Positions 1-64,000 of a stretch of DNA of 64,000 nucleotides are shown here, in pieces. The notes beneath the pieces are model-generated. The model did not search any database. It was not told where the DNA came from and saw nothing but the letters and a program-made list of their open reading frames with translations. Source of the DNA: Physcia stellaris (taxonomy: Eukaryota > Ascomycota > Lecanoromycetes > Caliciales > Physciaceae); assembly GCA_018902385.1 (NCBI GenBank), contig JABSSW010000054.1:1-64000 (forward strand). The letters run 5' to 3'. Numbering within the stretch: the first letter of the stretch is position 1; every line of letters begins with the position of its first letter. Made by a program: the position numbers and the translations under genes.

Positions 1-47
1 TGTTTTCGTTTAGTTAATCAATAATACGTTTATTCAAGCACGATTCA
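1..47 (+). repeat. End of the 5' LTR of the Gypsy element, truncated by the window
   Basis: Nearly identical to 6400-6446, differing only by transitions. Similarity stops after ATTCA at 47, which defines the inner LTR edge. Confidence 0.7.
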
Positions 48-3000
48 GCGATATTACAATAAATTTTCAATTTCTATCGCTCGTCGTGATACGCGAACGT
101 TCAAAAATAAAATTTCAAATCGATCAAATTCTTCGTGAGAGACAAACGACGAAAATCGTGTAATTACAAATCGAATTTACACGCAAACGACGAAATTTTC
201 GACGATAAAAAACGACGAAACGACGACGATTTTCTATTTTTTTTTTTTTTTTTCGAAATGATTCGCAATCATCATGAAACAATTTCATTCAATTCATCTC
301 GTCAAAATTTGAATATCGACGAGATACAAAAAAACGTTAAACAAATGCTGAACGAAATTCACGAAATCGATGAAAAATTCACGATTCGTTACAAATTTCG
401 TCAATTTTTTTTTATTTCAAACGTTGTGTCGAATCAAAACGACGATGTCACGCATTTTCTGAACATAAAAATTGTTCGTCAATTGAAATATTGAATTCAA
501 CATCATTTCGACGATTTTTTGAACGTGTTCAATGATTTACGCATCGATCGAAACAAATATTTAATCGTTTTAGAAAATTTTCACGAATTCGTCAAATTGT
601 TCAAAACTCAAAAAAAAAATCTATTCGATATCGATAATACTTTTGAGCAAATACGCGACAAACTTAAAACGTTCGAAAAAAAAAACGAATAATGAATCAA
701 TTCGTTGACAAACGTATTGAATATAACGATTTGATTAAATTGAATGAAATTCGTCGCTTTGAACGTGTTTTCAATTTCGATTCAAATAAAAATTCAAACA
801 ATATCGATGATGACGAAAAAAAATCTGTTGTTGACGATTCGATCGTTACAAACTTTATCAAATTTTCGAAAAAAAAACGCACGAACAAACATTCGAATTT
901 CGATAAATTCACGAACGATGTGAATTTTGATTGATTCACGTGAAAAATCAACGTTCACGATAAATTCACGATCAACAATGATTGATACGAAATTGTTCGT
1001 TTCATGATCACGACAATAATTGACTGAATTGAAAAAAAAACAATTAAACATATTCAATTTCGTCGATACAACAATTTGAATTATTTCGAAAATGAAATAA
1101 TGATAATCAATTTTTTCGAAAATATTTATGAAAATTCAAATTATCAACGCAACGTACGTCGAAAATATCGAAATTTGATCATGTTCGATATTCAAAATTT
1201 TCAATTTTTTTATTCGAATTTTCATCGTTTGAATATTCAAATCAATTTCGATCAATTCACGTTGATAAAAAATTTAATTGACAAATTCATCATGTCGTTA
1301 AAACAAATTTTGAACAATTCGTTTCGTTATCATTTTATTTTGCTCGCGTGAAAAAATGACATTCAACAAATGTACAACGATTTGATCAACATTCGAAAAA
1401 AAAAAACTCGAATTCGAATTCAAAAATCAATTTTAATGTTTTTTGAAAACGATTTTTGTTGTTTCGATTGCAATTTCGTTTGTCAAATCAATTACGTCGA
1501 CGTTTTTCGTCAAATTCAAAAACGATCATAAACATGATTCGATCATCGATCAATTGATTGTCACGAACAAATGTTTCACGTGTGAAAAACTCGATCACGA
1601 TTGAAAATTTTGTTTCAACGTCAACAAATTTCAAAAACGTCAATGACATAAATTACAAATACATCAATTGAATTTTGATATCGATTCGAGCGAATTTGAT
1701 TCGAAAAATTGACAATTCACGTCAAAAACGCGATTGATGAATGTTTAAAAAATTTTTTTATTCACGATGATAATATGTTTGACTTTTTCATCAAACGATT
1801 TTTAATCATCATTTGTACGTTATCATTCAACGATAATAAACATAAATTAAAAATTTTAATAAACATTGATGCAATCGATTATGCGTTCATTGATAAAAAA
1901 ATCGCGCAATTTGTGTGCAACATGTTGAACATGAAATTCGTATTTTTATTGAAATCGAAATCATTGATTGAATTCGATGATCATCATGTTTTTTTTATAA
2001 TTCACGCGATATATTTCAAATTGACGATAAAATTACATTTCGAATTGATCGCTTTTTTGTTAATCATTGATTTCGATAATCATTCGATAATTTTAAAAAA
2101 ATCGTGAATGAACAAACATGAAATTATATTGAACATGATTTACGATAAATTGATTTTTAAATCGTTCAAATGCAATTATCACGACAACATATTCAATCAA
2201 ACGATGCAAACTCGTCGTTTAAAAATTTTCAAATCAAATCGTCGATGAAATATATTTAATTGACGTCGCAATGCAAAATTATCGTCGAAAAATAATACAA
2301 AACACATAACGACGATAAAATTTCGATATATCATTTTGTTTCGTTTCAAAATCAAATTTTTATTTTTTATTGTTGAAAACGAATCAAATATAATCGATTC
2401 GAAATGTTTCGAATGTTCAATTCATTCAAAAATCGATATCGACGACGAGTCGTCAACAATCGAATTCGATAATTTAAAAATTGATATTACGATTGTTACG
2501 AAAACGACATTCGTCAAAAAAAAAAAACTGAAAAATCAACGTAATAAACGATGAAAAACGAAAAAACAACAATCAAAATTCTCGTTATTTTCAAAATTGA
2601 ATTTTGACGATTCGATGAATATCGCAATGATTGATGCAATTTTTTTTTGTTTGTTGATCGATGTCAAAAATCGAAAACAAAACGTTCAATGTTTTTTATT
2701 ACGATCAATCAAATCGATTTCGCGTTCAAAACATTACAAACGAATTTTGAATCGTTAAAAATCGTCGTCATGATCAAAAAAATTTTAAAACACGAACAAA
2801 TCAAATCGATATTCGAACGCATAATGAAAAAAATATCAAAATATTTTCGTCATTTATCAAAAATATTTGATTTTCAAAAAATCATCAAATTGTTTTTTCA
2901 TAAATCATACGATCATAAAATCGAATTGTTGAACAATAACAATTTTTTGTTTCGCAATCGAATGTATTTTCTATTCGAATTCAAATTCAAAAAATTGAAA

Positions 3001-6000
3001 AAATATTTGAAAAAAAATTTGCAAAAAAAATTTATCGTATTTAATCAAACGACATATGTTTCATTTGTTTTATTTGCGATCAAATTCAACGATCAATTAC
3101 GTTTGTGTGTGAATTATCGTCGATTCAATCACATTACGAAACGCAATCGATATTTCATTTCTTTGATTGAAAAAATTTTGATCAAAGTTCAAAATTGCAA
3201 ATATTTGATCAAATTGAATATTATATCAATTTTTAATAAATTTCGAATGAATGAAAAAAATGAAAAATTCATCACGTTCGTCATTTTTATGAAATCGTAC
3301 AAATATCGAGTATTATTTTTTGAATTAATCAACGATTTTGCAAATTGACAACATTACATGAATGATTTTTTGTTCAATTTTTTGAACGAATTTTGTCAAA
3401 TTTATTTGAATGACATATTCATTTACAACAAATTCAAAAAAAAACATATCGTGCACGTTCGAGCAATATTGAAAAAACTCAAAAAAATCGATTTACAAAT
3501 GAATATCGAGAAATGCGAATTTTTCAAAAAAAAATGATTTTTCTAAACGTTATATTCTCGATGAATGATTTTCGCATGAATTCAAAAAAAATACAAATTA
3601 TAATTGATTGAACACGTTTTATCAATTTCAAAAAAATACAAATTTTCGTGAATTTCGTCAATTTTTATCGACGTTTCATTCGTGATTTTTCGAAAAAAAT
3701 CAAAATTTTCATTCGAATGATCAAGAAATTCGTAAAATTCGAATGAATTACGAAAACAAAAAAAAATTTCAATTTATTTAAAAAAACGATGATCGAAATT
3801 TTCATATTTTGTCATTACGATAAAATCAAACAAATCATTTTGAAAATCGATTTTTCAAATTACGTTAATGCGAAAATGTTATCGCAATACGATGACGAAA
3901 AAATTTTGCATTTCGTTGTTTTTTACAATCGAAACATGATTTCAATCGAATGCAATTACGAAATTTATAACAAAAAATTATTGATTATCATTCGTTGTTT
4001 GAAACATTGACGTTCAAAATTCGAAAAAATTGACGAATCGATCAAAATTTTCATCGATCACAAAAATTTGAAAATTTTCATGATTTCGAAAAAACTAATT
4101 TCTCGTCAAATTCGTTGAACAAAAATTTTATCGAAATTCAATATCGTCATTCAATTTCAATCAGAAATTCAAAACGTTAAAACAAACGTTTTGACTCGCA
4201 TGTCGAATTCACGATTTAAAAACGATAACGATGAACGACATCAATATAAAAAACAAATATTGTTCATTTTAAAACGATTCGAAATTCATGTCGTCGAATT
4301 TAACGAATCAATTTACAAACGAATTTTCGTCGCAAACAAAACAAACGACGATTGTCGAACATATCGTGAAACATTCAATCAAAATTTCATTTTCGTGAAT
4401 GAAATCAATTTACGCGATTGTCAAAAAAAAAACGATGTTTTATATTACAAAAATCGATTATAAATGTTCGTCGATGTTCTTTTGTTCGTTAATTTTTTTA
4501 AAAAAATTCATGAATTTTTCGCATCGAATCACTTTGAATTTAATCGTATGAAAAATTTTTTACGTCGTGATTATTATTGATTCAACATGCGCAAAACAAT
4601 TCGTCGATACGTACGTAATTGTCACGAATGTCAACGAATTAAAATTTTCAAAAATCGTAAAAACGAATTATTCATTTTTTTGATCGTATTTTTGCAACGT
4701 TGAACGAATATATTCATTGATTTCATTACGAAATTATTTGACGTTCACGATCATAATGTCATTTGCACGATAATCGACAAATTTAATAAAAAACGTCATT
4801 ATGCATTTTGTACAACGAAAAACGAAAACACAAATGTTGAAATTACAACAAAAATACTCATTCAATACGTGTTTCGTATTCATGATTTGTTTTTTTTTAT
4901 AACATTTGATCGAGATTTTCAATTCGTGTTTTTCGTATGACAAATTTTTTGCAAAATTCTCGACATCAAATGTAAATTCTTCACGATTTTTCATTCAAAA
5001 ATTGATGATCAAATCGAAAAAATCAATCAAAACATCGAGAAACAATTGCGACAATATTGCAATTACATGCAAAACGATTAAAACGTTTAATTATTTATGA
5101 TCGAATTTGCAAACAACAACGCGATTTTTGCATTTATTGAATTGTCATCGTTTTTCGTCAACAAAGATTTTCATTCACGTATAAATTTTTCATCGAATTT
5201 TATTTCGTATGTCACGACAAAAAAACGATTGTTGATCGTTAAAACGAAAAATATCACAAATATCATGCAAAACATTTTCAATTACGTGCGAAATCACGTT
5301 GACGTAATTCAAAAACGCATGACAATTCAAATCAACAAACATCGCAAAATTGTGAAATACGTTGAAAAAAATTACGTTTTTTTAAATCGACGAAACATCA
5401 AAATCGCTAAATCATTTGACAAACTCGATGACAAAAAATTGAATTCGTTCAAAATGCTAAAATATCGAAACAATTTTTATCAATTCGAATTATTTGAAAC
5501 AATGCGAATTTACGATGTGTTTCATTGCTGACTTTTTCGCAAAAATTTTTGTGATTTTTTAGAAAATCAAATCAACGAATCATTCGATTTTGTTATAGTC
5601 AACGAAAATTTCGAATGAAAAATGAACGATATTTTGAAATCTCGATATTATTTCAATTATTTTCAATATCGTGTCAATTGATCAAATTGATTACATGATC
5701 GAACGTGATATTACGTCGATAACGATAAATTCGATAACGTTCGCGACGTGATAAAAAACTTTCATCGAAATCATTTTATCGTCGCAAATTCAAAATCGTT
5801 TAAATTAAATATTTTCGTCGTCGATATTCAAATTTTTTTTGCAAATCGTCGTCGTTTTCGAAAAAAAATCGTCGTTTTGATTTTTATTGAAATTACATTC
5901 GATTAAAATTTGAAAATTTCAAATTCGATGCATTCATTTACGTTTTCATTTTTTCGATTTTTTTTCGATTTTTAATTTCTATTATCGTTTCGATGTTGTT

Positions 6001-6228
6001 TACAATCAAAATTTACATCGCATAGAAAATTGAATCGTGTCAAAAACATTTTCAAAAATTGTTGTCAAATTTTATCGAACGTTGAAACGATAACAAAACA
6101 TCAAAAAATAAAATGATGATCGTGAAATTTTTGAATTTTGCAAACACTCAAATCAATCAACAAAATTTTCAAAATTTCGAAACAACAACGAATCGTCGAA
6201 ACGACGTTCGCGAAAAGAAAAAAATAAT

Positions 6229-6446
6229 GTTACGAATATGTTTGACAAATAAATTTGACAAATAAATAGTTGATATGATATGTGATCGAACAACGAATTA
6301 TGTTTTAATTTTACGTCGAAATTAACGTGATTTGAAATTTGACGTCGCACATTGTTTGCAATTTCAACATTTTGTATTTATTTGTTTTTGCAAACTTATT
6401 GTCTTCGTCTAGTTAATTAATAATACGTTTATTCAAACACGATTCA
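6229..6446 (+). repeat. 3' LTR of the fossil Gypsy element
   Basis: Starts TGTTACG and ends ATTCA, preceded by a purine-rich tract (about 6211-6228) as expected for a polypurine primer. Its last 47 bases match positions 1-47 with only a few transitions. The left boundary is inferred from the TG start and the purine tract; the right boundary is where similarity to the 5' LTR copy stops. Confidence 0.7.
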
Positions 6447-7950
6447 TGATAAACGATTTCAACATTTATATTCGATTTGACGAGCATGTCATTTTCATCA
6501 AAATTATCAATTTTTTCGAGTTTTGTATCAAAAATTGTACGCAAAAATTCGAAAATTGCGTTTTTTTTTTTACGTTTTGCGTCATCGTCACGAGTAATCG
6601 AATTTATTTTTTCGTCATCAAAATTTTCGTTTTTTTCGATTCGTGCATCAGAAATCGTATGCAAACATTCAAAAAGTACATTCATTATTATTTTTATTTT
6701 TACGAAGTCAACAATTTTTGCGAATTTCGCATCGTTCATTTTTATTTTTATTTCGAAATCTGATATTTTTTTTGATCATTTTTTTTATGCATTTGTTTAT
6801 TCGCAAATGATTCAAAAACGACGCAAAATTTTCGATCGCTGTATCACGAACACACGAATTCAAATTTTATTAATGTTTCGAAATGCAATTGATATCAACA
6901 AGCAAAAAAAACACAAAAAATTTATCATGTTCGAAAACACGAATTGCAAATGAAAAGCAAAATCAAACAAAAAACGAAAAAATTGATGAAACAAAAAAAA
7001 AAATTCGTTTAATCAAAAAACGAATTGAAAAATATATTTGTCGACGTTGCAAAAACAACACGAAATTCGACAACAACATCAAATTTCACGAACATATTCG
7101 TATTCGACACGCAAAAAAATCGAAATCAACGTTTGCTCAACAATTTGTTGAATTTGTTGTTTCATTTGTTTTCGAATCGATAATTTTTTCATCTTTTATC
7201 TCGTCATTTCAATCGATAATTTCGTCATTTTTTACGTCATCGAAATTAGTAGTCGCGTCATCAGCTATTTTTTCAAATATTTTTTCGATTTTCTCGTCGA
7301 TTGAAACATCAAAGAAATCGATATTTTGAACAAAAATTGTTTCACGATTCGTTGCATCGAAATTTTCACGTTTTTCGATTGCGACATTCAAATCGATGTG
7401 CAAATTTTTGAAAAATGCAAACATTGTTTGTTCGTCAATTTCGTTTCGTATTTTTTCATCGAAATTATCGAAATTTTATTTCATCGTGAACGATCTGTTT
7501 CGCATGTTCGTTGAGAAATCGAATTTGTTTGATTTGCAATCAAATCAAAACAAATCGTTGTTTTTCGCAATTTCGACAAATACAATTTCGTCAACAAATG
7601 TGATTTTATACAAAGTCGCATTACGTCATATTTTTATGCAATAATCACATTTGTTTTCAAATCAATCAAATTCGAAACATTTAAATCAACACATGTTCGT
7701 GAAAACGTTTCGCGCAAATTTTCGATTTCGCGATGATTTTCGATCTCATTTATTTTTTTTTCTTGTCGATTTTCAAAAATTTCTCGTTTTTTTTTTGTTT
7801 GCAAACATTGTCAAGAACGTTTCGTCATTTATTGATTTACTGATTGAGTTATGTTTAATGTTTCAAAAATTGAAAATAATGAAATATTCAAGAAAATGCG
7901 CTATTGACGTTTCGTTTCTTTTCATTCTGTTTTGAAAGAATATTGATCTT
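6447..7950 (+). other. AT-rich relic with one C2H2-finger-like remnant
   Basis: A decayed stretch next to the Gypsy 3' LTR. Around 7036-7110 the plus strand still encodes a finger-like pattern, C-x2-C followed by H-x4-H in an HEHIRIRHAKK-type context. Similar fingers occur in repeated fungal ORFs that I associate with transposon-rich regions. A weakly related segment follows near 7500-7710. No intact gene remains, and codon content is dominated by AT-biased mutation. Whether it belonged to the Gypsy element, another transposon or a repeated host gene cannot be settled here. Confidence 0.4.
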
Positions 7951-10641
7951 TTCTCGAAAAAATCACTATTTTGAAAAAATTAGCATGTTGTTTGTTTTGC
8001 TCGTTCGTTTTTTCTATTAATCGTTGATCGATTTGAGAAAACTAAAAGTTGTTGTTGTTGTTTTAAAAAATTCGATGTTTCGTCTTTTTCGCTTTCTGAT
8101 CTGAAAAAACTTTAAAATTGTTGTATGCTTTGTTTATTATTTTATTGTTTAACGAATATGATAAAAACTTATCTTTGTTGTGACTTCGTTTTGATTTAAC
8201 ACGATTGATAATCGTCTTTATTTTCTATTACTCTTTGAGATTTCAGTCGCTCGATAAATACGAAAAGAAAAAAGCGAGTACAATCGCTAGAATGAACGAG
8301 AAACAGTCTATCAGACAATACAATTTCGAAAAAGTGTATTGATCAAAATGTTCACGTTCGAATAGTATCGTTTCGAGAAAGCGTATTATGCAATTATTAC
8401 ACATTCGATCTTGCAGAGCAAGAACTCGATCAGAAAAAACTGAAAATATCTGATTTTTTCGCATACTAATCGATTTGATTCTCTGACAGATTTTAGTCAG
8501 ATCAAAAAAGCTCGATTCTGCATTCTTTGCATCGATGCATGTTCGTCGCATTCGATGCATCACTTTTTTTATCGATTTCTCGATCATTTTCAGTTTTTGA
8601 CATTGCATCGACATATTTAATGAATTTTCTACAGTCAAATTACATAGAAATCGATTCATTGATGTCGCAAAAAATATCTGAAAACTTTGAGATTCACAAT
8701 GATGTTATCAAATCATGATGTGATTTGCATTCTCGTCAATATCGCAATACTCAAACAAAAGATATTTGCTTCATGATGTATCGTCTATTCAATTTCAAAT
8801 ATCAATTCTCGCATCGATGTTTCATCTCATGAAAATTCAGAACACGATCGCAATTTTTCAGATGCTCGATCGCACGTTTTACAATTCGATCTTACGTCAT
8901 ATCTGAAGTCATGAATTTCGATTCGTTCGTTATTGCAATCTTCGCATCGATACATGACTCGACATTGAAAAAGTTTGCTCGAAAGTTTCAAACAATGCAT
9001 CGTTGAAGAAATTACATCGTTGAAGAAACTTCAGAACTCATCGCTTTGAAAAAACAGAAATCATTTCGCTGAAAAAGCTTGCACGAAAATTTCAAACTGA
9101 ATTCATTAAAATACAAAGCAAATGACACAAACGATTGCTGTGAAAAAGTCTTGAAAATACAATCTTCGCAAATGTGTTGCAATCAAAATTCAATTGATAT
9201 AATTTGACGAAAGAAGAATTAATGCGTTCTTGTTGAAATTAATATCTTGACATTCGCATACTTTTTGTGCTTTCATCTGCATGTAACTTATTTAAAAAAA
9301 CGAAATTCAAAGCAATAGAATGATAATCATTCATGATTTTTTCAATAACAATTAATTTATTTAGAATTAGAATTGCAAAAAGTCGAATAAAAATTTCAAT
9401 TTCAAATTTTGTACATTTAGCATCATCATCGATATAATCAATGAACTATTTCTACTTCAACAATATTCGCGATGATTGCTGTTTTCTGAAAACTCTCAAT
9501 AGATTAGATTGATTTCGATATTTTTGCGTGAAATGACTCAAATGCATTCTCGATGAATTTTCGTGATCGTCATGATGTTTATCAAACAGTTCATCGAAAA
9601 ATCTGTCGAACGAGCTGTTTTTAATACGAGTAATAAATATCTATTTCGTATTTTAAAATATGTAGCTATTAGTATTGCGAACTTCGTAAAATCTCTACTC
9701 TTTAGCGCGTAATTACGAAATAATTATCGAAAAGCAAATTGTCACTTTACGTAAAGTTCTATTTATAGTATAAAGACGTAAAATGCTAAGTAAATAAATC
9801 AAAATATGATGTTTTGATTGAGTGTGAAAATTGACAAAAAAAAACAATTTTCTAACTTTGAACGAAAAAAGATATTTAGCTTTTGATGTGTTTCACATTG
9901 AAACAACAAGTATTTTTTTTTTTTCAATTTTGAAAAACACTTTTATATTTTCAAACATATAATTGCAATTTTATCATTCAAATCATGCATCGACGCGAAG
10001 AATGCGAAAATCAACGATTTGATTTTTATCGAATTACGTCATATTTTTCTTATAAAAAAATGTAAAAAATGCAAAAATAATCGATCAATTGATTTTTATC
10101 AAAATGAAATATTGAAACAATAAATATTGCATCGAAACAGATGTTTTGCGCAAATTGCTTGATATAATTTTAACTAATTCTAAAATTACGCTACGTAAAG
10201 CAAATTGATCTGTTTTACGTAATTATCGTAAAGTTTCGACTTTTCGCGTAATTCAGTATCATTAGTAGTTATCGAACACGTGCATTCGAAAAACGCACGT
10301 TCTCAAACGAGTCGAAAAAAACGTTTAGATCTGAACTAAAATTAGTACAGTCGTTTTAAGAAAGATTGACGATCGTTGTTTCGAGTCGTGTAGTCGAAAC
10401 GTCGTAAAACTCGAATTTCTTTTCTACAAAATGAAAGTTTGATCGAACTAGTCAGAAATTTGAATAGCTGAGACAAAACGATCGAGAAATTCGAATTTCA
10501 AATTTCTCATCACACATTCAAATCTGATGCATTTCAGAATTCAAACATTGAACATGCTATAAACAATACACAACGTTATTTAATTGATTTAGTTTGACAT
10601 ATAATTATAAAACATCACAATTACTATTGATTGTATGAGTT
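7951..10641. other. AT-rich intergenic DNA, no gene recognised
   Basis: No ORF with recognisable protein similarity on either strand and no tRNA or rRNA signature seen. It is less extremely biased than the retroelement blocks: CpT and ApG dinucleotides are still present. It probably consists of older or less mutated non-coding sequence. Confidence 0.5.
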
Positions 10642-10785
10642 TGTAAAACTAGATGATCAATCAGAAATCGTCAAGAACTTAATAACTAATGCGCACTTCA
10701 ATGACATTAGAAACTAAAAATCATGTAAATTAGCATTTCATAAAACAGTATGCAATCAATGATTTATTTATTCAAAAGTTTTACA
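10642..10785 (+). repeat. 5' LTR of Copia A
   Basis: 144 bp. Begins TGTAAAACT and ends AGTTTTACA (perfect 9-bp inverted termini). It pairs with 15612-15755; about 15 differences, all transitions. Confidence 0.92.
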
Positions 10786-13700
10786 ATTATGAGTTCGAAT
10801 CACGTTTAATTGTTGCATTGATACGTGATTTATTTGATTATCAATATTTTCAACATTCGATTGTTTCGACAAATTAACACGAAAAATCAAAACATCGCGA
10901 AAGCATTTTTGTGTTTACATTTTTTTACAAACAACAATCAAAAATTTCTTTTTATTTATTCGCTCGTTCAACACGATGACGAATACGAAACGAAAATTCA
11001 AATTGAATTTTTTCAAAAATTGAAACGCGTGATTTTCGATCGTACGAATCAAAATCACAAAATATTCGATTTGAAATTTCATCGATTCATTCAACGATAC
11101 TAAATCAATAAAGAAAATTGAGTTTCTAGAATTCAATTTTGACACACAACAAAATGCGAATTTCAGCGAAAAACATGCTCGATACAAAATAACGACATCG
11201 AGATACAAAAAAAAATTTCAAAATTGAAAAAAACAAAAAAATTTCATGACAAAAATAATCGATCACATTTACGATACAACAACGATTACAAATTTCAATT
11301 TTATTCAAATCGTTGAAATTCATTCATGAATCGTTTTTCGTGTTTTCAAAGCACGTTTTGCATTCATCGATTCGACTAGAAATTTGAAATTGAAACAAAA
11401 ATACAATCGCATGATCAAAAATTCATTCAATCGTCAAAACATCGATGTTTGACTAGACGATTATTTGAAAATGTTGATTTTCGTTAAACAAACGAAAATT
11501 GTTGAAATCATCGATAACAAACGAATTTATCGTGATTTTTTACACGCAATCGACAAAATCGCATCTATTTTCGTTGAAATACAACTATTTCAACTAAACA
11601 TTGTAACGAATCACGAAATTCAACTTTTCATTTTCATCGAAATTTTTCGACATCACATGCGCATGAAGAAAATTCGAAAAAAAAAACGATATTCAATTCG
11701 ACATTCGTTATTGACGAATGCAATCACACAAATCATCGAAATTATTTTGACATTTCGTCATTTCGAAATCAAAATCAGTTTCGAGATTTTTGCATTTGCG
11801 AAAAAAAACATTTTTACGACGATTGTTTCTATCTCAACGAGAAAATACGTTCAAATGATTTCAAATTGAAATCAAAAATCGTGATTAAAATAAACGAAAC
11901 GAAAAAAAATTCAAAAAAAAAAAAACAAATAAAACAAAACATCAAACGAGTTGACGAAAAACGTCAGAAAAAAAACGATAACAAGAACACAAAAATCGAA
12001 ATAAAATTTTTCGTCGTCATTCACGTCAATGTTATAAAATCGTTTACAAACGACTCGTTTTCGTCAAACTATTTTTTTCGTTCGTCGTGAATTATGAATT
12101 ACGATTTCGACATTCACGTGATCAACAACACAATGAAACAACGTTTTCAAAAAAAACGAAATTGCATAAACGAATCGAAAATTATGTTCGACATGAAATC
12201 ATTTTTTATTTTAACATATGATCGAATGCGTATCAACGTCGATACGTTCACAAAAAAGAAATTAATGAAATTTTTAAACGTCAATTACGTATCAAATTTC
12301 ATGATCAATATCGTCGTCGAAAACATTTTCGCAAACAAGAAATTGCATTTTGATACAATTCATGAACATTTGCACAGAAACGATGCATCGATCGTTTTCG
12401 TGTCACGAATAAAAACACATTACGTTTTCGAAAATAATAAATTTGAAAAAATGAACGTTTTCGCAATTATCGTGCGACAAAAATCTATTTTAAAATGACA
12501 TCAATTTTTCGTTCATGCAAATAATGACGTCATACAACATTTACAAGAAACAGTTGAAAAAATGAAACTCATCAACAAAAATAAAATGTCACTAATTAAC
12601 AAATGCGAAAAATGTGTTTTTTTCAAAACACATCGAATTGTATTCAAATTTTCTGTAAAATCAAAAATTTCGAACAAATCGTTTTATCGTATTACATACG
12701 ATTTCATCGATATGACAACGATTTTGAACAAACACAAATGAATATCACACGTGACATGTTTCGAAACAGATTTTCACATGATATACACGCACGAAAACAA
12801 AAAACAAATCACGAAAATATTTATTCGAATCATTCACATCATCGAAATCAAATACAACGACAAAATGATATTTGTACGTTTTGACGACGAACGCGCGTTA
12901 AACATTGTCTAAAATGATTATTGTGCATTCAAAAACATTACACATGAATTTTCGATCGTTGATATTTCAGCACAAAACGATCACAACGAACGATTAAATG
13001 ACATATTATTGATCAAATCACGAACAATGAAATTCGAAGCAAATCTATTTGTTTATTTATAATCGTGAATCAATGAAATCGCTGACTACATCATGAATCG
13101 TACATTTTTCAAAAAGCATGAATGAAAAACATCGTTCGAAATGATTATCGACAAAAAGTCGAATTTTGCTCACATCGTTCAATATGAAACAAAAACATAT
13201 TTTCTGAATAAAAATATTTCGAAGAAGAAAAAGATGAAAATCAAAACACACATCGATTTTTTTGTAAATTATGACAACATCAACATCTTTTTTATTTAAA
13301 TTTCTAATCAACGAAAAATTATACGTACACGTGATGTCACATTCAACGAAAACTCACGTTATCGTTCTAACGAAATAAATTTAATTCAACTCGTTAACGA
13401 GTTTTTTTTGATTAACGATACGTTTAACATATCGCGAAACGATTTCACGAAAATAATGAACATCGAATCAAACAACGACGAAAATGTATGAAAATTAGCA
13501 TTTACAGAGTTTATTATCGATCGCGATGCAAAAAAATTTCACAAACAAACGATTGAAAACGATTTTGAATCAAAATATTTATTTTCATTTGTTTCATTTT
13601 CGTCAAGAAATGAGAACACGTCAAATACGTCTGATTTTTCGTATTTTTCGTCATTTGTCGTTGCAAAAACAATAAAAAAACTATTTTCGTTTGCATCGTC

Positions 13701-15611
13701 GTTGAAAAAAAAAAATCGAAACATTAAACGAAAACAACGATTGACGAAATCAACATTCAGTTTGAAAAAATCACTCGTATTCGCAAATCAAATTCGCTTC
13801 GAAATTTCAATTATTATATTGTTTTGAAAAACGCATTCGCAAAAAAAATGCGTTCATTTTACGAAACATTCATGATTTCATTAACGATAAAAACGAAATC
13901 GCATCGTGACAATTTTTTCGTCGAATCAAAATTTTATCATCAGATGTTCAAACATGTTGAAATCGTCGATTTTTTACGAATCATTGACGTGAAAATCAAG
14001 ACATTACAATCAAAACAAATTTGAAAAAAGATTTCATGAAGTCACGTCAAACAAACAAAAAAGATTTCTATATTTATCACATGAATATTCAAATACAAAT
14101 TCGACAACGAGAAATATTTGATAAAACACAAGATTCGATTGTGTGTTCGAGAAAATTTTCAACAAATTGAACAAAATGTCTATGTTGTTACATTAATTAT
14201 TAAAATTTTTCGAACATTAATGATCATAATAATCGTTTTCGATTTTAATATTCGTCAATATGACGCGATCAATGCATTCGTTAACAACGATATCGATAAA
14301 TCAATTTATTGTAAATCGTTTGACGACTGAAAGAAAACAAACAATGTGCTATTTTTTTTATCGAAAGCATTTTATGATTTGAAACAATTTTCAACATTAT
14401 GATATCGACATTTGTCGATTACTTTTAACAATTTAAATTCAGAACAGATGTTCGACATTGAGTGTTTATTCATGAACGACTACATGATTGTTTTTTTTTT
14501 CGTGAATGATATAGTCGTCATGTATTATTCACAATATTTCAAGCAAATCGACGTTTTCGAAAACAAACTTTTCGAAACATATGAAATGAAAAACATCGAC
14601 GAAATCGAATGATTTCTCAATATTCGCATTACACGCGATAAGAAACAACAAACAACGTCGTTTTGTCAAAACAATTACATCGACAAACTCATCAGCAAGT
14701 TCAACATTGACATGATTAAAAAAAAATCAAAATCATTTATACTCATTCATATTTCGATGATAAAGAATGAGAATAATGTTATTTCACAAAAAATTCATAT
14801 GTATCAGCAAAAAATCGACTCAATCAATTTCGTTGCAACAACAATTCGATCAAATGTAATCGTTGCAATTTCGTTATTATTTGAATATTTTACGAATTCA
14901 TTTAAACATCATGCGAAACAAACGATTCGAACGCTAAAATATTTAGCACACATCAAATATTACGTCATTGTTTACAAGAATCAAACAAATTATACAATCA
15001 TCATTTTTTTGATTTCGTCAGACGCGTCATTTGCAAACGATTTAGATATTCGTCAAAATTCAAATGAATATTGTTTTATGTTTTTCGACGATTTCATCGA
15101 TTGAAAAATCACAAAGCAAAAAACAATCACAATTAATTTCATCGAAATCGAATTGTTGATCATGTCGATGACGATCAACATCAAAATGTGATGAAATCGT
15201 TTTTTTGAATCAATACAAATGAACGTGAAAAAACTCATTCATATTCAATGCGATAATCGTCAAATTATACGAACGTTTACTATGTCAACGATCAAATTAA
15301 TCATTAAATTACGTCATGTCGATATACATCGTCATTAATTACGTCAAAAAATGCAAAAAAGCACGATCAACATTCAATGAATTTTTACAACGAATATTTT
15401 GATCGATGATTTCATCAAAATCTTATCATTTCAGAAGCAAAAAACATTCGTGAAACTGATTGATTTAGAATTTATTTCGATATCAGAATCGAAAAAGAAC
15501 AACGAATTCGATCAATCAAAGATCGAATAGATCGCATCATGAATCACATCGAAAAATGAATAAAACATCAAAAATAAAACGAAATATCAAATATTTTCTT
15601 CTAAAAAGATG

Positions 15612-15755
15612 TGTAAAACTAAATGATCAATCAGAAATCGTCAAAAGCTTAATAATTAATGCGCATTTCAATAACATTAGAGACTAGAAATCATGTAAAT
15701 TAGCATTTCATAGAACAGTATGCAATCAATGACTTATCTATTTAGAAATCTTACA
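15612..15755 (+). repeat. 3' LTR of Copia A
   Basis: 144 bp, same start and end as the 5' copy apart from transitions. Followed immediately by the GAGTT target duplication at 15756-15760. Confidence 0.92.
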
Positions 15756-15760
15756 GAGTT

Positions 15761-16658
15761 TCAATAATTGTTTCGATGTATTGTTGTGAAAACACAATGT
15801 CGTAAATGTTTCTGTTTATTTCGTAGAAATGCTTCGTCTGAAAAAAATTTTAGCGCAAAAATTTCAGCAATATATCAACAACATGCACATCACAACAATA
15901 CAACGAATTACATTATACAAATTCGTGTATTGATTGTATGTGTTATATATATGATATTTTGATAGATATTTATCGATACAGTGACGTTGCGTCGTGTTGA
16001 TATTGCTGTTCTATGATGGGCTCCGAAGTGCATCAGATTTGGGTGTGTGGTGAGGAACCTGAGGTTCGGGTTTCCCGACCGCCAACCTTTTTTAAAACGA
16101 CTGTACCTAATAAGCGAGCCATGGTACCTCAGTGACTTCGCTGGGGACCTGTCAAAAAACTTGGAAGCCCCAACCTCCGGACTTCGCCCGACTCTTCGTT
16201 CGGGGTAAGGTATCATGGAGTCTAGATTCGCGAAAACTCACCCATCCATGGACAGCAGATTGCTCAAAGGATCGTGTGGATTGTAGAACTATTTGTTCCA
16301 AGCCTATACGAGCACTGGGAATATTTTACCAACCCTGGGCCTCAGAGATGGATCCGTCGTATCCGAGATCAATTCCAGACTCGAGGCTGGCGATGGGGCA
16401 GATTTGTACCTCGTACGTCCTATGGTCTTGGAAAAGAAGGTGGCTGAATGCCAAGACGCGGTGGGATGTCAGGCTGAATTTCGGCATGTCTTCTCACTGT
16501 GTAGGCGTTCCTTGTTAGAGATCGGGGATAAGGCCTGTTAAGATTTGCTGATCGGACCTCCACCCAACAACGATGTAATGGCTTCGATGTCAGTCTCGCT
16601 TTCATCTTTACTCCGTCGTGGTTCACGACTAGAGAAGATTGAAAGCTTGACGACTTTG
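15761..16658 (+). other. Host DNA between two Copia insertions, turning GC-rich at about 15990
   Basis: Positions 15761-15990 are AT-rich and hold no gene. From about 16000 base composition becomes normal. In the plus frame from about 16293 to 16541 a coding-like stretch reads through to TAA, and the same frame continues 16542-16652 with a plausible protein-like sequence before Copia B interrupts it. After Copia B, another frame (21907-22010) remains open with coding-like residues. These may be pieces of one decayed host gene, but I do not recognise the family and offer no function. Confidence 0.35.
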
Positions 16659-16811
16659 TGTTACAAATATGTAGAGTGCAACGTGCTTATATTCATAATA
16701 ATATTATTTACCGTACATGTGATGAATGTGAATTATTGTACAGAGTTTGCACGCTAGTCTATAATAGAATAACGTCTTGACATTGCTTTTGATGATGAGT
16801 TTATTTCAACA
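16659..16811 (-). repeat. Left (3') LTR of Copia B
   Basis: 153 bp, TGTTACA...CAACA. It differs from 21754-21906 at about 11 positions, all transitions. Confidence 0.9.
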
Positions 16812-19800
16812 CTTTTTCTCGAATTTGCAAAAATATAAAATCATGATGTTTAATTTATTTCGAGCATGTCGATAAATCGTTGATATTTGAACGAAAATAA
16901 AAATTTGATGAAATCGTCGATTGACATGATGTCGATCGTTATGTATTTGAATTCAATGCGATTTTTTTTAATTTCGTTTTTTACATAATGATATACGATA
17001 TCGACGTGTTTGATGCGATCATGATGTATTGAATTTTCATTGAATGCTTTGACGTTTTGATTGTCAATATTTATCAATATTTTGACGTAATTGTTCGATT
17101 GATTTTGAGTTCGTAAATCAACGAATAATTGTCTGAATCAAATAATTTTTTTGACGACGAATGATATGATCATATATTCGACGACGCAAATAAACGTGAT
17201 CACGATGAATTGAAATTTTGACATTCAATTTATCGAATCGTCGTTTAATAAAAACAAATATGTTTCGATGAATTTTTTGAAAATTTTGTCACGAATTCAA
17301 TCTGCATCGCAGTATGTCTCGATATTTAATTTTTTGTTGAAATTATCGTCGTAAATTATGCAAAAATCGATCGTGAAATTGAAATAAATTATAACACGTT
17401 TGATTGTTTTGATATGATTAGAATTGAAATTTTGAGCAAATCGATTGATTATGAAAATCGCATTCGTTACATTTGATTTAATTTTTATCATTGCAAATAT
17501 AATTGAATTCATCATTGTTTGATATTGTTTGATATTTTGATCGATGATTTGATTAACGTTGAAAATTGAATCAAATGACTTTTTCATGAATGTTCGAACT
17601 GATTTCGCATTTTGTAAATCGAATTTTTTAACGACGCATTGAATATATGTTTTTTGATTAAAACGAATTATGTGCATTTCGCGATTTTTGAAAATGATTA
17701 TATCAAAATAGAAATTTATTGATTCAAAATCAATCATGTCGAAAACGTTATTGAATTCTGTTTTTGTTTTGTTAATCATGATTTTATTGAAAATAATGAT
17801 TTTGATATCATCGATTCATGTAATAATGATAAAATTTTTGAAATCAACATTCGTGACGAATATGCTTTGATTCGCGTCGAGAAAATTGAGAACTAATTTT
17901 TGTAAAAGAAATTCGAACAGACGTTTATATCAAAACTTGAATGATTATTTCAAATTATACAATGTTTTGTTCAATTTGCAAATAGTTTTGTCATTGTCAC
18001 ATTCAATCGAATATTTAACGTAAATATTTGAATCAATGAATTCGTATAAAAACGCAATTTTCACGTTCATTTGCTCAATTTTCAGATTCAGAAAAACGAC
18101 AACGACGAATAGAATTCGAAAAATCATTGATTTGACGACGAAAACAAAAATTTGATCAAAATCAATGTCGTATTGTTGTAAAAAATTTTTGACGCATCAT
18201 TTAATTTTGTATCGTATCACAACGTCATCGACATTGCGTTTGAGTTTGTAAATTCATTTATCGTTCAACGATTTTCTTTCATCGAACGTGAAATTTACTA
18301 AATTTCAAATGTGATTTTTCGATAAAAAATCGAATTCTTTTCTCATTGCTTTTAATCATTATGAGAAATGAAAATTTCGTGCGACGTCGTTGTAATTATT
18401 TAATTTTTTCTCGTCGATTGTCAACATTGTTATGAATTTTTCGAGCGAAAAAACGTCGATGCTTTCGACGTAATCGATCAACAATGAAACGAAATTGATC
18501 GTATCAAATTCAACGTTTGCAATTGAAATTGATTGAAAATCAACAATGTTGTCGAACAAAACAATTAAATCATTTGAATTTGAATTTCAATTTGCGAACA
18601 ACTCACGCATTGTTAAATGAAACATCGTGAAATTGACAGAAATTATGACATTGTAAACGATAAAATTCATAAAAAAATTTATTCGAATTGTTTTTCTGTT
18701 TGAGCGCATTGTAACGTATTTTTGTGAAATTTTTTGAAAATTTTTTTGTTGTTGTGACGTCATTGATTTTTGTATGATAATATTTGAAAATTTGATTTTG
18801 ATATGTGATCGAATTTCAATGTTTTGAAAAATTTAAAATTGAATTTTTTGTTTTTTTGCAATGAATTCAATGTGAATAACAAAAAAATTCATCATGATTG
18901 AATCAACAATTAATTCGATAAAATTTTCATCGAATTCGATGTCAATCTTTGATGTTGATTTGTGATCATAAATATCGAAATTTTTGACGCGTTCGATTTT
19001 CTGATTAATCGATATGTAAATTCGATAAATAATGTCATCGTTATATTCGATGAGAATTTTCTTTTCGACGTTCGATTTAAAATGATTTTTGATTTTTTTG
19101 TTGATGACGACGTAAACGATTGATTCGAATGAATACATGTTCGTCAATTTCGAAAATTGTTCGTAGATATTTTCGAACGATGATTGATTTTTCAAATACG
19201 AAACTGAACGTCGATTTTTGATATACGTTATTGCATGTGTGATGTTTGATCACAAAAAATTCGATATGTTTCTCGTCAATAGCGTTATTTTGATCATGAT
19301 GATAAAAATGCGTTGATGTGTTTCGATTACATCATTGACGTTTTGAGCATTTGTTGAAATTGAATTGAATTCAATGTTTTGATTGTCAAAATAGTTGATT
19401 GATTGCGTGTTGCGAAATTCGTTGTCATAATTTGTACGTACGATTTTGACGTCAATATCGAATTGACGTTTGATTCAGTTGATGTATTTAATAAAACATT
19501 GTAATCATTCGTGTTTGTTTTTGACGATATATATTTTCGTTCAACGTGATTTGTCATCGATGATATTAATGTAATAACGTTCATTTTCAAAATTTTCGAT
19601 CGTTATTGATATTAAATCAGTGTGAATAATATGAAACGTTTTTTCGACATGATGAATATTTTTTTTATTCGATTTTTTTTTTGTTTTAATTAGTTTGCAA
19701 ACATCGCAATGATTATTTTTGCAATCGTTTTGATAAAAATGATTCAATTTTTTTAAATATTGACGTAATAAAAAAAAGCTCATGTGATTCAAATTTCGAT

Positions 19801-21753
19801 GTCATACGATAAACGACAATGATGATGTTGTTGACAATGCAATCATTTGATGTGATTGCAATTTTAAAACGTATAATTCGTTGTTTTGCAAAAAAACATA
19901 TTCGATTGATTTGTTTTGATGTTTGAAAATATGATTTTCAATGTTTCAATAAACGTTTTGTTTTTCGAATGTTGATATTGACAGCAAATTTGCTGACGAA
20001 TTTGACATGTAAAAAATTGACAAATCAATGAATTGATCATTTGCATTGTTGTAAAAAAAAACGAACAATAATTTGATTATTTTTTTTTTTCAACAGTGAA
20101 ACGAATTTTGTTTGCAATTACAACATGCTCGATGTGAAACATGAAAAAATGTATAAAATTTCGATTTTTGCACACGTGAATGTTGACGTTCGAATTTGTG
20201 TATCACAACATATTGTTGATTGAATGACTAATGAACAAAATTTGTTTTCAAAATTCAATCAACGACGTTGATTGTTATTGTGAATTTTGAATTTTTTTCA
20301 AAGTTTTGTCGTATGAATGATCAAACATGTTTTTGTCAATTCATTTTTTGAAAACGTTTTTTGAGTGATTATAATAGCATTTTTCAAAATCATGTTTAAT
20401 GAAATCGTTGTTTATGCATTTTTGATTAATGCAAAAAGAATTGATGTATTCAAATTTTGATGTATTGAAACGAATACGTTTAAATTTTTCGAAACGATCA
20501 ACGATCAATGCAATTGAATCTGATTTTGCTATCGTATCGATGATAACTTTAACGAAATTCAAAAAAAAAATTTCGATTTCGATGAGATTTGTGTTTTCGA
20601 AAATTCACTCGTCACGTTGACGAATCACGAAATAATTGAAATGAATTAATTTGTGCATTTTGAACAACAAAATATTTTGACAAAATACGTCGACAGTGAG
20701 TTTCGAGTCAATTTTTTCGATGATCAATTGATTGTGTAATGATTCGACGATTTTGATGTAAAATTCGACGCTCGCTAAAATGACAAATCGATCAATGAAA
20801 TCGAAAATGATATCGACGAAAAAAACGAAAATATTCTTTTTGAAACGTTTTGTTATTTTTGTTCAATAAATCAATGATGTTGAATTCGCTATGACAATGA
20901 TAAAAAAACGATAATTGACGTTCACTGCATTGAACAAATAAAAAAAAAATTTATTCAAATTTCGTTCGTGTTTTTCGACGACGATAATGAAATTCGTGAA
21001 TTTGATTTTCGTTTTTGCATCGATGAAATTTCAATCGATATTTTTGTCGTGTAAAAACTCGACGATAAACATTGATTTTATTGATAAATTGATTGTTCAT
21101 TCAACGTGATTGACTCGAAAATCGTTTTTGACGTCGATTTTTCAATTGAAATATTGTTTTGATTTTGAAATGAAAACGACAAAATTGTGAATGATGTTTG
21201 ACGTAATCATTGTGATATTTGAATTTAAAAATTTGAATCGTATAAATGAAAAAAAAAAAATGAAACGTATGTGACTCGTGAAATCGTGTAAAACGTGTGA
21301 ATTTCATGTCGTATTTGTTTTTTTTTTCATTTTGTAACAAATGAATTCGAAACATCGATTCGAAACAATGACGAATTCATTGAATCATCGAATCGTGTAT
21401 GTAAAATTTCGTGTTTTTTGAAAACGTTTTCATCGAAATCGAATGATCGATCGTACGTTCGAATTTGACGTTCGTTTAAACGATAAATGACGTTTTCATC
21501 GATCGACGTCGATGTTGATTTTTTGAATTTTTGAAAAATTAAATGACGATCGTTAAAATAAACAATATGCATTTTATTGACGACATTAAATGACGATAAA
21601 CTCGTTGTGAATTCAATTTGATGTTTTCGAATTTAATCGTCGTTTAATTCATCAAAGATTTCTCGATCGATGCATGAAATCAACGTTTGAACGTTGTAAA
21701 ATAGTATGAATCGATTCGAATGATGTTTGACAAACACTGTCGAACTCATAATT

Positions 21754-21906
21754 TGTTACAAATATGTAAAATGCAACGTGCTTATATTCATAATAATACT
21801 ATTTATCGTACATGTGATGGATGTGGATTATTGTACAGAGTTTGCACGCTAGTCTATAATAGAATAACGTCTTGGCATTGCTTTTGGTGGTGAGTTTACT
21901 CCAACA
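21754..21906 (-). repeat. Right (5') LTR of Copia B
   Basis: 153 bp, TGTTACA...CAACA, followed directly by CTTTG. It is the less mutated of the two LTR copies and retains more C and G. Confidence 0.9.
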
Positions 21907-21968
21907 CTTTGTGAGCTAGTCGCTCTAATTCTACATACCTTAGAGAACCACCTCACGCTTGAGCCAGA

Positions 21969-23420
21969 ATGTCAAGCATTGGTAAGATCTCGGCCAACCT
22001 CATCTCAGCAGTGAGCGAAAATACATTGGCTCTTGCAAGTGCCAAATTCGACTTCTCTCTGATTAAAGTAGAAGCTCCAGCGGAATTCTTCGGCCTCGGA
22101 GAAGCTCTTTCTGTGCGGCGTCGTAATGAAGCCGAAGATGGGACGTCTCACAGGACTGCTAGGAGACTCGCCGCTTTGTTCGAGCAGCTAGTGCCGTCAA
22201 CGCCCAAACTGATAACCGCCTACGGGCTTCGGTCTTCCGAGATTATCAGGACGCCTGGAATCAATCCTAAAACTTCTCCTGTTTATGTCCCCTTCGAGAC
22301 TTTTGTTGGAGCTGACGGTACTGCGATGTGGGCCGCAGCTACCTCAAGGATTCCAGCTCTTGGGGTGTATCTACTTGCATGCCTTTAGGCAAGGGCATGG
22401 GACGCTAAAGAAGCAATTTCGGTCTGGGTCGAGCTCGTGGAGAATCGACGGGCGGAGATCGAAGAGGGGTCCAAGAACAATCACGCAGTATCAGACTCGA
22501 GCCGTATGAGTGTACATCAAACAATTTCAAGGGACGAACTGGCTCGGTGGGACTCGAGTGCACGTGCATGGCTCAGGAGCGCCGATCAAGCAAAGGTGAA
22601 AGAGCAAACTCAATTGATACTCATTATCAAGAACTCTCAGCTACCTTTCAATGGCGGTTCCACAACATACAGAAAGGTTGTTGAAGCATGGCAGCAGGCG
22701 ATGACTTGTCTGGAAAGTCTGTTGTGTGGTAGACCGCAAGCGATTTCGAACAAATCAGTCCTACTCGCTTTCTCAGCTTGGCATCTATACCCAAACCTCA
22801 TCTGGCTCGGAAGCGATATCCGAAACGTAAATTTCCATGATCCTTACGTGGACCCAAGAGGCACGGGGACAATAGCTCTTGAGCCCGGATCTGCGACAGC
22901 CACTCGGAGGACGAGCTGGTCTCTGGCACTTTCTCATCTTCGCTACTATGGCAGACCTGTCACAGTCGAAAGTTCGACGGACTTTTCGAGGGTAAACATC
23001 CAGCAACTGCACATTGTTGCACTGGGCAGCATAACATACCTTTGGAGGAGGATCAGCCAGCGAGACCTCCCTACAGTAATACAATGGTTCATACAAGTAT
23101 GGTGTTTCTTAAGTCAAAATGCCACGGAAGGAGCCCTGAAAGGGCTGGACTGGCTAAAATATTTGGCACAGGCAGCAAAGGTCGTCCAGATTTCCATCGA
23201 TTGCAACGAGCCCAGCGCCCTTCAACTTTTGCGCTATGGGCAGCGGCGTGGAAAGCATTTCCTTTCAACTCCGCATTTCGATATCAAACCATTCTTCGGT
23301 CTAGCTTATGATAGTATCCTCCATCCGGCTGTTTATTCTCTTTCAGGCATGGCGATACAAATTGATCAAGGCTTGATAGCGCTACTTCACCAAATCATCA
23401 GCGGCGAGATGGATTGGTGA
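21969..23420 (+). pseudogene. Conserved fungal hypothetical gene with one internal stop
   Basis: ATG at 21969 opens a frame that runs to TAG at 22386-22388 and then continues in exactly the same frame to 23420, giving about 483 codons with normal fungal codon use. The sequence resembles a large family of uncharacterised proteins in Sordariomycetes and Leotiomycetes (recalled, not searched); those I recall are longer, so the 3' end may be truncated. No GT...AG pair that would remove the internal stop is evident, so it reads as one nonsense change in an otherwise intact sequence. It lies 62 bp right of the Copia B target duplication, so its promoter was probably separated from it by that insertion. 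Function unknown. Alternatives are a recent pseudogene, a sequencing error, or a restart at a downstream ATG (about 22506). Confidence 0.6.
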
Positions 23421-23605
23421 ATTTGTGACACCGTCAAAAGCCAAGTCTAAGACCAACAAGCAAGGTCCACATTGGCTATAGAACTCAACCATCTGTTACT
23501 CGAGTTTTGATGACTGGAAACAAACACTGAGAATGAGACCATTGAAGACCGTGGCAAAGGCTTGGATCAGCTTCGTTGTTCACTAGGAGATGAAGGTCAT
23601 AGATG

Positions 23606-24053
23606 TGTTAGATGGTCACTTGATTAATTCATCTAGCAACTTCATCTCTGTACTTCATCAGCTGATAAATTGGGTGAATAGATCGCTCGATAGGTGATAG
23701 GAGTGGTGAAATGAGATATACAGGTATCGTTGTAAGAACATAGAAGGAGATTCACGGAGGAGATGAAGTGACTATGTGGTCTGGGGATGAATATCAATCA
23801 TTAACCAGAGATTGAATGCTTACAGTGATGCGAGATAGAGACATCGAGGTCTATATAACCCCAGCTCTGAACCTCTCAGCTTTGGATCTTTACCAACTCC
23901 TTCCATCTTCTCTTCTATAAAAGCCTTTGAATACATACAAGTCCTCCTTTATCCATTGCATATTCAATATACCTCTATACCGAGTATCTTCAAGGACCTA
24001 TACCTCATGATATACGCAATAAATACCTATAGCCTCGTCAGAGATGATTAACA
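23606..24053 (+). repeat. Possible solo LTR
   Basis: A 448-bp non-coding block beginning TGTTAG and ending TTAACA (complementary termini), with TATA-like motifs (TCTATATAAC near 23850, TCTATAAAAG near 23915), as in fungal Copia LTRs. No matching target duplication is visible (AGATG on the left, GCATC on the right) and no partner copy lies in the window, so this is tentative. Confidence 0.35.
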
Positions 24054-24263
24054 GCATCCATTCAAAACTCCTTGTACCAACCCAACTCATATATAAACTT
24101 GATCTCAACACCTCTCTTACACACTTGAATCGTCCAGGAATATATACAAAAGCACCAACATCTAAAACAAATACTCTCACTCCACATCCACATCAACAAA
24201 AGTACTCACCTCAAGGAACCACATCTCCACATCTCCCGTACCCGCTCCTTTGGAGAAGTATAA

Positions 24264-25815
24264 AGGGAAAGGAAAAAGCAACAAGCGAATGCTAGAGTCA
24301 TCGAATCGGACATAGCTCTGTTTAAAAACAATCCAGACGACATACACAAGACGTTTCGGGAGTATCTTGAGAGCAAGAATTTTGATCAGAAGGATTACAA
24401 AGACGCCGAGAAAATCCTCTTCCAAGACACGTTGACCAGAGTCGGATCAGTAATCACAACGTTCTCGCAAGCTGCACAAACCTTACTTCAAAACTCCTTT
24501 CGGCCGGTCATCGCCATCTTAGATGAAGTTTGTCAACCTAATGATCTCGAGGTCTTGATGTTCTGGGTAAATTTCATCGATACCCTGAAAAAGATCGTCA
24601 TGATCGGAGATCCCAAGCAGCTTGGCCCTGTTGTGAAGTCTCTGTACTCGCAGAATCCAAAAAATCCTTTCGCTCGTCAGATGATGAAGACTCTCTTCGA
24701 ACGACTTCAACGTCGCGACTTTCCAGTCATCTTATTATCGACACAGTATCGTATGCATCATGGTTTATCCAAGCTGAGCAGCGAACTGTTCTACGACGGT
24801 CGCATCAAGGATGCATTGAATATGAACAAACATCCGAAAGCTCTAGAAGCCGTTGCTTACATCAAAAAGCGTTTCGGGAAAACCAGCGCTATTCCACACA
24901 TCTGCCTTTCAGTACCTGACGGAGTGACCTTACAGAGCCGGTCGGAGAGTAAGTTCAATTTGCACAACGTCGTAGTGACAACTCTAATATTACTTGTAGA
25001 ATCTACCAACAGACCGGTCACAAAGCACAAGACTGCACTGCATGCAAGAATTGCGGCCAAGAGGATCATGAGCAAGCACAGTGCCCAGCAGATTATATCG
25101 TACCCACTCCTTTGGGCCGCCCTGCCCCGTCTGTCCATAGCTCTTCAGCGACTAGCAACACCCCAGCATCTACGGCGCCGCCAAACACCACCTTCTTCGC
25201 CACGATCATCTGGCGACCAGAGGAGAGAAAAACATTGCGATACATCGTAGAAAACTGGTCAGAGTACCTGACCCGCGCGCAAGTATATCAAGACGCCGTC
25301 GACATCGCCATTTTGTATGACTCCCGAGATGTAGCAAGAGAACCTCCGTCTTCTAGAGGCTACATTTTGCCCTATACGTTCGAGAGTATGGGAATCCAGA
25401 AAGGCTGCATTATGACTCGGCACTGGAAGCCTCAGGCATGCCGTTCTTCACGACACAATTACGGGCTATAACCACGAAGTTGCCTGTGGACTCAGATAGC
25501 TCGAAGACTACGAAGATGGGGAAGAAATATAAAGGGAAAGGAAAAAGCAACAAGCGGAGCAAGACCCAGCATTTCGCAAACCGCCGTCATTCTTTCGAAG
25601 AACACCGTTCGACCGCGAAGAGAGACGGTACAATAGATCTTGACCTGCTTACTCGGCCAGCTACGTCCGTCTCTGACGGAGCTGCGGTTGGCTTTGCAGT
25701 GGTAGACAAGAAAGACCAAGGTGATGCTGAACAGGTTTCACTGTCTCCTTTGTTACCTCTCGTCAAGGTGCTATGTCTCCTGCTTTGTCATGGCATCTAT
25801 TGTCTGGCTGAATGA
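24264..25815 (+). pseudogene. Remnant of an SF1 (UPF1/NAM7-like) helicase with zinc knuckle
   Basis: The frame open from 24264 to 25250 carries hallmarks of a superfamily 1 RNA/DNA helicase: a Walker B-like DEVCQ (about 24525), the GDPKQLGPV motif III (about 24608) and a motif IV TQYRMH (about 24745). Walker A (GxGKT) and the C-terminal motifs V and VI are missing, so it cannot be a working helicase. Between about 24990 and 25470 a different frame (modulo 3) encodes a CCHC zinc knuckle (C-x2-C-x4-H-x4-C, about 25040-25080), preceded by a degenerate knuckle, then an unremarkable tail. A GTAAGT...TAG intron (24949-24999) is visible but does not bring the two frames into phase. The last part (25438-25815) is open in the third frame. 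Best read as a truncated, shifted relative of the fungal helicases with CCHC knuckles near ZNFX1/NAM7. Confidence 0.6.
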
Positions 25816-26276
25816 GAGTACCGGACACGATGAGATTTAGTTCGCACACATTGCGGTACGATCCCTTCCTTTGTAGCCTGGACGTATGCCCGAGATTCGT
25901 GACTTACGTTTCGTCATTTTAGTACGGGAATGACGCTTTCGTGGAAGTCAGCTATTCGGCTGCTGCGATTATTGCCGTCGTGCCAAAGGCTGCTGACCGA
26001 CTTCATTTGTCCTCTCCAAAGGGAGGTAATAATGTTATGGACGTTCTGATGGGGCAAGATACGGTCAAGGGCCTACACACAGTAATGGAATCCGAGCAGT
26101 GATCAGCACACCAGCGTATCCCAGCTTGTCCATTATGCAAACCGCACTTGGAGCTCTTTCCAGGACGAAGAGAGAGGTTATGTCAGCGGTAAGTTCTACC
26201 TTCAATGTACTGTGAACTTGGTGAACTAATTATCTACCCTCAGCGAGCACATGCGGCATCGAACAGGAAGGTGGCC

Positions 26277-26681
26277 ATGGCGCCAATCAACTTTCTCGCT
26301 CTACGTGTGAACAAGATCTACGATGAGGTCTTTGGAAATCAGGCCGATCACTCGCACAACTGGACCACTAGCGGTCACAACCGTTATGCCAATGTGTTCG
26401 ACCCTGTCAATAACCACACTTGGAGCTCTTTCCAGGACGGAGAGGGAAATCATGTCAATGGTAAGCTCTACCTTGAATGTGAGCTTGGGAGTGAGAATGA
26501 ACTAATAGTCTCAGATCAAGATATGATGGGTCCATCACAAGGCCAGGGTGTCAATTCTTCGACTTCGACTTTCCAATTTGGTCCGGAGTTTGCACCACCT
26601 GTATCAGGTGTCCCTCAGACATATATGCCTCAACATCGTCCCATAGCTCCAGCTCGCCCCAGGAAGCGCCGTACGTATTAA
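26277..26681 (+). CDS. Small uncharacterised protein, two exons
   Basis: ATG at 26277 opens a short exon to 26460, followed by a clean 54-nt intron (26461-26514: GTAAGC, AACTAAT branch site, CTCAG) and a second exon to TAA at 26681, giving about 116 aa. The intron length is a multiple of three without a stop, so intron retention would still be translated. The N-terminal half is rich in Asn, His and Asp; the C-terminus is Pro/Arg-rich and ends in a basic RPRKRRTY tail. No known domain recognised. A diverged copy of its exon end plus intron lies just upstream (26145-26243), and a Copia integrase fragment begins almost directly downstream, so the gene may itself be debris of a rearranged locus. 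Confidence 0.4.
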   Translation: MAPINFLALRVNKIYDEVFGNQADHSHNWTTSGHNRYANVFDPVNNHTWSSFQDGEGNHVNGKLYLECELGSENELIVSDQDMMGPSQGQGVNSSTSTFQFGPEFAPPVSGVPQTYMPQHRPIAPARPRKRRTY

Positions 26682-26685
26682 CGAT

Positions 26686-27140
26686 ACTAACAAGGATAAG
26701 GTGCCCCTAACTAACAAATGCGAAGAGTGTGCACTTTCCAAAGCACATAGAATCGTATCCAAATCCCCTGAAAAGTCGGAAACCTCAGACAAGCCGTTTT
26801 ATCGTATTACCTACGATCTCATTGATATGACAACGGCATTGAACAAGCACAAGTGGATATCGCACGTGGCATGCTCCGAAACAGACTTCCACATGGTATA
26901 CACTCACGAGAGCAAAGGACAGGCCACGGAGGTGCTTTATTCGGGCCATCCACACCATCGAAACAAGATACAAAGGCAAGGTAGTATTCGTACGCCCTGA
27001 CGGCGAACGTGCACTAGGCACCCAATGGGGTAAATACTGCGCACTCAAAGGCATTACATCTGAACCCTCAGCCGTTGATACTCCAGCACAAAACGGCCAC
27101 AGTGAACGACTAGGTGGTCGTTCACGTAAAGAAATTATCA
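26686..27140 (+). mobile_element. Copia integrase fragment, lightly mutated
   Basis: About 450 bp matching the integrase region of Copia A at about 12585-13010 base for base over long stretches, but with normal GC content. Includes the region equivalent to the start of the integrase core (RITYDLIDM-type) and the later NGHSER-type region. Only this slice of the element is present and no LTRs adjoin it. It is a fossil fragment with few breaks, valuable as a comparator for the heavily mutated copy. Confidence 0.85.
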
Positions 27141-29500
27141 AGCTAAATCAGTGATACAGACCGTGTCCCAACCAGCCAGCGTACTGGTCTTACAGCGAAA
27201 GGTAGAAATGCCACACGAGCGTGCGGGGTGCGGAGACAACGGACAAACCGCCCTATTCCACCGGGGCAAATGATAGGAAAGAACCCAATTTACGGCTGTC
27301 CTATCTGCAAGAACAAGTGGTCGCACGAAGCCGCTATGAAAGCGCCCTAGGTGGAAATGTATGGTCCTGGATTCCTCCGACTCAAGGCTCGAATTGACGA
27401 TCAAAGAACTGGAAACAAAGATCAAGCGCGAGATAATCGAAACGGAAGGCGCAAGAACTTCCCAGAGTGTTGCGGCCTATGGAAATCCAGGAAGGAGGAA
27501 CTGGGTCGGTCACCAAGGCAGGCAGGGGTATGTCTCGGAGGGCGAGCCGATGGAGGAAGGAGAGGTATCCAAAGAGGAGGAGAAATAGGCCGATGAGGTC
27601 TGAGGATTCGTGCATGGGTCAGTAGATAGACCTGCATCGGCAGGTACTTTAGGTTGCCAGAATAATCACTATATAGAATTGCCATTATTGAACACACGAT
27701 ATCAGAAATCATACCTCTGATCCTATTGATCCACTTGTTTTCGTATAAAGTTTTCTTCGATGTCGTACAATCGCCAATTCGATGAAATGCTATACATGAT
27801 TAGAGATTAAGTTTCCGGATGGGTACCATTTTGCCCCTTGAGACTGATCATTGAGAGCGAAAAGACTGGTGGAATTAATTACACCGCACTCGCCAGGCCG
27901 ACCTGTTTAGCCGCATCTCAAGCACCGGCTTGATTCTCCAGAAACCACCTCAAACGTCAGCATGCTGGTCCCCAAAGCATGGCGTGCGCGTTGAGCACTG
28001 GAATTATGCTACTATTATTGATCCACTTCTTCACGAGATGCGCCATGCTATACTCATGTATTTTGGCTGCGGCAATGGTGATAGAGCATTTTACGAAGGA
28101 ATGAAAGGACATGGTGTCTGTGGGCTGAACCTTGTGCACGCGGTACAACCGGCCACAACAGAAAACTTTAAGGAAGTTGAGAGAAGCACGCTCGACGTGA
28201 CAGAGAGCAGTTCTGAGTGGAAGACGAGATCAGAGTTCAGCAACATGAGAGACTGCTTGATGGACCTGAGAGGCTACTACAGTTGGCGAAATACTTTACT
28301 TCGGCTGTCTCGAAGATTTATGGAGAGTTGGGCGCCGGAATGATAGGAAGAGAGAGTCAGACCCTTCCAAGCAGCTCAAAAAAATAAGGGAGAGAAAGAA
28401 ATAACGACTGAATCTCATTGCGAAAGACGATACGATACATATTTCGCGACCGAAATTAGAAGGATATTTGACGCGCGTTTTATTCGGCAGGCTATGCCTT
28501 GAGAGTTAAGAGCTTTGCTAAGTTCCGGCATACTTGGAGATATTACTGAACTGTATCCGTTGTTCGGTGACCCTTGTGGAATTACCTAGAAGTAGGGATC
28601 AGAACAGAAGCTACATGTAGACGGCGACTACTTCTCTACCACAGCTAGATAAATTAGAGCTGTAACATCCTAAGGATTATTGATGTGCTGTTCTGTGCTC
28701 AATCTGTTTCGTAGCATTCAGGGTGAAAACAGTACTATTCAGATACGTGATTATGGCACTTCTCTTGGTATCGGTGGCTCGGCACAACATAAAATCGAGG
28801 ATGGCTCCCACTGTGTGGTTCCGTCAAAGATATCCAATTTTGGAGATTGCGTGCGCTTGAGTGTATCAGGTACTCTACTCGGCCGACAACTGGGTCTGGA
28901 CATTTGCCTTGCAGAGGCAAGCTTGTCCTCAATTGGAAACTTTGCCGAGTATATAGCTCGTTGCTTAATGGTGTGCCATTTTTCGCGATAATTTGTCAAC
29001 GAGATTCAACGGTCCATTCCTCGTTACCAAAACTGTCGATCACGTAGTCAGTGATGCGCAGTATGCACTGACAAGGATAGTGTAAGGTGCAATCCGACAT
29101 GGTGTCTAATGATTTCCGTCCGGCTCCAAGAGTGTGGGCAGTGTCGCAAGGCGATTCTGCATGATGTTTTATGATCTGTAGCCCCTGATGTGGAGCTCTC
29201 TTGGGAAGTAATCCTTGGCGAATCGAAGCAATCTCAATGGAACCCCCTCTGGTAAAGGATCTTTCTTGAAGGCGAAACGGGTGTGGCTCGCTAGAAATCA
29301 GTACCAGCATTGCTCTTCGACTGGCGAGTCGGTAATTAATGCGAGAGCAGCAGGGTGCCGACGCCGCACGCTCACATCTCGTCAATAACCTCGTACGCAT
29401 GTAAATTCCACGGTGCCCACTTGATTTTGGCATCTGGCTACAAAATGGCCAGCCTCCTAGACATTAGAGCTTCGACTTTCTATATGCATTAAGATCCACA
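27141..29500. other. GC-normal intergenic DNA, no supported gene
   Basis: Open frames occur on both strands (for example plus 28038-28343, plus 28680-28991, minus 28996-29433) but none has a recognisable domain, clear splice structure or codon bias strong enough to call. The stretch around 27350-27590 is charged and repetitive and may be transposon debris following the Copia fragment. Confidence 0.4.
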
Positions 29501-30626
29501 ATGGCAGATAATTTGAATTCCAGCAAAACACAAACCTTGACTACATCTAATATCCTGCTGATATGCCTCCCAACTCTTGCGCTCCCATTGCGGTTCGTTT
29601 CCAGACGGCTTACACCCAAAGGACTCTGGTATGATGACTTTGCAATGGGGGGAGCCTTACCGCTGGCTCTAGCAGTTCCGATTCTGAACCTTACCTGTAC
29701 GTGTTTGGTCTTTTTTCAAGTATTCTGAATTCGGCTGACAGACTATTAGCGACCAGTTTCGGATTCGGCCGGCACGAATCAGCACTGAACCAGGAAATGA
29801 CAAAGCGGTCGATGGAAGTTCTTTACATCGTCCAGCTTTTCTATATTTCTGCGATTGCTATGGTCAAGATGGCTCTGCTACTCACCTATGCCCGAATTTG
29901 GACCACAAGAGGCTTCCGAAGGTGCCTATACTTGGTTAGTGCAATTATCGCTATCTGGTGGGGCACCTCCACCTTTATCACTATATTCCAATGTCATCCG
30001 ATACACTACTTCTGGGATCGTGAAACATTGGGTGGCTGTTTAGAATCCAGGGGCTTCTTCATCGGGATCGCCATCCCAAATATCGCTTTGGATCTGGTTG
30101 TCCTGAGCATTCCGTTGCCGTCAATCTGGCAGCTGCAATTACCGCGATTACAGAAAGCTGCTTTGACCGTGGTTTTTACCGTGGGTGTGTTGTAAGCGCC
30201 AACCTCATCTCGAGAACAAAGCCTTGCTGAATCAACATAGGGCAACAGCTGCGAGTATCTACCGAGTCGTACTCATCCTCCATGTCAGCGAGGTCGATAT
30301 TACGTGTAAGACTCGCCTCTCGGCTTACTAAACTTCATCGTGGCTACTTCCGAGAGTTGAATTGACTAACGCTTCGTCATGCTTTAGATCGTTGGGTGGA
30401 CCTTGGCGTTTGGTCGGCGATTGAGCCAAATATTGGGATAACCGTGGCTAGCCTTGCCACCTGTAAGCCGTTGTTTTTGCGTGTCACCGGCGGCCTCAAT
30501 ACACGAATCCAGAGTAGTCGCTGGACCATAACATCAATGACCAAGCATGGAATACGAGTACCGATACCAACTGTAAAGGCTTCTCAAAAACCTGATGACA
30601 AAGAACTCCGGCCTGTTAAACTATAA
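29501..30626 (+). CDS. Fungal rhodopsin-like seven-helix membrane protein (SAT4-type)
   Basis: Four exons: 29501-29696, 29750-30191, 30241-30305 and 30388-30626, with introns of 53, 49 and 82 nt, each GT...AG with CTGAC, CTGAA or CTAAC branch sites. All junctions keep frame and give 313 aa. Hydrophobic helices alternate with short loops, and the protein shows features of the fungal rhodopsin-domain family (Pfam Fung_rhodopsin): an N-terminal helix, a second near the WYDD motif, a GFGRHE loop, a helix-rich core, an IFQCHPI...WD loop, and a late W...IEPNIGI segment. The biochemical role of the family is mostly unknown; members sit in the plasma membrane, and some near secondary-metabolism or effector genes. 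The spacer before the first helix is short compared with many relatives. The neighbouring region shows no biosynthetic cluster. Confidence 0.85.
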
Positions 30627-31126
30627 TCCAAAGGAGGTGGCTCACAGCAGCCGAGGGAGGGAAGCAAGCTATGCAGGACGATGGATTGAGTCGACACTGA
30701 TTCTCTGCGAGCCCGTCGTGATGTATAAGAGAAGTAGATTGTTTCGACTGATGTCGTTCATCCAGGAGACAAGCATCAGTGACGAGAGGGCCTCGATGAT
30801 GAACAATTTACCGACTTCCGGTCGCTTTGAAGGTCGGGGTTTGTAACCAGAGTAATGATAAAGCATTGAGCAACGCCGCTGCCATGGGGCCATCGGGGGG
30901 CTCCTTTTGCTATTCATGTGATGTCGTGTCAGCAACACAAAACTGTAATCCTCTTCTTACTAGTTCCAGAAAGGGGACAGTATGGTTGATGACCGCACAT
31001 CATTTTCGGCTTCCTTTGTTGATATCAAGCTCTTTAGAGAAGTCGAGAAGCTCCTAGCACAGGTTCACTCTCAGTTCATAGACTTAGATGAATCGACAAG
31101 ATGTAGGAGGTTCTCCATCCTCGACT

Positions 31127-32152
31127 TCAAGGTTCTGGTGGATGACGCTTCTCCCATTGCGCTCGAATGGAGAACGGTTCGGGCAGACCCCTTTCCTTCC
31201 TTCGAGTTCGAATTCGCAAGGGTACTTCCGCTTTGTCGATGCGACACTCGACCATACCCGCCAGAGGTACTCTATCTTCAAAATCTTTTGCCATGAGGGT
31301 CTTCCTGTCCGGCACGAATTCGGTATAGTAGCCTTGTCGTTCTATGTACGCCTGATGATTCATATGCGATGGTGTTACCCATAATTTGAACTCTTTGACC
31401 GATGCTGCGGTGGGCTGCGAGGCCGCTGCGGAGGAGGCGGAAGGGCTTGCCTTGTTATCTGTGCTTGGTAAAGGTGACATGGCAGGATCGGTCAATGATC
31501 CTTTGGGCGGTAGCTGTTTTGGGAGGATTGTTTGCCCGTTGGAACACTTTCTTGACTCTTGACTCCCCTCTCTCGGCTTCCACTTAGCCCCTGAGAATCT
31601 TCGTCTTCTGCCTTGATACCACCCGCAGCTTTCTTTGTTTTGCCGGTAATTGCTTCTTCCTCTTCATTACCATGTTCTCCTTCAGGAAGAGATTCAAGGT
31701 TCTCGATCGAAGGAGCTGGTGCATCTGCTTGATCAATACCTCGAACCTGGTTCAATATCTCCGAGCCAGCGTATGTCCATCCGCTGTCCTTGTGCTCCAA
31801 CTTGCAGAGGAACGGGCTGACGCTGATGAGCTTTTGAGCGGAGCCTTGTGACTGATATATGGCAAGGAAGGAGTTGGGAGCCGGTGTTTGAGGTTCATAC
31901 TGTATTTGCCATGCACAATGCCTCAGCGAGATGTAAGGCTTTCCGCAAATAACAAGGTTGGGATATGCTGACCTTGAGGTGCTTGTACATGACTACCTCA
32001 CCGTATCCCTCGAGCACACGCAATATCTCTCTACTCTCGGCCAAATTGCGAGGGCGTGGGTAAACCCTAATGTGCACGGCGCCGCTGGCGATACCTTCTC
32101 TTGTATAAGAAGCAATTGATCGCCTCCCAAGAAAGGAGTTTCTAAATGCCAT
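31127..32152 (-). CDS. RRM-like protein, possibly mitochondrial
   Basis: Minus strand. Exon 1 is 32152-31973 (60 codons), followed by a 73-nt intron (31972-31900, GTCAGC...ACAG), then an exon from 31899 continuing in frame to 31492. The N-terminus is basic and hydroxyl-rich (mitochondrial-presequence-like) and leads into a VHIRVYPRPR...EILRVLEGYGEVVMYKHL segment resembling the first half of an RNA-recognition motif. The C-terminal third (to the stop at 31127) is in another frame and contains a conserved-looking block (KEFKLWV...HMNHQAYIERQGYY...). The two frames overlap openly between about 31570 and 31495, so the junction is either an unrecognised splice (a GTAATG near 31650 to a TTCTCAG near 31568 would be in phase) or a one-base shift. 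I recall similar full-length proteins in related fungi containing both blocks. Function unproven. Confidence 0.6.
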
Positions 32153-32606
32153 TGCGTGCGTTTCTCATGAAGGCAAGTTGTCTCAATCGCGTGAAGAGGA
32201 GCAGCGAGTGGAGTTTGAGCCATATGCCGGAGATAATTAGAGCTTAAACCCGAGCTTTGGGATCGCTTTTCTAAATATTTGTAGGCTACGGATCCGGTCA
32301 CTACTAGCAAAAGTTCATTGAGACTTCATATATTCGGCAAGATCAGAGGTACCCTTATGCACCCAATGAAAGTATACGTCCATGTTACACTCGATGGCAG
32401 TTCCAGCCCCTGGCCAAATCCATAAACATAAGAGGTATCAGCATAGTAGCTAAAAGACTACCCAAGACTACTCATGTTCTATTGTCCTATGCTGATCAAG
32501 TTATCTCTTGCGGTCGATTATGTACCCCAGGTAGATCATGAAAATATGCCGCATCCACCATTTGTGATTATGAACCACACTCCAAGCCATTTTCCAATCG
32601 ATCGTC

Positions 32607-33811
32607 CTAGGAAGGTGACAGGGCGGGCTGCCGTTTGGTCCGTATTCTGACGTCCTTATACACGAGCCTTTGTCTGGCTAGAGATTCTTTTGAGATACTG
32701 CGCGCCAAGCGCTTCCCGACTTTGAATTGCGGGCGACTAGCGGTAGGGGTTTGTGACTCTTCCGTGCAACAGTCCGAGTCCGCAGTTGTGACTGAGGTCG
32801 TAGGGATGTAATCTACCCCCGAAGCAGGCTGCTCGTGTATCTGTAACGGGGGTAAGGAGTCACTGATATCTGATAGAGGTGTAGGCGACAGAGGTGTAGG
32901 CGAGGCATCGTAGCCCAAAGTCGCTAAATCCTGGGCCAAGGAAGAGAGTCTAGGAAGATTGGCGGAAAAGCACTGGCGGCGTGTCAGGGTTTGCCTTTGC
33001 TTCCGCCTCTGATTGAAGTGGGCCGTGGTGGTGAGACGCTCACGTTGCGATAATGGAGAAAGATATTGCGGCGGGAAATCCATGGATTGTGGAGGAAAGG
33101 ATGGTAGTTGAGCTTGCAGCGACTGAAGCTGGAAATGCTGAGAAAGCTCTGTAATGGAGCAAGGAGCTGGAATAGACTCATCGTCAGAGAAAGGAGAGGC
33201 TCCGCGAGAGGATTCTGACGGGCTTTCAACCGTGACGGAAGAGTCCTGATCAGTAGAGCTGCGGTGAGCGGCAATGGGAAACGAGTAGTCTTCCCACATG
33301 GCTATGAGATTTCGATCAATCTCGAGGTGCTGGTGGAAAAAGTAGGAAGGTTATGTGCACATAGTAGAATGAGAGATGCTGTCATAATCGACAGGAAATT
33401 AAAATTGGTAAGGGCTCTGAGAGACGGTTTGGCTCGAGAGGCAAGGAAGTCTAGAAGGGCACGTGAAGAGGCTTCTGGAAGCTATCGAGTACAGGTGGAT
33501 CCATCGGGCGTGATAATATTTGAGCGCTATGGCCCATGGCAGTCCGATGAAGCTAGCGTCGCTACCGTGCTCATGTTCATATTAATATTATCTGTGTGTT
33601 GGATCCAGAATGTGGCAGAGAAGGCTAGCTCGCAATTGAGCCCAGATTGACGGGTTTTGGACCGTTGCTCCTGCCGCTGGCATTCGCAACGACATGCCTT
33701 ATCGGGGATAGTGTCTCGGTATATCTTCAATGCAGGCGGCTCAGAAGCGCCGATCATGCCGATCTCCCAGTCTAAGAACCGCTCACGGGAATAATCATCC
33801 CCATACTCCAT
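32607..33811 (-). CDS. Ser/Pro-rich uncharacterised protein
   Basis: The supported core is 33299-32607, a 230-aa frame starting at ATG and rich in Ser, Pro, Thr and Gln, probably disordered, with a basic C-terminal segment (KVGKRLARSISKESLARQR). The same frame is open upstream through ten more codons to a strong acceptor (TTTTTCCACCAG, cut before 33329). Farther upstream, ATG at 33811 opens a second frame with protein-like residues (MEYGDDYSRERFLDWEIG...). A donor at 33565 (ACG|GTAGCG) would join them in phase, giving about 322 aa, so I draw the gene to 33811. If that intron is wrong, the gene is 32607-33299. No domain recognised. Confidence 0.5.
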
Positions 33812-34430
33812 GATTTCGCCATGAGCTGGAGTCGCGCCACGAGCGGCAGCTCAAGTATTCTGCCGATCATTAACATTAATTCTCGTTGAATGGCATAATT
33901 CACCATTAGAGTACTGCTTCAGGTATCGAATGATTGGATTGTGATGGTCTGTGCGTTGTCTGGCTGTAGGCAGAAGCACATGAGTGAGTACTGTACACTT
34001 GTACCTATCGCGGAAGGACTTCCAATCGTCAGAAAATTTCAGATGCATGATCCCGTTTTGTGCACATCCTAAGGTAAGCTCTGGAATGGCGTAGTCACGA
34101 TCGGGCCTTTTTTATCGGCGCCATTCTCGTGTCGAGCTAGTGTTATCTGGCGAGTCCAGGCGCTCTTGGTAGTGCAACTACTGTCTTAATTTTGATCATG
34201 GTTTGTTGTCTGTAACCTCGTAGGTGATCACTTAATTACACAGTAGAGAATTCATCACCTGCTTGCACGTGGACCAGTCTCGGCCTTAGTCTGTCAAGGT
34301 CTACCCGTAATGATAATTCGATTGTCTGTCCCTGCATGCTGCATACATTACTATTAGGTCAAGCTGCACTACCTCGCACAGGCCAGCCGTGCTCCATACT
34401 TCCGAGGACAAGAAAAACCACAGTAGTGTC
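33812..34430. other. Intergenic, no gene seen
   Basis: About 620 bp between the start of the Ser/Pro-rich gene and the 3' end of the MFS gene. Nothing coding supported. Confidence 0.5.
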
Positions 34431-37400
34431 TCAATACTCAGTCAGACCTGTTGCCAATCTATTCCTCCGTCGAATCTCGCTCCATCTAGTCATTTTTCCA
34501 AGCTCAAGCAAACTCATCCGACGTGTGTTGCCGCTGGGGTGACCAATGATCACTGGCTTCCATTCGTCCTCAGGGCCCGAAAGAACATTGGTCCCGTACC
34601 GCTGTGTGGGAATGATTTGCACCGTCTTGAAGCGAGTGAGCACTGCAATGAGCAGCAGCGTCAACACCAACAGGATTCCAGCAACCACAGCTGTAGCCGT
34701 TTGAGCGCCGAGTCGCCTTTCCACTGCACCGCCAGTACCTGTTCCTGCCGCCGCGATTAAGAAAGCAAACGCCTGTGAGATTGCGAAGGCCGCTGTCACG
34801 CGGGGAAAGCAGGAAAAGTTGGTTCGCTTCCTCATGACTTCTTCAGGCAATGCTTTGCGTGGTCGGCCTGTCATGCCAGGTTGAAGATCCGACGTATCGT
34901 ATGTTTCCATGATAATACCATTGCATTCAGCAATAGCTAGGTTCGACAGAAAGCCGATCACGCCGGCGAACACAATTGGTACCATATAATTGGTATGGCC
35001 ATTAGAGGACAAGGTGTAGGCTAAGTCGGCAAATGGTAGGAGAATCATGAAAGCGGCTCTTCGTATGAAGTGAGAGGACCGTGTCACATGTTTCTGAACA
35101 GTCATACTGTCTGTCCTTGGCTTCTGAGTCCTCGCGCGGCTGAAAAGCGAAGCTTTTTGGAATGGAGTGGCGAGAAGAGCACCGATAGGAATAGCTGCGA
35201 CGGCGAGTCCAACATACTGCGGGTGAAAGCGATAGTACTTCGATGTGAGGGCGCCCAAAAGCTGCAGGACACTTAGACTTGAGTTCAAAGCAAGAAAATC
35301 CAAGGGAACTTACCACGATGACAAGCACGATCTGGCCATAAATCCATCCCAAGTACAAAGAGAGAATGACGAAACCCGGCTGTTTCATCATACGCAGGCA
35401 TATTCTCCAACCAGCCACAACTTCCTCCCACCAGTAAATGGGGCCAGTCGCGTCAATGTGCATTTTCATCTCTCCGCGAGCGACCCGCCGAGACACTTCA
35501 CCACCGTTGCGAACTTCGGCCAAAGACCGGCGGTAAGCGGATCTGCGCGTCTCAGGTGTAAGCACGTTGAGTACAAGGACTGCAGCTGTTAAGATGATGG
35601 TGATCCAGAAACCCCAAGCCACATCAAGGCCACTGATTATGACCGCTCCAATTAGAAAGCCTACCCCGATGGACCCGATGAAGCACCAAGTCCATATTCC
35701 GAGCCACATGCCCATACCTCCACCATGTCTTCGAACATCATTGGCATCTACGAGCTCTTGGTGAGGATTACTGCTCTGCAGAGACGAGCCAAAAAGATCC
35801 AATAGCGTCGCTAAGAAGTTAATATTCGCGAAGCCCATTACAAGGCCAGCAGCAGCTCTTGAAAGCAGCAAGCCGACACGATACGTTGCCACAGAAGGTG
35901 AACGCTGCGTGTTCACCACCAACGCCTGAGGAAATTGAAGCGGCAAAAGTATGGCTAACGCAGCCAACGTATAAGGCTTTCTACCGTGCAATAATGGCAG
36001 AGGGAAGAACAAGACTGTAGTAATCGCTAGACCGATGAAGAGTACCACGTTACCCAGGATGGTGTAGTGATGTTCGTCGACGATTACGTATTGAATGGCT
36101 GGTACTTCACCTGCGTAGATACCAATGATCAATCCCACAAGGGCTGTGCTCAAACAAGCAATTGCAGCAGTCCATCGCTTTCTTGATGTGCTCCAGTCAC
36201 GGGCAATGGGCGCTCGCTTGTGCGATCGGCTTAGGCTGAACCCTTGTGGTTCCTTGATGCTAAAGTGACTACGTCGACCCTTTCTGATGGAGCTCTGTTT
36301 TCGAACCCCAGTATCTTGTAGTTCAACACCAAAGTGAGGCAGTGGCGATAGAGTATCTTCGCGTCGAGGCGGAGACTCAACCTCGATCTCTTTACCGCCC
36401 AGCCTCTGTTTGCCGCCAGCCATCGTCATTTGCGTATCAGTCCGGTACCGGGTACTTAGCTCGTTAAAGTCAGCATACCCATAGCCTTCCGAATCTCCAC
36501 TGGAAGAACCCATCTTTTCCATCTCAATCTCTTCAGTCGATTGTGGCTTCCTTTGCTGAAATTGCAACCTGGTTGAGCTTTGTCGAGGCTGTACAAGAGG
36601 ATCTTGACGGACGTTGAGATGTTGAGACACGGCTCCTTCCGACAACGCATTTGATGAAGGTTTAGGTGGTCGGACATGAAAGCTGCGCACCTCTTTCAGC
36701 GGCGCCGCCAGGGTACTAGGTCGACGTGGCAATGAAGGTGCTTTTTCGGGCTCTAGTAACGGCTTCGCCGTAGTCTGTCTCTTGAGGACAGCCCAATCTC
36801 GTGACTCAAAAGGTTGAAGTAAGTCGTCACGTACAGTGATCTTTGGGGGCTGCTCAGAGAAATTTTGCAGTTTATGCGTCTGTTCTAAGCTCAAATGCGA
36901 GTCACCTCCTGGCTGTATGGGTACATTACTTTCTTCTTCTAACGGAGGGACCATGGATGGATTTCTTGAGCTTGCTGGATACGGCGTTGCATCACAGGCT
37001 TTTTTGAAGTTTCCGTGGTATCGATTCTCCTCATCAGGCTCCACTATTACAATACCGGGGTCTGTCCGGTTACGAGCAACGGACACTGTCGTATGGTGTT
37101 CTTCCTCGTCAGGCCCTCCGGAAAGCGAAGATTCAGCATCACTAGATCCAACAGAGCTGCATACATCAGTACAGAAAATACCTGACGAAGGATTCTCGAC
37201 AAACCTAATTGATCGATGTCTCTGGACTAACGCTCTTCTATCGTCATCCTTATCTGCAGCCTGGTGAGCTATGACAAGAGCTTCTCTCAACAGTGTCTCG
37301 AGGTCGGATATTGCTCTTGAAAAAGACTCGACATTGTTCTGCTGCCGCCTTGTGAATGCATGCTCATCAGTTGCTCCAGTCGCGGACCGGTCATGGTGAA

Positions 37401-39264
37401 CATTTTCGTTCTGAGAACATTGGGTGACTGATGCTGTCTGTGCTAGCTGACGTTGCGGCGGAGCTCTGCCGCTACGAGAAGGTCTGGCAGTCAAATTGGG
37501 CATATCTCCTGTTGATGACCTACCTAATCGGCAACTCCCGGTCAGCATTTCCACTCAAGGGTAAGCATTAATATGAAAATGTTTTTCGAGCAAACTTTCA
37601 TGCGACACGTCTAATGCTGAGTAGGAGATGGGGACAGGAAACGAGAAGCTGCGAAAAGACGTACTAAGCAAACTATGGACCCAACCACTCCTTGGACCTC
37701 CGGAAGCTGAATTGACAGTATTAGCAGAAGGTCGACTGTCATCTGCAGAACCGATTCTGTCATAATTGGTAGATGAACGCAAAGGGAGGATCTGGAGACT
37801 TGATTTAGAGCTAAATTGAGATAAAGCTGCGATTGCTCGAGTGAGTGATGCGGCTTTACGACTAGCATTCGATAAAGGAGTGCTAGGACTTGACCGGCTC
37901 TGCGTACTCTGTTCTTGGGAATTCTTTCGCTTTTGGGGCACGCGATCTGTGGAACTGGTAGTTTTGAGTGGTAGATCTTGACGATGACTAAATTCTAAAG
38001 CTGCCACTTCGTCATGAGAAGATAATTCTCTGCTGTGTTCCCGGATAGATTGACGACGGAGGTCCAATGCTGAAGGGTCGCTTCGAGCTTCTGATGTGAT
38101 TGGAACAGAATTTAGATCATCAATTGTCGTCTGCTTGATTGGCGGTAATTCAGCCAACAACTGGGAAATCGGAGTACCATTTATTGACCCAAGTGGTTGA
38201 GATTGCTTTGTGATTCCATCTACCTCTGACCTTGTTTGCCCGTCGTATGGGATTTGGTGTGGGACAGAGCCGTCAGGACTCAGTGTGATGGTGTCAAAAA
38301 CTTCCTGATCCGATTGCACCAGCTCGGCCTCCCGGGTCAATATCGGCTGCACTATTTGGCTGAGGTGCGAAGGGTCGGCGTGTGGCTTCATCAATATTCG
38401 GGCTGAGGCAATAGACTTCAATGAGGCCTGCGACCTTTTCCCTCGCAGGGACACGGCATCATTATCCTTTGCGTGCGACAAGGATTCCATAGCGGTAGTT
38501 GAGCTCACATAATGAGGTTCGTGTGGGTATGCCGTTTCTACACTAACTGGGCTATTCACTGAAACCTCGTTTAGAGTTGGTGAAACCAAACCCGAGCTCT
38601 GTTCAGCTTGAGGGTCGGTAGTGGATCCAAAGCTACCCGGAACATGCTGTACTTGAGGCCTCAAGCGTTTCTCCTTTAGCCATGGATAAGTTGGAGGAAC
38701 CGCCGAAGCTTTCTGGGAAGATTTGGGGGTGTCGGGCTTGCGTTTGAAGCTCGAAGTCCTTGCTAAGCTTGAGTTGCCTGGACCAAAGCTCGGCCCATTC
38801 ATCGAGCTCCGCATGTTCAATCCGGCCATTGGCGGAACAGATCTCCCCTTGCCTCTATCCTTCGGCTCACTATCGAGATCGACTTGGCTAGGCTGTCTTC
38901 GAGGACTGTCAACATCATCTTCTTCTATTTGGCCAGCTGGTCCATCGAACCGATTGATAGCCATCCCAGATACATTGGCAAGCTCGACCTCCAATTGGGC
39001 CAGCTTCGCAATAGCCTCGTCTGGTCTGAAGCGATGGCGCCTTTTCCGCCTAGAAGCAGTGCTTCGGTGTTCGGGATCAGTACCGCCGGCGATAAAGGAG
39101 TGCTGAACGGAGGAATGGGGTGTTCGTGGAGGGCGTAGGCTGTTGCGTGCATCAAGTAAAGAACGAATACGAATTAGCAAGTCATCATCTACAATAGGAT
39201 AGATGTAGCTTGAGGCCCGCTCAGGTATCAGAGGTGCTTCGCTCCGGCGAGCAGACTCTGCCAT
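34431..39264 (-). CDS. Very long MFS-type membrane transporter with disordered N-terminus
   Basis: Proposed as one three-exon gene of about 1,569 aa: 39264-37596, 37523-35314 and 35261-34431. The second intron (35313-35262, 52 nt, GTAAGT...TGCAG) joins two transmembrane exons in phase. The first intron (37595-37524, 72 nt, GTTTGC, TGCTGAC branch site, ATTAG) removes a lone TGA that otherwise separates two same-frame ORFs by only a few codons; the downstream ORF has no ATG of its own until 9 bases after that stop. Roughly residues 1-990 are polar, Ser/Pro-rich and probably disordered and cytosolic. The C-terminal third holds about 11-12 hydrophobic helices with an MFS-like layout (6 + loop + 6, long central loop about 35540-35400). 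Substrate unknown. If the first intron is rejected, there is a 569-aa disordered protein (37555-39264) and a separate 1,020-aa transporter. Confidence 0.7.
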
Positions 39265-40062
39265 GAACAGGATAAAAGAATGTCATGCAGCATGAGGTAG
39301 GAAAAGAATACCCTATCAATTCTATGTCAAATTGGTGGGAGTAAGAGGATAGTATTAGGTGATGTTTGTGGAGAATTTCCCGGCAGAAAAGCGTTGTGGA
39401 AGAAGTGTAAAAGTAAGTAGGATGACAATGAGTCTAACTGCTCAATACCGCCATGGGAGGAAGGAAGTCCGGTGGCTGCCATGGTGGAGAAAGCGACAGG
39501 AACGCGCTTGCATTGCAGAGCGATGTTTGTTCAGGCTCGATCGAGATGTACCTTCCTGTCCTGACTCACTCGCACCAGAACATATTGAGGACCGACAGGG
39601 GATGATTCCCCTTGATAATCGTCGGGACTTATTCCGGAACTTTAAGAGAATGCAATTGACATGAAATGACCTTTGAAGTTTATCTCATGCCTAAGTCGGT
39701 TACCACAGGTCCATATCACTTTGGTGCTCAATTTGTCCAGGGCGAGTAAGCGACGTACGGTGGGTAATGGACCACGAGAAGAAACAAAACCAAGAGAAAT
39801 GCTGCATCTATTCTGAGCTCTACGACTCAAAGTCTGAGTTGCGGGTGGGAAGGTTGTTAGCTTACAATGATTGAACGGATCACCAGAAAAAGAACAAACG
39901 TTGGTAACTCCTCGAGCGATGAAAATCAACGGCAGATGCCGCTCATGCGCAGGCTAGCGGGATGACGTCCTGACAGCGGACACATTCCGCTGGGTACTTG
40001 TAACCCCTCCATGTTCAAGCTCTTCCTACTCAATCGAAGCCCATCGTACTACAAGCGGAAGG
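39265..40062. promoter_or_regulatory. Shared upstream region of the divergent MFS and amidase genes
   Basis: 798 bp between two divergently oriented starts (ATG 39264 minus, ATG 40063 plus). It must hold both promoters. No canonical TATA box stands out and no regulator site is claimed. Confidence 0.5.
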
Positions 40063-41068
40063 ATGGCCGGCCTCCTAAAGAAGCCGCTCAAGCTCGCCCT
40101 TATACAACTAGCCACCGGTTCGCCGTTCCCCCATGTTCCCACCATGGTGCCATTTTCAATCCCCCACTGAACCCCCCCGCCAATCCACTTATCCAGACCC
40201 CCAAAGGCTAACTCCTCCCCCTCCCAAACCAGGCGCCGACAAAACGCACAACCTCGCCCGCGCCCGCACCCGCGTCCTCGAAGCCTCCCGCGCCGGCGCC
40301 TCCCTAATCGTGCTCCCAGAATGCTTCAACTCGCCCTACGGGAGCCAATACTTCCCCACCTACGCCGAAACCCTACTGCCCTCCCCGCCCACCGAATCGC
40401 AATCGCCCACCTTCCACGCGCTCTCGGCGCTCGCCTCCGAAACAAAAACCTACCTGCTCGGCGGCAGCATCCCCGAATACGTGCCCTCGACGCAGAAGTA
40501 CCACAACACATCTCTGCTGTTCGGCCCCGCGGGCGAGCTGATGGCAACGCATCGGAAGGTGCATATGTTCGACATCGACATCCCGGGTAAGATCACATTT
40601 AAGGAGTCAGAGGTGCTTTCGCCCGGGGATAAGGTTACGCTTGTGGATTTGCCGCCGTATGGGAAGATCGCGGTCGCGATTTGCTATGATATTCGCTTTC
40701 CGGAGCTGGCGACCATCGCTGCGCGCCGGGGCGCTTTTCTGTTGCTTTACCCCGGGGCGTTCAATTTGACGACAGGGGCGCTGCATTGGAGTCTGCAGGC
40801 GCGCGCAAGGGCGATGGATAATCAGGTGTATGTGGGATTGTGTAGTCCCGCGAGGGATATGGAGGCGAGCTATAATGCGTGGGGGCATAGCATGGTTGTT
40901 GATCCGAACGCGGGGGTTATGGTGGAGGCAGGGGAGGGGGAAGAGATTGTGTATGCGGAGCTTAAGGGGGAGATGATTGAGGAGACGAGGAAGGGGATTC
41001 CGATATATACCCAGCGGAGATTTGATGTGTACCAGGACATTAGCAAGGATGCTAGAATTGAAGAATGA
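40063..41068 (+). CDS. NIT3: Carbon-nitrogen hydrolase, Nit2/NIT3-type omega-amidase
   Basis: Two exons, 40063-40117 and 40233-41068, separated by a 115-nt intron (GTTCGC, GGCTAAC branch site, ACCAG), giving 296 aa. The splice joins a KLALIQLATG start to the ADKTHNLARAR segment, exactly as in NIT3/Nit2 proteins, whereas the unspliced frame lacks this start. The nitrilase catalytic triad is visible: Glu48 in LPECFN, Lys127 in HRKVHMFD and Cys169 in AICYDIRFPEL. Length and motifs match the omega-amidase branch, which hydrolyses alpha-ketoglutaramate or alpha-ketosuccinamate (and deaminated glutathione in the Nit1 relatives); cytosolic or mitochondrial. Exon 2 begins in unusually GC-rich, C-biased DNA. 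It converges with the C2H2 gene, with 176 bp between stops. Confidence 0.93.
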
Positions 41069-41244
41069 TATACATCAATTGCATTTGCTTGGCCGTTGTG
41101 ATGTGATATGATATGATATGAATGCTAAACACAACCCCATTCACGTATCTATCTCAGTGTTAGGAAAAGAATTGAGAATCTAAAAACCAACACGCCCTTC
41201 TCACAATACCCATCAACATCACAACCATGGTTCTTGGGACACAC

Positions 41245-41951
41245 TCAAAGGGTATACCCATGCACAGCCCTCTGATGCGCCAGCAACTTATCACGACGAT
41301 AGAACCCTTCAGACCCGCGATACATGCAATTACCTATCAAGCAGTCATGCCTCCTAGCGTTAGTATCATGCTTCGCAGCATGACGATTCAAATCAGAAGC
41401 CCGGCCGAAGGTCTGGTTGCAAACAGCGCAAACGTGCCTGACAACGGCAGGAGTGGAAGCTTGCTGCGATGCTCCGGTGGTTCCGGCCAGCGCTGTGAAG
41501 GTAACAGCTTGCTGCGCCATATCGTCGGTAGGAGCTTGCTGTACCATACTGTCAAGATGTCCGCCGTTGAGAAGTGTAGCCCCAGCACCGAGCTGCATCG
41601 ACGTAGTGCTTGCTGAGGAACTTCCAGCACCGGTGGCTGGATAAAAGGAGGCATCGCCAGCATGAGCGCCACTTAGAGCGGTGGAGGCGTTGGTGAACGA
41701 ACGTCCACTGCTGAGGAGGTTCTGGATGTCCTTCGCAGTTTCAGGGTGGATCTTGACGTGGCGCTCTAGATCTGCGATGTCTGCATATCTTGCGTTGCAG
41801 AACGGGAAGAGGCAACAATGCGTTGCGTGATGACCGGTCACGTGCGTGGTGATGCTGCGGGCCGAAAATCAGTTAAAAAAAAAACCTACCCAATCTCAGC
41901 TGCAGCATCCTGCTGCAGGCTGAGCTTGAGATTAGTCGAAGGTGGATCCAT
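41245..41951 (-). CDS. Three-finger C2H2 zinc-finger protein
   Basis: Exon 1 at 41951-41890 (ATG GAT CCA...) and exon 2 at 41854-41245 are joined by a very short 35-nt intron (41889-41855, GTAGGT, AACTGAT branch site, CGCAG), giving 223 aa. Finger 1 (about residues 35-57) is C-x4-C-x12-H-x3-H. The central region is Ser/Thr/Ala/Gln-rich. Finger 2 (HVCAVCNQTF...) is C-x2-C-x12-H-x3-H and finger 3 (HDCLIGNC...HQRAVH) is C-x4-C with H-x4-H. The fingers suggest a nuclear DNA-binding or regulatory role; the target is unknown. Without the intron no ATG opens finger 1, which supports the splice despite its length. It ends near the amidase gene in convergent orientation. Confidence 0.75.
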
Positions 41952-42545
41952 AGAGTAGGCTAAGCGGAAGGGCGAGTGCAGGAGGTAAGACGAAGATGAT
42001 TGGCTGAGAGTGTGAGGCCGCGGTCAACGAACAACCAGAAAATGCTGCAAAACCTTTGGAAACTCACCCGGGGGCAGGCTACCTTTATGGACGAGCGCAC
42101 CGAGAATGCCAAACTAAAAAGGGGCGGAGACCGCCCTCTGCACGCTCCGACTTCAGCCTCATACACGGGGGACGAACGCGAGGGACTTGGAATAATTCGA
42201 CAATAATGATTCGCTAATCTGCATGCATCTGTTCTGCAATAATATCAACAAGCGAACAGAAATCTGGTGAAAAATGTACATGGAAGCCTTCTGGACTCTC
42301 CCGGCCCTCTCCACTCAAGGCTTGGAAACTGACATGCCCTTAGCAGAACCCTTTTGAAACATTTGTGACTCTCAACTCCGAAGACAGCGTCTGTATGCTC
42401 CGCTAAAGCGCAATGTGAGCCTCAATGCATGCCGAACCTGAAAGAGAAAAACTGTCTATGTCCCATCATGCATGAAAAAGGAAAACCGAACAGAAAGAAA
42501 GAGAAACACCCCACAACCTATTGCCTCCGAGTTCGTTCGTGTGGA
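41952..42545. other. Intergenic, no gene seen
   Basis: Upstream of the C2H2 gene on the minus strand. Nothing clearly coding; presumably its promoter. Confidence 0.4.
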
Positions 42546-43042
42546 CTCCGAGAGTTCAGACTGGTTGACTGGTATCGTCAATCCAGGACCACCAAGGAGT
42601 TGATATTTGTAGTTGAGCGACTTCAAGCAGGAAGAACGATTGACCTCCAAGAGTTTGTGACTGGGCGATTAGTGCTGTCAGCTTCAAGACCACTAGGGAG
42701 GTCGAAAATTGTCTTTAGGACCGGGGAGTGAGACGAATATTAGTCTCCGAGAGTTCAACTGATAGACGAAGGATCGTCGATATCAGGACCACCAGGGAGA
42801 TAGTAATTCGTCGTGCCGTAAATGTGAGTGTGGAAAAGGTTCGGGTCCAAGAAGATTTCGTAATGGTAGAAGACAACAATCGTTACGAGACCGCGGAGAA
42901 GGCGCAGTGGATTATAGTAGTAGAGGACAGGCGGGCGAAAAGCATCCAAGAGTTCAAACCAGTACAGCAAAGCTGTACCAGGACCACCAGGGACGCAGTA
43001 ATCGCCAATCCGACGACACCGAGGAATGGCCTCAAAAACTAG
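42546..43042 (+). repeat. Degenerate tandem repeat, five units of about 100 bp, coding-like
   Basis: A CTCCGAGAGTTC-type motif recurs at about 42546, 42645, 42745, 42845 and 42944, spaced 99-100 bp, and a second motif (AGGACCACCAGGGAG-type) follows about 40 bp later in most units. On the plus strand the units translate to a recurring 33-aa pattern: (L/I/V)(R/Q)E-F near the start and S/R-T-T-(K/R)-(E/D)-x-(I/V) in the middle. Units 1-2 lie in one frame and units 3-5 in another. The minus strand also gives recurring GGPG-like residues, so the coding strand is uncertain. It lies just beyond the 3' end of NUP2 (stop 43055), in its 3' UTR orientation. Confidence 0.65.
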
Positions 43043-43054
43043 GCTATGAACAGG

Positions 43055-46000
43055 TTATGCGGTTTTGTTCTTCTCCAGGATTTCGGCAAGCTTAGCAGCG
43101 TCGTCGTCATTGGCAACTCGAAGTCTGTACGAAACCAGCTGGCCGCTATCTGTTGCAACACCCAGACCGACTGCCTTGGGCTGGTGCACGTAATCAATAC
43201 CACTCAGTAGCGCCGCATTGAGCACAATCTTTCCGCTAGGCTCTTGTCTCATCAGTATCCTTGTCTTGCCACTCCCAGGGTGCTTCAAGACTCGGACTCG
43301 ACCTTGACCCTTAACGAGCCAGCTTCCCTTGTATTCGTAGGCTTTTCCTGTGACCTCGAACAAGACCTCTTCATCCTCCTCCCCTGGCCCTCCAGATGCG
43401 AGGTCAATTTGTTCGTGTTGTTCATCTTCATTATCGCCACCGTCAGCGCCCGACTCTGACACGCTCCCAGCGTTGCTGGAAGCACCTGGCGATGTGGCGC
43501 GAGATGCATTATTTGAAACTGCATTGGGAGGAGCTAGAGAGCTGCTTGACTTAGCCATTGAGATGCCGAATCCAACTGCGGGCGCTTTGGGAGCAGTTGC
43601 CTGAATAGGGGTGAAAACAGGTTTGCTTGGGACAAACGGCGTCGGTGCGCTTGTTTGTGAAGATCCAAAAAGTCCTGATAAAGTAGGCTTTGTAGTGCTG
43701 GGAGTTCCAGCCTGACTAGGGGTAAAAAGAGGTTTGCTCGGGGTGAACGTCGTCGGTGCGCTTGTTTGGGAGGATCCGAAAAGTCCTCCTAAAGTAGGCT
43801 TCGTAGGGGTAGGGGAGGTTATCTCCAAGTCAGGCTTCGATGTGCTGCTGCCGAACTTGATAGGGGTCCCGGCCTTCCATGAATGGTCGCCTGGACTAGT
43901 CTCTGCCGAAGCTGGTTCTTTAACGTTTAGCTTAGTGCTAGGTGTGGTGCTAGGAAATGGCGAGAAGGGTGTGGCTTTGAATGGATTGCCATTGTGGTTC
44001 CCTTGGGGAGCTATACCAAAGAGGCCACTAGGGTTCTTGTCCTTCGCTGCCGGGATTTCTTTGACCAGATTTCCGTCCTTGTCTGTCTCTGTTCTATCGA
44101 ACAAGCTACGAGATGTAGATTGCTCCTTCCGAACCTGTTGTGCCGAGTCGGAGGTTTTCTTTGCATTGACCGAGGAGAAGGGATTGGTGATCTCTACAAC
44201 CTCATCAGAGTCGCCACTGGCATCAGAGCCCCCATCGGCATGGTTATCCTCTTCATGGTCATCTTCTCCTTCCTCATCCTCTTCACTTTCATTTTCATCC
44301 TCTCCATTCTCATCCCCCTCGTGGTCATCCTCTCTATCGCTGTGCTGGCTCTCAGACGCAGTGCTTTCATCATCGGCGTCGCCAGTTTTATTACCTTCGG
44401 CACCAGAACCCATATCAGAGAGATGGCCGAAGATATTAGTCATGCCATTGGTTTGGAATTTCTGGGGCTGCTCTAGGACTGACACGCTGGAAGCCCGAGA
44501 ATGCGGTCCAGTTGATGCCCCATTAGTACTCGGCTCTCCAGGTTCTAAGAATAGCGCCTGCTCTGAACCATCCTCTGAGGAAACCAAGCCTTTTCCTAGC
44601 ACGAATTTCTTGCCCTTTACCGCCTCTTCTACGCTCTGCTTCTTCGCCCGTTGCTCTTCTTCATACCGCCGCTCCCACTCAGTATCGTCCTCATCAGAGT
44701 CAAGATCTTCGGCTTTACGCTTGTCTTTCTCGGATTGTGCTTCCTTCTTAGACAGCTGTTGGAATTGGGACATAAAGTTGACTGGAGCACCCGAGCCGAA
44801 TTGTGGAGGTTTTATCGCCGGCTTACTAGTGCTTGCATGCCCTTGCTGGACGTGCGTGTTTGCAGAGGTCGTGCTGTTACCAGACGTCGTGGCTTTATCA
44901 AGTGTTACTGGCGGCTTGACTGAAGATAACATATTTGCAGCCGGAGCCTTAGCGGGCGTTGCTGAAATGGGTGCTGCTGATGGCTTGGATAGCGAGAACA
45001 TGTTGGCACCGGGTGGTTTGACTGGTGTTACTGAGGTAGATACGCTCTGGGAACCTACGCTGGGCAATGGAGTCGAGCGGTCTGCCGCATCGCTCACGAT
45101 GCTCTTGAAAATATTTGAAGTGTCAGATGTATCGGGCGATGACAGGGAAGGATACGATACGGTATCCTTGTGGGCTGTTCTCTTAGCAGTACTGCCAGAT
45201 TCTCGCATCGAGTCTGCATGTTGTAGCGCTCCAGCCTTCCTTTTCCCGGGTGATGGCTGTTTGGGCGCGTTAAACTGGGTCGAAAAAACCTGGTTCGAGG
45301 TTGGGAGACTATTTGAGTGTTCATCGCTGTAATTCTGGAAGATGAAGGGCTCTGATGAATCTGCTGTCTCAAAGCGCGTCTTCTTGGTCGTCGGGGCTTC
45401 CCTACTGGGTGAACTCTTTCTCTTACTGCCAACAGTATCGGCTTTGGAAGGATCTGGAACATTGAGGATCGCATCTCTCCGAGTGGAATAGTAGTTCAAG
45501 ACAGCTTGTACGTCTTCAATTGTATCTAGACGGAAGAACTTCTTGAATCCTGCATCGAAAGAATTGATTCGATATAAAGTGGTGAGTTGTTGCTTTTCTT
45601 CTTCCGTGAAGTCTGGTGGAGGTGCGGGTGGTACACCTGACTGGCGCTTACCCTGAGAAATTGTTCTAGGGGTAAGTGAGATCGGCTGTAAACTGCTGTC
45701 TTTCGCTATCGTTGATGAACTACTAGCCTCTTGCGGAGCGTCAAGAGGAGCTTTGAATGTCGGCGCCGTGAGTAATGTGGCTGGCTGAGAATCTTTCGAT
45801 GGTGTTGGCGCAGAGGGATTGGGGAGCCCAGGAAACATGTTACTGACATGTGACTTGGTTGCTTCGCCTTGAAACTGAGTAGAAGAGGGCTTTGGTGTGC
45901 TAGAGGATTCTTTGGTAGATATCTGCTCGGTATTTGAAGCACGCTTTAGTCCAAACCCAGGGAACTTGCTCTTTGGTAGATCCTCGTTTGAGGGAGGTGT

Positions 46001-48147
46001 CGATGATTGACCGTCATGAGCGCTCTGATTGGTGTTTGTAAATGGCTGTCCAAAGCCCGCGAACATGCTCTTAGAAGCTCCACCGCCAAATGTTTCCGAA
46101 GAAGCTTTACTATTAGATGTTGCCGGCGGGTCACCGTTGGTACTTGGTACACTAGCTGAAGGCTGCCCAAATCCCGAAAATGAGCTTCCAGAGGCCTCAA
46201 TATTCGTACTTCGCGGCTGACCATCTTGGGAACCTAATGCGCTGGAAGCAGGCCGCCCGAAGCCGGTGAAGACATTCTTGTGTGGTTCTGAACTTGAACT
46301 TACTGTTTGAGCGTCTTGCTTGCTGGACTTGTCTCCGCTCTCGCTTGGGTATGATATTCTGTCAAACAAGCTGGTCCCTTGATTTTGCGACTTTTGGTTG
46401 GCATCTGGGTCACTTGCTGAGGCAGCACTTTGACTAGACGGCTGTGAAACACGGTCGAACAGACTTCCCGGACTACTTTGAGAAGCAGCGGTGGCTGGAG
46501 CATTTAGAAATGCAAAGCCTCCTCCACTGGCCTTCGTTGCTTGCTCTGCTTTCCCTGCTGGTGAAGTATCAGGAGTAAGCGACATACTGTCCCCACCATT
46601 CTGAGTCGGAGAAGTAGAGTTCTGATCCTGGTTAGGATTGGGGTTGTTCCCAAAAATGTTGCTCGGTGATTGGCTCTGCTGGGGTTGGAGATGGCTAAAA
46701 ATGTTGGAAGCAGATTGACTCGACTCAGGCTGGTTTGATGGTGTTTGCAGAGACTGAGATTTCAAGTTTTCAAACCAGTTAGATGTCTGTTGCTGCGGCT
46801 GCGATACGCTGAAGAGGTTTGACGCATTCTGACTGGAAGGCGGTTGTTTTGTTTCTGTCTGCTGGGGTTGCGAGATGCCGAATAAATGTGACGAGCCTGG
46901 ATTATACGCACTTGATTGTTGCTGAGTTGAAGCAGAGAAGTTGGGCGCGGGCTGCTGCGGCTGTGAGTTACCAAGTATATTGAACGTAGGCTGCTGTGAC
47001 GGCGTGAGGCTAGGAATATTGGAGAAGGGTTGCTGAGATGGCGCATTGGAGAGAGTATTAGAACTTGGCATATTGAGCTGCGTGTTACCGAACGGATTCG
47101 AAACGGATTGACTTGTGGTAGACTGCTGTGGCACCGAACCGAATATGTTGGCTGTTGTAGGGTTTGACTGCGTGTTGCCGAATGGATTGAAAGTCGGCGT
47201 AGATCCGCTGCTGCTTTGTTGGTTTTGAAATGTGTTTTGAGAATCTAAACCATTTGCTGCAGATTGGGACTGTTGGTCGGATCCAATTGCATCTTTGCTG
47301 AATGGATTCACACCCTCCGCCCACGCTGGTGTGCTTTCGTCAATCGCCTTTCTCAATGCTTTCTTCCTTGCCTTAGCTTCTTCAATCGGGTCTGGTGGAG
47401 GAGGGGCTGCAGGTGGGATGTTGAAAAGGCTTCCTTGATAGCCAGTGCTTTGAATTGAGGAAGCGGGTGGTTGAGCGTTGTTTATTCCAGCGGCGAAGGG
47501 ATTGTTGGGAACACTAGACCCATTCGCGAAGTTGAAGCCGGTGTTGGAGGCCGCGATACTGCTAAAAGGAGGAAAGGAAGCGCTTTGGCCCAAGCCCTGG
47601 CTAGTATTCGAGGCTGGCTGTTGTGTGCCCCCAAAACTTTGTGATTGTGAGCCGAAGCTGAATGTGTTCTGTGGCTGCTGTGTGCCGTTGCTGTTTGGGG
47701 TGCTCGCACTCAAATTCTGCGGTGGAGGTTGTGACAAGTTTCGAAATAATCCAGTGGTACTAGTATCGTATGGGCGACGACTTTGCAGTTTTTTGGCTTG
47801 CGCAATCCTTTTCCGGAATTTAGTCTCAGGATCGTCTTCTTTACGATTCCACATGATGTATCATGAGTGTACAGGCAAATGCGAATAGTAATGTTGGGAA
47901 GCAGTGATAATTTGGTGATAGGGATCAGAGTGTGTTTGTGTATGTGTATGTGATGTGATGGTGGTGGTGCTCGCGAAAAATTTATGAAAACAAAGATATC
48001 AACACACTCTGCAAAAACAAAGAGGGGTCGAAGCAAACAGAACCTGACTCACCTTCTGTTCGCCATTTGAGCCGCCGTCGCTTTTCTCGGAGGATCGTCT
48101 GTTTCGTCCACGATTTTGAACGCTCCATCTCCCTCGCGCTTCGACAT
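43055..48147 (-). CDS. NUP2: Nuclear pore protein NUP2-like (FG repeats, RanBD)
   Basis: Exon 1 at 48147-48053 (31 codons) and exon 2 at 47807-43055 are joined by a 245-nt intron (GTGAGT...ACTAAAT...AAAAG), giving 1,615 aa. The N-terminus MSKREGDGAFKIVDETDDPP followed by a basic segment is the NUP2/NUP50-type importin-alpha-binding start. The ATG at 47854 inside the intron is a decoy giving a less typical start. A long FG/NPFG/LFG-rich region follows, then a short conserved block (FTEEEKQQLTTLYRINSFDAGFKKFF), an acidic stretch (about 44160-44360) and tandem copies of a 36-aa FGSSQTSAPT...PSKP repeat (about 43600-43800). A C-terminal Ran-binding domain (about the last 130 aa) carries the FEV...GSWLVKGQGRVRVLKH core. 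It acts at the nuclear basket, releasing import complexes with Ran-GTP. Only the AAAAG acceptor is weak. Confidence 0.9.
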
Positions 48148-49137
48148 GGCCGACGTCGCAGGCGATGCGCCAAATCTTTACACCTGATATTATGCTGACG
48201 TAGCAGAAACTTCCACGATGACAATCGGCACTACAATATAAACACTGCGACTGACTCAGACACTTGAAGAGAGAAAGTCGCGATGGTGCTTCCGGATGCG
48301 GTCGATGAGGTAGACAGGTCGAAGAGGGACGAAGTTGATGGATTCCTGCAGGTATTGTTGCAGTTCCGCTGGCGCAGCGACTAGTTCCATCGATGTTTAT
48401 CCACAAACTACGGCTGGTTTCCAGAAAGATTCAGAAGTGTTGAGGGGTGCAGTGGTGAACCGAAATAGACTCAAGGAAAACAGAGGGAGCATAGGGAAGT
48501 CAGCCGCCAAGCGAGCGCCAGGGAATGCGGCTGTCTTTGCCCGTTCCTAAAGGTCACGTGCATTCGTTGTCTCCTATTCACAGACTTTAACCGCATATTT
48601 GATATCACTGCTACCCGAGTCAAGCGTGAATCGGTACGCAATTCCAGGGTTAGATTCAGTTTGCTTCAAATTCCCAGTCACAAGCAGTCTGAGAAGCTAT
48701 CCTCCTGACTACCGTTCAAAAGACATGACCTTCTGTGAACAATATTGTATGGATCGCACATCTCCGCTCTGGCACGGAATTTTAGATCCTGGGAAAATAG
48801 AATATCTGCTCATTGACTGATGGTATGCCAGATAAATTCTGTGGCTACTCGTGGGAAGTAAGATCTTACTTTTCTACCTTTTCCAGTATTATAACCCTTC
48901 ACCAACCGCCCATATATTTATCATAGAAATCCTCCCCCCGATTCGCACTATGCGTCTATGTAAATCGAGAACGGTGTCCACATTGCGCTGCTTGTTCAAT
49001 CGCTAATGGTAATGCAAAAACAATCGCCCTTCCGCAACGCTCTAGTAGACTTTTCAGAACACTTCTCCGATAATGCATTTCATGATCCCTCCCCAGTCCA
49101 GTTCGACGTCTACCTCACAAGGGTACACTCATCGTAC
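48148..49137. other. Intergenic between NUP2 and SPA2, no gene seen
   Basis: About 990 bp, 5' of NUP2 and 3' of SPA2 (both minus strand). No coding frame supported; probably the NUP2 promoter plus the SPA2 3' UTR. Confidence 0.5.
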
Positions 49138-52003
49138 TCATCGAAAATCATCCTCTCCACCGTCAACTCCGAGTGCCTCTAATTTACCTACCAACGCCCG
49201 CGTCTCCCTCGCAACTTGGAACGCCAGTGGAGGAATAGTCTTGGTAAATTCCTTCCATCGTGCCGCATCCCTGATCTTGTCCAACTCCTCCCCAGCATTC
49301 GCGAGACGATCCCTTAGCGCTGCCAGCGAGTCGACAATCGGGTCCGCGTTTTCTCGAAGGGCTTCGTCATCCGAACTTTCTGTGATAGCCATTTGTGATT
49401 CAGATATAATCTTAGAAAGGATGGAGACGATGGCTTCGGTGTTGGATTGGACGGTGGCGGGACTGTCATCGGCGCGGATACTTTCCACGAGGGAGGTGAT
49501 GGCTTGGACGAGACCGTCGGTCTGATCTTCAACAAAAACCTAAGGAAAATATTATTAGTATCCGAGCTTCCAGTCGCTTCATGTAGAGGACAGATGCGAA
49601 ATAGTTACTCACCTTCAGCTCTTCGGCTTCTCCATGCTGGGAAGTGATACCAAGACCTGGTCTGGCAGAAGTGCTGTTGTAAGGTCCGCCCTTCGACAGA
49701 CCATTTGGATGATGTGGCGCTTGGTTCATATACTGGCTTTTGGGAGTCTGGAAACTCGGTGTCGGGAGAGAGTGCTGTTGGACAGGACTCATGGTGCTGT
49801 AAATGGACTCATCGCCGACACTTGTACGATATTGTTTCATGCCATAATAGGTTGCTGGGGACTCCGCAATAAGGCTGTTATTGTCATCTTCGTCTTCGCT
49901 CTCCTCCGGCGTAGCGGGTTTGATCTTAACAACTGAGGCCAGTGCTACCACGCTATTCGTGAGGTGCGAGGCAGCAGCGTCTATCAGACAGACGGGCGAG
50001 AGGCCATTCGCGGAAGAAAAGTTCCTTACGGCTGTGACCAGATTGTTTGCAGTATCAGATATCATCTTGGTATATTTCGTTATCTTCTGGACCTGATCGT
50101 CGCTGCTCGGTGTTCCCCTCTGGGCGTCCTGAATAATGTCCCTTGCAAAGACAAATATGGATCGGACGTGTGTAAAGAGTGACCGTGGCTCGCTTGTACG
50201 AGCACTTCGGAGCAGTTCGTCTATGGCGACCTGGAGCTTCGTCACATGGACATGCTTGATGAAGCCGTTCTCTTCAACATGTCCCAGATCCTTTGCAGAT
50301 TGGTTTATGTTGGGTTGTCGTATGGCGCCGTCCATCGATGGAGCGCGCAAGGTCCGTAGTTGTCCTTTGACTTGAACGTATTTATTCCGCCATTGGTTTA
50401 CTTCCTCTTCCAATCGCTGGACCTGTCTCACAAGCCGCTCTTCACGATCGGCATTCTCACTGCTGCGCTCTGACAGAGCTCTCATCTCGCGCAGGAAAGT
50501 AGATGCCTCTTGTTTCACCTCTGTGGTGACTTTCTGCTGCTGGCGAAAGTCACCTTCCAACTGTTGATGGGCCTTGTCCAATTCTTCGTAGCGGATCCTC
50601 CACTCGTCACCCCCGCTTGCTCCTTGAGTAATATGGTTCATCTCCAACCGTAATTGTTGCTCGCTGTCGACCTTGTCCTGCCTGACTCTATCCAGCTCAG
50701 CTTGAAGATTTTGGTTCAGTCTGAGTGCCTCTGAATGCTTGTTTTCCAGTTCTGACCGTAATCTCTCCCATTCGTGACGCTCTCCTTGACCAGCCTGTAT
50801 AAAATAATGTTAGCGCAAGATGGATGACGGGTTATTTGAGGGGTGGTTCCGTACATCGTTCTGTCTCTGGACTTCCACCAACCGGTCAAGCTCTATATCT
50901 TTGTTACGTAGAGCGCTTTCCAGCTCATTGATCTTACTCCGAAGCTCACCGATTTTTGGATCAGTGGTACCAATACCATTGATATCTCTCCTAAAGCCGC
51001 CATCTGCCTTGTAGGAATTATCTGTATCCCTTCTTGATTTGAAGCTTCGTCCATCGCCATTATCTTCAGGGCCTGTCTGATCGTCGTCATCTTCAACAAG
51101 TGTGCTCTTATTTGGTATTATAGTACTGCTTTGAAATGTTTTGGCGGTTGGCCTGCCGTAGCCATTCTCTTCAAGTCCGGGGATCCCGAACCCAGCCATG
51201 ACCTGACCTCCCAGAGACGCATTACGTGCCGAATAATCCTGGACAGGTCTCCCCGGACCCGAGCCCGGTGGGCCTTGCCCGGGTCGGATCCCGTTTGGTG
51301 TGCCCACGCGACTTGGTGGACCTCTCATGCTGACAGCTGGGCTGCCGGTTCGATCGATACCAACAGCAGCGAATTTGGGGAATCTGCGCTCCAGCTCGTA
51401 GAACACATCTGTAGCCAAGTCTCGGAATCTTGGAGGAGGGAGAGTAGCAAGCTTTTGTCGAGCTTGGTTGCGCTTGGGGTGGAAATTCTCCTTTGGCAGC
51501 AGATACGGTGGCACCTGCCCTGGCCCGCTCACTTGCTGCCCCGCAGCACTTTGTCTCCTCAGCAGTTCATCATAAACATCGGTACTTAGTTCCATGAATT
51601 GTACTGCTGAAAGTCGCAGAAGCTTGTCTCTAGCTCTATTTGGCTTTGCATTGCCCTTCTCGTCTCGTAGAGACTGTGCAAGATACCTTTTTAGTATGGC
51701 ATAATGCTGCGACAGGCTCTCCTCCATCTGTAATGTCTTTCGTCTCTGGCTGTCGGACATCTGGGTGCCATAGGAGGACCGGCCGATTGAATTTGGGGGT
51801 GAAGGGTCTCCCGCCTTGCGGCCTAGGCCGAAGGCCATGTTGGACGATGAGCCCGATATTGGAGGTGTCGCGAGGTTGTTTCTGGCATTTGATATAGGGG
51901 GAGGATAATGTGATGAATCCCCGCCGTTCTGGTATCGGGTAATCCCAGACCATTCACTGCCATCATTGGAGATTGGGGAGAAAGTACCAGCTCGCCCATT
52001 CAT
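49138..52003 (-). CDS. SPA2: Polarisome scaffold SPA2
   Basis: Three exons, 52003-50855, 50794-49613 and 49539-49138, with introns of 60 and 73 nt (GTACGG...TACAG with GCTAAC branch site; GTGAGT...CTTAG). All are in phase, giving 910 aa. Two Spa2 homology repeats (SHD, GIT-like) are visible near residues 118-149 (KPNRARDKLLRLSAVQFMEL) and 178-207 (NQARQKLATLPPPRFRDLATDV). A coiled-coil segment follows (about residues 340-540), and a conserved C-terminal block starts at VFVEDQTDGLVQAI. Spa2 is the scaffold of the polarisome at hyphal tips and buds, binding formin, Bud6 and Pea2-type partners and MAPK-pathway kinases. It is on the same strand as NUP2 and lies upstream of it; no operon is implied. 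Confidence 0.95.
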
Positions 52004-54351
52004 TTCTTCCTATTGTCGCGGCTGAGCTTGCCTCATTTGCGCACTGTTCCAGGATAACACAAATAAAGCAGAAAATTGCAGAGCGAGGAATGTCTAAATC
52101 AGACGTTGTCAGCGGTGTACTTGATAATGATGAATGGGCGGTATGCGGTCGAAACGTACAGCGTCAGTGATGCTACAATAATGCAATGCTCGAAGACTCC
52201 AAGCAGACAGCAGCCAACACGATGAAACGCACGGAAAGCGGCTCAAGATATTGTTCAACAGCACGGATAGACTTGGCTTCTCCTTTCTGACGTTTCTTGT
52301 CTAATCGGTCCACTGAAATTGGCTCATGCCATTAGCAGCCAATTAGCGAGTTCGGTGGCAGTCAAGGCGGCTCTGCAATTCTTTGCGACTGGCGTGGGAG
52401 ATAGTCCGTACTGAATCCATAAAGTCTCACCGTCTTGGGCTTTACGATACCTGTCAATCTACTAGGTATCTGTTCACATCAGGGTTGTAACCCAATGCGA
52501 TAAATAAATATAAGCTAGGGACTCGGTTTATTGACAATCGTTGTGCTTGGAAAAGCCAAGGCTGCCACTCCTCCATCTGATCTATTCTCGCCAAGCGAGT
52601 CTCTCGAAGTCGTTATTCAGCTACTAACAAGAATTGTGCATACAGGTTGCAGGTCAGGCTACCTCACGCGTACCTCGATTGACGCCATTTGCTTTTGGTT
52701 CCCGGTGTTCACACGGACCATTTCGGTAGACACATCTGCAGATTCATGATCTGCCCTCGGAAGCCTGCACAGCACCTACCCGTCATGCTATGTTTCAAAG
52801 ACCTCGAATTCGAATGATTCAACATCCGTTATAAGCTGATATATGTACAGAAGGTGAAGTCCATCGCGAAATATCTCGATAAATTGATAGGCGCTCTTGC
52901 TGTTGACCGCAACCGCATTTTCATCATGTTCTCCGCGATCGCGACCGCGACTTTCACGACCTTCGCGTTCTCCTTTTTCTTCCTCTCGAGATTCTCGTCC
53001 GCGTGTGTTCGTTTTCTGCATGTAGACTCCGGAGCATTCAATTTAGCGGGTTTGTAGCGATCTGTTTTGGGTCATGACGAAATAGGTGGATGAAGAGAAT
53101 TTTCCGTGTTTTAGCAAAATTCACGAGGGTAAACATTCTGAGGCGGCGGTTTCGTGGTACTACAGATTTGTCTGCCGAAATGGTAGGTGTGAATACCGGG
53201 CTTTGCATATCAGGTTTGGCATTCTTCACATCATTTGACCTGTCGTTAAAGAGTCCTGCGGTGAGATAGCCCAGTGTGTCTCACCCCGGGAAAGCATCAT
53301 CAATCAATGCATTCTACTACTACTTACTCAAGGATAATTGTTCAATTGGTGTATCAGATTCAGTCTCTAGATATGACCGTGTCCACTCCAAAAATGCATT
53401 CATTTTTGTTTACCTTCCTTTGTTTTGGACTTGCTTGATATGTTGATCGCTTGATCCGAGTCCTTTTTGGAAGGATAGGGTTCTGGCGGAGACGAGCATC
53501 TTCTGTTCGATTGCGATAGGTCTATTCTGGAGATTAAGACTATTGCGAAGTAAGGTAGTCAAAGCGAATCAAAAAAGAGTAAAGGTTTTAGCCCACTTGT
53601 GGCTCAAGATTTGCCTCAGAGCGAATCATCGGTGCTGCAACGCAACGGGCTAATCAAAGATCTAATGCTTGAATTGAATGACAGACTAGCATACATCGAT
53701 CTGATTTCCGTCTTTGCGATCCTCATCATTACTGCATTTTGCCCGTCTACCCACCCCCATCTTCATCCGATACGACATGAACGACACGCGTAGACCCTAC
53801 CCGAACTATCCGATGAATTCTGTGCACGTGGATGGAAAGCAGTATGCAAACATCTTGACCTTTCATGGCGGCACTTTTCCAACTTCGGCAACTTCAAGCA
53901 ACTACATCCTCAAGTGGCAAACTGTTACTTCTAAGAGGAGGTCGCAATAAAGGAATTGGGAGAGAAGTTCAAGGCACCGAGAGAAAACAAGAGCCGAGCT
54001 GATTGACTTGCGAGAGGACCTCAAAACCTACACGACATCCCTCCACTCCAATCCCAGCACAGCTTGGAGGCCTTGATTGGGCGTGGCATCGAATGGTAAC
54101 GTAAAGACTAGAGACGCGAAGATCGCGACTTCTGACTGCTGAAAATACAGATTCGCAACCATTCTGTTCCGTCACGGATAAACCAATTCCCTCAACGAGA
54201 CGCCCGACAGCATCAGCCAACTCCACTCCATCCAAACCACAAAACATCATCGCCCTCTCAATCTCATCGACCCCACGCCAAACACGCCAAACCCGCCCAC
54301 GAGCCCCCTTTCCATCCGCCCGCCATCACCCCTCTCCTCCCAACCAGTCCC
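52004..54351. other. Long intergenic region, no supported gene
   Basis: 2.3 kb without a credible gene. A minus frame at 53021-52788 (starting MQKTNTRGRESREEEKGERE) is Arg/Glu-rich and ends VESFEFEVF. The DNA of that tail matches a segment inside the 59974-60723 element (19 identical bases plus near matches), suggesting a decayed repeat. The rest shows no recognisable structure. Confidence 0.45.
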
Positions 54352-54672
54352 TCAATTCGGGGTAGTACAAGTATACCCAACCATCAGATACCCCGGGCTG
54401 AAACACTCATCCTGAACATTCGTGCCCGCTTCGACAGCAGTGCATGTCTCATCAGCCCACGTAGACAAAGAACAGCCGGCATCGCTGTCGTACTTGAGGG
54501 AGGAGCCGCCTGCCAGCGACCCGTCGCAATCGCCGTCGGATTGGAAATTGTAGATGTAGTCCGCTACGCCGGAACAGTTGGCGCTCTCGGCCCATATGAA
54601 GAGCTTGTAGGCGTTCGTGGATTGGGCGAGGGATAGACAGGCGAGGACGGGGGTTAGTGTGAGGAGGCGCAT
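54352..54672 (-). CDS. Small secreted cysteine-rich protein
   Basis: A 106-aa single-exon gene with ATG at 54672. Residues 1 to about 21 form a classic signal peptide (MRLLTLTPVLACLSLAQSTNA, a hydrophobic core with an Ala at the likely cleavage site). The mature part of about 85 aa holds six cysteines (in the AN-C, GD-C, AG-C, ET-C, DE-C and YT-C contexts), consistent with three disulfides, and is rich in Ser, Gly and Asp with no transmembrane segment. It is isolated, with about 2.3 kb of gene-free DNA on the SPA2 side and about 1.4 kb on the other, a context often seen for small secreted proteins and effector candidates. Such a role is not shown here. Confidence 0.75.
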   Translation of the reverse strand: MRLLTLTPVLACLSLAQSTNAYKLFIWAESANCSGVADYIYNFQSDGDCDGSLAGGSSLKYDSDAGCSLSTWADETCTAVEAGTNVQDECFSPGYLMVGYTCTTPN

Positions 54673-56070
54673 TTTGTGGGATCACTTTCGGAGGGGTTCA
54701 GCTGGCTGGCTGGCAAAGGCACGACATGGTCGGTGAACTCACAGTAAGATGGTTTGACGGGTGAACTCACAATTGGATGGGTTTCGGGGACAGGCAGGAT
54801 CTATAATCAAAACATTTCTGTTTTGCGTTGGGATGAATGAATGGGTTTCAGCAAGAGCACGAAGTTTGAGGAAGGGCTTCTGGGGGATGTAAGGAAAGTT
54901 ATACAAATTACAATACCCAAGAAATGTGCCATATCACGAGAGGGGATATAGAGTTGCATTTCGTAAAAGTTTCTCAATCCGCAGCAGCCCGCGCTGAGCC
55001 TATATGGAATTTTCCCTACTATTCCGAAGGCATCGTGCGTATCCAAATGCACGCCGAGACAGTCCCGGAACATCCACGTAAAAGCCACGACGATTAAGCA
55101 GCGCTAAGTATCATTGAGTAGATGAGACCAAGTGAGCTGGAAGACTTCCAGGGACGGTCGTGTGGACTCTTCTTGGAATAGAGATCCCACCTACCAAACG
55201 GGCGGTGTCAGTTGACCAAGGTGGAGGGTCTGTATACTGGAAGCCTTAATAATCTGCTCATGCTTGGCGACATGCAATCAGGTAATGACTTGGCGGTCTC
55301 TTCGTTTCTTCGGTGACAAGCAAATGCCAACAAAATTATAAGAAGTCTGGCAAGACGAATAAGAGACGAGTATTCTAGCATGTAGTGAGAATCGTATATA
55401 GCAAGAGCGACTAGAAGCTCGATTTGCGTTCAATTCGATCATGATTGAAAAGTTAAGATATGTCGTTCCTTATTCTTCGAAACAATGCTCAAAGTAAGAA
55501 CAACGAGACTAAAGCCCTCCATGGAAACTATGGCTCTATTGGAGTAAACTTGGCATGAAACCCTCGGGCACTGCAGTGGAAAGCCCGGATGGAGTCGACT
55601 CTTAAATCACAACTTCTCCCAAATCGGTCTATCCTTTGTCCCGTCCACCATAGTTAGTACCTTAGACTCTCAAGTTCGATGAAATGTTTGAAAAGATTAG
55701 TCTCAAGCATCGACTTTCGGTTACTAGAGGTCGGCCCTGACACGAAGATTTTCGAATGGTGGGACATCGTCACAAAAGGGCTCAAATAAGGTAGTCAAGC
55801 CATGGCAGTACCACATATCAAGTCGAAGGCCGTCCCCATCCAGGCGTGTCTCTGTGTATGGTGGTCAAGATCCGTAATATGATGCCGGATACGTAGCCTT
55901 CATACTTGAAATGTGTATTGTTTTGTAGAAGCATGTGTAGCTACGATGTTGATGACCCTCAAGTTCACTGTAGCTTCTTACGTAATGTTTTTCCGGCCCT
56001 ACTATCATAAGTGCTGCTGGTTGTCCGAGAAGCATTTATTAGATCATAATGAGTACTACCAAGCGCTATT
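54673..56070. other. Intergenic, no gene seen
   Basis: About 1.4 kb upstream of the secreted-protein gene and beyond the 3' end of the DUF6589-like remnant. No coding frame, repeat pair or RNA gene recognised. Confidence 0.45.
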
Positions 56071-57760
56071 TCAACCTTGGCCTTGATTCAGCCTGCTGTG
56101 GTTGTGCGCAATCATAGCGTACTGCAATTTTTCCTGCGGGCTAGCGCTTGGAGGTAAAGCAGGATTCGTCAAAGCTGGTGGTAGCGGCGGTAAAGGCGGT
56201 TGAGCAGCTACGTTTGAGCTTTGAAGATTCGCACGAAAAACGATAGTTCCCCCCTTGTTATGATGATTCGCGGGCGCTGATCTGTGCGGAGGCACTAGGA
56301 GTCCATAGCCCTTATTCATCGCAGCGTTACTGAGAGTTGCAGATCTAAAGGGGGCGATCCCTCATTCGAAGATTTCGATGGCCATCCTTGCGATCGCATT
56401 CCGGAGTCTGTGGATACGGCGGGCTTGTCCAAACAGGAACCCACTGGCCCTTCCTTCAGCGGCGTTACTCCATTTGTCTGCGCATTGAGCTTGGGAGTCT
56501 GCGTCACTTTCCATTGGGGTCTCTTGAACCCGAAATTGAGGTTCGGTGGCCTCGGCGAAGCATCTTGCACTCCTAATTGCTGGTCCAGTCTAGCCCTCTC
56601 CTCTGGAGTGGAATGAATGGGGGGAGGCTCTGGTTGGGGAGCTCCTCGTAAGTCTTTTGTATGGTCTTTTCGAGGTCTACCACGGCCACGGATTGGTTTG
56701 TCGGTCTGCTGGGCCACAACGCATGGATACGCTGGGTTACCGTTGGCGAGTGGTTGGACTGGAGGTACAGGACTCTGTCCATTGAAATGGCCCGAGAATC
56801 TTCTTTTCGCAGACAGCTCCTTCACGGCTAGCATGCTGATATCCCAGCTGACACAGACACCCATCTTGTGTAAGGTCTGAATAACACTTTTGTTAACGCC
56901 ATTCGTGTGCAGATAGAGACTCATTTGGGTTGGTATATTAGAGCACAATTGCGGCTGCTGAGCATGACAGAGGATGCTAAAGAACGAAACCTACAAGAAT
57001 CGCGAATTAGCAGGTATCGACCCGAGGTATAGTAGGGTACGGGGTGACGTTCGCGAACAAATGTCTCTTGTTCGAATATCTAGATGCCCTCCGGCTTATA
57101 AAGACAAACTAGAAAGCAGCTCTCACCATATACTTACCAGGCTTCCTTGCTTGGCCTCTAAGGGCGCGTCTCTTAAAGGCAAACTGATCACGCGTAGTAT
57201 TTCAGTCAAATGAGGCGCATGCTGGCCAATCGCGGCTATAGCATGGGGCAACTCGGTGGCGAAGAAGTTCGTAGGCTCCTCATCTACCCATTTGCCAAAG
57301 ATCTGGGACTTCCCAACCGCTTGTACCTCATCCCGCAAGATCTGCTTAGCCTTGGCTTCCCAAGCAGGATCTCCGTTGCACGCCTGAAGCCTCTCTTCTT
57401 GATGTTCGAGTCCATGTGTCGTGACACGTCTGAAATGTGGTTGAAGTTGGCACCGATCGTCTTCCGCTATGTCTTCAAGGAAGGACGCCCATTGACTCTC
57501 ACCTTCAGTGGACGCTTCGGACACTTTTTCGCCTCGGACAGCAAGTCATAAAGGCTCAAGTCCAAATCGCTAAGGGTGGCGAGGACATTTCTGAGCTTTG
57601 CATGTGGGGATCGACGCGGTTGGCTTTTGCGCTTCCGCCCGGTGTTTGGGAGTGATTCGTCCTCGGACGAGTTGTCGCGAGATCTTTTACTTGTGTTAGA
57701 TGGATGATCGGTCCTCGGTGGGGCTTCGCTACTGTCCGATAGCTCATGTAACGGAGGCAT
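56071..57760 (-). pseudogene. DUF6589-type N-terminal remnant with AT-hook
   Basis: ATG at 57760 opens a 97-codon frame, overlapped by another frame (57524 down to 57138) that ends at a GTAAGT donor. A 147-nt intron (57137-56991, ending TTGTAG) joins that frame in phase to 56990 onward. The spliced third exon reads VSFFSILCHAQQPQ...LYLHTNGVNKSVIQTLHKMG, the pattern I associate with N-termini of large fungal DUF6589-domain proteins. It then shows an AT-hook (RGRGRPRK) and a Pro-rich tail, stopping at 56316; the next frame (56319-56071) is probably its continuation. The first frame change (57524-57467) cannot be resolved by a phase-compatible intron, and the body of the DUF6589 domain is missing. 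Most likely broken or truncated; such genes often spread with mobile elements, and a transposon stack starts about 155 bp upstream. Confidence 0.45.
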
Positions 57761-58180
57761 AGCCGCGCGAGCACACGCTCATGCTGGTTGATCAGATCCC
57801 CATGACCGTCCTTTCTGTGCGTGAAGTTGCCTCAAGCTCACGCGTCTGATGGACAAATGATGAACCCTGGAACAGCCTAATCTTACCTTAGGGTTGAGTC
57901 GTCGAAAGCTAATACGGAGGTACCTTAACGAAATCATCTGGATCCTGGCATCCGTAATGTTACCGTAGTAGATTATTGCCACTGTCTACGGACCGTTTGA
58001 ACATATTTACAGTATAATTATCAAGATATCGTAATATTTACACAACGTAATCAAATTGTAATCGTCATTTTCAACATAGAATACAGATGTCGTAATTGCA
58101 CATTCACGTAATTTTTTTGAACAACGTTCGATAATTGTCACGAAAATTTTAAATTACGTTAAATATTTTTCACGTAATAA

Positions 58181-59510
58181 TTAGGCTGTCACTATTCGTA
58201 AAATACATTCTACTATTTGTAAAATTCTTGGCAGTGTTAGCTTTCGAACCGCTCATCCGATAATCGATAATCTATCGATAACTTATCGATAAATAAAATT
58301 CAAAACTTTCGCATTGCAACATTCAGATAACCAATCAAACATCCATGAAATATTCATATTTTCGCAGCTTTTAACTTCTCAACCACAGAACCAAAACGAC
58401 GAAAAAACCAGATAAAAAAAAATCGTGGCGAGACCACGAAACGAGCAAAAAAATGAAAAAAAAACAAGCAAGAAAACGAGTAAAAAGCAACGAGTAAAAA
58501 GAAAAAAAACGAGAATATGGCGCTAAACTCAAAAGAGAAACATGATATGCTTCGAAAAAATCAAAAAACGAAATTTCTGAAACATGCTATGCTTGCGATG
58601 TGATCAGAAAACGTGTATTTAACATGCGAATAAATTTTCCACAAAAAAAATCAAGATTTGATGCGCAACACATCAAAAATTGATTCATACATTAAAAACG
58701 AAATGAATGTTTTGAAAACAATCTCTTGATGCTCTCCAGAAGTAAATGCATTCCAAAATCTGTTAATGACAAGCGAATTCTGAGACGTCCTGAAATGATG
58801 TCGACACGTTTGAATAATGAAACATGTAATTTCATTGACGTTTCACAATCGAGCTGTGTAACACATGAAATCATTTCAAGATAAACTTAATCTGTACAAA
58901 GTTCGTATTCAACATGTATTCAAACTTTAACTTTATAATACAGAAGACGAAACTAATACGCATACCGCATTTCTAGTTCAATGATACAATTTCTTTTCAT
59001 GTTTCACGTTCAATTCCAATAAATCTTATATAATTTTTCATACACATATAATTGCGCACAGTTGATACATGTATTCTGTGCATGTATGTCGCATATCGCA
59101 TAATGATTGTTTGTGTAAAAAGAATAAAACATGTAACATTTTTGCTAATACATTGAGTGCGAATCTCATGACGATCTCATGACGATCTCAACAAATTTCG
59201 AAACGTCTCGCAATACTGAAATCTTTCAATACTGTGACGTCAATTGAAAACAAGAGTTTTGTTTTTGAAACGTAATAAAACGTCATGATTACAAGACATT
59301 TTGAAAAATTAACCTTCCTACAAATCTGCTTCAACACTTCACGAAAAGAACATCCTCGATGCCCAGACTAGTTCAGATCTCTTGACAGAATTCAAAACCG
59401 ATCTACAAAACACCCATACCGCCCTTAATGTAGTCTGGAACGTCCCCGCCAGACCCCTGCCAAGAATCCTACAAATAGTAGAATGTATCCTACGAATAAT
59501 GACAGCCTAA
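58181..59510. mobile_element. Nested element with 50-bp terminal inverted repeats
   Basis: Left TIR 58181-58230 and right TIR 59461-59510 both begin TTAGGCTGTC and match at 45 of 50 positions; all five differences are transitions. It contains ATCGATA palindromic clusters near 58262-58290 and no transposase ORF. It lies wholly inside the outer 57915-61029 element. The target duplication is not recognisable (CGTAATAA versus TTTTTATA flanks). Confidence 0.75.
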
Positions 59511-59973
59511 TTTTTATACGTTTCGATAAATTAACATAACGACATGTTCACGCTTTCAATATTTTACTGTAACGATTTATGAGCGTTTTTAGAATTTTAA
59601 CGTAAAAATTCAGTGATAACAATGTGATCGTAATGTTACTGTTAAGCGCGAAATTTATCGGATAAACACGGTTTTACCAAAACAACCCAGATTTACCACT
59701 GAAAAACTGCCAAACCTTGCCAACGGGATTTTCGCCATGCTACGATCCTCAACACCATGATATTTTTGACTTCGAATTCGTGCGATTCGGCCAAAATTTA
59801 CGCGGGGGCGCTATGCGCGGGTACTCGTGTGCATGATGATTGATGATTGGTTGATTGATTGATTGACTCGGTTGATTGATTGAATGGAAATGCATGCTTG
59901 AATCAAGATCCTGGTATTCAGAGAACGCACTAGTGTATTTTACGCGTAAAAAATAAATTCTGACTAACAGTAA

Positions 59974-60723
59974 GGGAGCCGCTATTTGCACACCCCCGTT
60001 TACTGCGTGCAATCCCCTCGTGGGGTTAGGGTTTTCGGAAGGCGGAAGCAAAATCTCCGAGTACCAAGAAGATGAGAAGAGGATCACTTTTGGGTGCGTT
60101 TCGCACCAAAACTTCATCATGTACTCATCAAATCAATTCGCATGCGTCGAAGCTATTACAAAGAAGTCGATTCGTTCGAATTCGAGGTCTTTGCAACAGT
60201 GTATGGCCGCGATATTGATTTCGCAGGGCTCGAGATCGTCAAGGCCTTCGAGAACCCCCCCTACCTTTTAATTCGCTTTGTGTTTCCTCCGTCTGCTTCT
60301 CCGCTCTGACTTCGCTTTGTTCCCGTTGTTGTTGAGTTGTTCTGGGTCGAAATGGGCTGACTGTACACCTGACTGAGCCACTGGCTGTACATCTGTTCTG
60401 GAAGCGATTGGGTCGAAGCCGGAGGATTGAACTGAGATCGCTGCTGAAAGTATGGAGTGGAGAACGAGTCAAACATTGAAGATTCGGAGTAGGAAGTAGG
60501 CGGTCGAATGAATTGACGTCTTACAAAGGTATTCGCCGCCATATTGTGTGAAACAGCACGTTGCTGAAGGTGTAAAGGTGATACATGGAGCTTGGTGTGG
60601 CATATGTCTCAACGGTGTTTGGAGATTAACCCTAGATAACCCTTATCGATAGACTATCGATAAGACCGGAATCATTCCGGGGGATTGCACGCAGTAGAAG
60701 GGGGTGTGCAAATAGCGGCTCCC
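59974..60723 (-). mobile_element. hAT-like non-autonomous transposon, 44-bp TIRs, 8-bp target duplication
   Basis: Left TIR 59974-60017 and right TIR 60680-60723 (GGGAGCCGCTATTTGCACAC outward) agree at 42 of 44 positions. Both sides are flanked by AACAGTAA (59966-59973 and 60724-60731), a perfect 8-bp target duplication, which suits hAT elements. The 750-bp interior has normal GC content, unlike its AT-rich surroundings. It carries a minus-strand ORF (60542-60261, 93 aa, MAANTFVRRQFIRPP...), Ser/Gln/Pro-rich and ending in a basic KRIKR stretch, a likely nuclear signal. No DDE transposase domain is present, so the element is non-autonomous, perhaps a deletion derivative that retained an N-terminal exon. 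Confidence 0.85.
60261..60542 (-). CDS. Short ORF inside the hAT-like element
   Basis: 93 aa from ATG 60542 to TAG 60263-60261, low-complexity (Ser, Gln, Pro, Thr), followed by a Lys/Arg-rich C-terminus. A GTAGGG donor-like site overlaps the stop, so it could be the first exon of a formerly longer protein. It begins about 140 bp inside the right TIR, as expected for an element-encoded gene. No known domain seen. Confidence 0.4.
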   Translation of the reverse strand: MAANTFVRRQFIRPPTSYSESSMFDSFSTPYFQQRSQFNPPASTQSLPEQMYSQWLSQVYSQPISTQNNSTTTGTKRSQSGEADGGNTKRIKR

Positions 60724-61029
60724 AACAGTAATTCTACGATAAACTCCGAATAACGGTAAACTCCGAGGAACAGTAAACGAAAATGAGACGTTTATACAAA
60801 ATTACGATAACAAATTCAAACGTTACAACACTTTGACACGTTTCAAATGTATTACGATGAGAAATTGACACGTAATAAATTTTTAAACGTCAATCATTAC
60901 AAAACGTGTCATTATGGAAACCGTCTACAGGCATGGCTGTTTAGGAATTACGTTAAATGGTATTTACGGTAATGGCGCGGAACTATTACGGTAGTCAGGA
61001 TGCACATAATTTCGTTAAGGTATCTCCGT

Positions 61030-61570
61030 TGAAATGCATAACATTTTGTATTAGGCAGGCAGACTGGGTCTTCGTACTTCAACAAAAATGATATTTGAAA
61101 ATTGTAGCGTCGCAGGCCTTAGAACTGTTTGAGTTGGGCTGGTTGTATGTCCTGTAACTTGTTGAGTATCCCATGGTCTGGTAGTAAGTGGTGCTATGTT
61201 TTCTTCATGTAATCTTCATACCGTCTTCATGACGTTTTCACGTGCTTTGTGCCGAACACTAGTAAGCGTATAATCATATCAGATGTCTCGGTGGCGATGC
61301 ATGGGAGGCAGGATAGCACCACACCGGACCATAGGATAGCGCATGGGAGTCAAGTATTTTGTATTTTTGGATCTCTCATAACCAGACGTAATTACCCAAT
61401 TATGAATGAGTTTCTTGGGTGGGAAATAGTAACGTTGGAATCATAACATTTATGAACCCCTCGGAGCTATCTATGTGTAGTGCTCAATACTAGCTAAAGG
61501 ACATCCACGTGCGCCTTGACCCCCAGACCTCGTACCAGATGTGAGACTTAATCGCGAAACATTCAATATA
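61030..61570. other. Intergenic, no gene seen
   Basis: About 540 bp between the transposon stack and the 3' end of the cytochrome b561 gene. Nothing coding supported. Confidence 0.45.
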
Positions 61571-63221
61571 TCACGGATAAAGAGGCCGCGAAGGAGAGTA
61601 TGGCGGAGCAGGGCCCCCGTGACCAAGTGGAATGTCATTCTGATATTGTGGTGGAACATATGCGCTTTGAAAGTTTTGAGCTGCGGTTGTTTGGTACGGT
61701 GCTTTTCGCCGATCGCGGCGCATCTTCCATAAGAAGAGGGCTGACAGTAAAAGGGCAACGAACAGGATGATCAGACTGTAGCTGATCACTCGTCCACGGG
61801 GGGCCGAGGCAAACGAAAACCCACTGCGCTGTACTTTAGTATTCCCAACTTTGTCGGTAGGGTAAGAAACTTGTCAAATACTCACATGCCGCCATTCACG
61901 ATCCCTATAAGGATCACCCCAGGTCCCAGAATACGATGAACCTTTGATATTAATGAAGGGTGTGGCGTCTTCTTGTACAATATCCAGTGATGGGTTGAAC
62001 CTAGGACTGCTTGCACCAACAACAATACCAGAGCCAAGAGGCCAATGACCTGATGGGCGGAGTTATAATGTTTGGACTGAAATGAATATCAGCCCAGCCT
62101 ACTTTGGCATCCTTTCCAGATACTTACCCTGTTATACATCTGGCTTATGTTCAAGCCATTGCCGATTCCTATGATGGCACCCACGAGTCCAATTGCCTGG
62201 GCTACCCAATGCCACCTGACACTGCCCTGTAGTCGCAAGTACGCGGCTCCGAAAGGGAAGACGACAACGAAGACACATGCCATGATGAATGCATGCGCAG
62301 AGCTGCCATAGTCGTGGTCATCGTACACTCCCCCATTGGCTGTCGCATTGTCGGATTTCGAGATATCTACAGGGAAATCTGCGGGATCGCCATTTGAAGC
62401 CTGCAAATTCATTGTGAATCTACCATATTCTGCATGTCTCCTGAGGCCCGCGTCTTTCGCATTGGAACTAAGGTCCGCGTCATCTGGACCCACTGCATAT
62501 ATGAACGACGAGTTGGTAGAGTTGAGGTCCACTGATCTATGTAATATTTCGGAGTCAGCATTCAAGACGGATTTTCTAAGCGAGTCGCTCCTACGACATG
62601 TGTTGCAACTCACCCTCCGTTCCAGCTGGCGATATTATTGCAAACCCCTTGCGCTACCGCGACGCCGTTGAAAATGCCTGTGCCATTACGAAGTGTACAA
62701 TCTATGTCCTTAGAATAACTTGGCTCGGAGTGACCCGTAGCAATTCGAGGGCTGAAGGTGACATCTGCGGCTGTTATCAGCAAGCGTTCAGCGAAAGCTA
62801 TTCCTAGTAACCATCCTACTTTTACCGTCATGGGTAGGGTAGATGACAAACATCAAGGCCCCCTTCATATGCTCCCCGAACCCGACCGCTGCCCACAGAT
62901 TCAGTACTCGATTCCCCACTACTCCAAGAATGGCATACCTGTCCATTGATTCGAAGTAGGACCGCTGAGGTAAAAGAACAGTTCGTTGGGTTTGGCGTCG
63001 TGGGTGTTTACCGCGAAGGTAAGATTGTAGCTATCGTCATCTTGTCCCAGCTTGGAAACGAAGACTGCAGCCTGTTCATTTTGAGCCTGGATGAGGGTAG
63101 TGAATGGTAAAAGTACTGCCCATTGTCAGCAACGCACGTTATGCCGTCGCGGCGTCGACTGGTATGGTGGAGATTCACGCGTGAGAAGTACGCCAAGGAA
63201 CGCGTTTTTGGAACCCATCAT
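61571..63221 (-). CDS. Secreted-side DOMON plus cytochrome b561 membrane protein
   Basis: Seven exons on the minus strand: 63221-63179, 63115-62939, 62888-62826, 62764-62614, 62536-62128, 62076-61886 and 61823-61571, all in phase, with introns of 50-77 nt and about 428 aa. A signal peptide (MMGSKNAFLGVLLTLLLPF...) is followed by a DOMON domain (about residues 26-200) with the VGFGEHMKGALMFV core, whose Met is the expected heme ligand, and a later RRHAEYGRF His. A cytochrome b561 region (about residues 220-360) of helical segments has histidines in the contexts SSAHAF, RWHW, NSAHQVIG, STHHW and KVHR. The choice of acceptor at 62077 rather than 62050 adds the NSAHQVIG histidine and is therefore preferred. 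A final helix and cytosolic tail follow. The family moves electrons across membranes to heme or metal acceptors. It lies in tandem with an NADPH oxidase. Confidence 0.88.
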
Positions 63222-63654
63222 TGTTCTCCTCTCACTCAATCTCGACAGCGTTCGAGGAATGTTGCCTAGACTCTTTCCATGCGCATTATGGAGCCCGCTG
63301 TAAATAACCGCGAAACCCGTGGCTTACACGCGGCCCCCTGCTGTTATCTAGGCGTCTCCTGAAACGTAAGCCATCCCGGGTTGCGACCTTTTCCAGCCAC
63401 GTTCAGCGGATGCCGACGTCCGTAGACGACAATTTTACTATCTAAAGCTTGTCTGTTGAACCGGGTTCTGAATTGCGAAGGTCACCTCACCTACAGGCAG
63501 AATGTCGACTAAATGAATCCAAAATGTCATAAGCTGCGCTATATAACAAGACAGAAAATGGTATCATGACCCAGGTCCCCTACTGGGTTGTAAATGCAAT
63601 CAAGCAACGCTGACATCGTTCAAAACTCTGTCCCACCAACCGCCCCGTACGCAT
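63222..63654. promoter_or_regulatory. Spacer between the NADPH oxidase stop and the b561 start
   Basis: 433 bp, likely the promoter of the b561 gene and the 3' UTR of the oxidase, both minus strand. No motif claimed. Confidence 0.45.
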
Positions 63655-64000
63655 CTAGAAATGCTCCTTCCAGAACCTAAATCTGACATCCCTACTCGTC
63701 ACTGACTTCGTAGCATCTCGAATATCTCTTGCTGCCGCATTAGGTCCGCAGAAGTAAACTCCAACGTCGGTGCTCAAGCTTCCATCAAGACCTCCCATGT
63801 ACGTCCCATTCATGATGCCATCCTTCATGCCCCTGAACAGCCGCTTGAAGTCGGGTCGCCCGAAGTTTGTTCTTGTCTTCAATTCTGTCAAAGGGTCAAC
63901 TTGCGACCCGACGCTGTTGAGCTGGATATTTGCGATCGTGTCAACATCGAGGCGTTGCGTGAGGTAGATGTGGATTCGCAAGAATTCGGGAGCAGAAGCA
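63655..64000 (-). CDS. NADPH oxidase C-terminal end, gene continues past the right edge
   Basis: The last 115 codons of a NOX/ferric-reductase family protein; the frame is open to the window edge. Typical features: EFLRIHIYLTQR, DPLTELKTRTNFGRPDFKRLF, the NADPH-binding VGVYFCGPN motif, and the terminal FWKEHF tail shared by fungal NOX catalytic subunits. The TELKTRTNFGRPD and PNAAARDI contexts look nearer to NoxA than to NoxB, but the assignment is tentative. The enzyme makes superoxide outside the membrane and supports hyphal differentiation, fruiting and infection. The missing N-terminal part would hold the heme-binding helices and FAD domain. Confidence 0.9.
   Translation of the reverse strand, partial: ASAPEFLRIHIYLTQRLDVDTIANIQLNSVGSQVDPLTELKTRTNFGRPDFKRLFRGMKDGIMNGTYMGGLDGSLSTDVGVYFCGPNAAARDIRDATKSVTSRDVRFRFWKEHF

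Follow-up and report, generated by a model that had tools for sequence, protein, structure and literature searches.

CpC- and CpT-directed C-to-T mutation of repeats in Physcia stellaris, a likely RIP-like process that spares CpA and CpG

Repeated DNA of Physcia stellaris carries C-to-T changes on both strands at cytosines followed by a pyrimidine (CpY), and the resulting depletion is real and very strong in the window analysed here, namely the whole 64,000-nt stretch at the start of contig JABSSW010000054.1. The likely explanation is RIP, or a very close analogue, with an inverted preference for the 3' base in the order CpC > CpT >> CpA > CpG. The sequence context, the abruptness, the action on both strands, the wide occurrence in the genome and the confinement to repeats at two boundaries are directly supported, and we infer that a RID-type methyltransferase is probably responsible. 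Polarised repeat copies, an rDNA pseudogene, genome samples and the two boundaries all support the original prediction that a RIP-like process acts at CpY.

Dinucleotide signature of the mutated blocks

CpC and CpT, together with ApG and GpG, had been predicted to be depleted in the AT-rich blocks while CpA and CpG are kept, and this was borne out by the counts for positions 1-21906. Observed/expected ratios were 0.09 for CC, 0.13 for GG, 0.31 for CT and 0.29 for AG, against 1.28 for CA, 1.28 for TG, 2.96 for CG and 0.43 for TA, and all eight lay within 0.68-1.15 in the gene core (29501-54672); CpA and TpG were thus not depleted. The example first singled out, 2641-2760, contains 8 CA and 9 CG with CC, CT, AG and GG all at 0. 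Relative to the expectation from 200 mononucleotide shuffles, positions 1-15600 held 0 CC (355 expected), 0 GG (244), 227 CT (803) and 211 AG (750), the last two amounting to an approximately 3.5-fold depletion, with 1173 CA (900), 951 CG (294) and 840 TA (2044). When both strands of this segment were counted, the surviving sites were 0/2300 for CpC, 438/5793 for CpT, 1962/3642 for CpA and 1902/3864 for CpG. CpC was likewise absent from 16816-21753 (0/742), giving 0/3042 for the two segments. Across the window, CC or GG is first met at 16018, and neither dinucleotide begins anywhere within 16712-21818; the longest CC/GG-free gap of the gene core is 77 bases. The features concerned are as follows.

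1..16017, no strand: mutated block with neither CC nor GG on either strand, from dinucleotide counts
10642..15755, plus strand: CpY-mutated Copia-type LTR element with terminal direct repeats 10642-10785 / 15612-15755 (90%)
12574-12996, plus strand: integrase segment of that element, aligned to the GC-normal copy 26689-27112
14067-14711, plus strand: RVT_2 match in the same element
15756..16105, no strand: ~350-bp repeated unit with matches elsewhere, mutated save for the last ~100 bp adjoining the single-copy island
16106..16658, no strand: single-copy island, unmutated, from repeat search and C survival
16659..21910, minus strand: CpY-mutated Copia-type LTR element with terminal direct repeats 16659-16815 / 21754-21910 (93%)
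17585-18283, minus strand: RVT_2 match in the element at 16659..21910
21911..22600, no strand: right flank, unmutated and without match elsewhere, from repeat search and C survival
26689..27112, plus strand: GC-normal integrase segment copy, the yardstick, with GC-normal relatives L025-L027
58001..59400, no strand: partly CpY-mutated, DNA-transposon-like block around and between 60-nt inverted repeats (58175-58234, 59457-59516)

The terminal repeats of the first Copia-type element differ at 15 positions, every one a transition, and the partly mutated block retains CpC at 24/206, CpT at 98/489, CpA at 193/387 and CpG at 124/317. As anticipated, RIP indices built on CpA loss or TpA gain miss the pattern: positions 1-21906 gave a TpA/ApT of 0.42, a (CpA+TpG)/(ApC+GpT) of 1.36 and a negative composite index of -0.94, lower even than that of the gene core (-0.63).

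Polarised comparison of Copia integrase copies

The direction of change was read against four GC-normal integrase copies, and only the 368 columns at which all four agree were counted. Among the 21 copies examined besides the yardstick at 26689-27112, 18 copies on 15 contigs were mutated and three were not, the yardstick being unmutated also. Over the 18 mutated copies and both strands, C-to-T change affected 1096/1184 CpY sites versus 89/1577 sites followed by a purine (CpR). The mutated fraction reached 298/304 at CpC, 168/197 at CpT, 358/360 at GpG and 272/323 at ApG, while only 46/627 CpA, 36/304 TpG and 7/646 CpG (both strands) were changed; the CpA preference of canonical Neurospora RIP is therefore absent (CpA and TpG together 82/931). 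Background change was low, at 23/3348 A/T sites and 14/3247 C/G transversions. The mutated integrase segment at 12574-12996, aligned to the GC-normal copy at 26689-27112, shows C>T at CpC 23/26, CpT 13/19, CpA 3/45 and CpG 3/23, and G>A at GpG 22/22, ApG 22/26, TpG 1/20 and CpG 2/23. CpA is not immune, one copy being changed at 14/88 CpR sites. An intrinsically AT-rich composition of the elements was rejected, the unmutated state being visible in the GC-normal copies and in rRNA models.

C-to-T and G-to-A transitions dominate and affect both strands alike (787 C>T and 808 G>A vs 52 T>C and 73 A>G). This equality rules out, and led us to reject, the editing of one-strand cDNA, and it weighs against an AID/APOBEC-type cytosine deaminase whose substrate is DNA or its reverse-transcribed copies, a reading suggested by the C-to-T hypermutation of retroelements. 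APOBEC enzymes read the 5' base, whereas the context dependence here lies in the 3' base, and an rDNA copy and the block bounded by inverted repeats are mutated too. No APOBEC_N match was found in the genome, although the same profile is silent in control genomes as well and absence is thereby not shown. Taken together, we consider a deaminase very improbable.

In eight of the copies, CpY was mutated at 56-64 of 65-66 sites with A/T changes at 0/187, which points to abrupt hypermutation and not slow decay. A competing proposal is that repeats are methylated at CpY by DIM-2 or RID and that the 5-methylcytosines then deaminate slowly in the ordinary way, without a dedicated mutator. It would predict C-to-T change on both strands of repeats and is compatible with the presence of a DIM-2-like gene and with the residual CpR transitions; however, the rate gap needed in those eight copies far exceeds ordinary 5-methylcytosine deamination, and CpG is the context mutated least. 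We therefore regard this proposal as unlikely, if the most serious of the competitors, and slow decay of the CpG type was rejected on the same CpG counts.

Modified cytosines can be miscalled in long-read data, so that a sequencing or assembly artefact might be entertained. Saturation on both strands, the variation from copy to copy (46/66 CpY sites mutated in L028 and up to 65/66 in others) and the stop-codon pattern described below are nevertheless hard to obtain as consensus errors, and such an artefact is scarcely credible.

Repeat boundaries and occurrence across the genome

The mutated span had been placed at 1-21906, and this held for the mutation overall and for a repeat end near 21906, but not for the island at 16106-16658, which lies inside the span and is unmutated. 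A search with 16120-16650 returned one candidate, itself, and matches elsewhere to the adjoining 15756-16105 reach a few bases at most into the island (best 40 of 149 candidates). CpY survival runs at 0.20, 0.13 and 0.07 through 15701-16000 and then stands at 0.45 at 16001-16100; within the island, C survival before A/C/G/T is 0.60/0.45/0.48/0.50. On the right, matches elsewhere end by ~21913 (best 40 of 58 candidates), and 21907-22600 retains C before A/C/G/T at 0.62/0.41/0.51/0.56. The mutation is thus confined to the repeat at the two window boundaries examined. Across 17 copies of the element end, CpY survival climbs from 0.02-0.05 to 0.32-0.35 over the final ~85 bp. RIP is expected to leave repeats shorter than about 400 bp untouched; the ~350-bp unit was mutated, but it adjoins a long repeat.

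These edges also bear on the reading that pyrimidine pairs suffered UV-like damage or that old transposons drifted generally toward AT. CC and CT are indeed pyrimidine pairs; yet C/(C+T) after T is 0.625 in TCA and 0.498 in TCG vs 0.020 in TCC, A/T sites are nearly unchanged, and the mutation ends at the examined repeat edges. UV-like dimers were rejected on the retention of TpC before purines, and we give this whole class of explanation almost no credence.

Nor is the pattern restricted to one locus, CpY loss being seen in genome samples, in an rDNA pseudogene and in copies on 15 contigs. Among 400 bins drawn from 20 genome stretches chosen by place, all 58 low-GC bins had a CpY survival of 0.29 or less and every high-GC bin at least 0.34; CpA survival drops to 0.33 in the most AT-rich of the sampled bins. 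In the rDNA pseudogene (contig C41), conserved model columns were mutated at CpC 15/18, CpT 9/15, GpG 18/22 and ApG 13/29, and spared at CpA (1/19 changed), CpG (0/27 for C, 3/24 for G) and TpG (2/33). With all columns copied, the figures were CpC 55/84, CpT 26/39, GpG 57/83 and ApG 35/60, and in purine contexts CpA 7/38, CpG 10/67 (C) and 16/66 (G), and TpG 5/58. An intact rDNA unit was not found: the mutated copy was the single match to 5.8S (best 39 of 2644 candidates), and when used as a DNA query it matched only itself, which does not prove the absence of an intact unit. Eight 5S matches look unmutated by composition (best 47 of 1658 candidates, a selection that favours intact copies).

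Premature stops in 137 RVT_2 matches (best 150 of 165 candidates) comprised 401 TGA, 101 TAA and 3 TAG, the dominance of TGA being as expected when TGG loses its last G while CAA and CAG stay. The 101 TAA stops are not accounted for by CpY change alone. Against the RIP reading, contigs C7, C8 and C42 carry Copia copies that are unmutated and keep long open frames, pieces on C7 and C8 being identical at 489/492 positions; either the process spares some repeats now, or these copies are newer than its last cycle. It also counts against this reading that pairwise differences among the 17 saturated element ends were not mainly CpY (2500 CpY transitions, 1698 CpR transitions and 1479 transversions, ~20 bp of flank included).

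Candidate enzymes, known systems and coding consequences

Two RID/Masc1-like methyltransferase genes were found, on contigs C5 (EQT-type in motif VI) and C6 (EET-type), as was one DIM-2-like methyltransferase gene. The published rule for RID calls for PCQ in motif IV and EQT or EET in place of ENV in motif VI (PMC6709928). Both genes encode PPCQ in motif IV and EQT or EET, not ENV, in motif VI. Motifs VIII and IX, delimited by eye, lie 74 and 80 residues apart, in keeping with a short target-recognition region of about 80 residues; their RID-like assignment is a putative one, drawn from these motif features. Pfam detected no BAH domain in either, nor in the DIM-2-like gene, where one is expected, so this feature does not discriminate. 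A MAT alpha-box gene with an open frame is also present. A Fung_rhodopsin match, taken with the RID-like and DIM-2-like genes, suggests a Pezizomycotina-like genome. A RID/Masc1-type cytosine methyltransferase, either the EET-type C6 or the EQT-type C5 paralogue, may act around mating on repeated DNA (LTR elements, the rDNA copy and perhaps the element with terminal inverted repeats). It would read the base 3' of its target C through the short recognition region and convert CpC, then CpT, on both strands, CpA rarely and CpG almost never, in a process that would run near saturation and fade toward the repeat edge.

Neurospora crassa RIP has in common with the present process the both-strand, near-saturating C-to-T change in repeats, the RID-like and DIM-2-like genes and the mutated rDNA pseudogene copies (PMC5555474); its order, however, is CpA > CpT > CpG > CpC (PMC5496416), so that CpC, last in that order, comes first here. 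CpT is a substrate here as it is in Botrytis cinerea, Sclerotinia sclerotiorum and Magnaporthe oryzae (PMC4352252), in Colletotrichum truncatum (TpA/ApT 0.93-1.68; PMC6180176) and in Anisogramma anomala (mean TpA/ApT 1.14; PMC10998396), and according to van Wyk et al. the CpT/ApG forms predominated when fungi capable of RIP were aligned (PMC7882544). In the first three species, the CpT signature accompanies that of CpA, whereas here CpA is spared and CpC leads; the latter two have a high TpA/ApT, unlike the 0.42 found here. B. cinerea has two RID-like proteins (PMC4352252) and a RID of the EET type (PMC6709928).

C-to-T mutation outside CpA is shared with Microbotryum and Aspergillus, both CpG-biased (PMC2621366), with Rhizoctonia solani AG8, for which the authors reported a CpG bias although CpC was the densest raw SNP class, genes and repeats being affected alike (PMC4014442), and with Monilinia, where CpC-to-TpT double changes stand beside the classical CpA target (PMC8959702); CpG, by contrast, is mutated least here. 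MIP in Ascobolus, which involves Masc1, is repeat-directed and relies on the same enzyme family (PMC7862722, PMC6709928), but its outcome is methylation only. No report of a CpC-led RIP that spares CpA was found in the portions of the literature covered, which did not include a main survey of RIP contexts (Clutterbuck 2011).

An opposite natural preference, alongside two RID-like paralogues differing in motif VI, would make the specificity determinant testable by swaps. Screens based on CpA loss or TpA gain can overlook heavily mutated genomes. Rather more tentatively, and with somewhat less than even confidence, we suggest a fungal clade in which RIP is carried out by an EET-type RID paralogue that reads a 3' pyrimidine; if this is true, the spread of fungal RIP has been underestimated, such genomes scoring as RIP-free by the standard indices. 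The coding outcome of the CpY type differs as well from that of the CpA type: in one host frame of 1599 codons, change at all CpY sites would create 6 stops, all TGA from TGG, and change at all CpA sites 124.

Loss of C before pyrimidines in the window and the genome

Observed-to-expected dinucleotide ratios in the AT-rich block at 1-21906 were 0.09 for CC, 0.13 for GG, 0.31 for CT and 0.29 for AG, with CA and TG at 1.28, CG at 2.96 and TA at 0.43, and all eight ratios of the gene core (29501-54672) lay between 0.68 and 1.15. These counts bear out the original prediction that C in the AT-rich block is depleted before C or T (CpY; GpG and ApG on the other strand) and retained before A or G (CpR), as does its example, 2641-2760, where CC, CT, AG and GG all number zero. 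Neither CC nor GG occurs in the window until one starts at base 16018; a shuffled 1-15600 would be expected to hold 355 CC and 244 GG, and the real sequence holds none. No CC or GG starts between 16712 and 21818, whereas the gene core never goes more than 77 bases without one.

The pattern was also found beyond this locus. Twenty stretches of 10 kb, picked by place rather than at random, gave 400 bins of 500 bp, 58 with a GC fraction below 0.36, nine intermediate and 333 above 0.42. Survival of C, as C/(C+T), was 0.51 (CpA), 0.02 (CpC), 0.47 (CpG) and 0.06 (CpT) in the pooled low-GC bins, against 0.60, 0.44, 0.43 and 0.50, respectively, in the high-GC bins. The CpY survival ranges were disjoint (low-GC maximum 0.284, high-GC minimum 0.343), and the lowest CpA survival, 0.33, came from a very AT-rich bin also devoid of CpY. 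The low-GC bins, with their CpY loss, fell within 6 of the 20 stretches.

Mutation spectrum in integrase and ribosomal copies

The window holds a Copia integrase segment twice, mutated at 12574-12996 and GC-normal at 26689-27112. A genome search returned 27 further matches outside the window, 20 of which were fetched (17 mutated, three GC-normal), so that the mutated set, with the window copy, comprised 18 copies on 15 contigs. Mutations were polarised only at the 368 columns on which the four GC-normal copies are unanimous; the remaining columns were dropped.

Mutated sites over sites counted (integrase pair: C>T or G>A, 12574-12996 aligned to 26689-27112)
Context	Integrase pair	18 copies, polarised	rDNA, conserved columns	rDNA, every copied column
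CpC	23/26	298/304	15/18	55/84
CpT	13/19	168/197	9/15	26/39
GpG	22/22	358/360	18/22	57/83
ApG	22/26	272/323	13/29	35/60
CpA	3/45	46/627	1/19	7/38
TpG	1/20	36/304	2/33	5/58
CpG	3/23 (C), 2/23 (G)	7/646	0/27 (C), 3/24 (G)	10/67 (C), 16/66 (G)

In polarised columns, 1096 of 1184 CpY sites were mutated versus 89 of 1577 CpR sites, an odds ratio of 208 to which no probability is attached because the copies share descent. Unpolarised counts were noisier with the same pattern (CpC 398/461, CpT 241/337, CpA 97/802, CpG 51/414).

If the decay had been slow, changes outside CpY would be expected as well. Over the same columns and copies, 23 of 3348 A/T cells were changed, and 14 of 3247 C/G cells carried a transversion. 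In eight of these copies (the window copy, L029, L030, L032, L033, L038, L040 and L043) there were 0/187 A/T changes with 56-64 of 65-66 CpY sites mutated, and L044 had 0/186 with 65/66; L028 (7/187) and L037 (6/170) were more divergent by A/T changes. This near-absence of A/T changes speaks against gradual decay.

Ribosomal DNA provides an independent check of the spectrum, since the rRNA sequence is known in advance. The one 5.8S match found (39 of 2644 candidates scored) lies in a mutated 18S-5.8S-28S pseudogene, L045 (C41, 44399-47552), which was read against Rfam alignments (positions 1-453 and 636-726 of the LSU model, all of the 5.8S, SSU 1491-1761; conserved columns are upper-case). 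An intact copy was found neither in that 5.8S search nor in a DNA search with the mutated copy. Eight 5S matches appear unmutated (47 of 1658 candidates scored).

Repeat edges and coding effect

In a search with 15601-17000 (40 of 149 candidates scored), two parts of the query, 15756-16105 and 16659-17000, had copies; the intervening unmutated island, searched with 16120-16650, returned a single candidate in total, itself. Copies found with 21501-22600 stop at about 21906-21913 (40 of 58 scored), and the DNA beyond is unmutated. Among 17 copies of the end of the right-hand Copia-type LTR element (16659-21910, minus strand), CpY survival was 0.02-0.05 inside, ~0.1 from 21741 and 0.32-0.35 from 21821; CpY is likewise normal in the 100 bp of repeat nearest the island. 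Pairwise differences at this element end comprised 2500 CpY transitions, 1698 CpR transitions and 1479 transversions, and the CpR transitions argue against CpR being immune in the longer term. The ~350-bp unit at 15756-16105, perhaps a foldback element, has copies on C1, C2, C5, C7, C8, C20, C35, C47 and C98, those elsewhere being inverted pairs overlapping by ~20-170 bp.

Genome RVT_2 matches (137 rows; 150 of 165 candidates scored) contained 401 TGA, 101 TAA and 3 TAG stops, and four rows had none. TGA can arise from TGG by CpY mutation, but CAA and CAG cannot become stops in this way; the TAA stops, which CpY alone does not explain, may stem from the infrequent changes at CpA or from matches that run on through non-coding DNA. 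Three unmutated Copia-type elements with long open frames around the RVT_2 match stand alongside many mutated relatives:

C7, ~888-891 kb, open frame of 1624 codons
C8, ~901-903 kb, open frame of 1257 codons
C42, ~397-399 kb, open frame of 1501 codons

The integrase pieces of C8 and C7 are identical at 489 of 492 positions. Either the last effective cycle preceded the arrival of these copies, or the system is now weak or lost.

Separately, C46 133633-134172 matches both flanks of the integrase segment within 26400-27400 of the window, with only ~70 bp between the matches, as if the window copy carried the integrase piece as an insertion. A tandem pair of 111-nt copies (81%) lies at 43588-43809 within a long ORF with a RanBP1 domain.

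Relation to RIP and the methyltransferase genes

The original prediction that RIP indices would miss the pattern held: 1-21906 gave a TpA/ApT of 0.42, a substrate index of 1.36 and a composite of -0.94 (gene core 0.67, 1.30 and -0.63), RIP-negative by the thresholds that PMC8959702 gives (product >1.1, substrate <0.75, composite >=0). The CpA preference of canonical RIP was not found here, the order being CpC>CpT>>CpA>CpG. As outlined in PMC5496416, Neurospora follows CpA>CpT>CpG>CpC, its least favoured target being the most favoured here, and Trichoderma reesei takes CpA and CpG before CpT and CpC last. The nearest precedents are CpT-rich signatures, but beside CpA; a remark in PMC7882544 makes CpT/ApG dominant in alignments of RIP-capable fungi. 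Also among the nearest for CpC are the densest raw SNP class of R. solani AG8 (PMC4014442, Table 2) and the CpC->TpT double changes mentioned for Monilinia (PMC8959702). By mode of action the CpY process works like RIP, with RID and mating as candidate requirements, and it is classed here as a variant of RIP distinct from the canonical form.

A PF00145 search of the genome gave four matches in three genes. The C3 gene is DIM-2-like by its match (2e-181) to PDB 9bap/9baq, entries labelled only DNA (cytosine-5-)-methyltransferase, which we take to be Neurospora DIM-2. The C6 and C5 genes are RID-like by motif, both with PPCQ, with 74 and 80 residues preceding motif IX; Pfam reported no BAH in either, but likewise none in the C3 gene, where one is expected. 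In PMC6709928, N. crassa, Ascobolus and Podospora have the EQT motif, B. cinerea and P. destructans the EET motif. A link between EET and CpY preference is a guess: the EET species just named still mutate CpA. The two RID-like paralogs (L001, L003) of this one genome differ in motif VI, EET in C6 and EQT in C5, and their identity is 39% in the catalytic part (170 residues) and 34% in the N-terminal part (149 residues); Table 2 of PMC4352252 appears to give two RID-like proteins, with mixed CpA and CpT signatures, for B. cinerea B05.10 and T4 and S. sclerotiorum.
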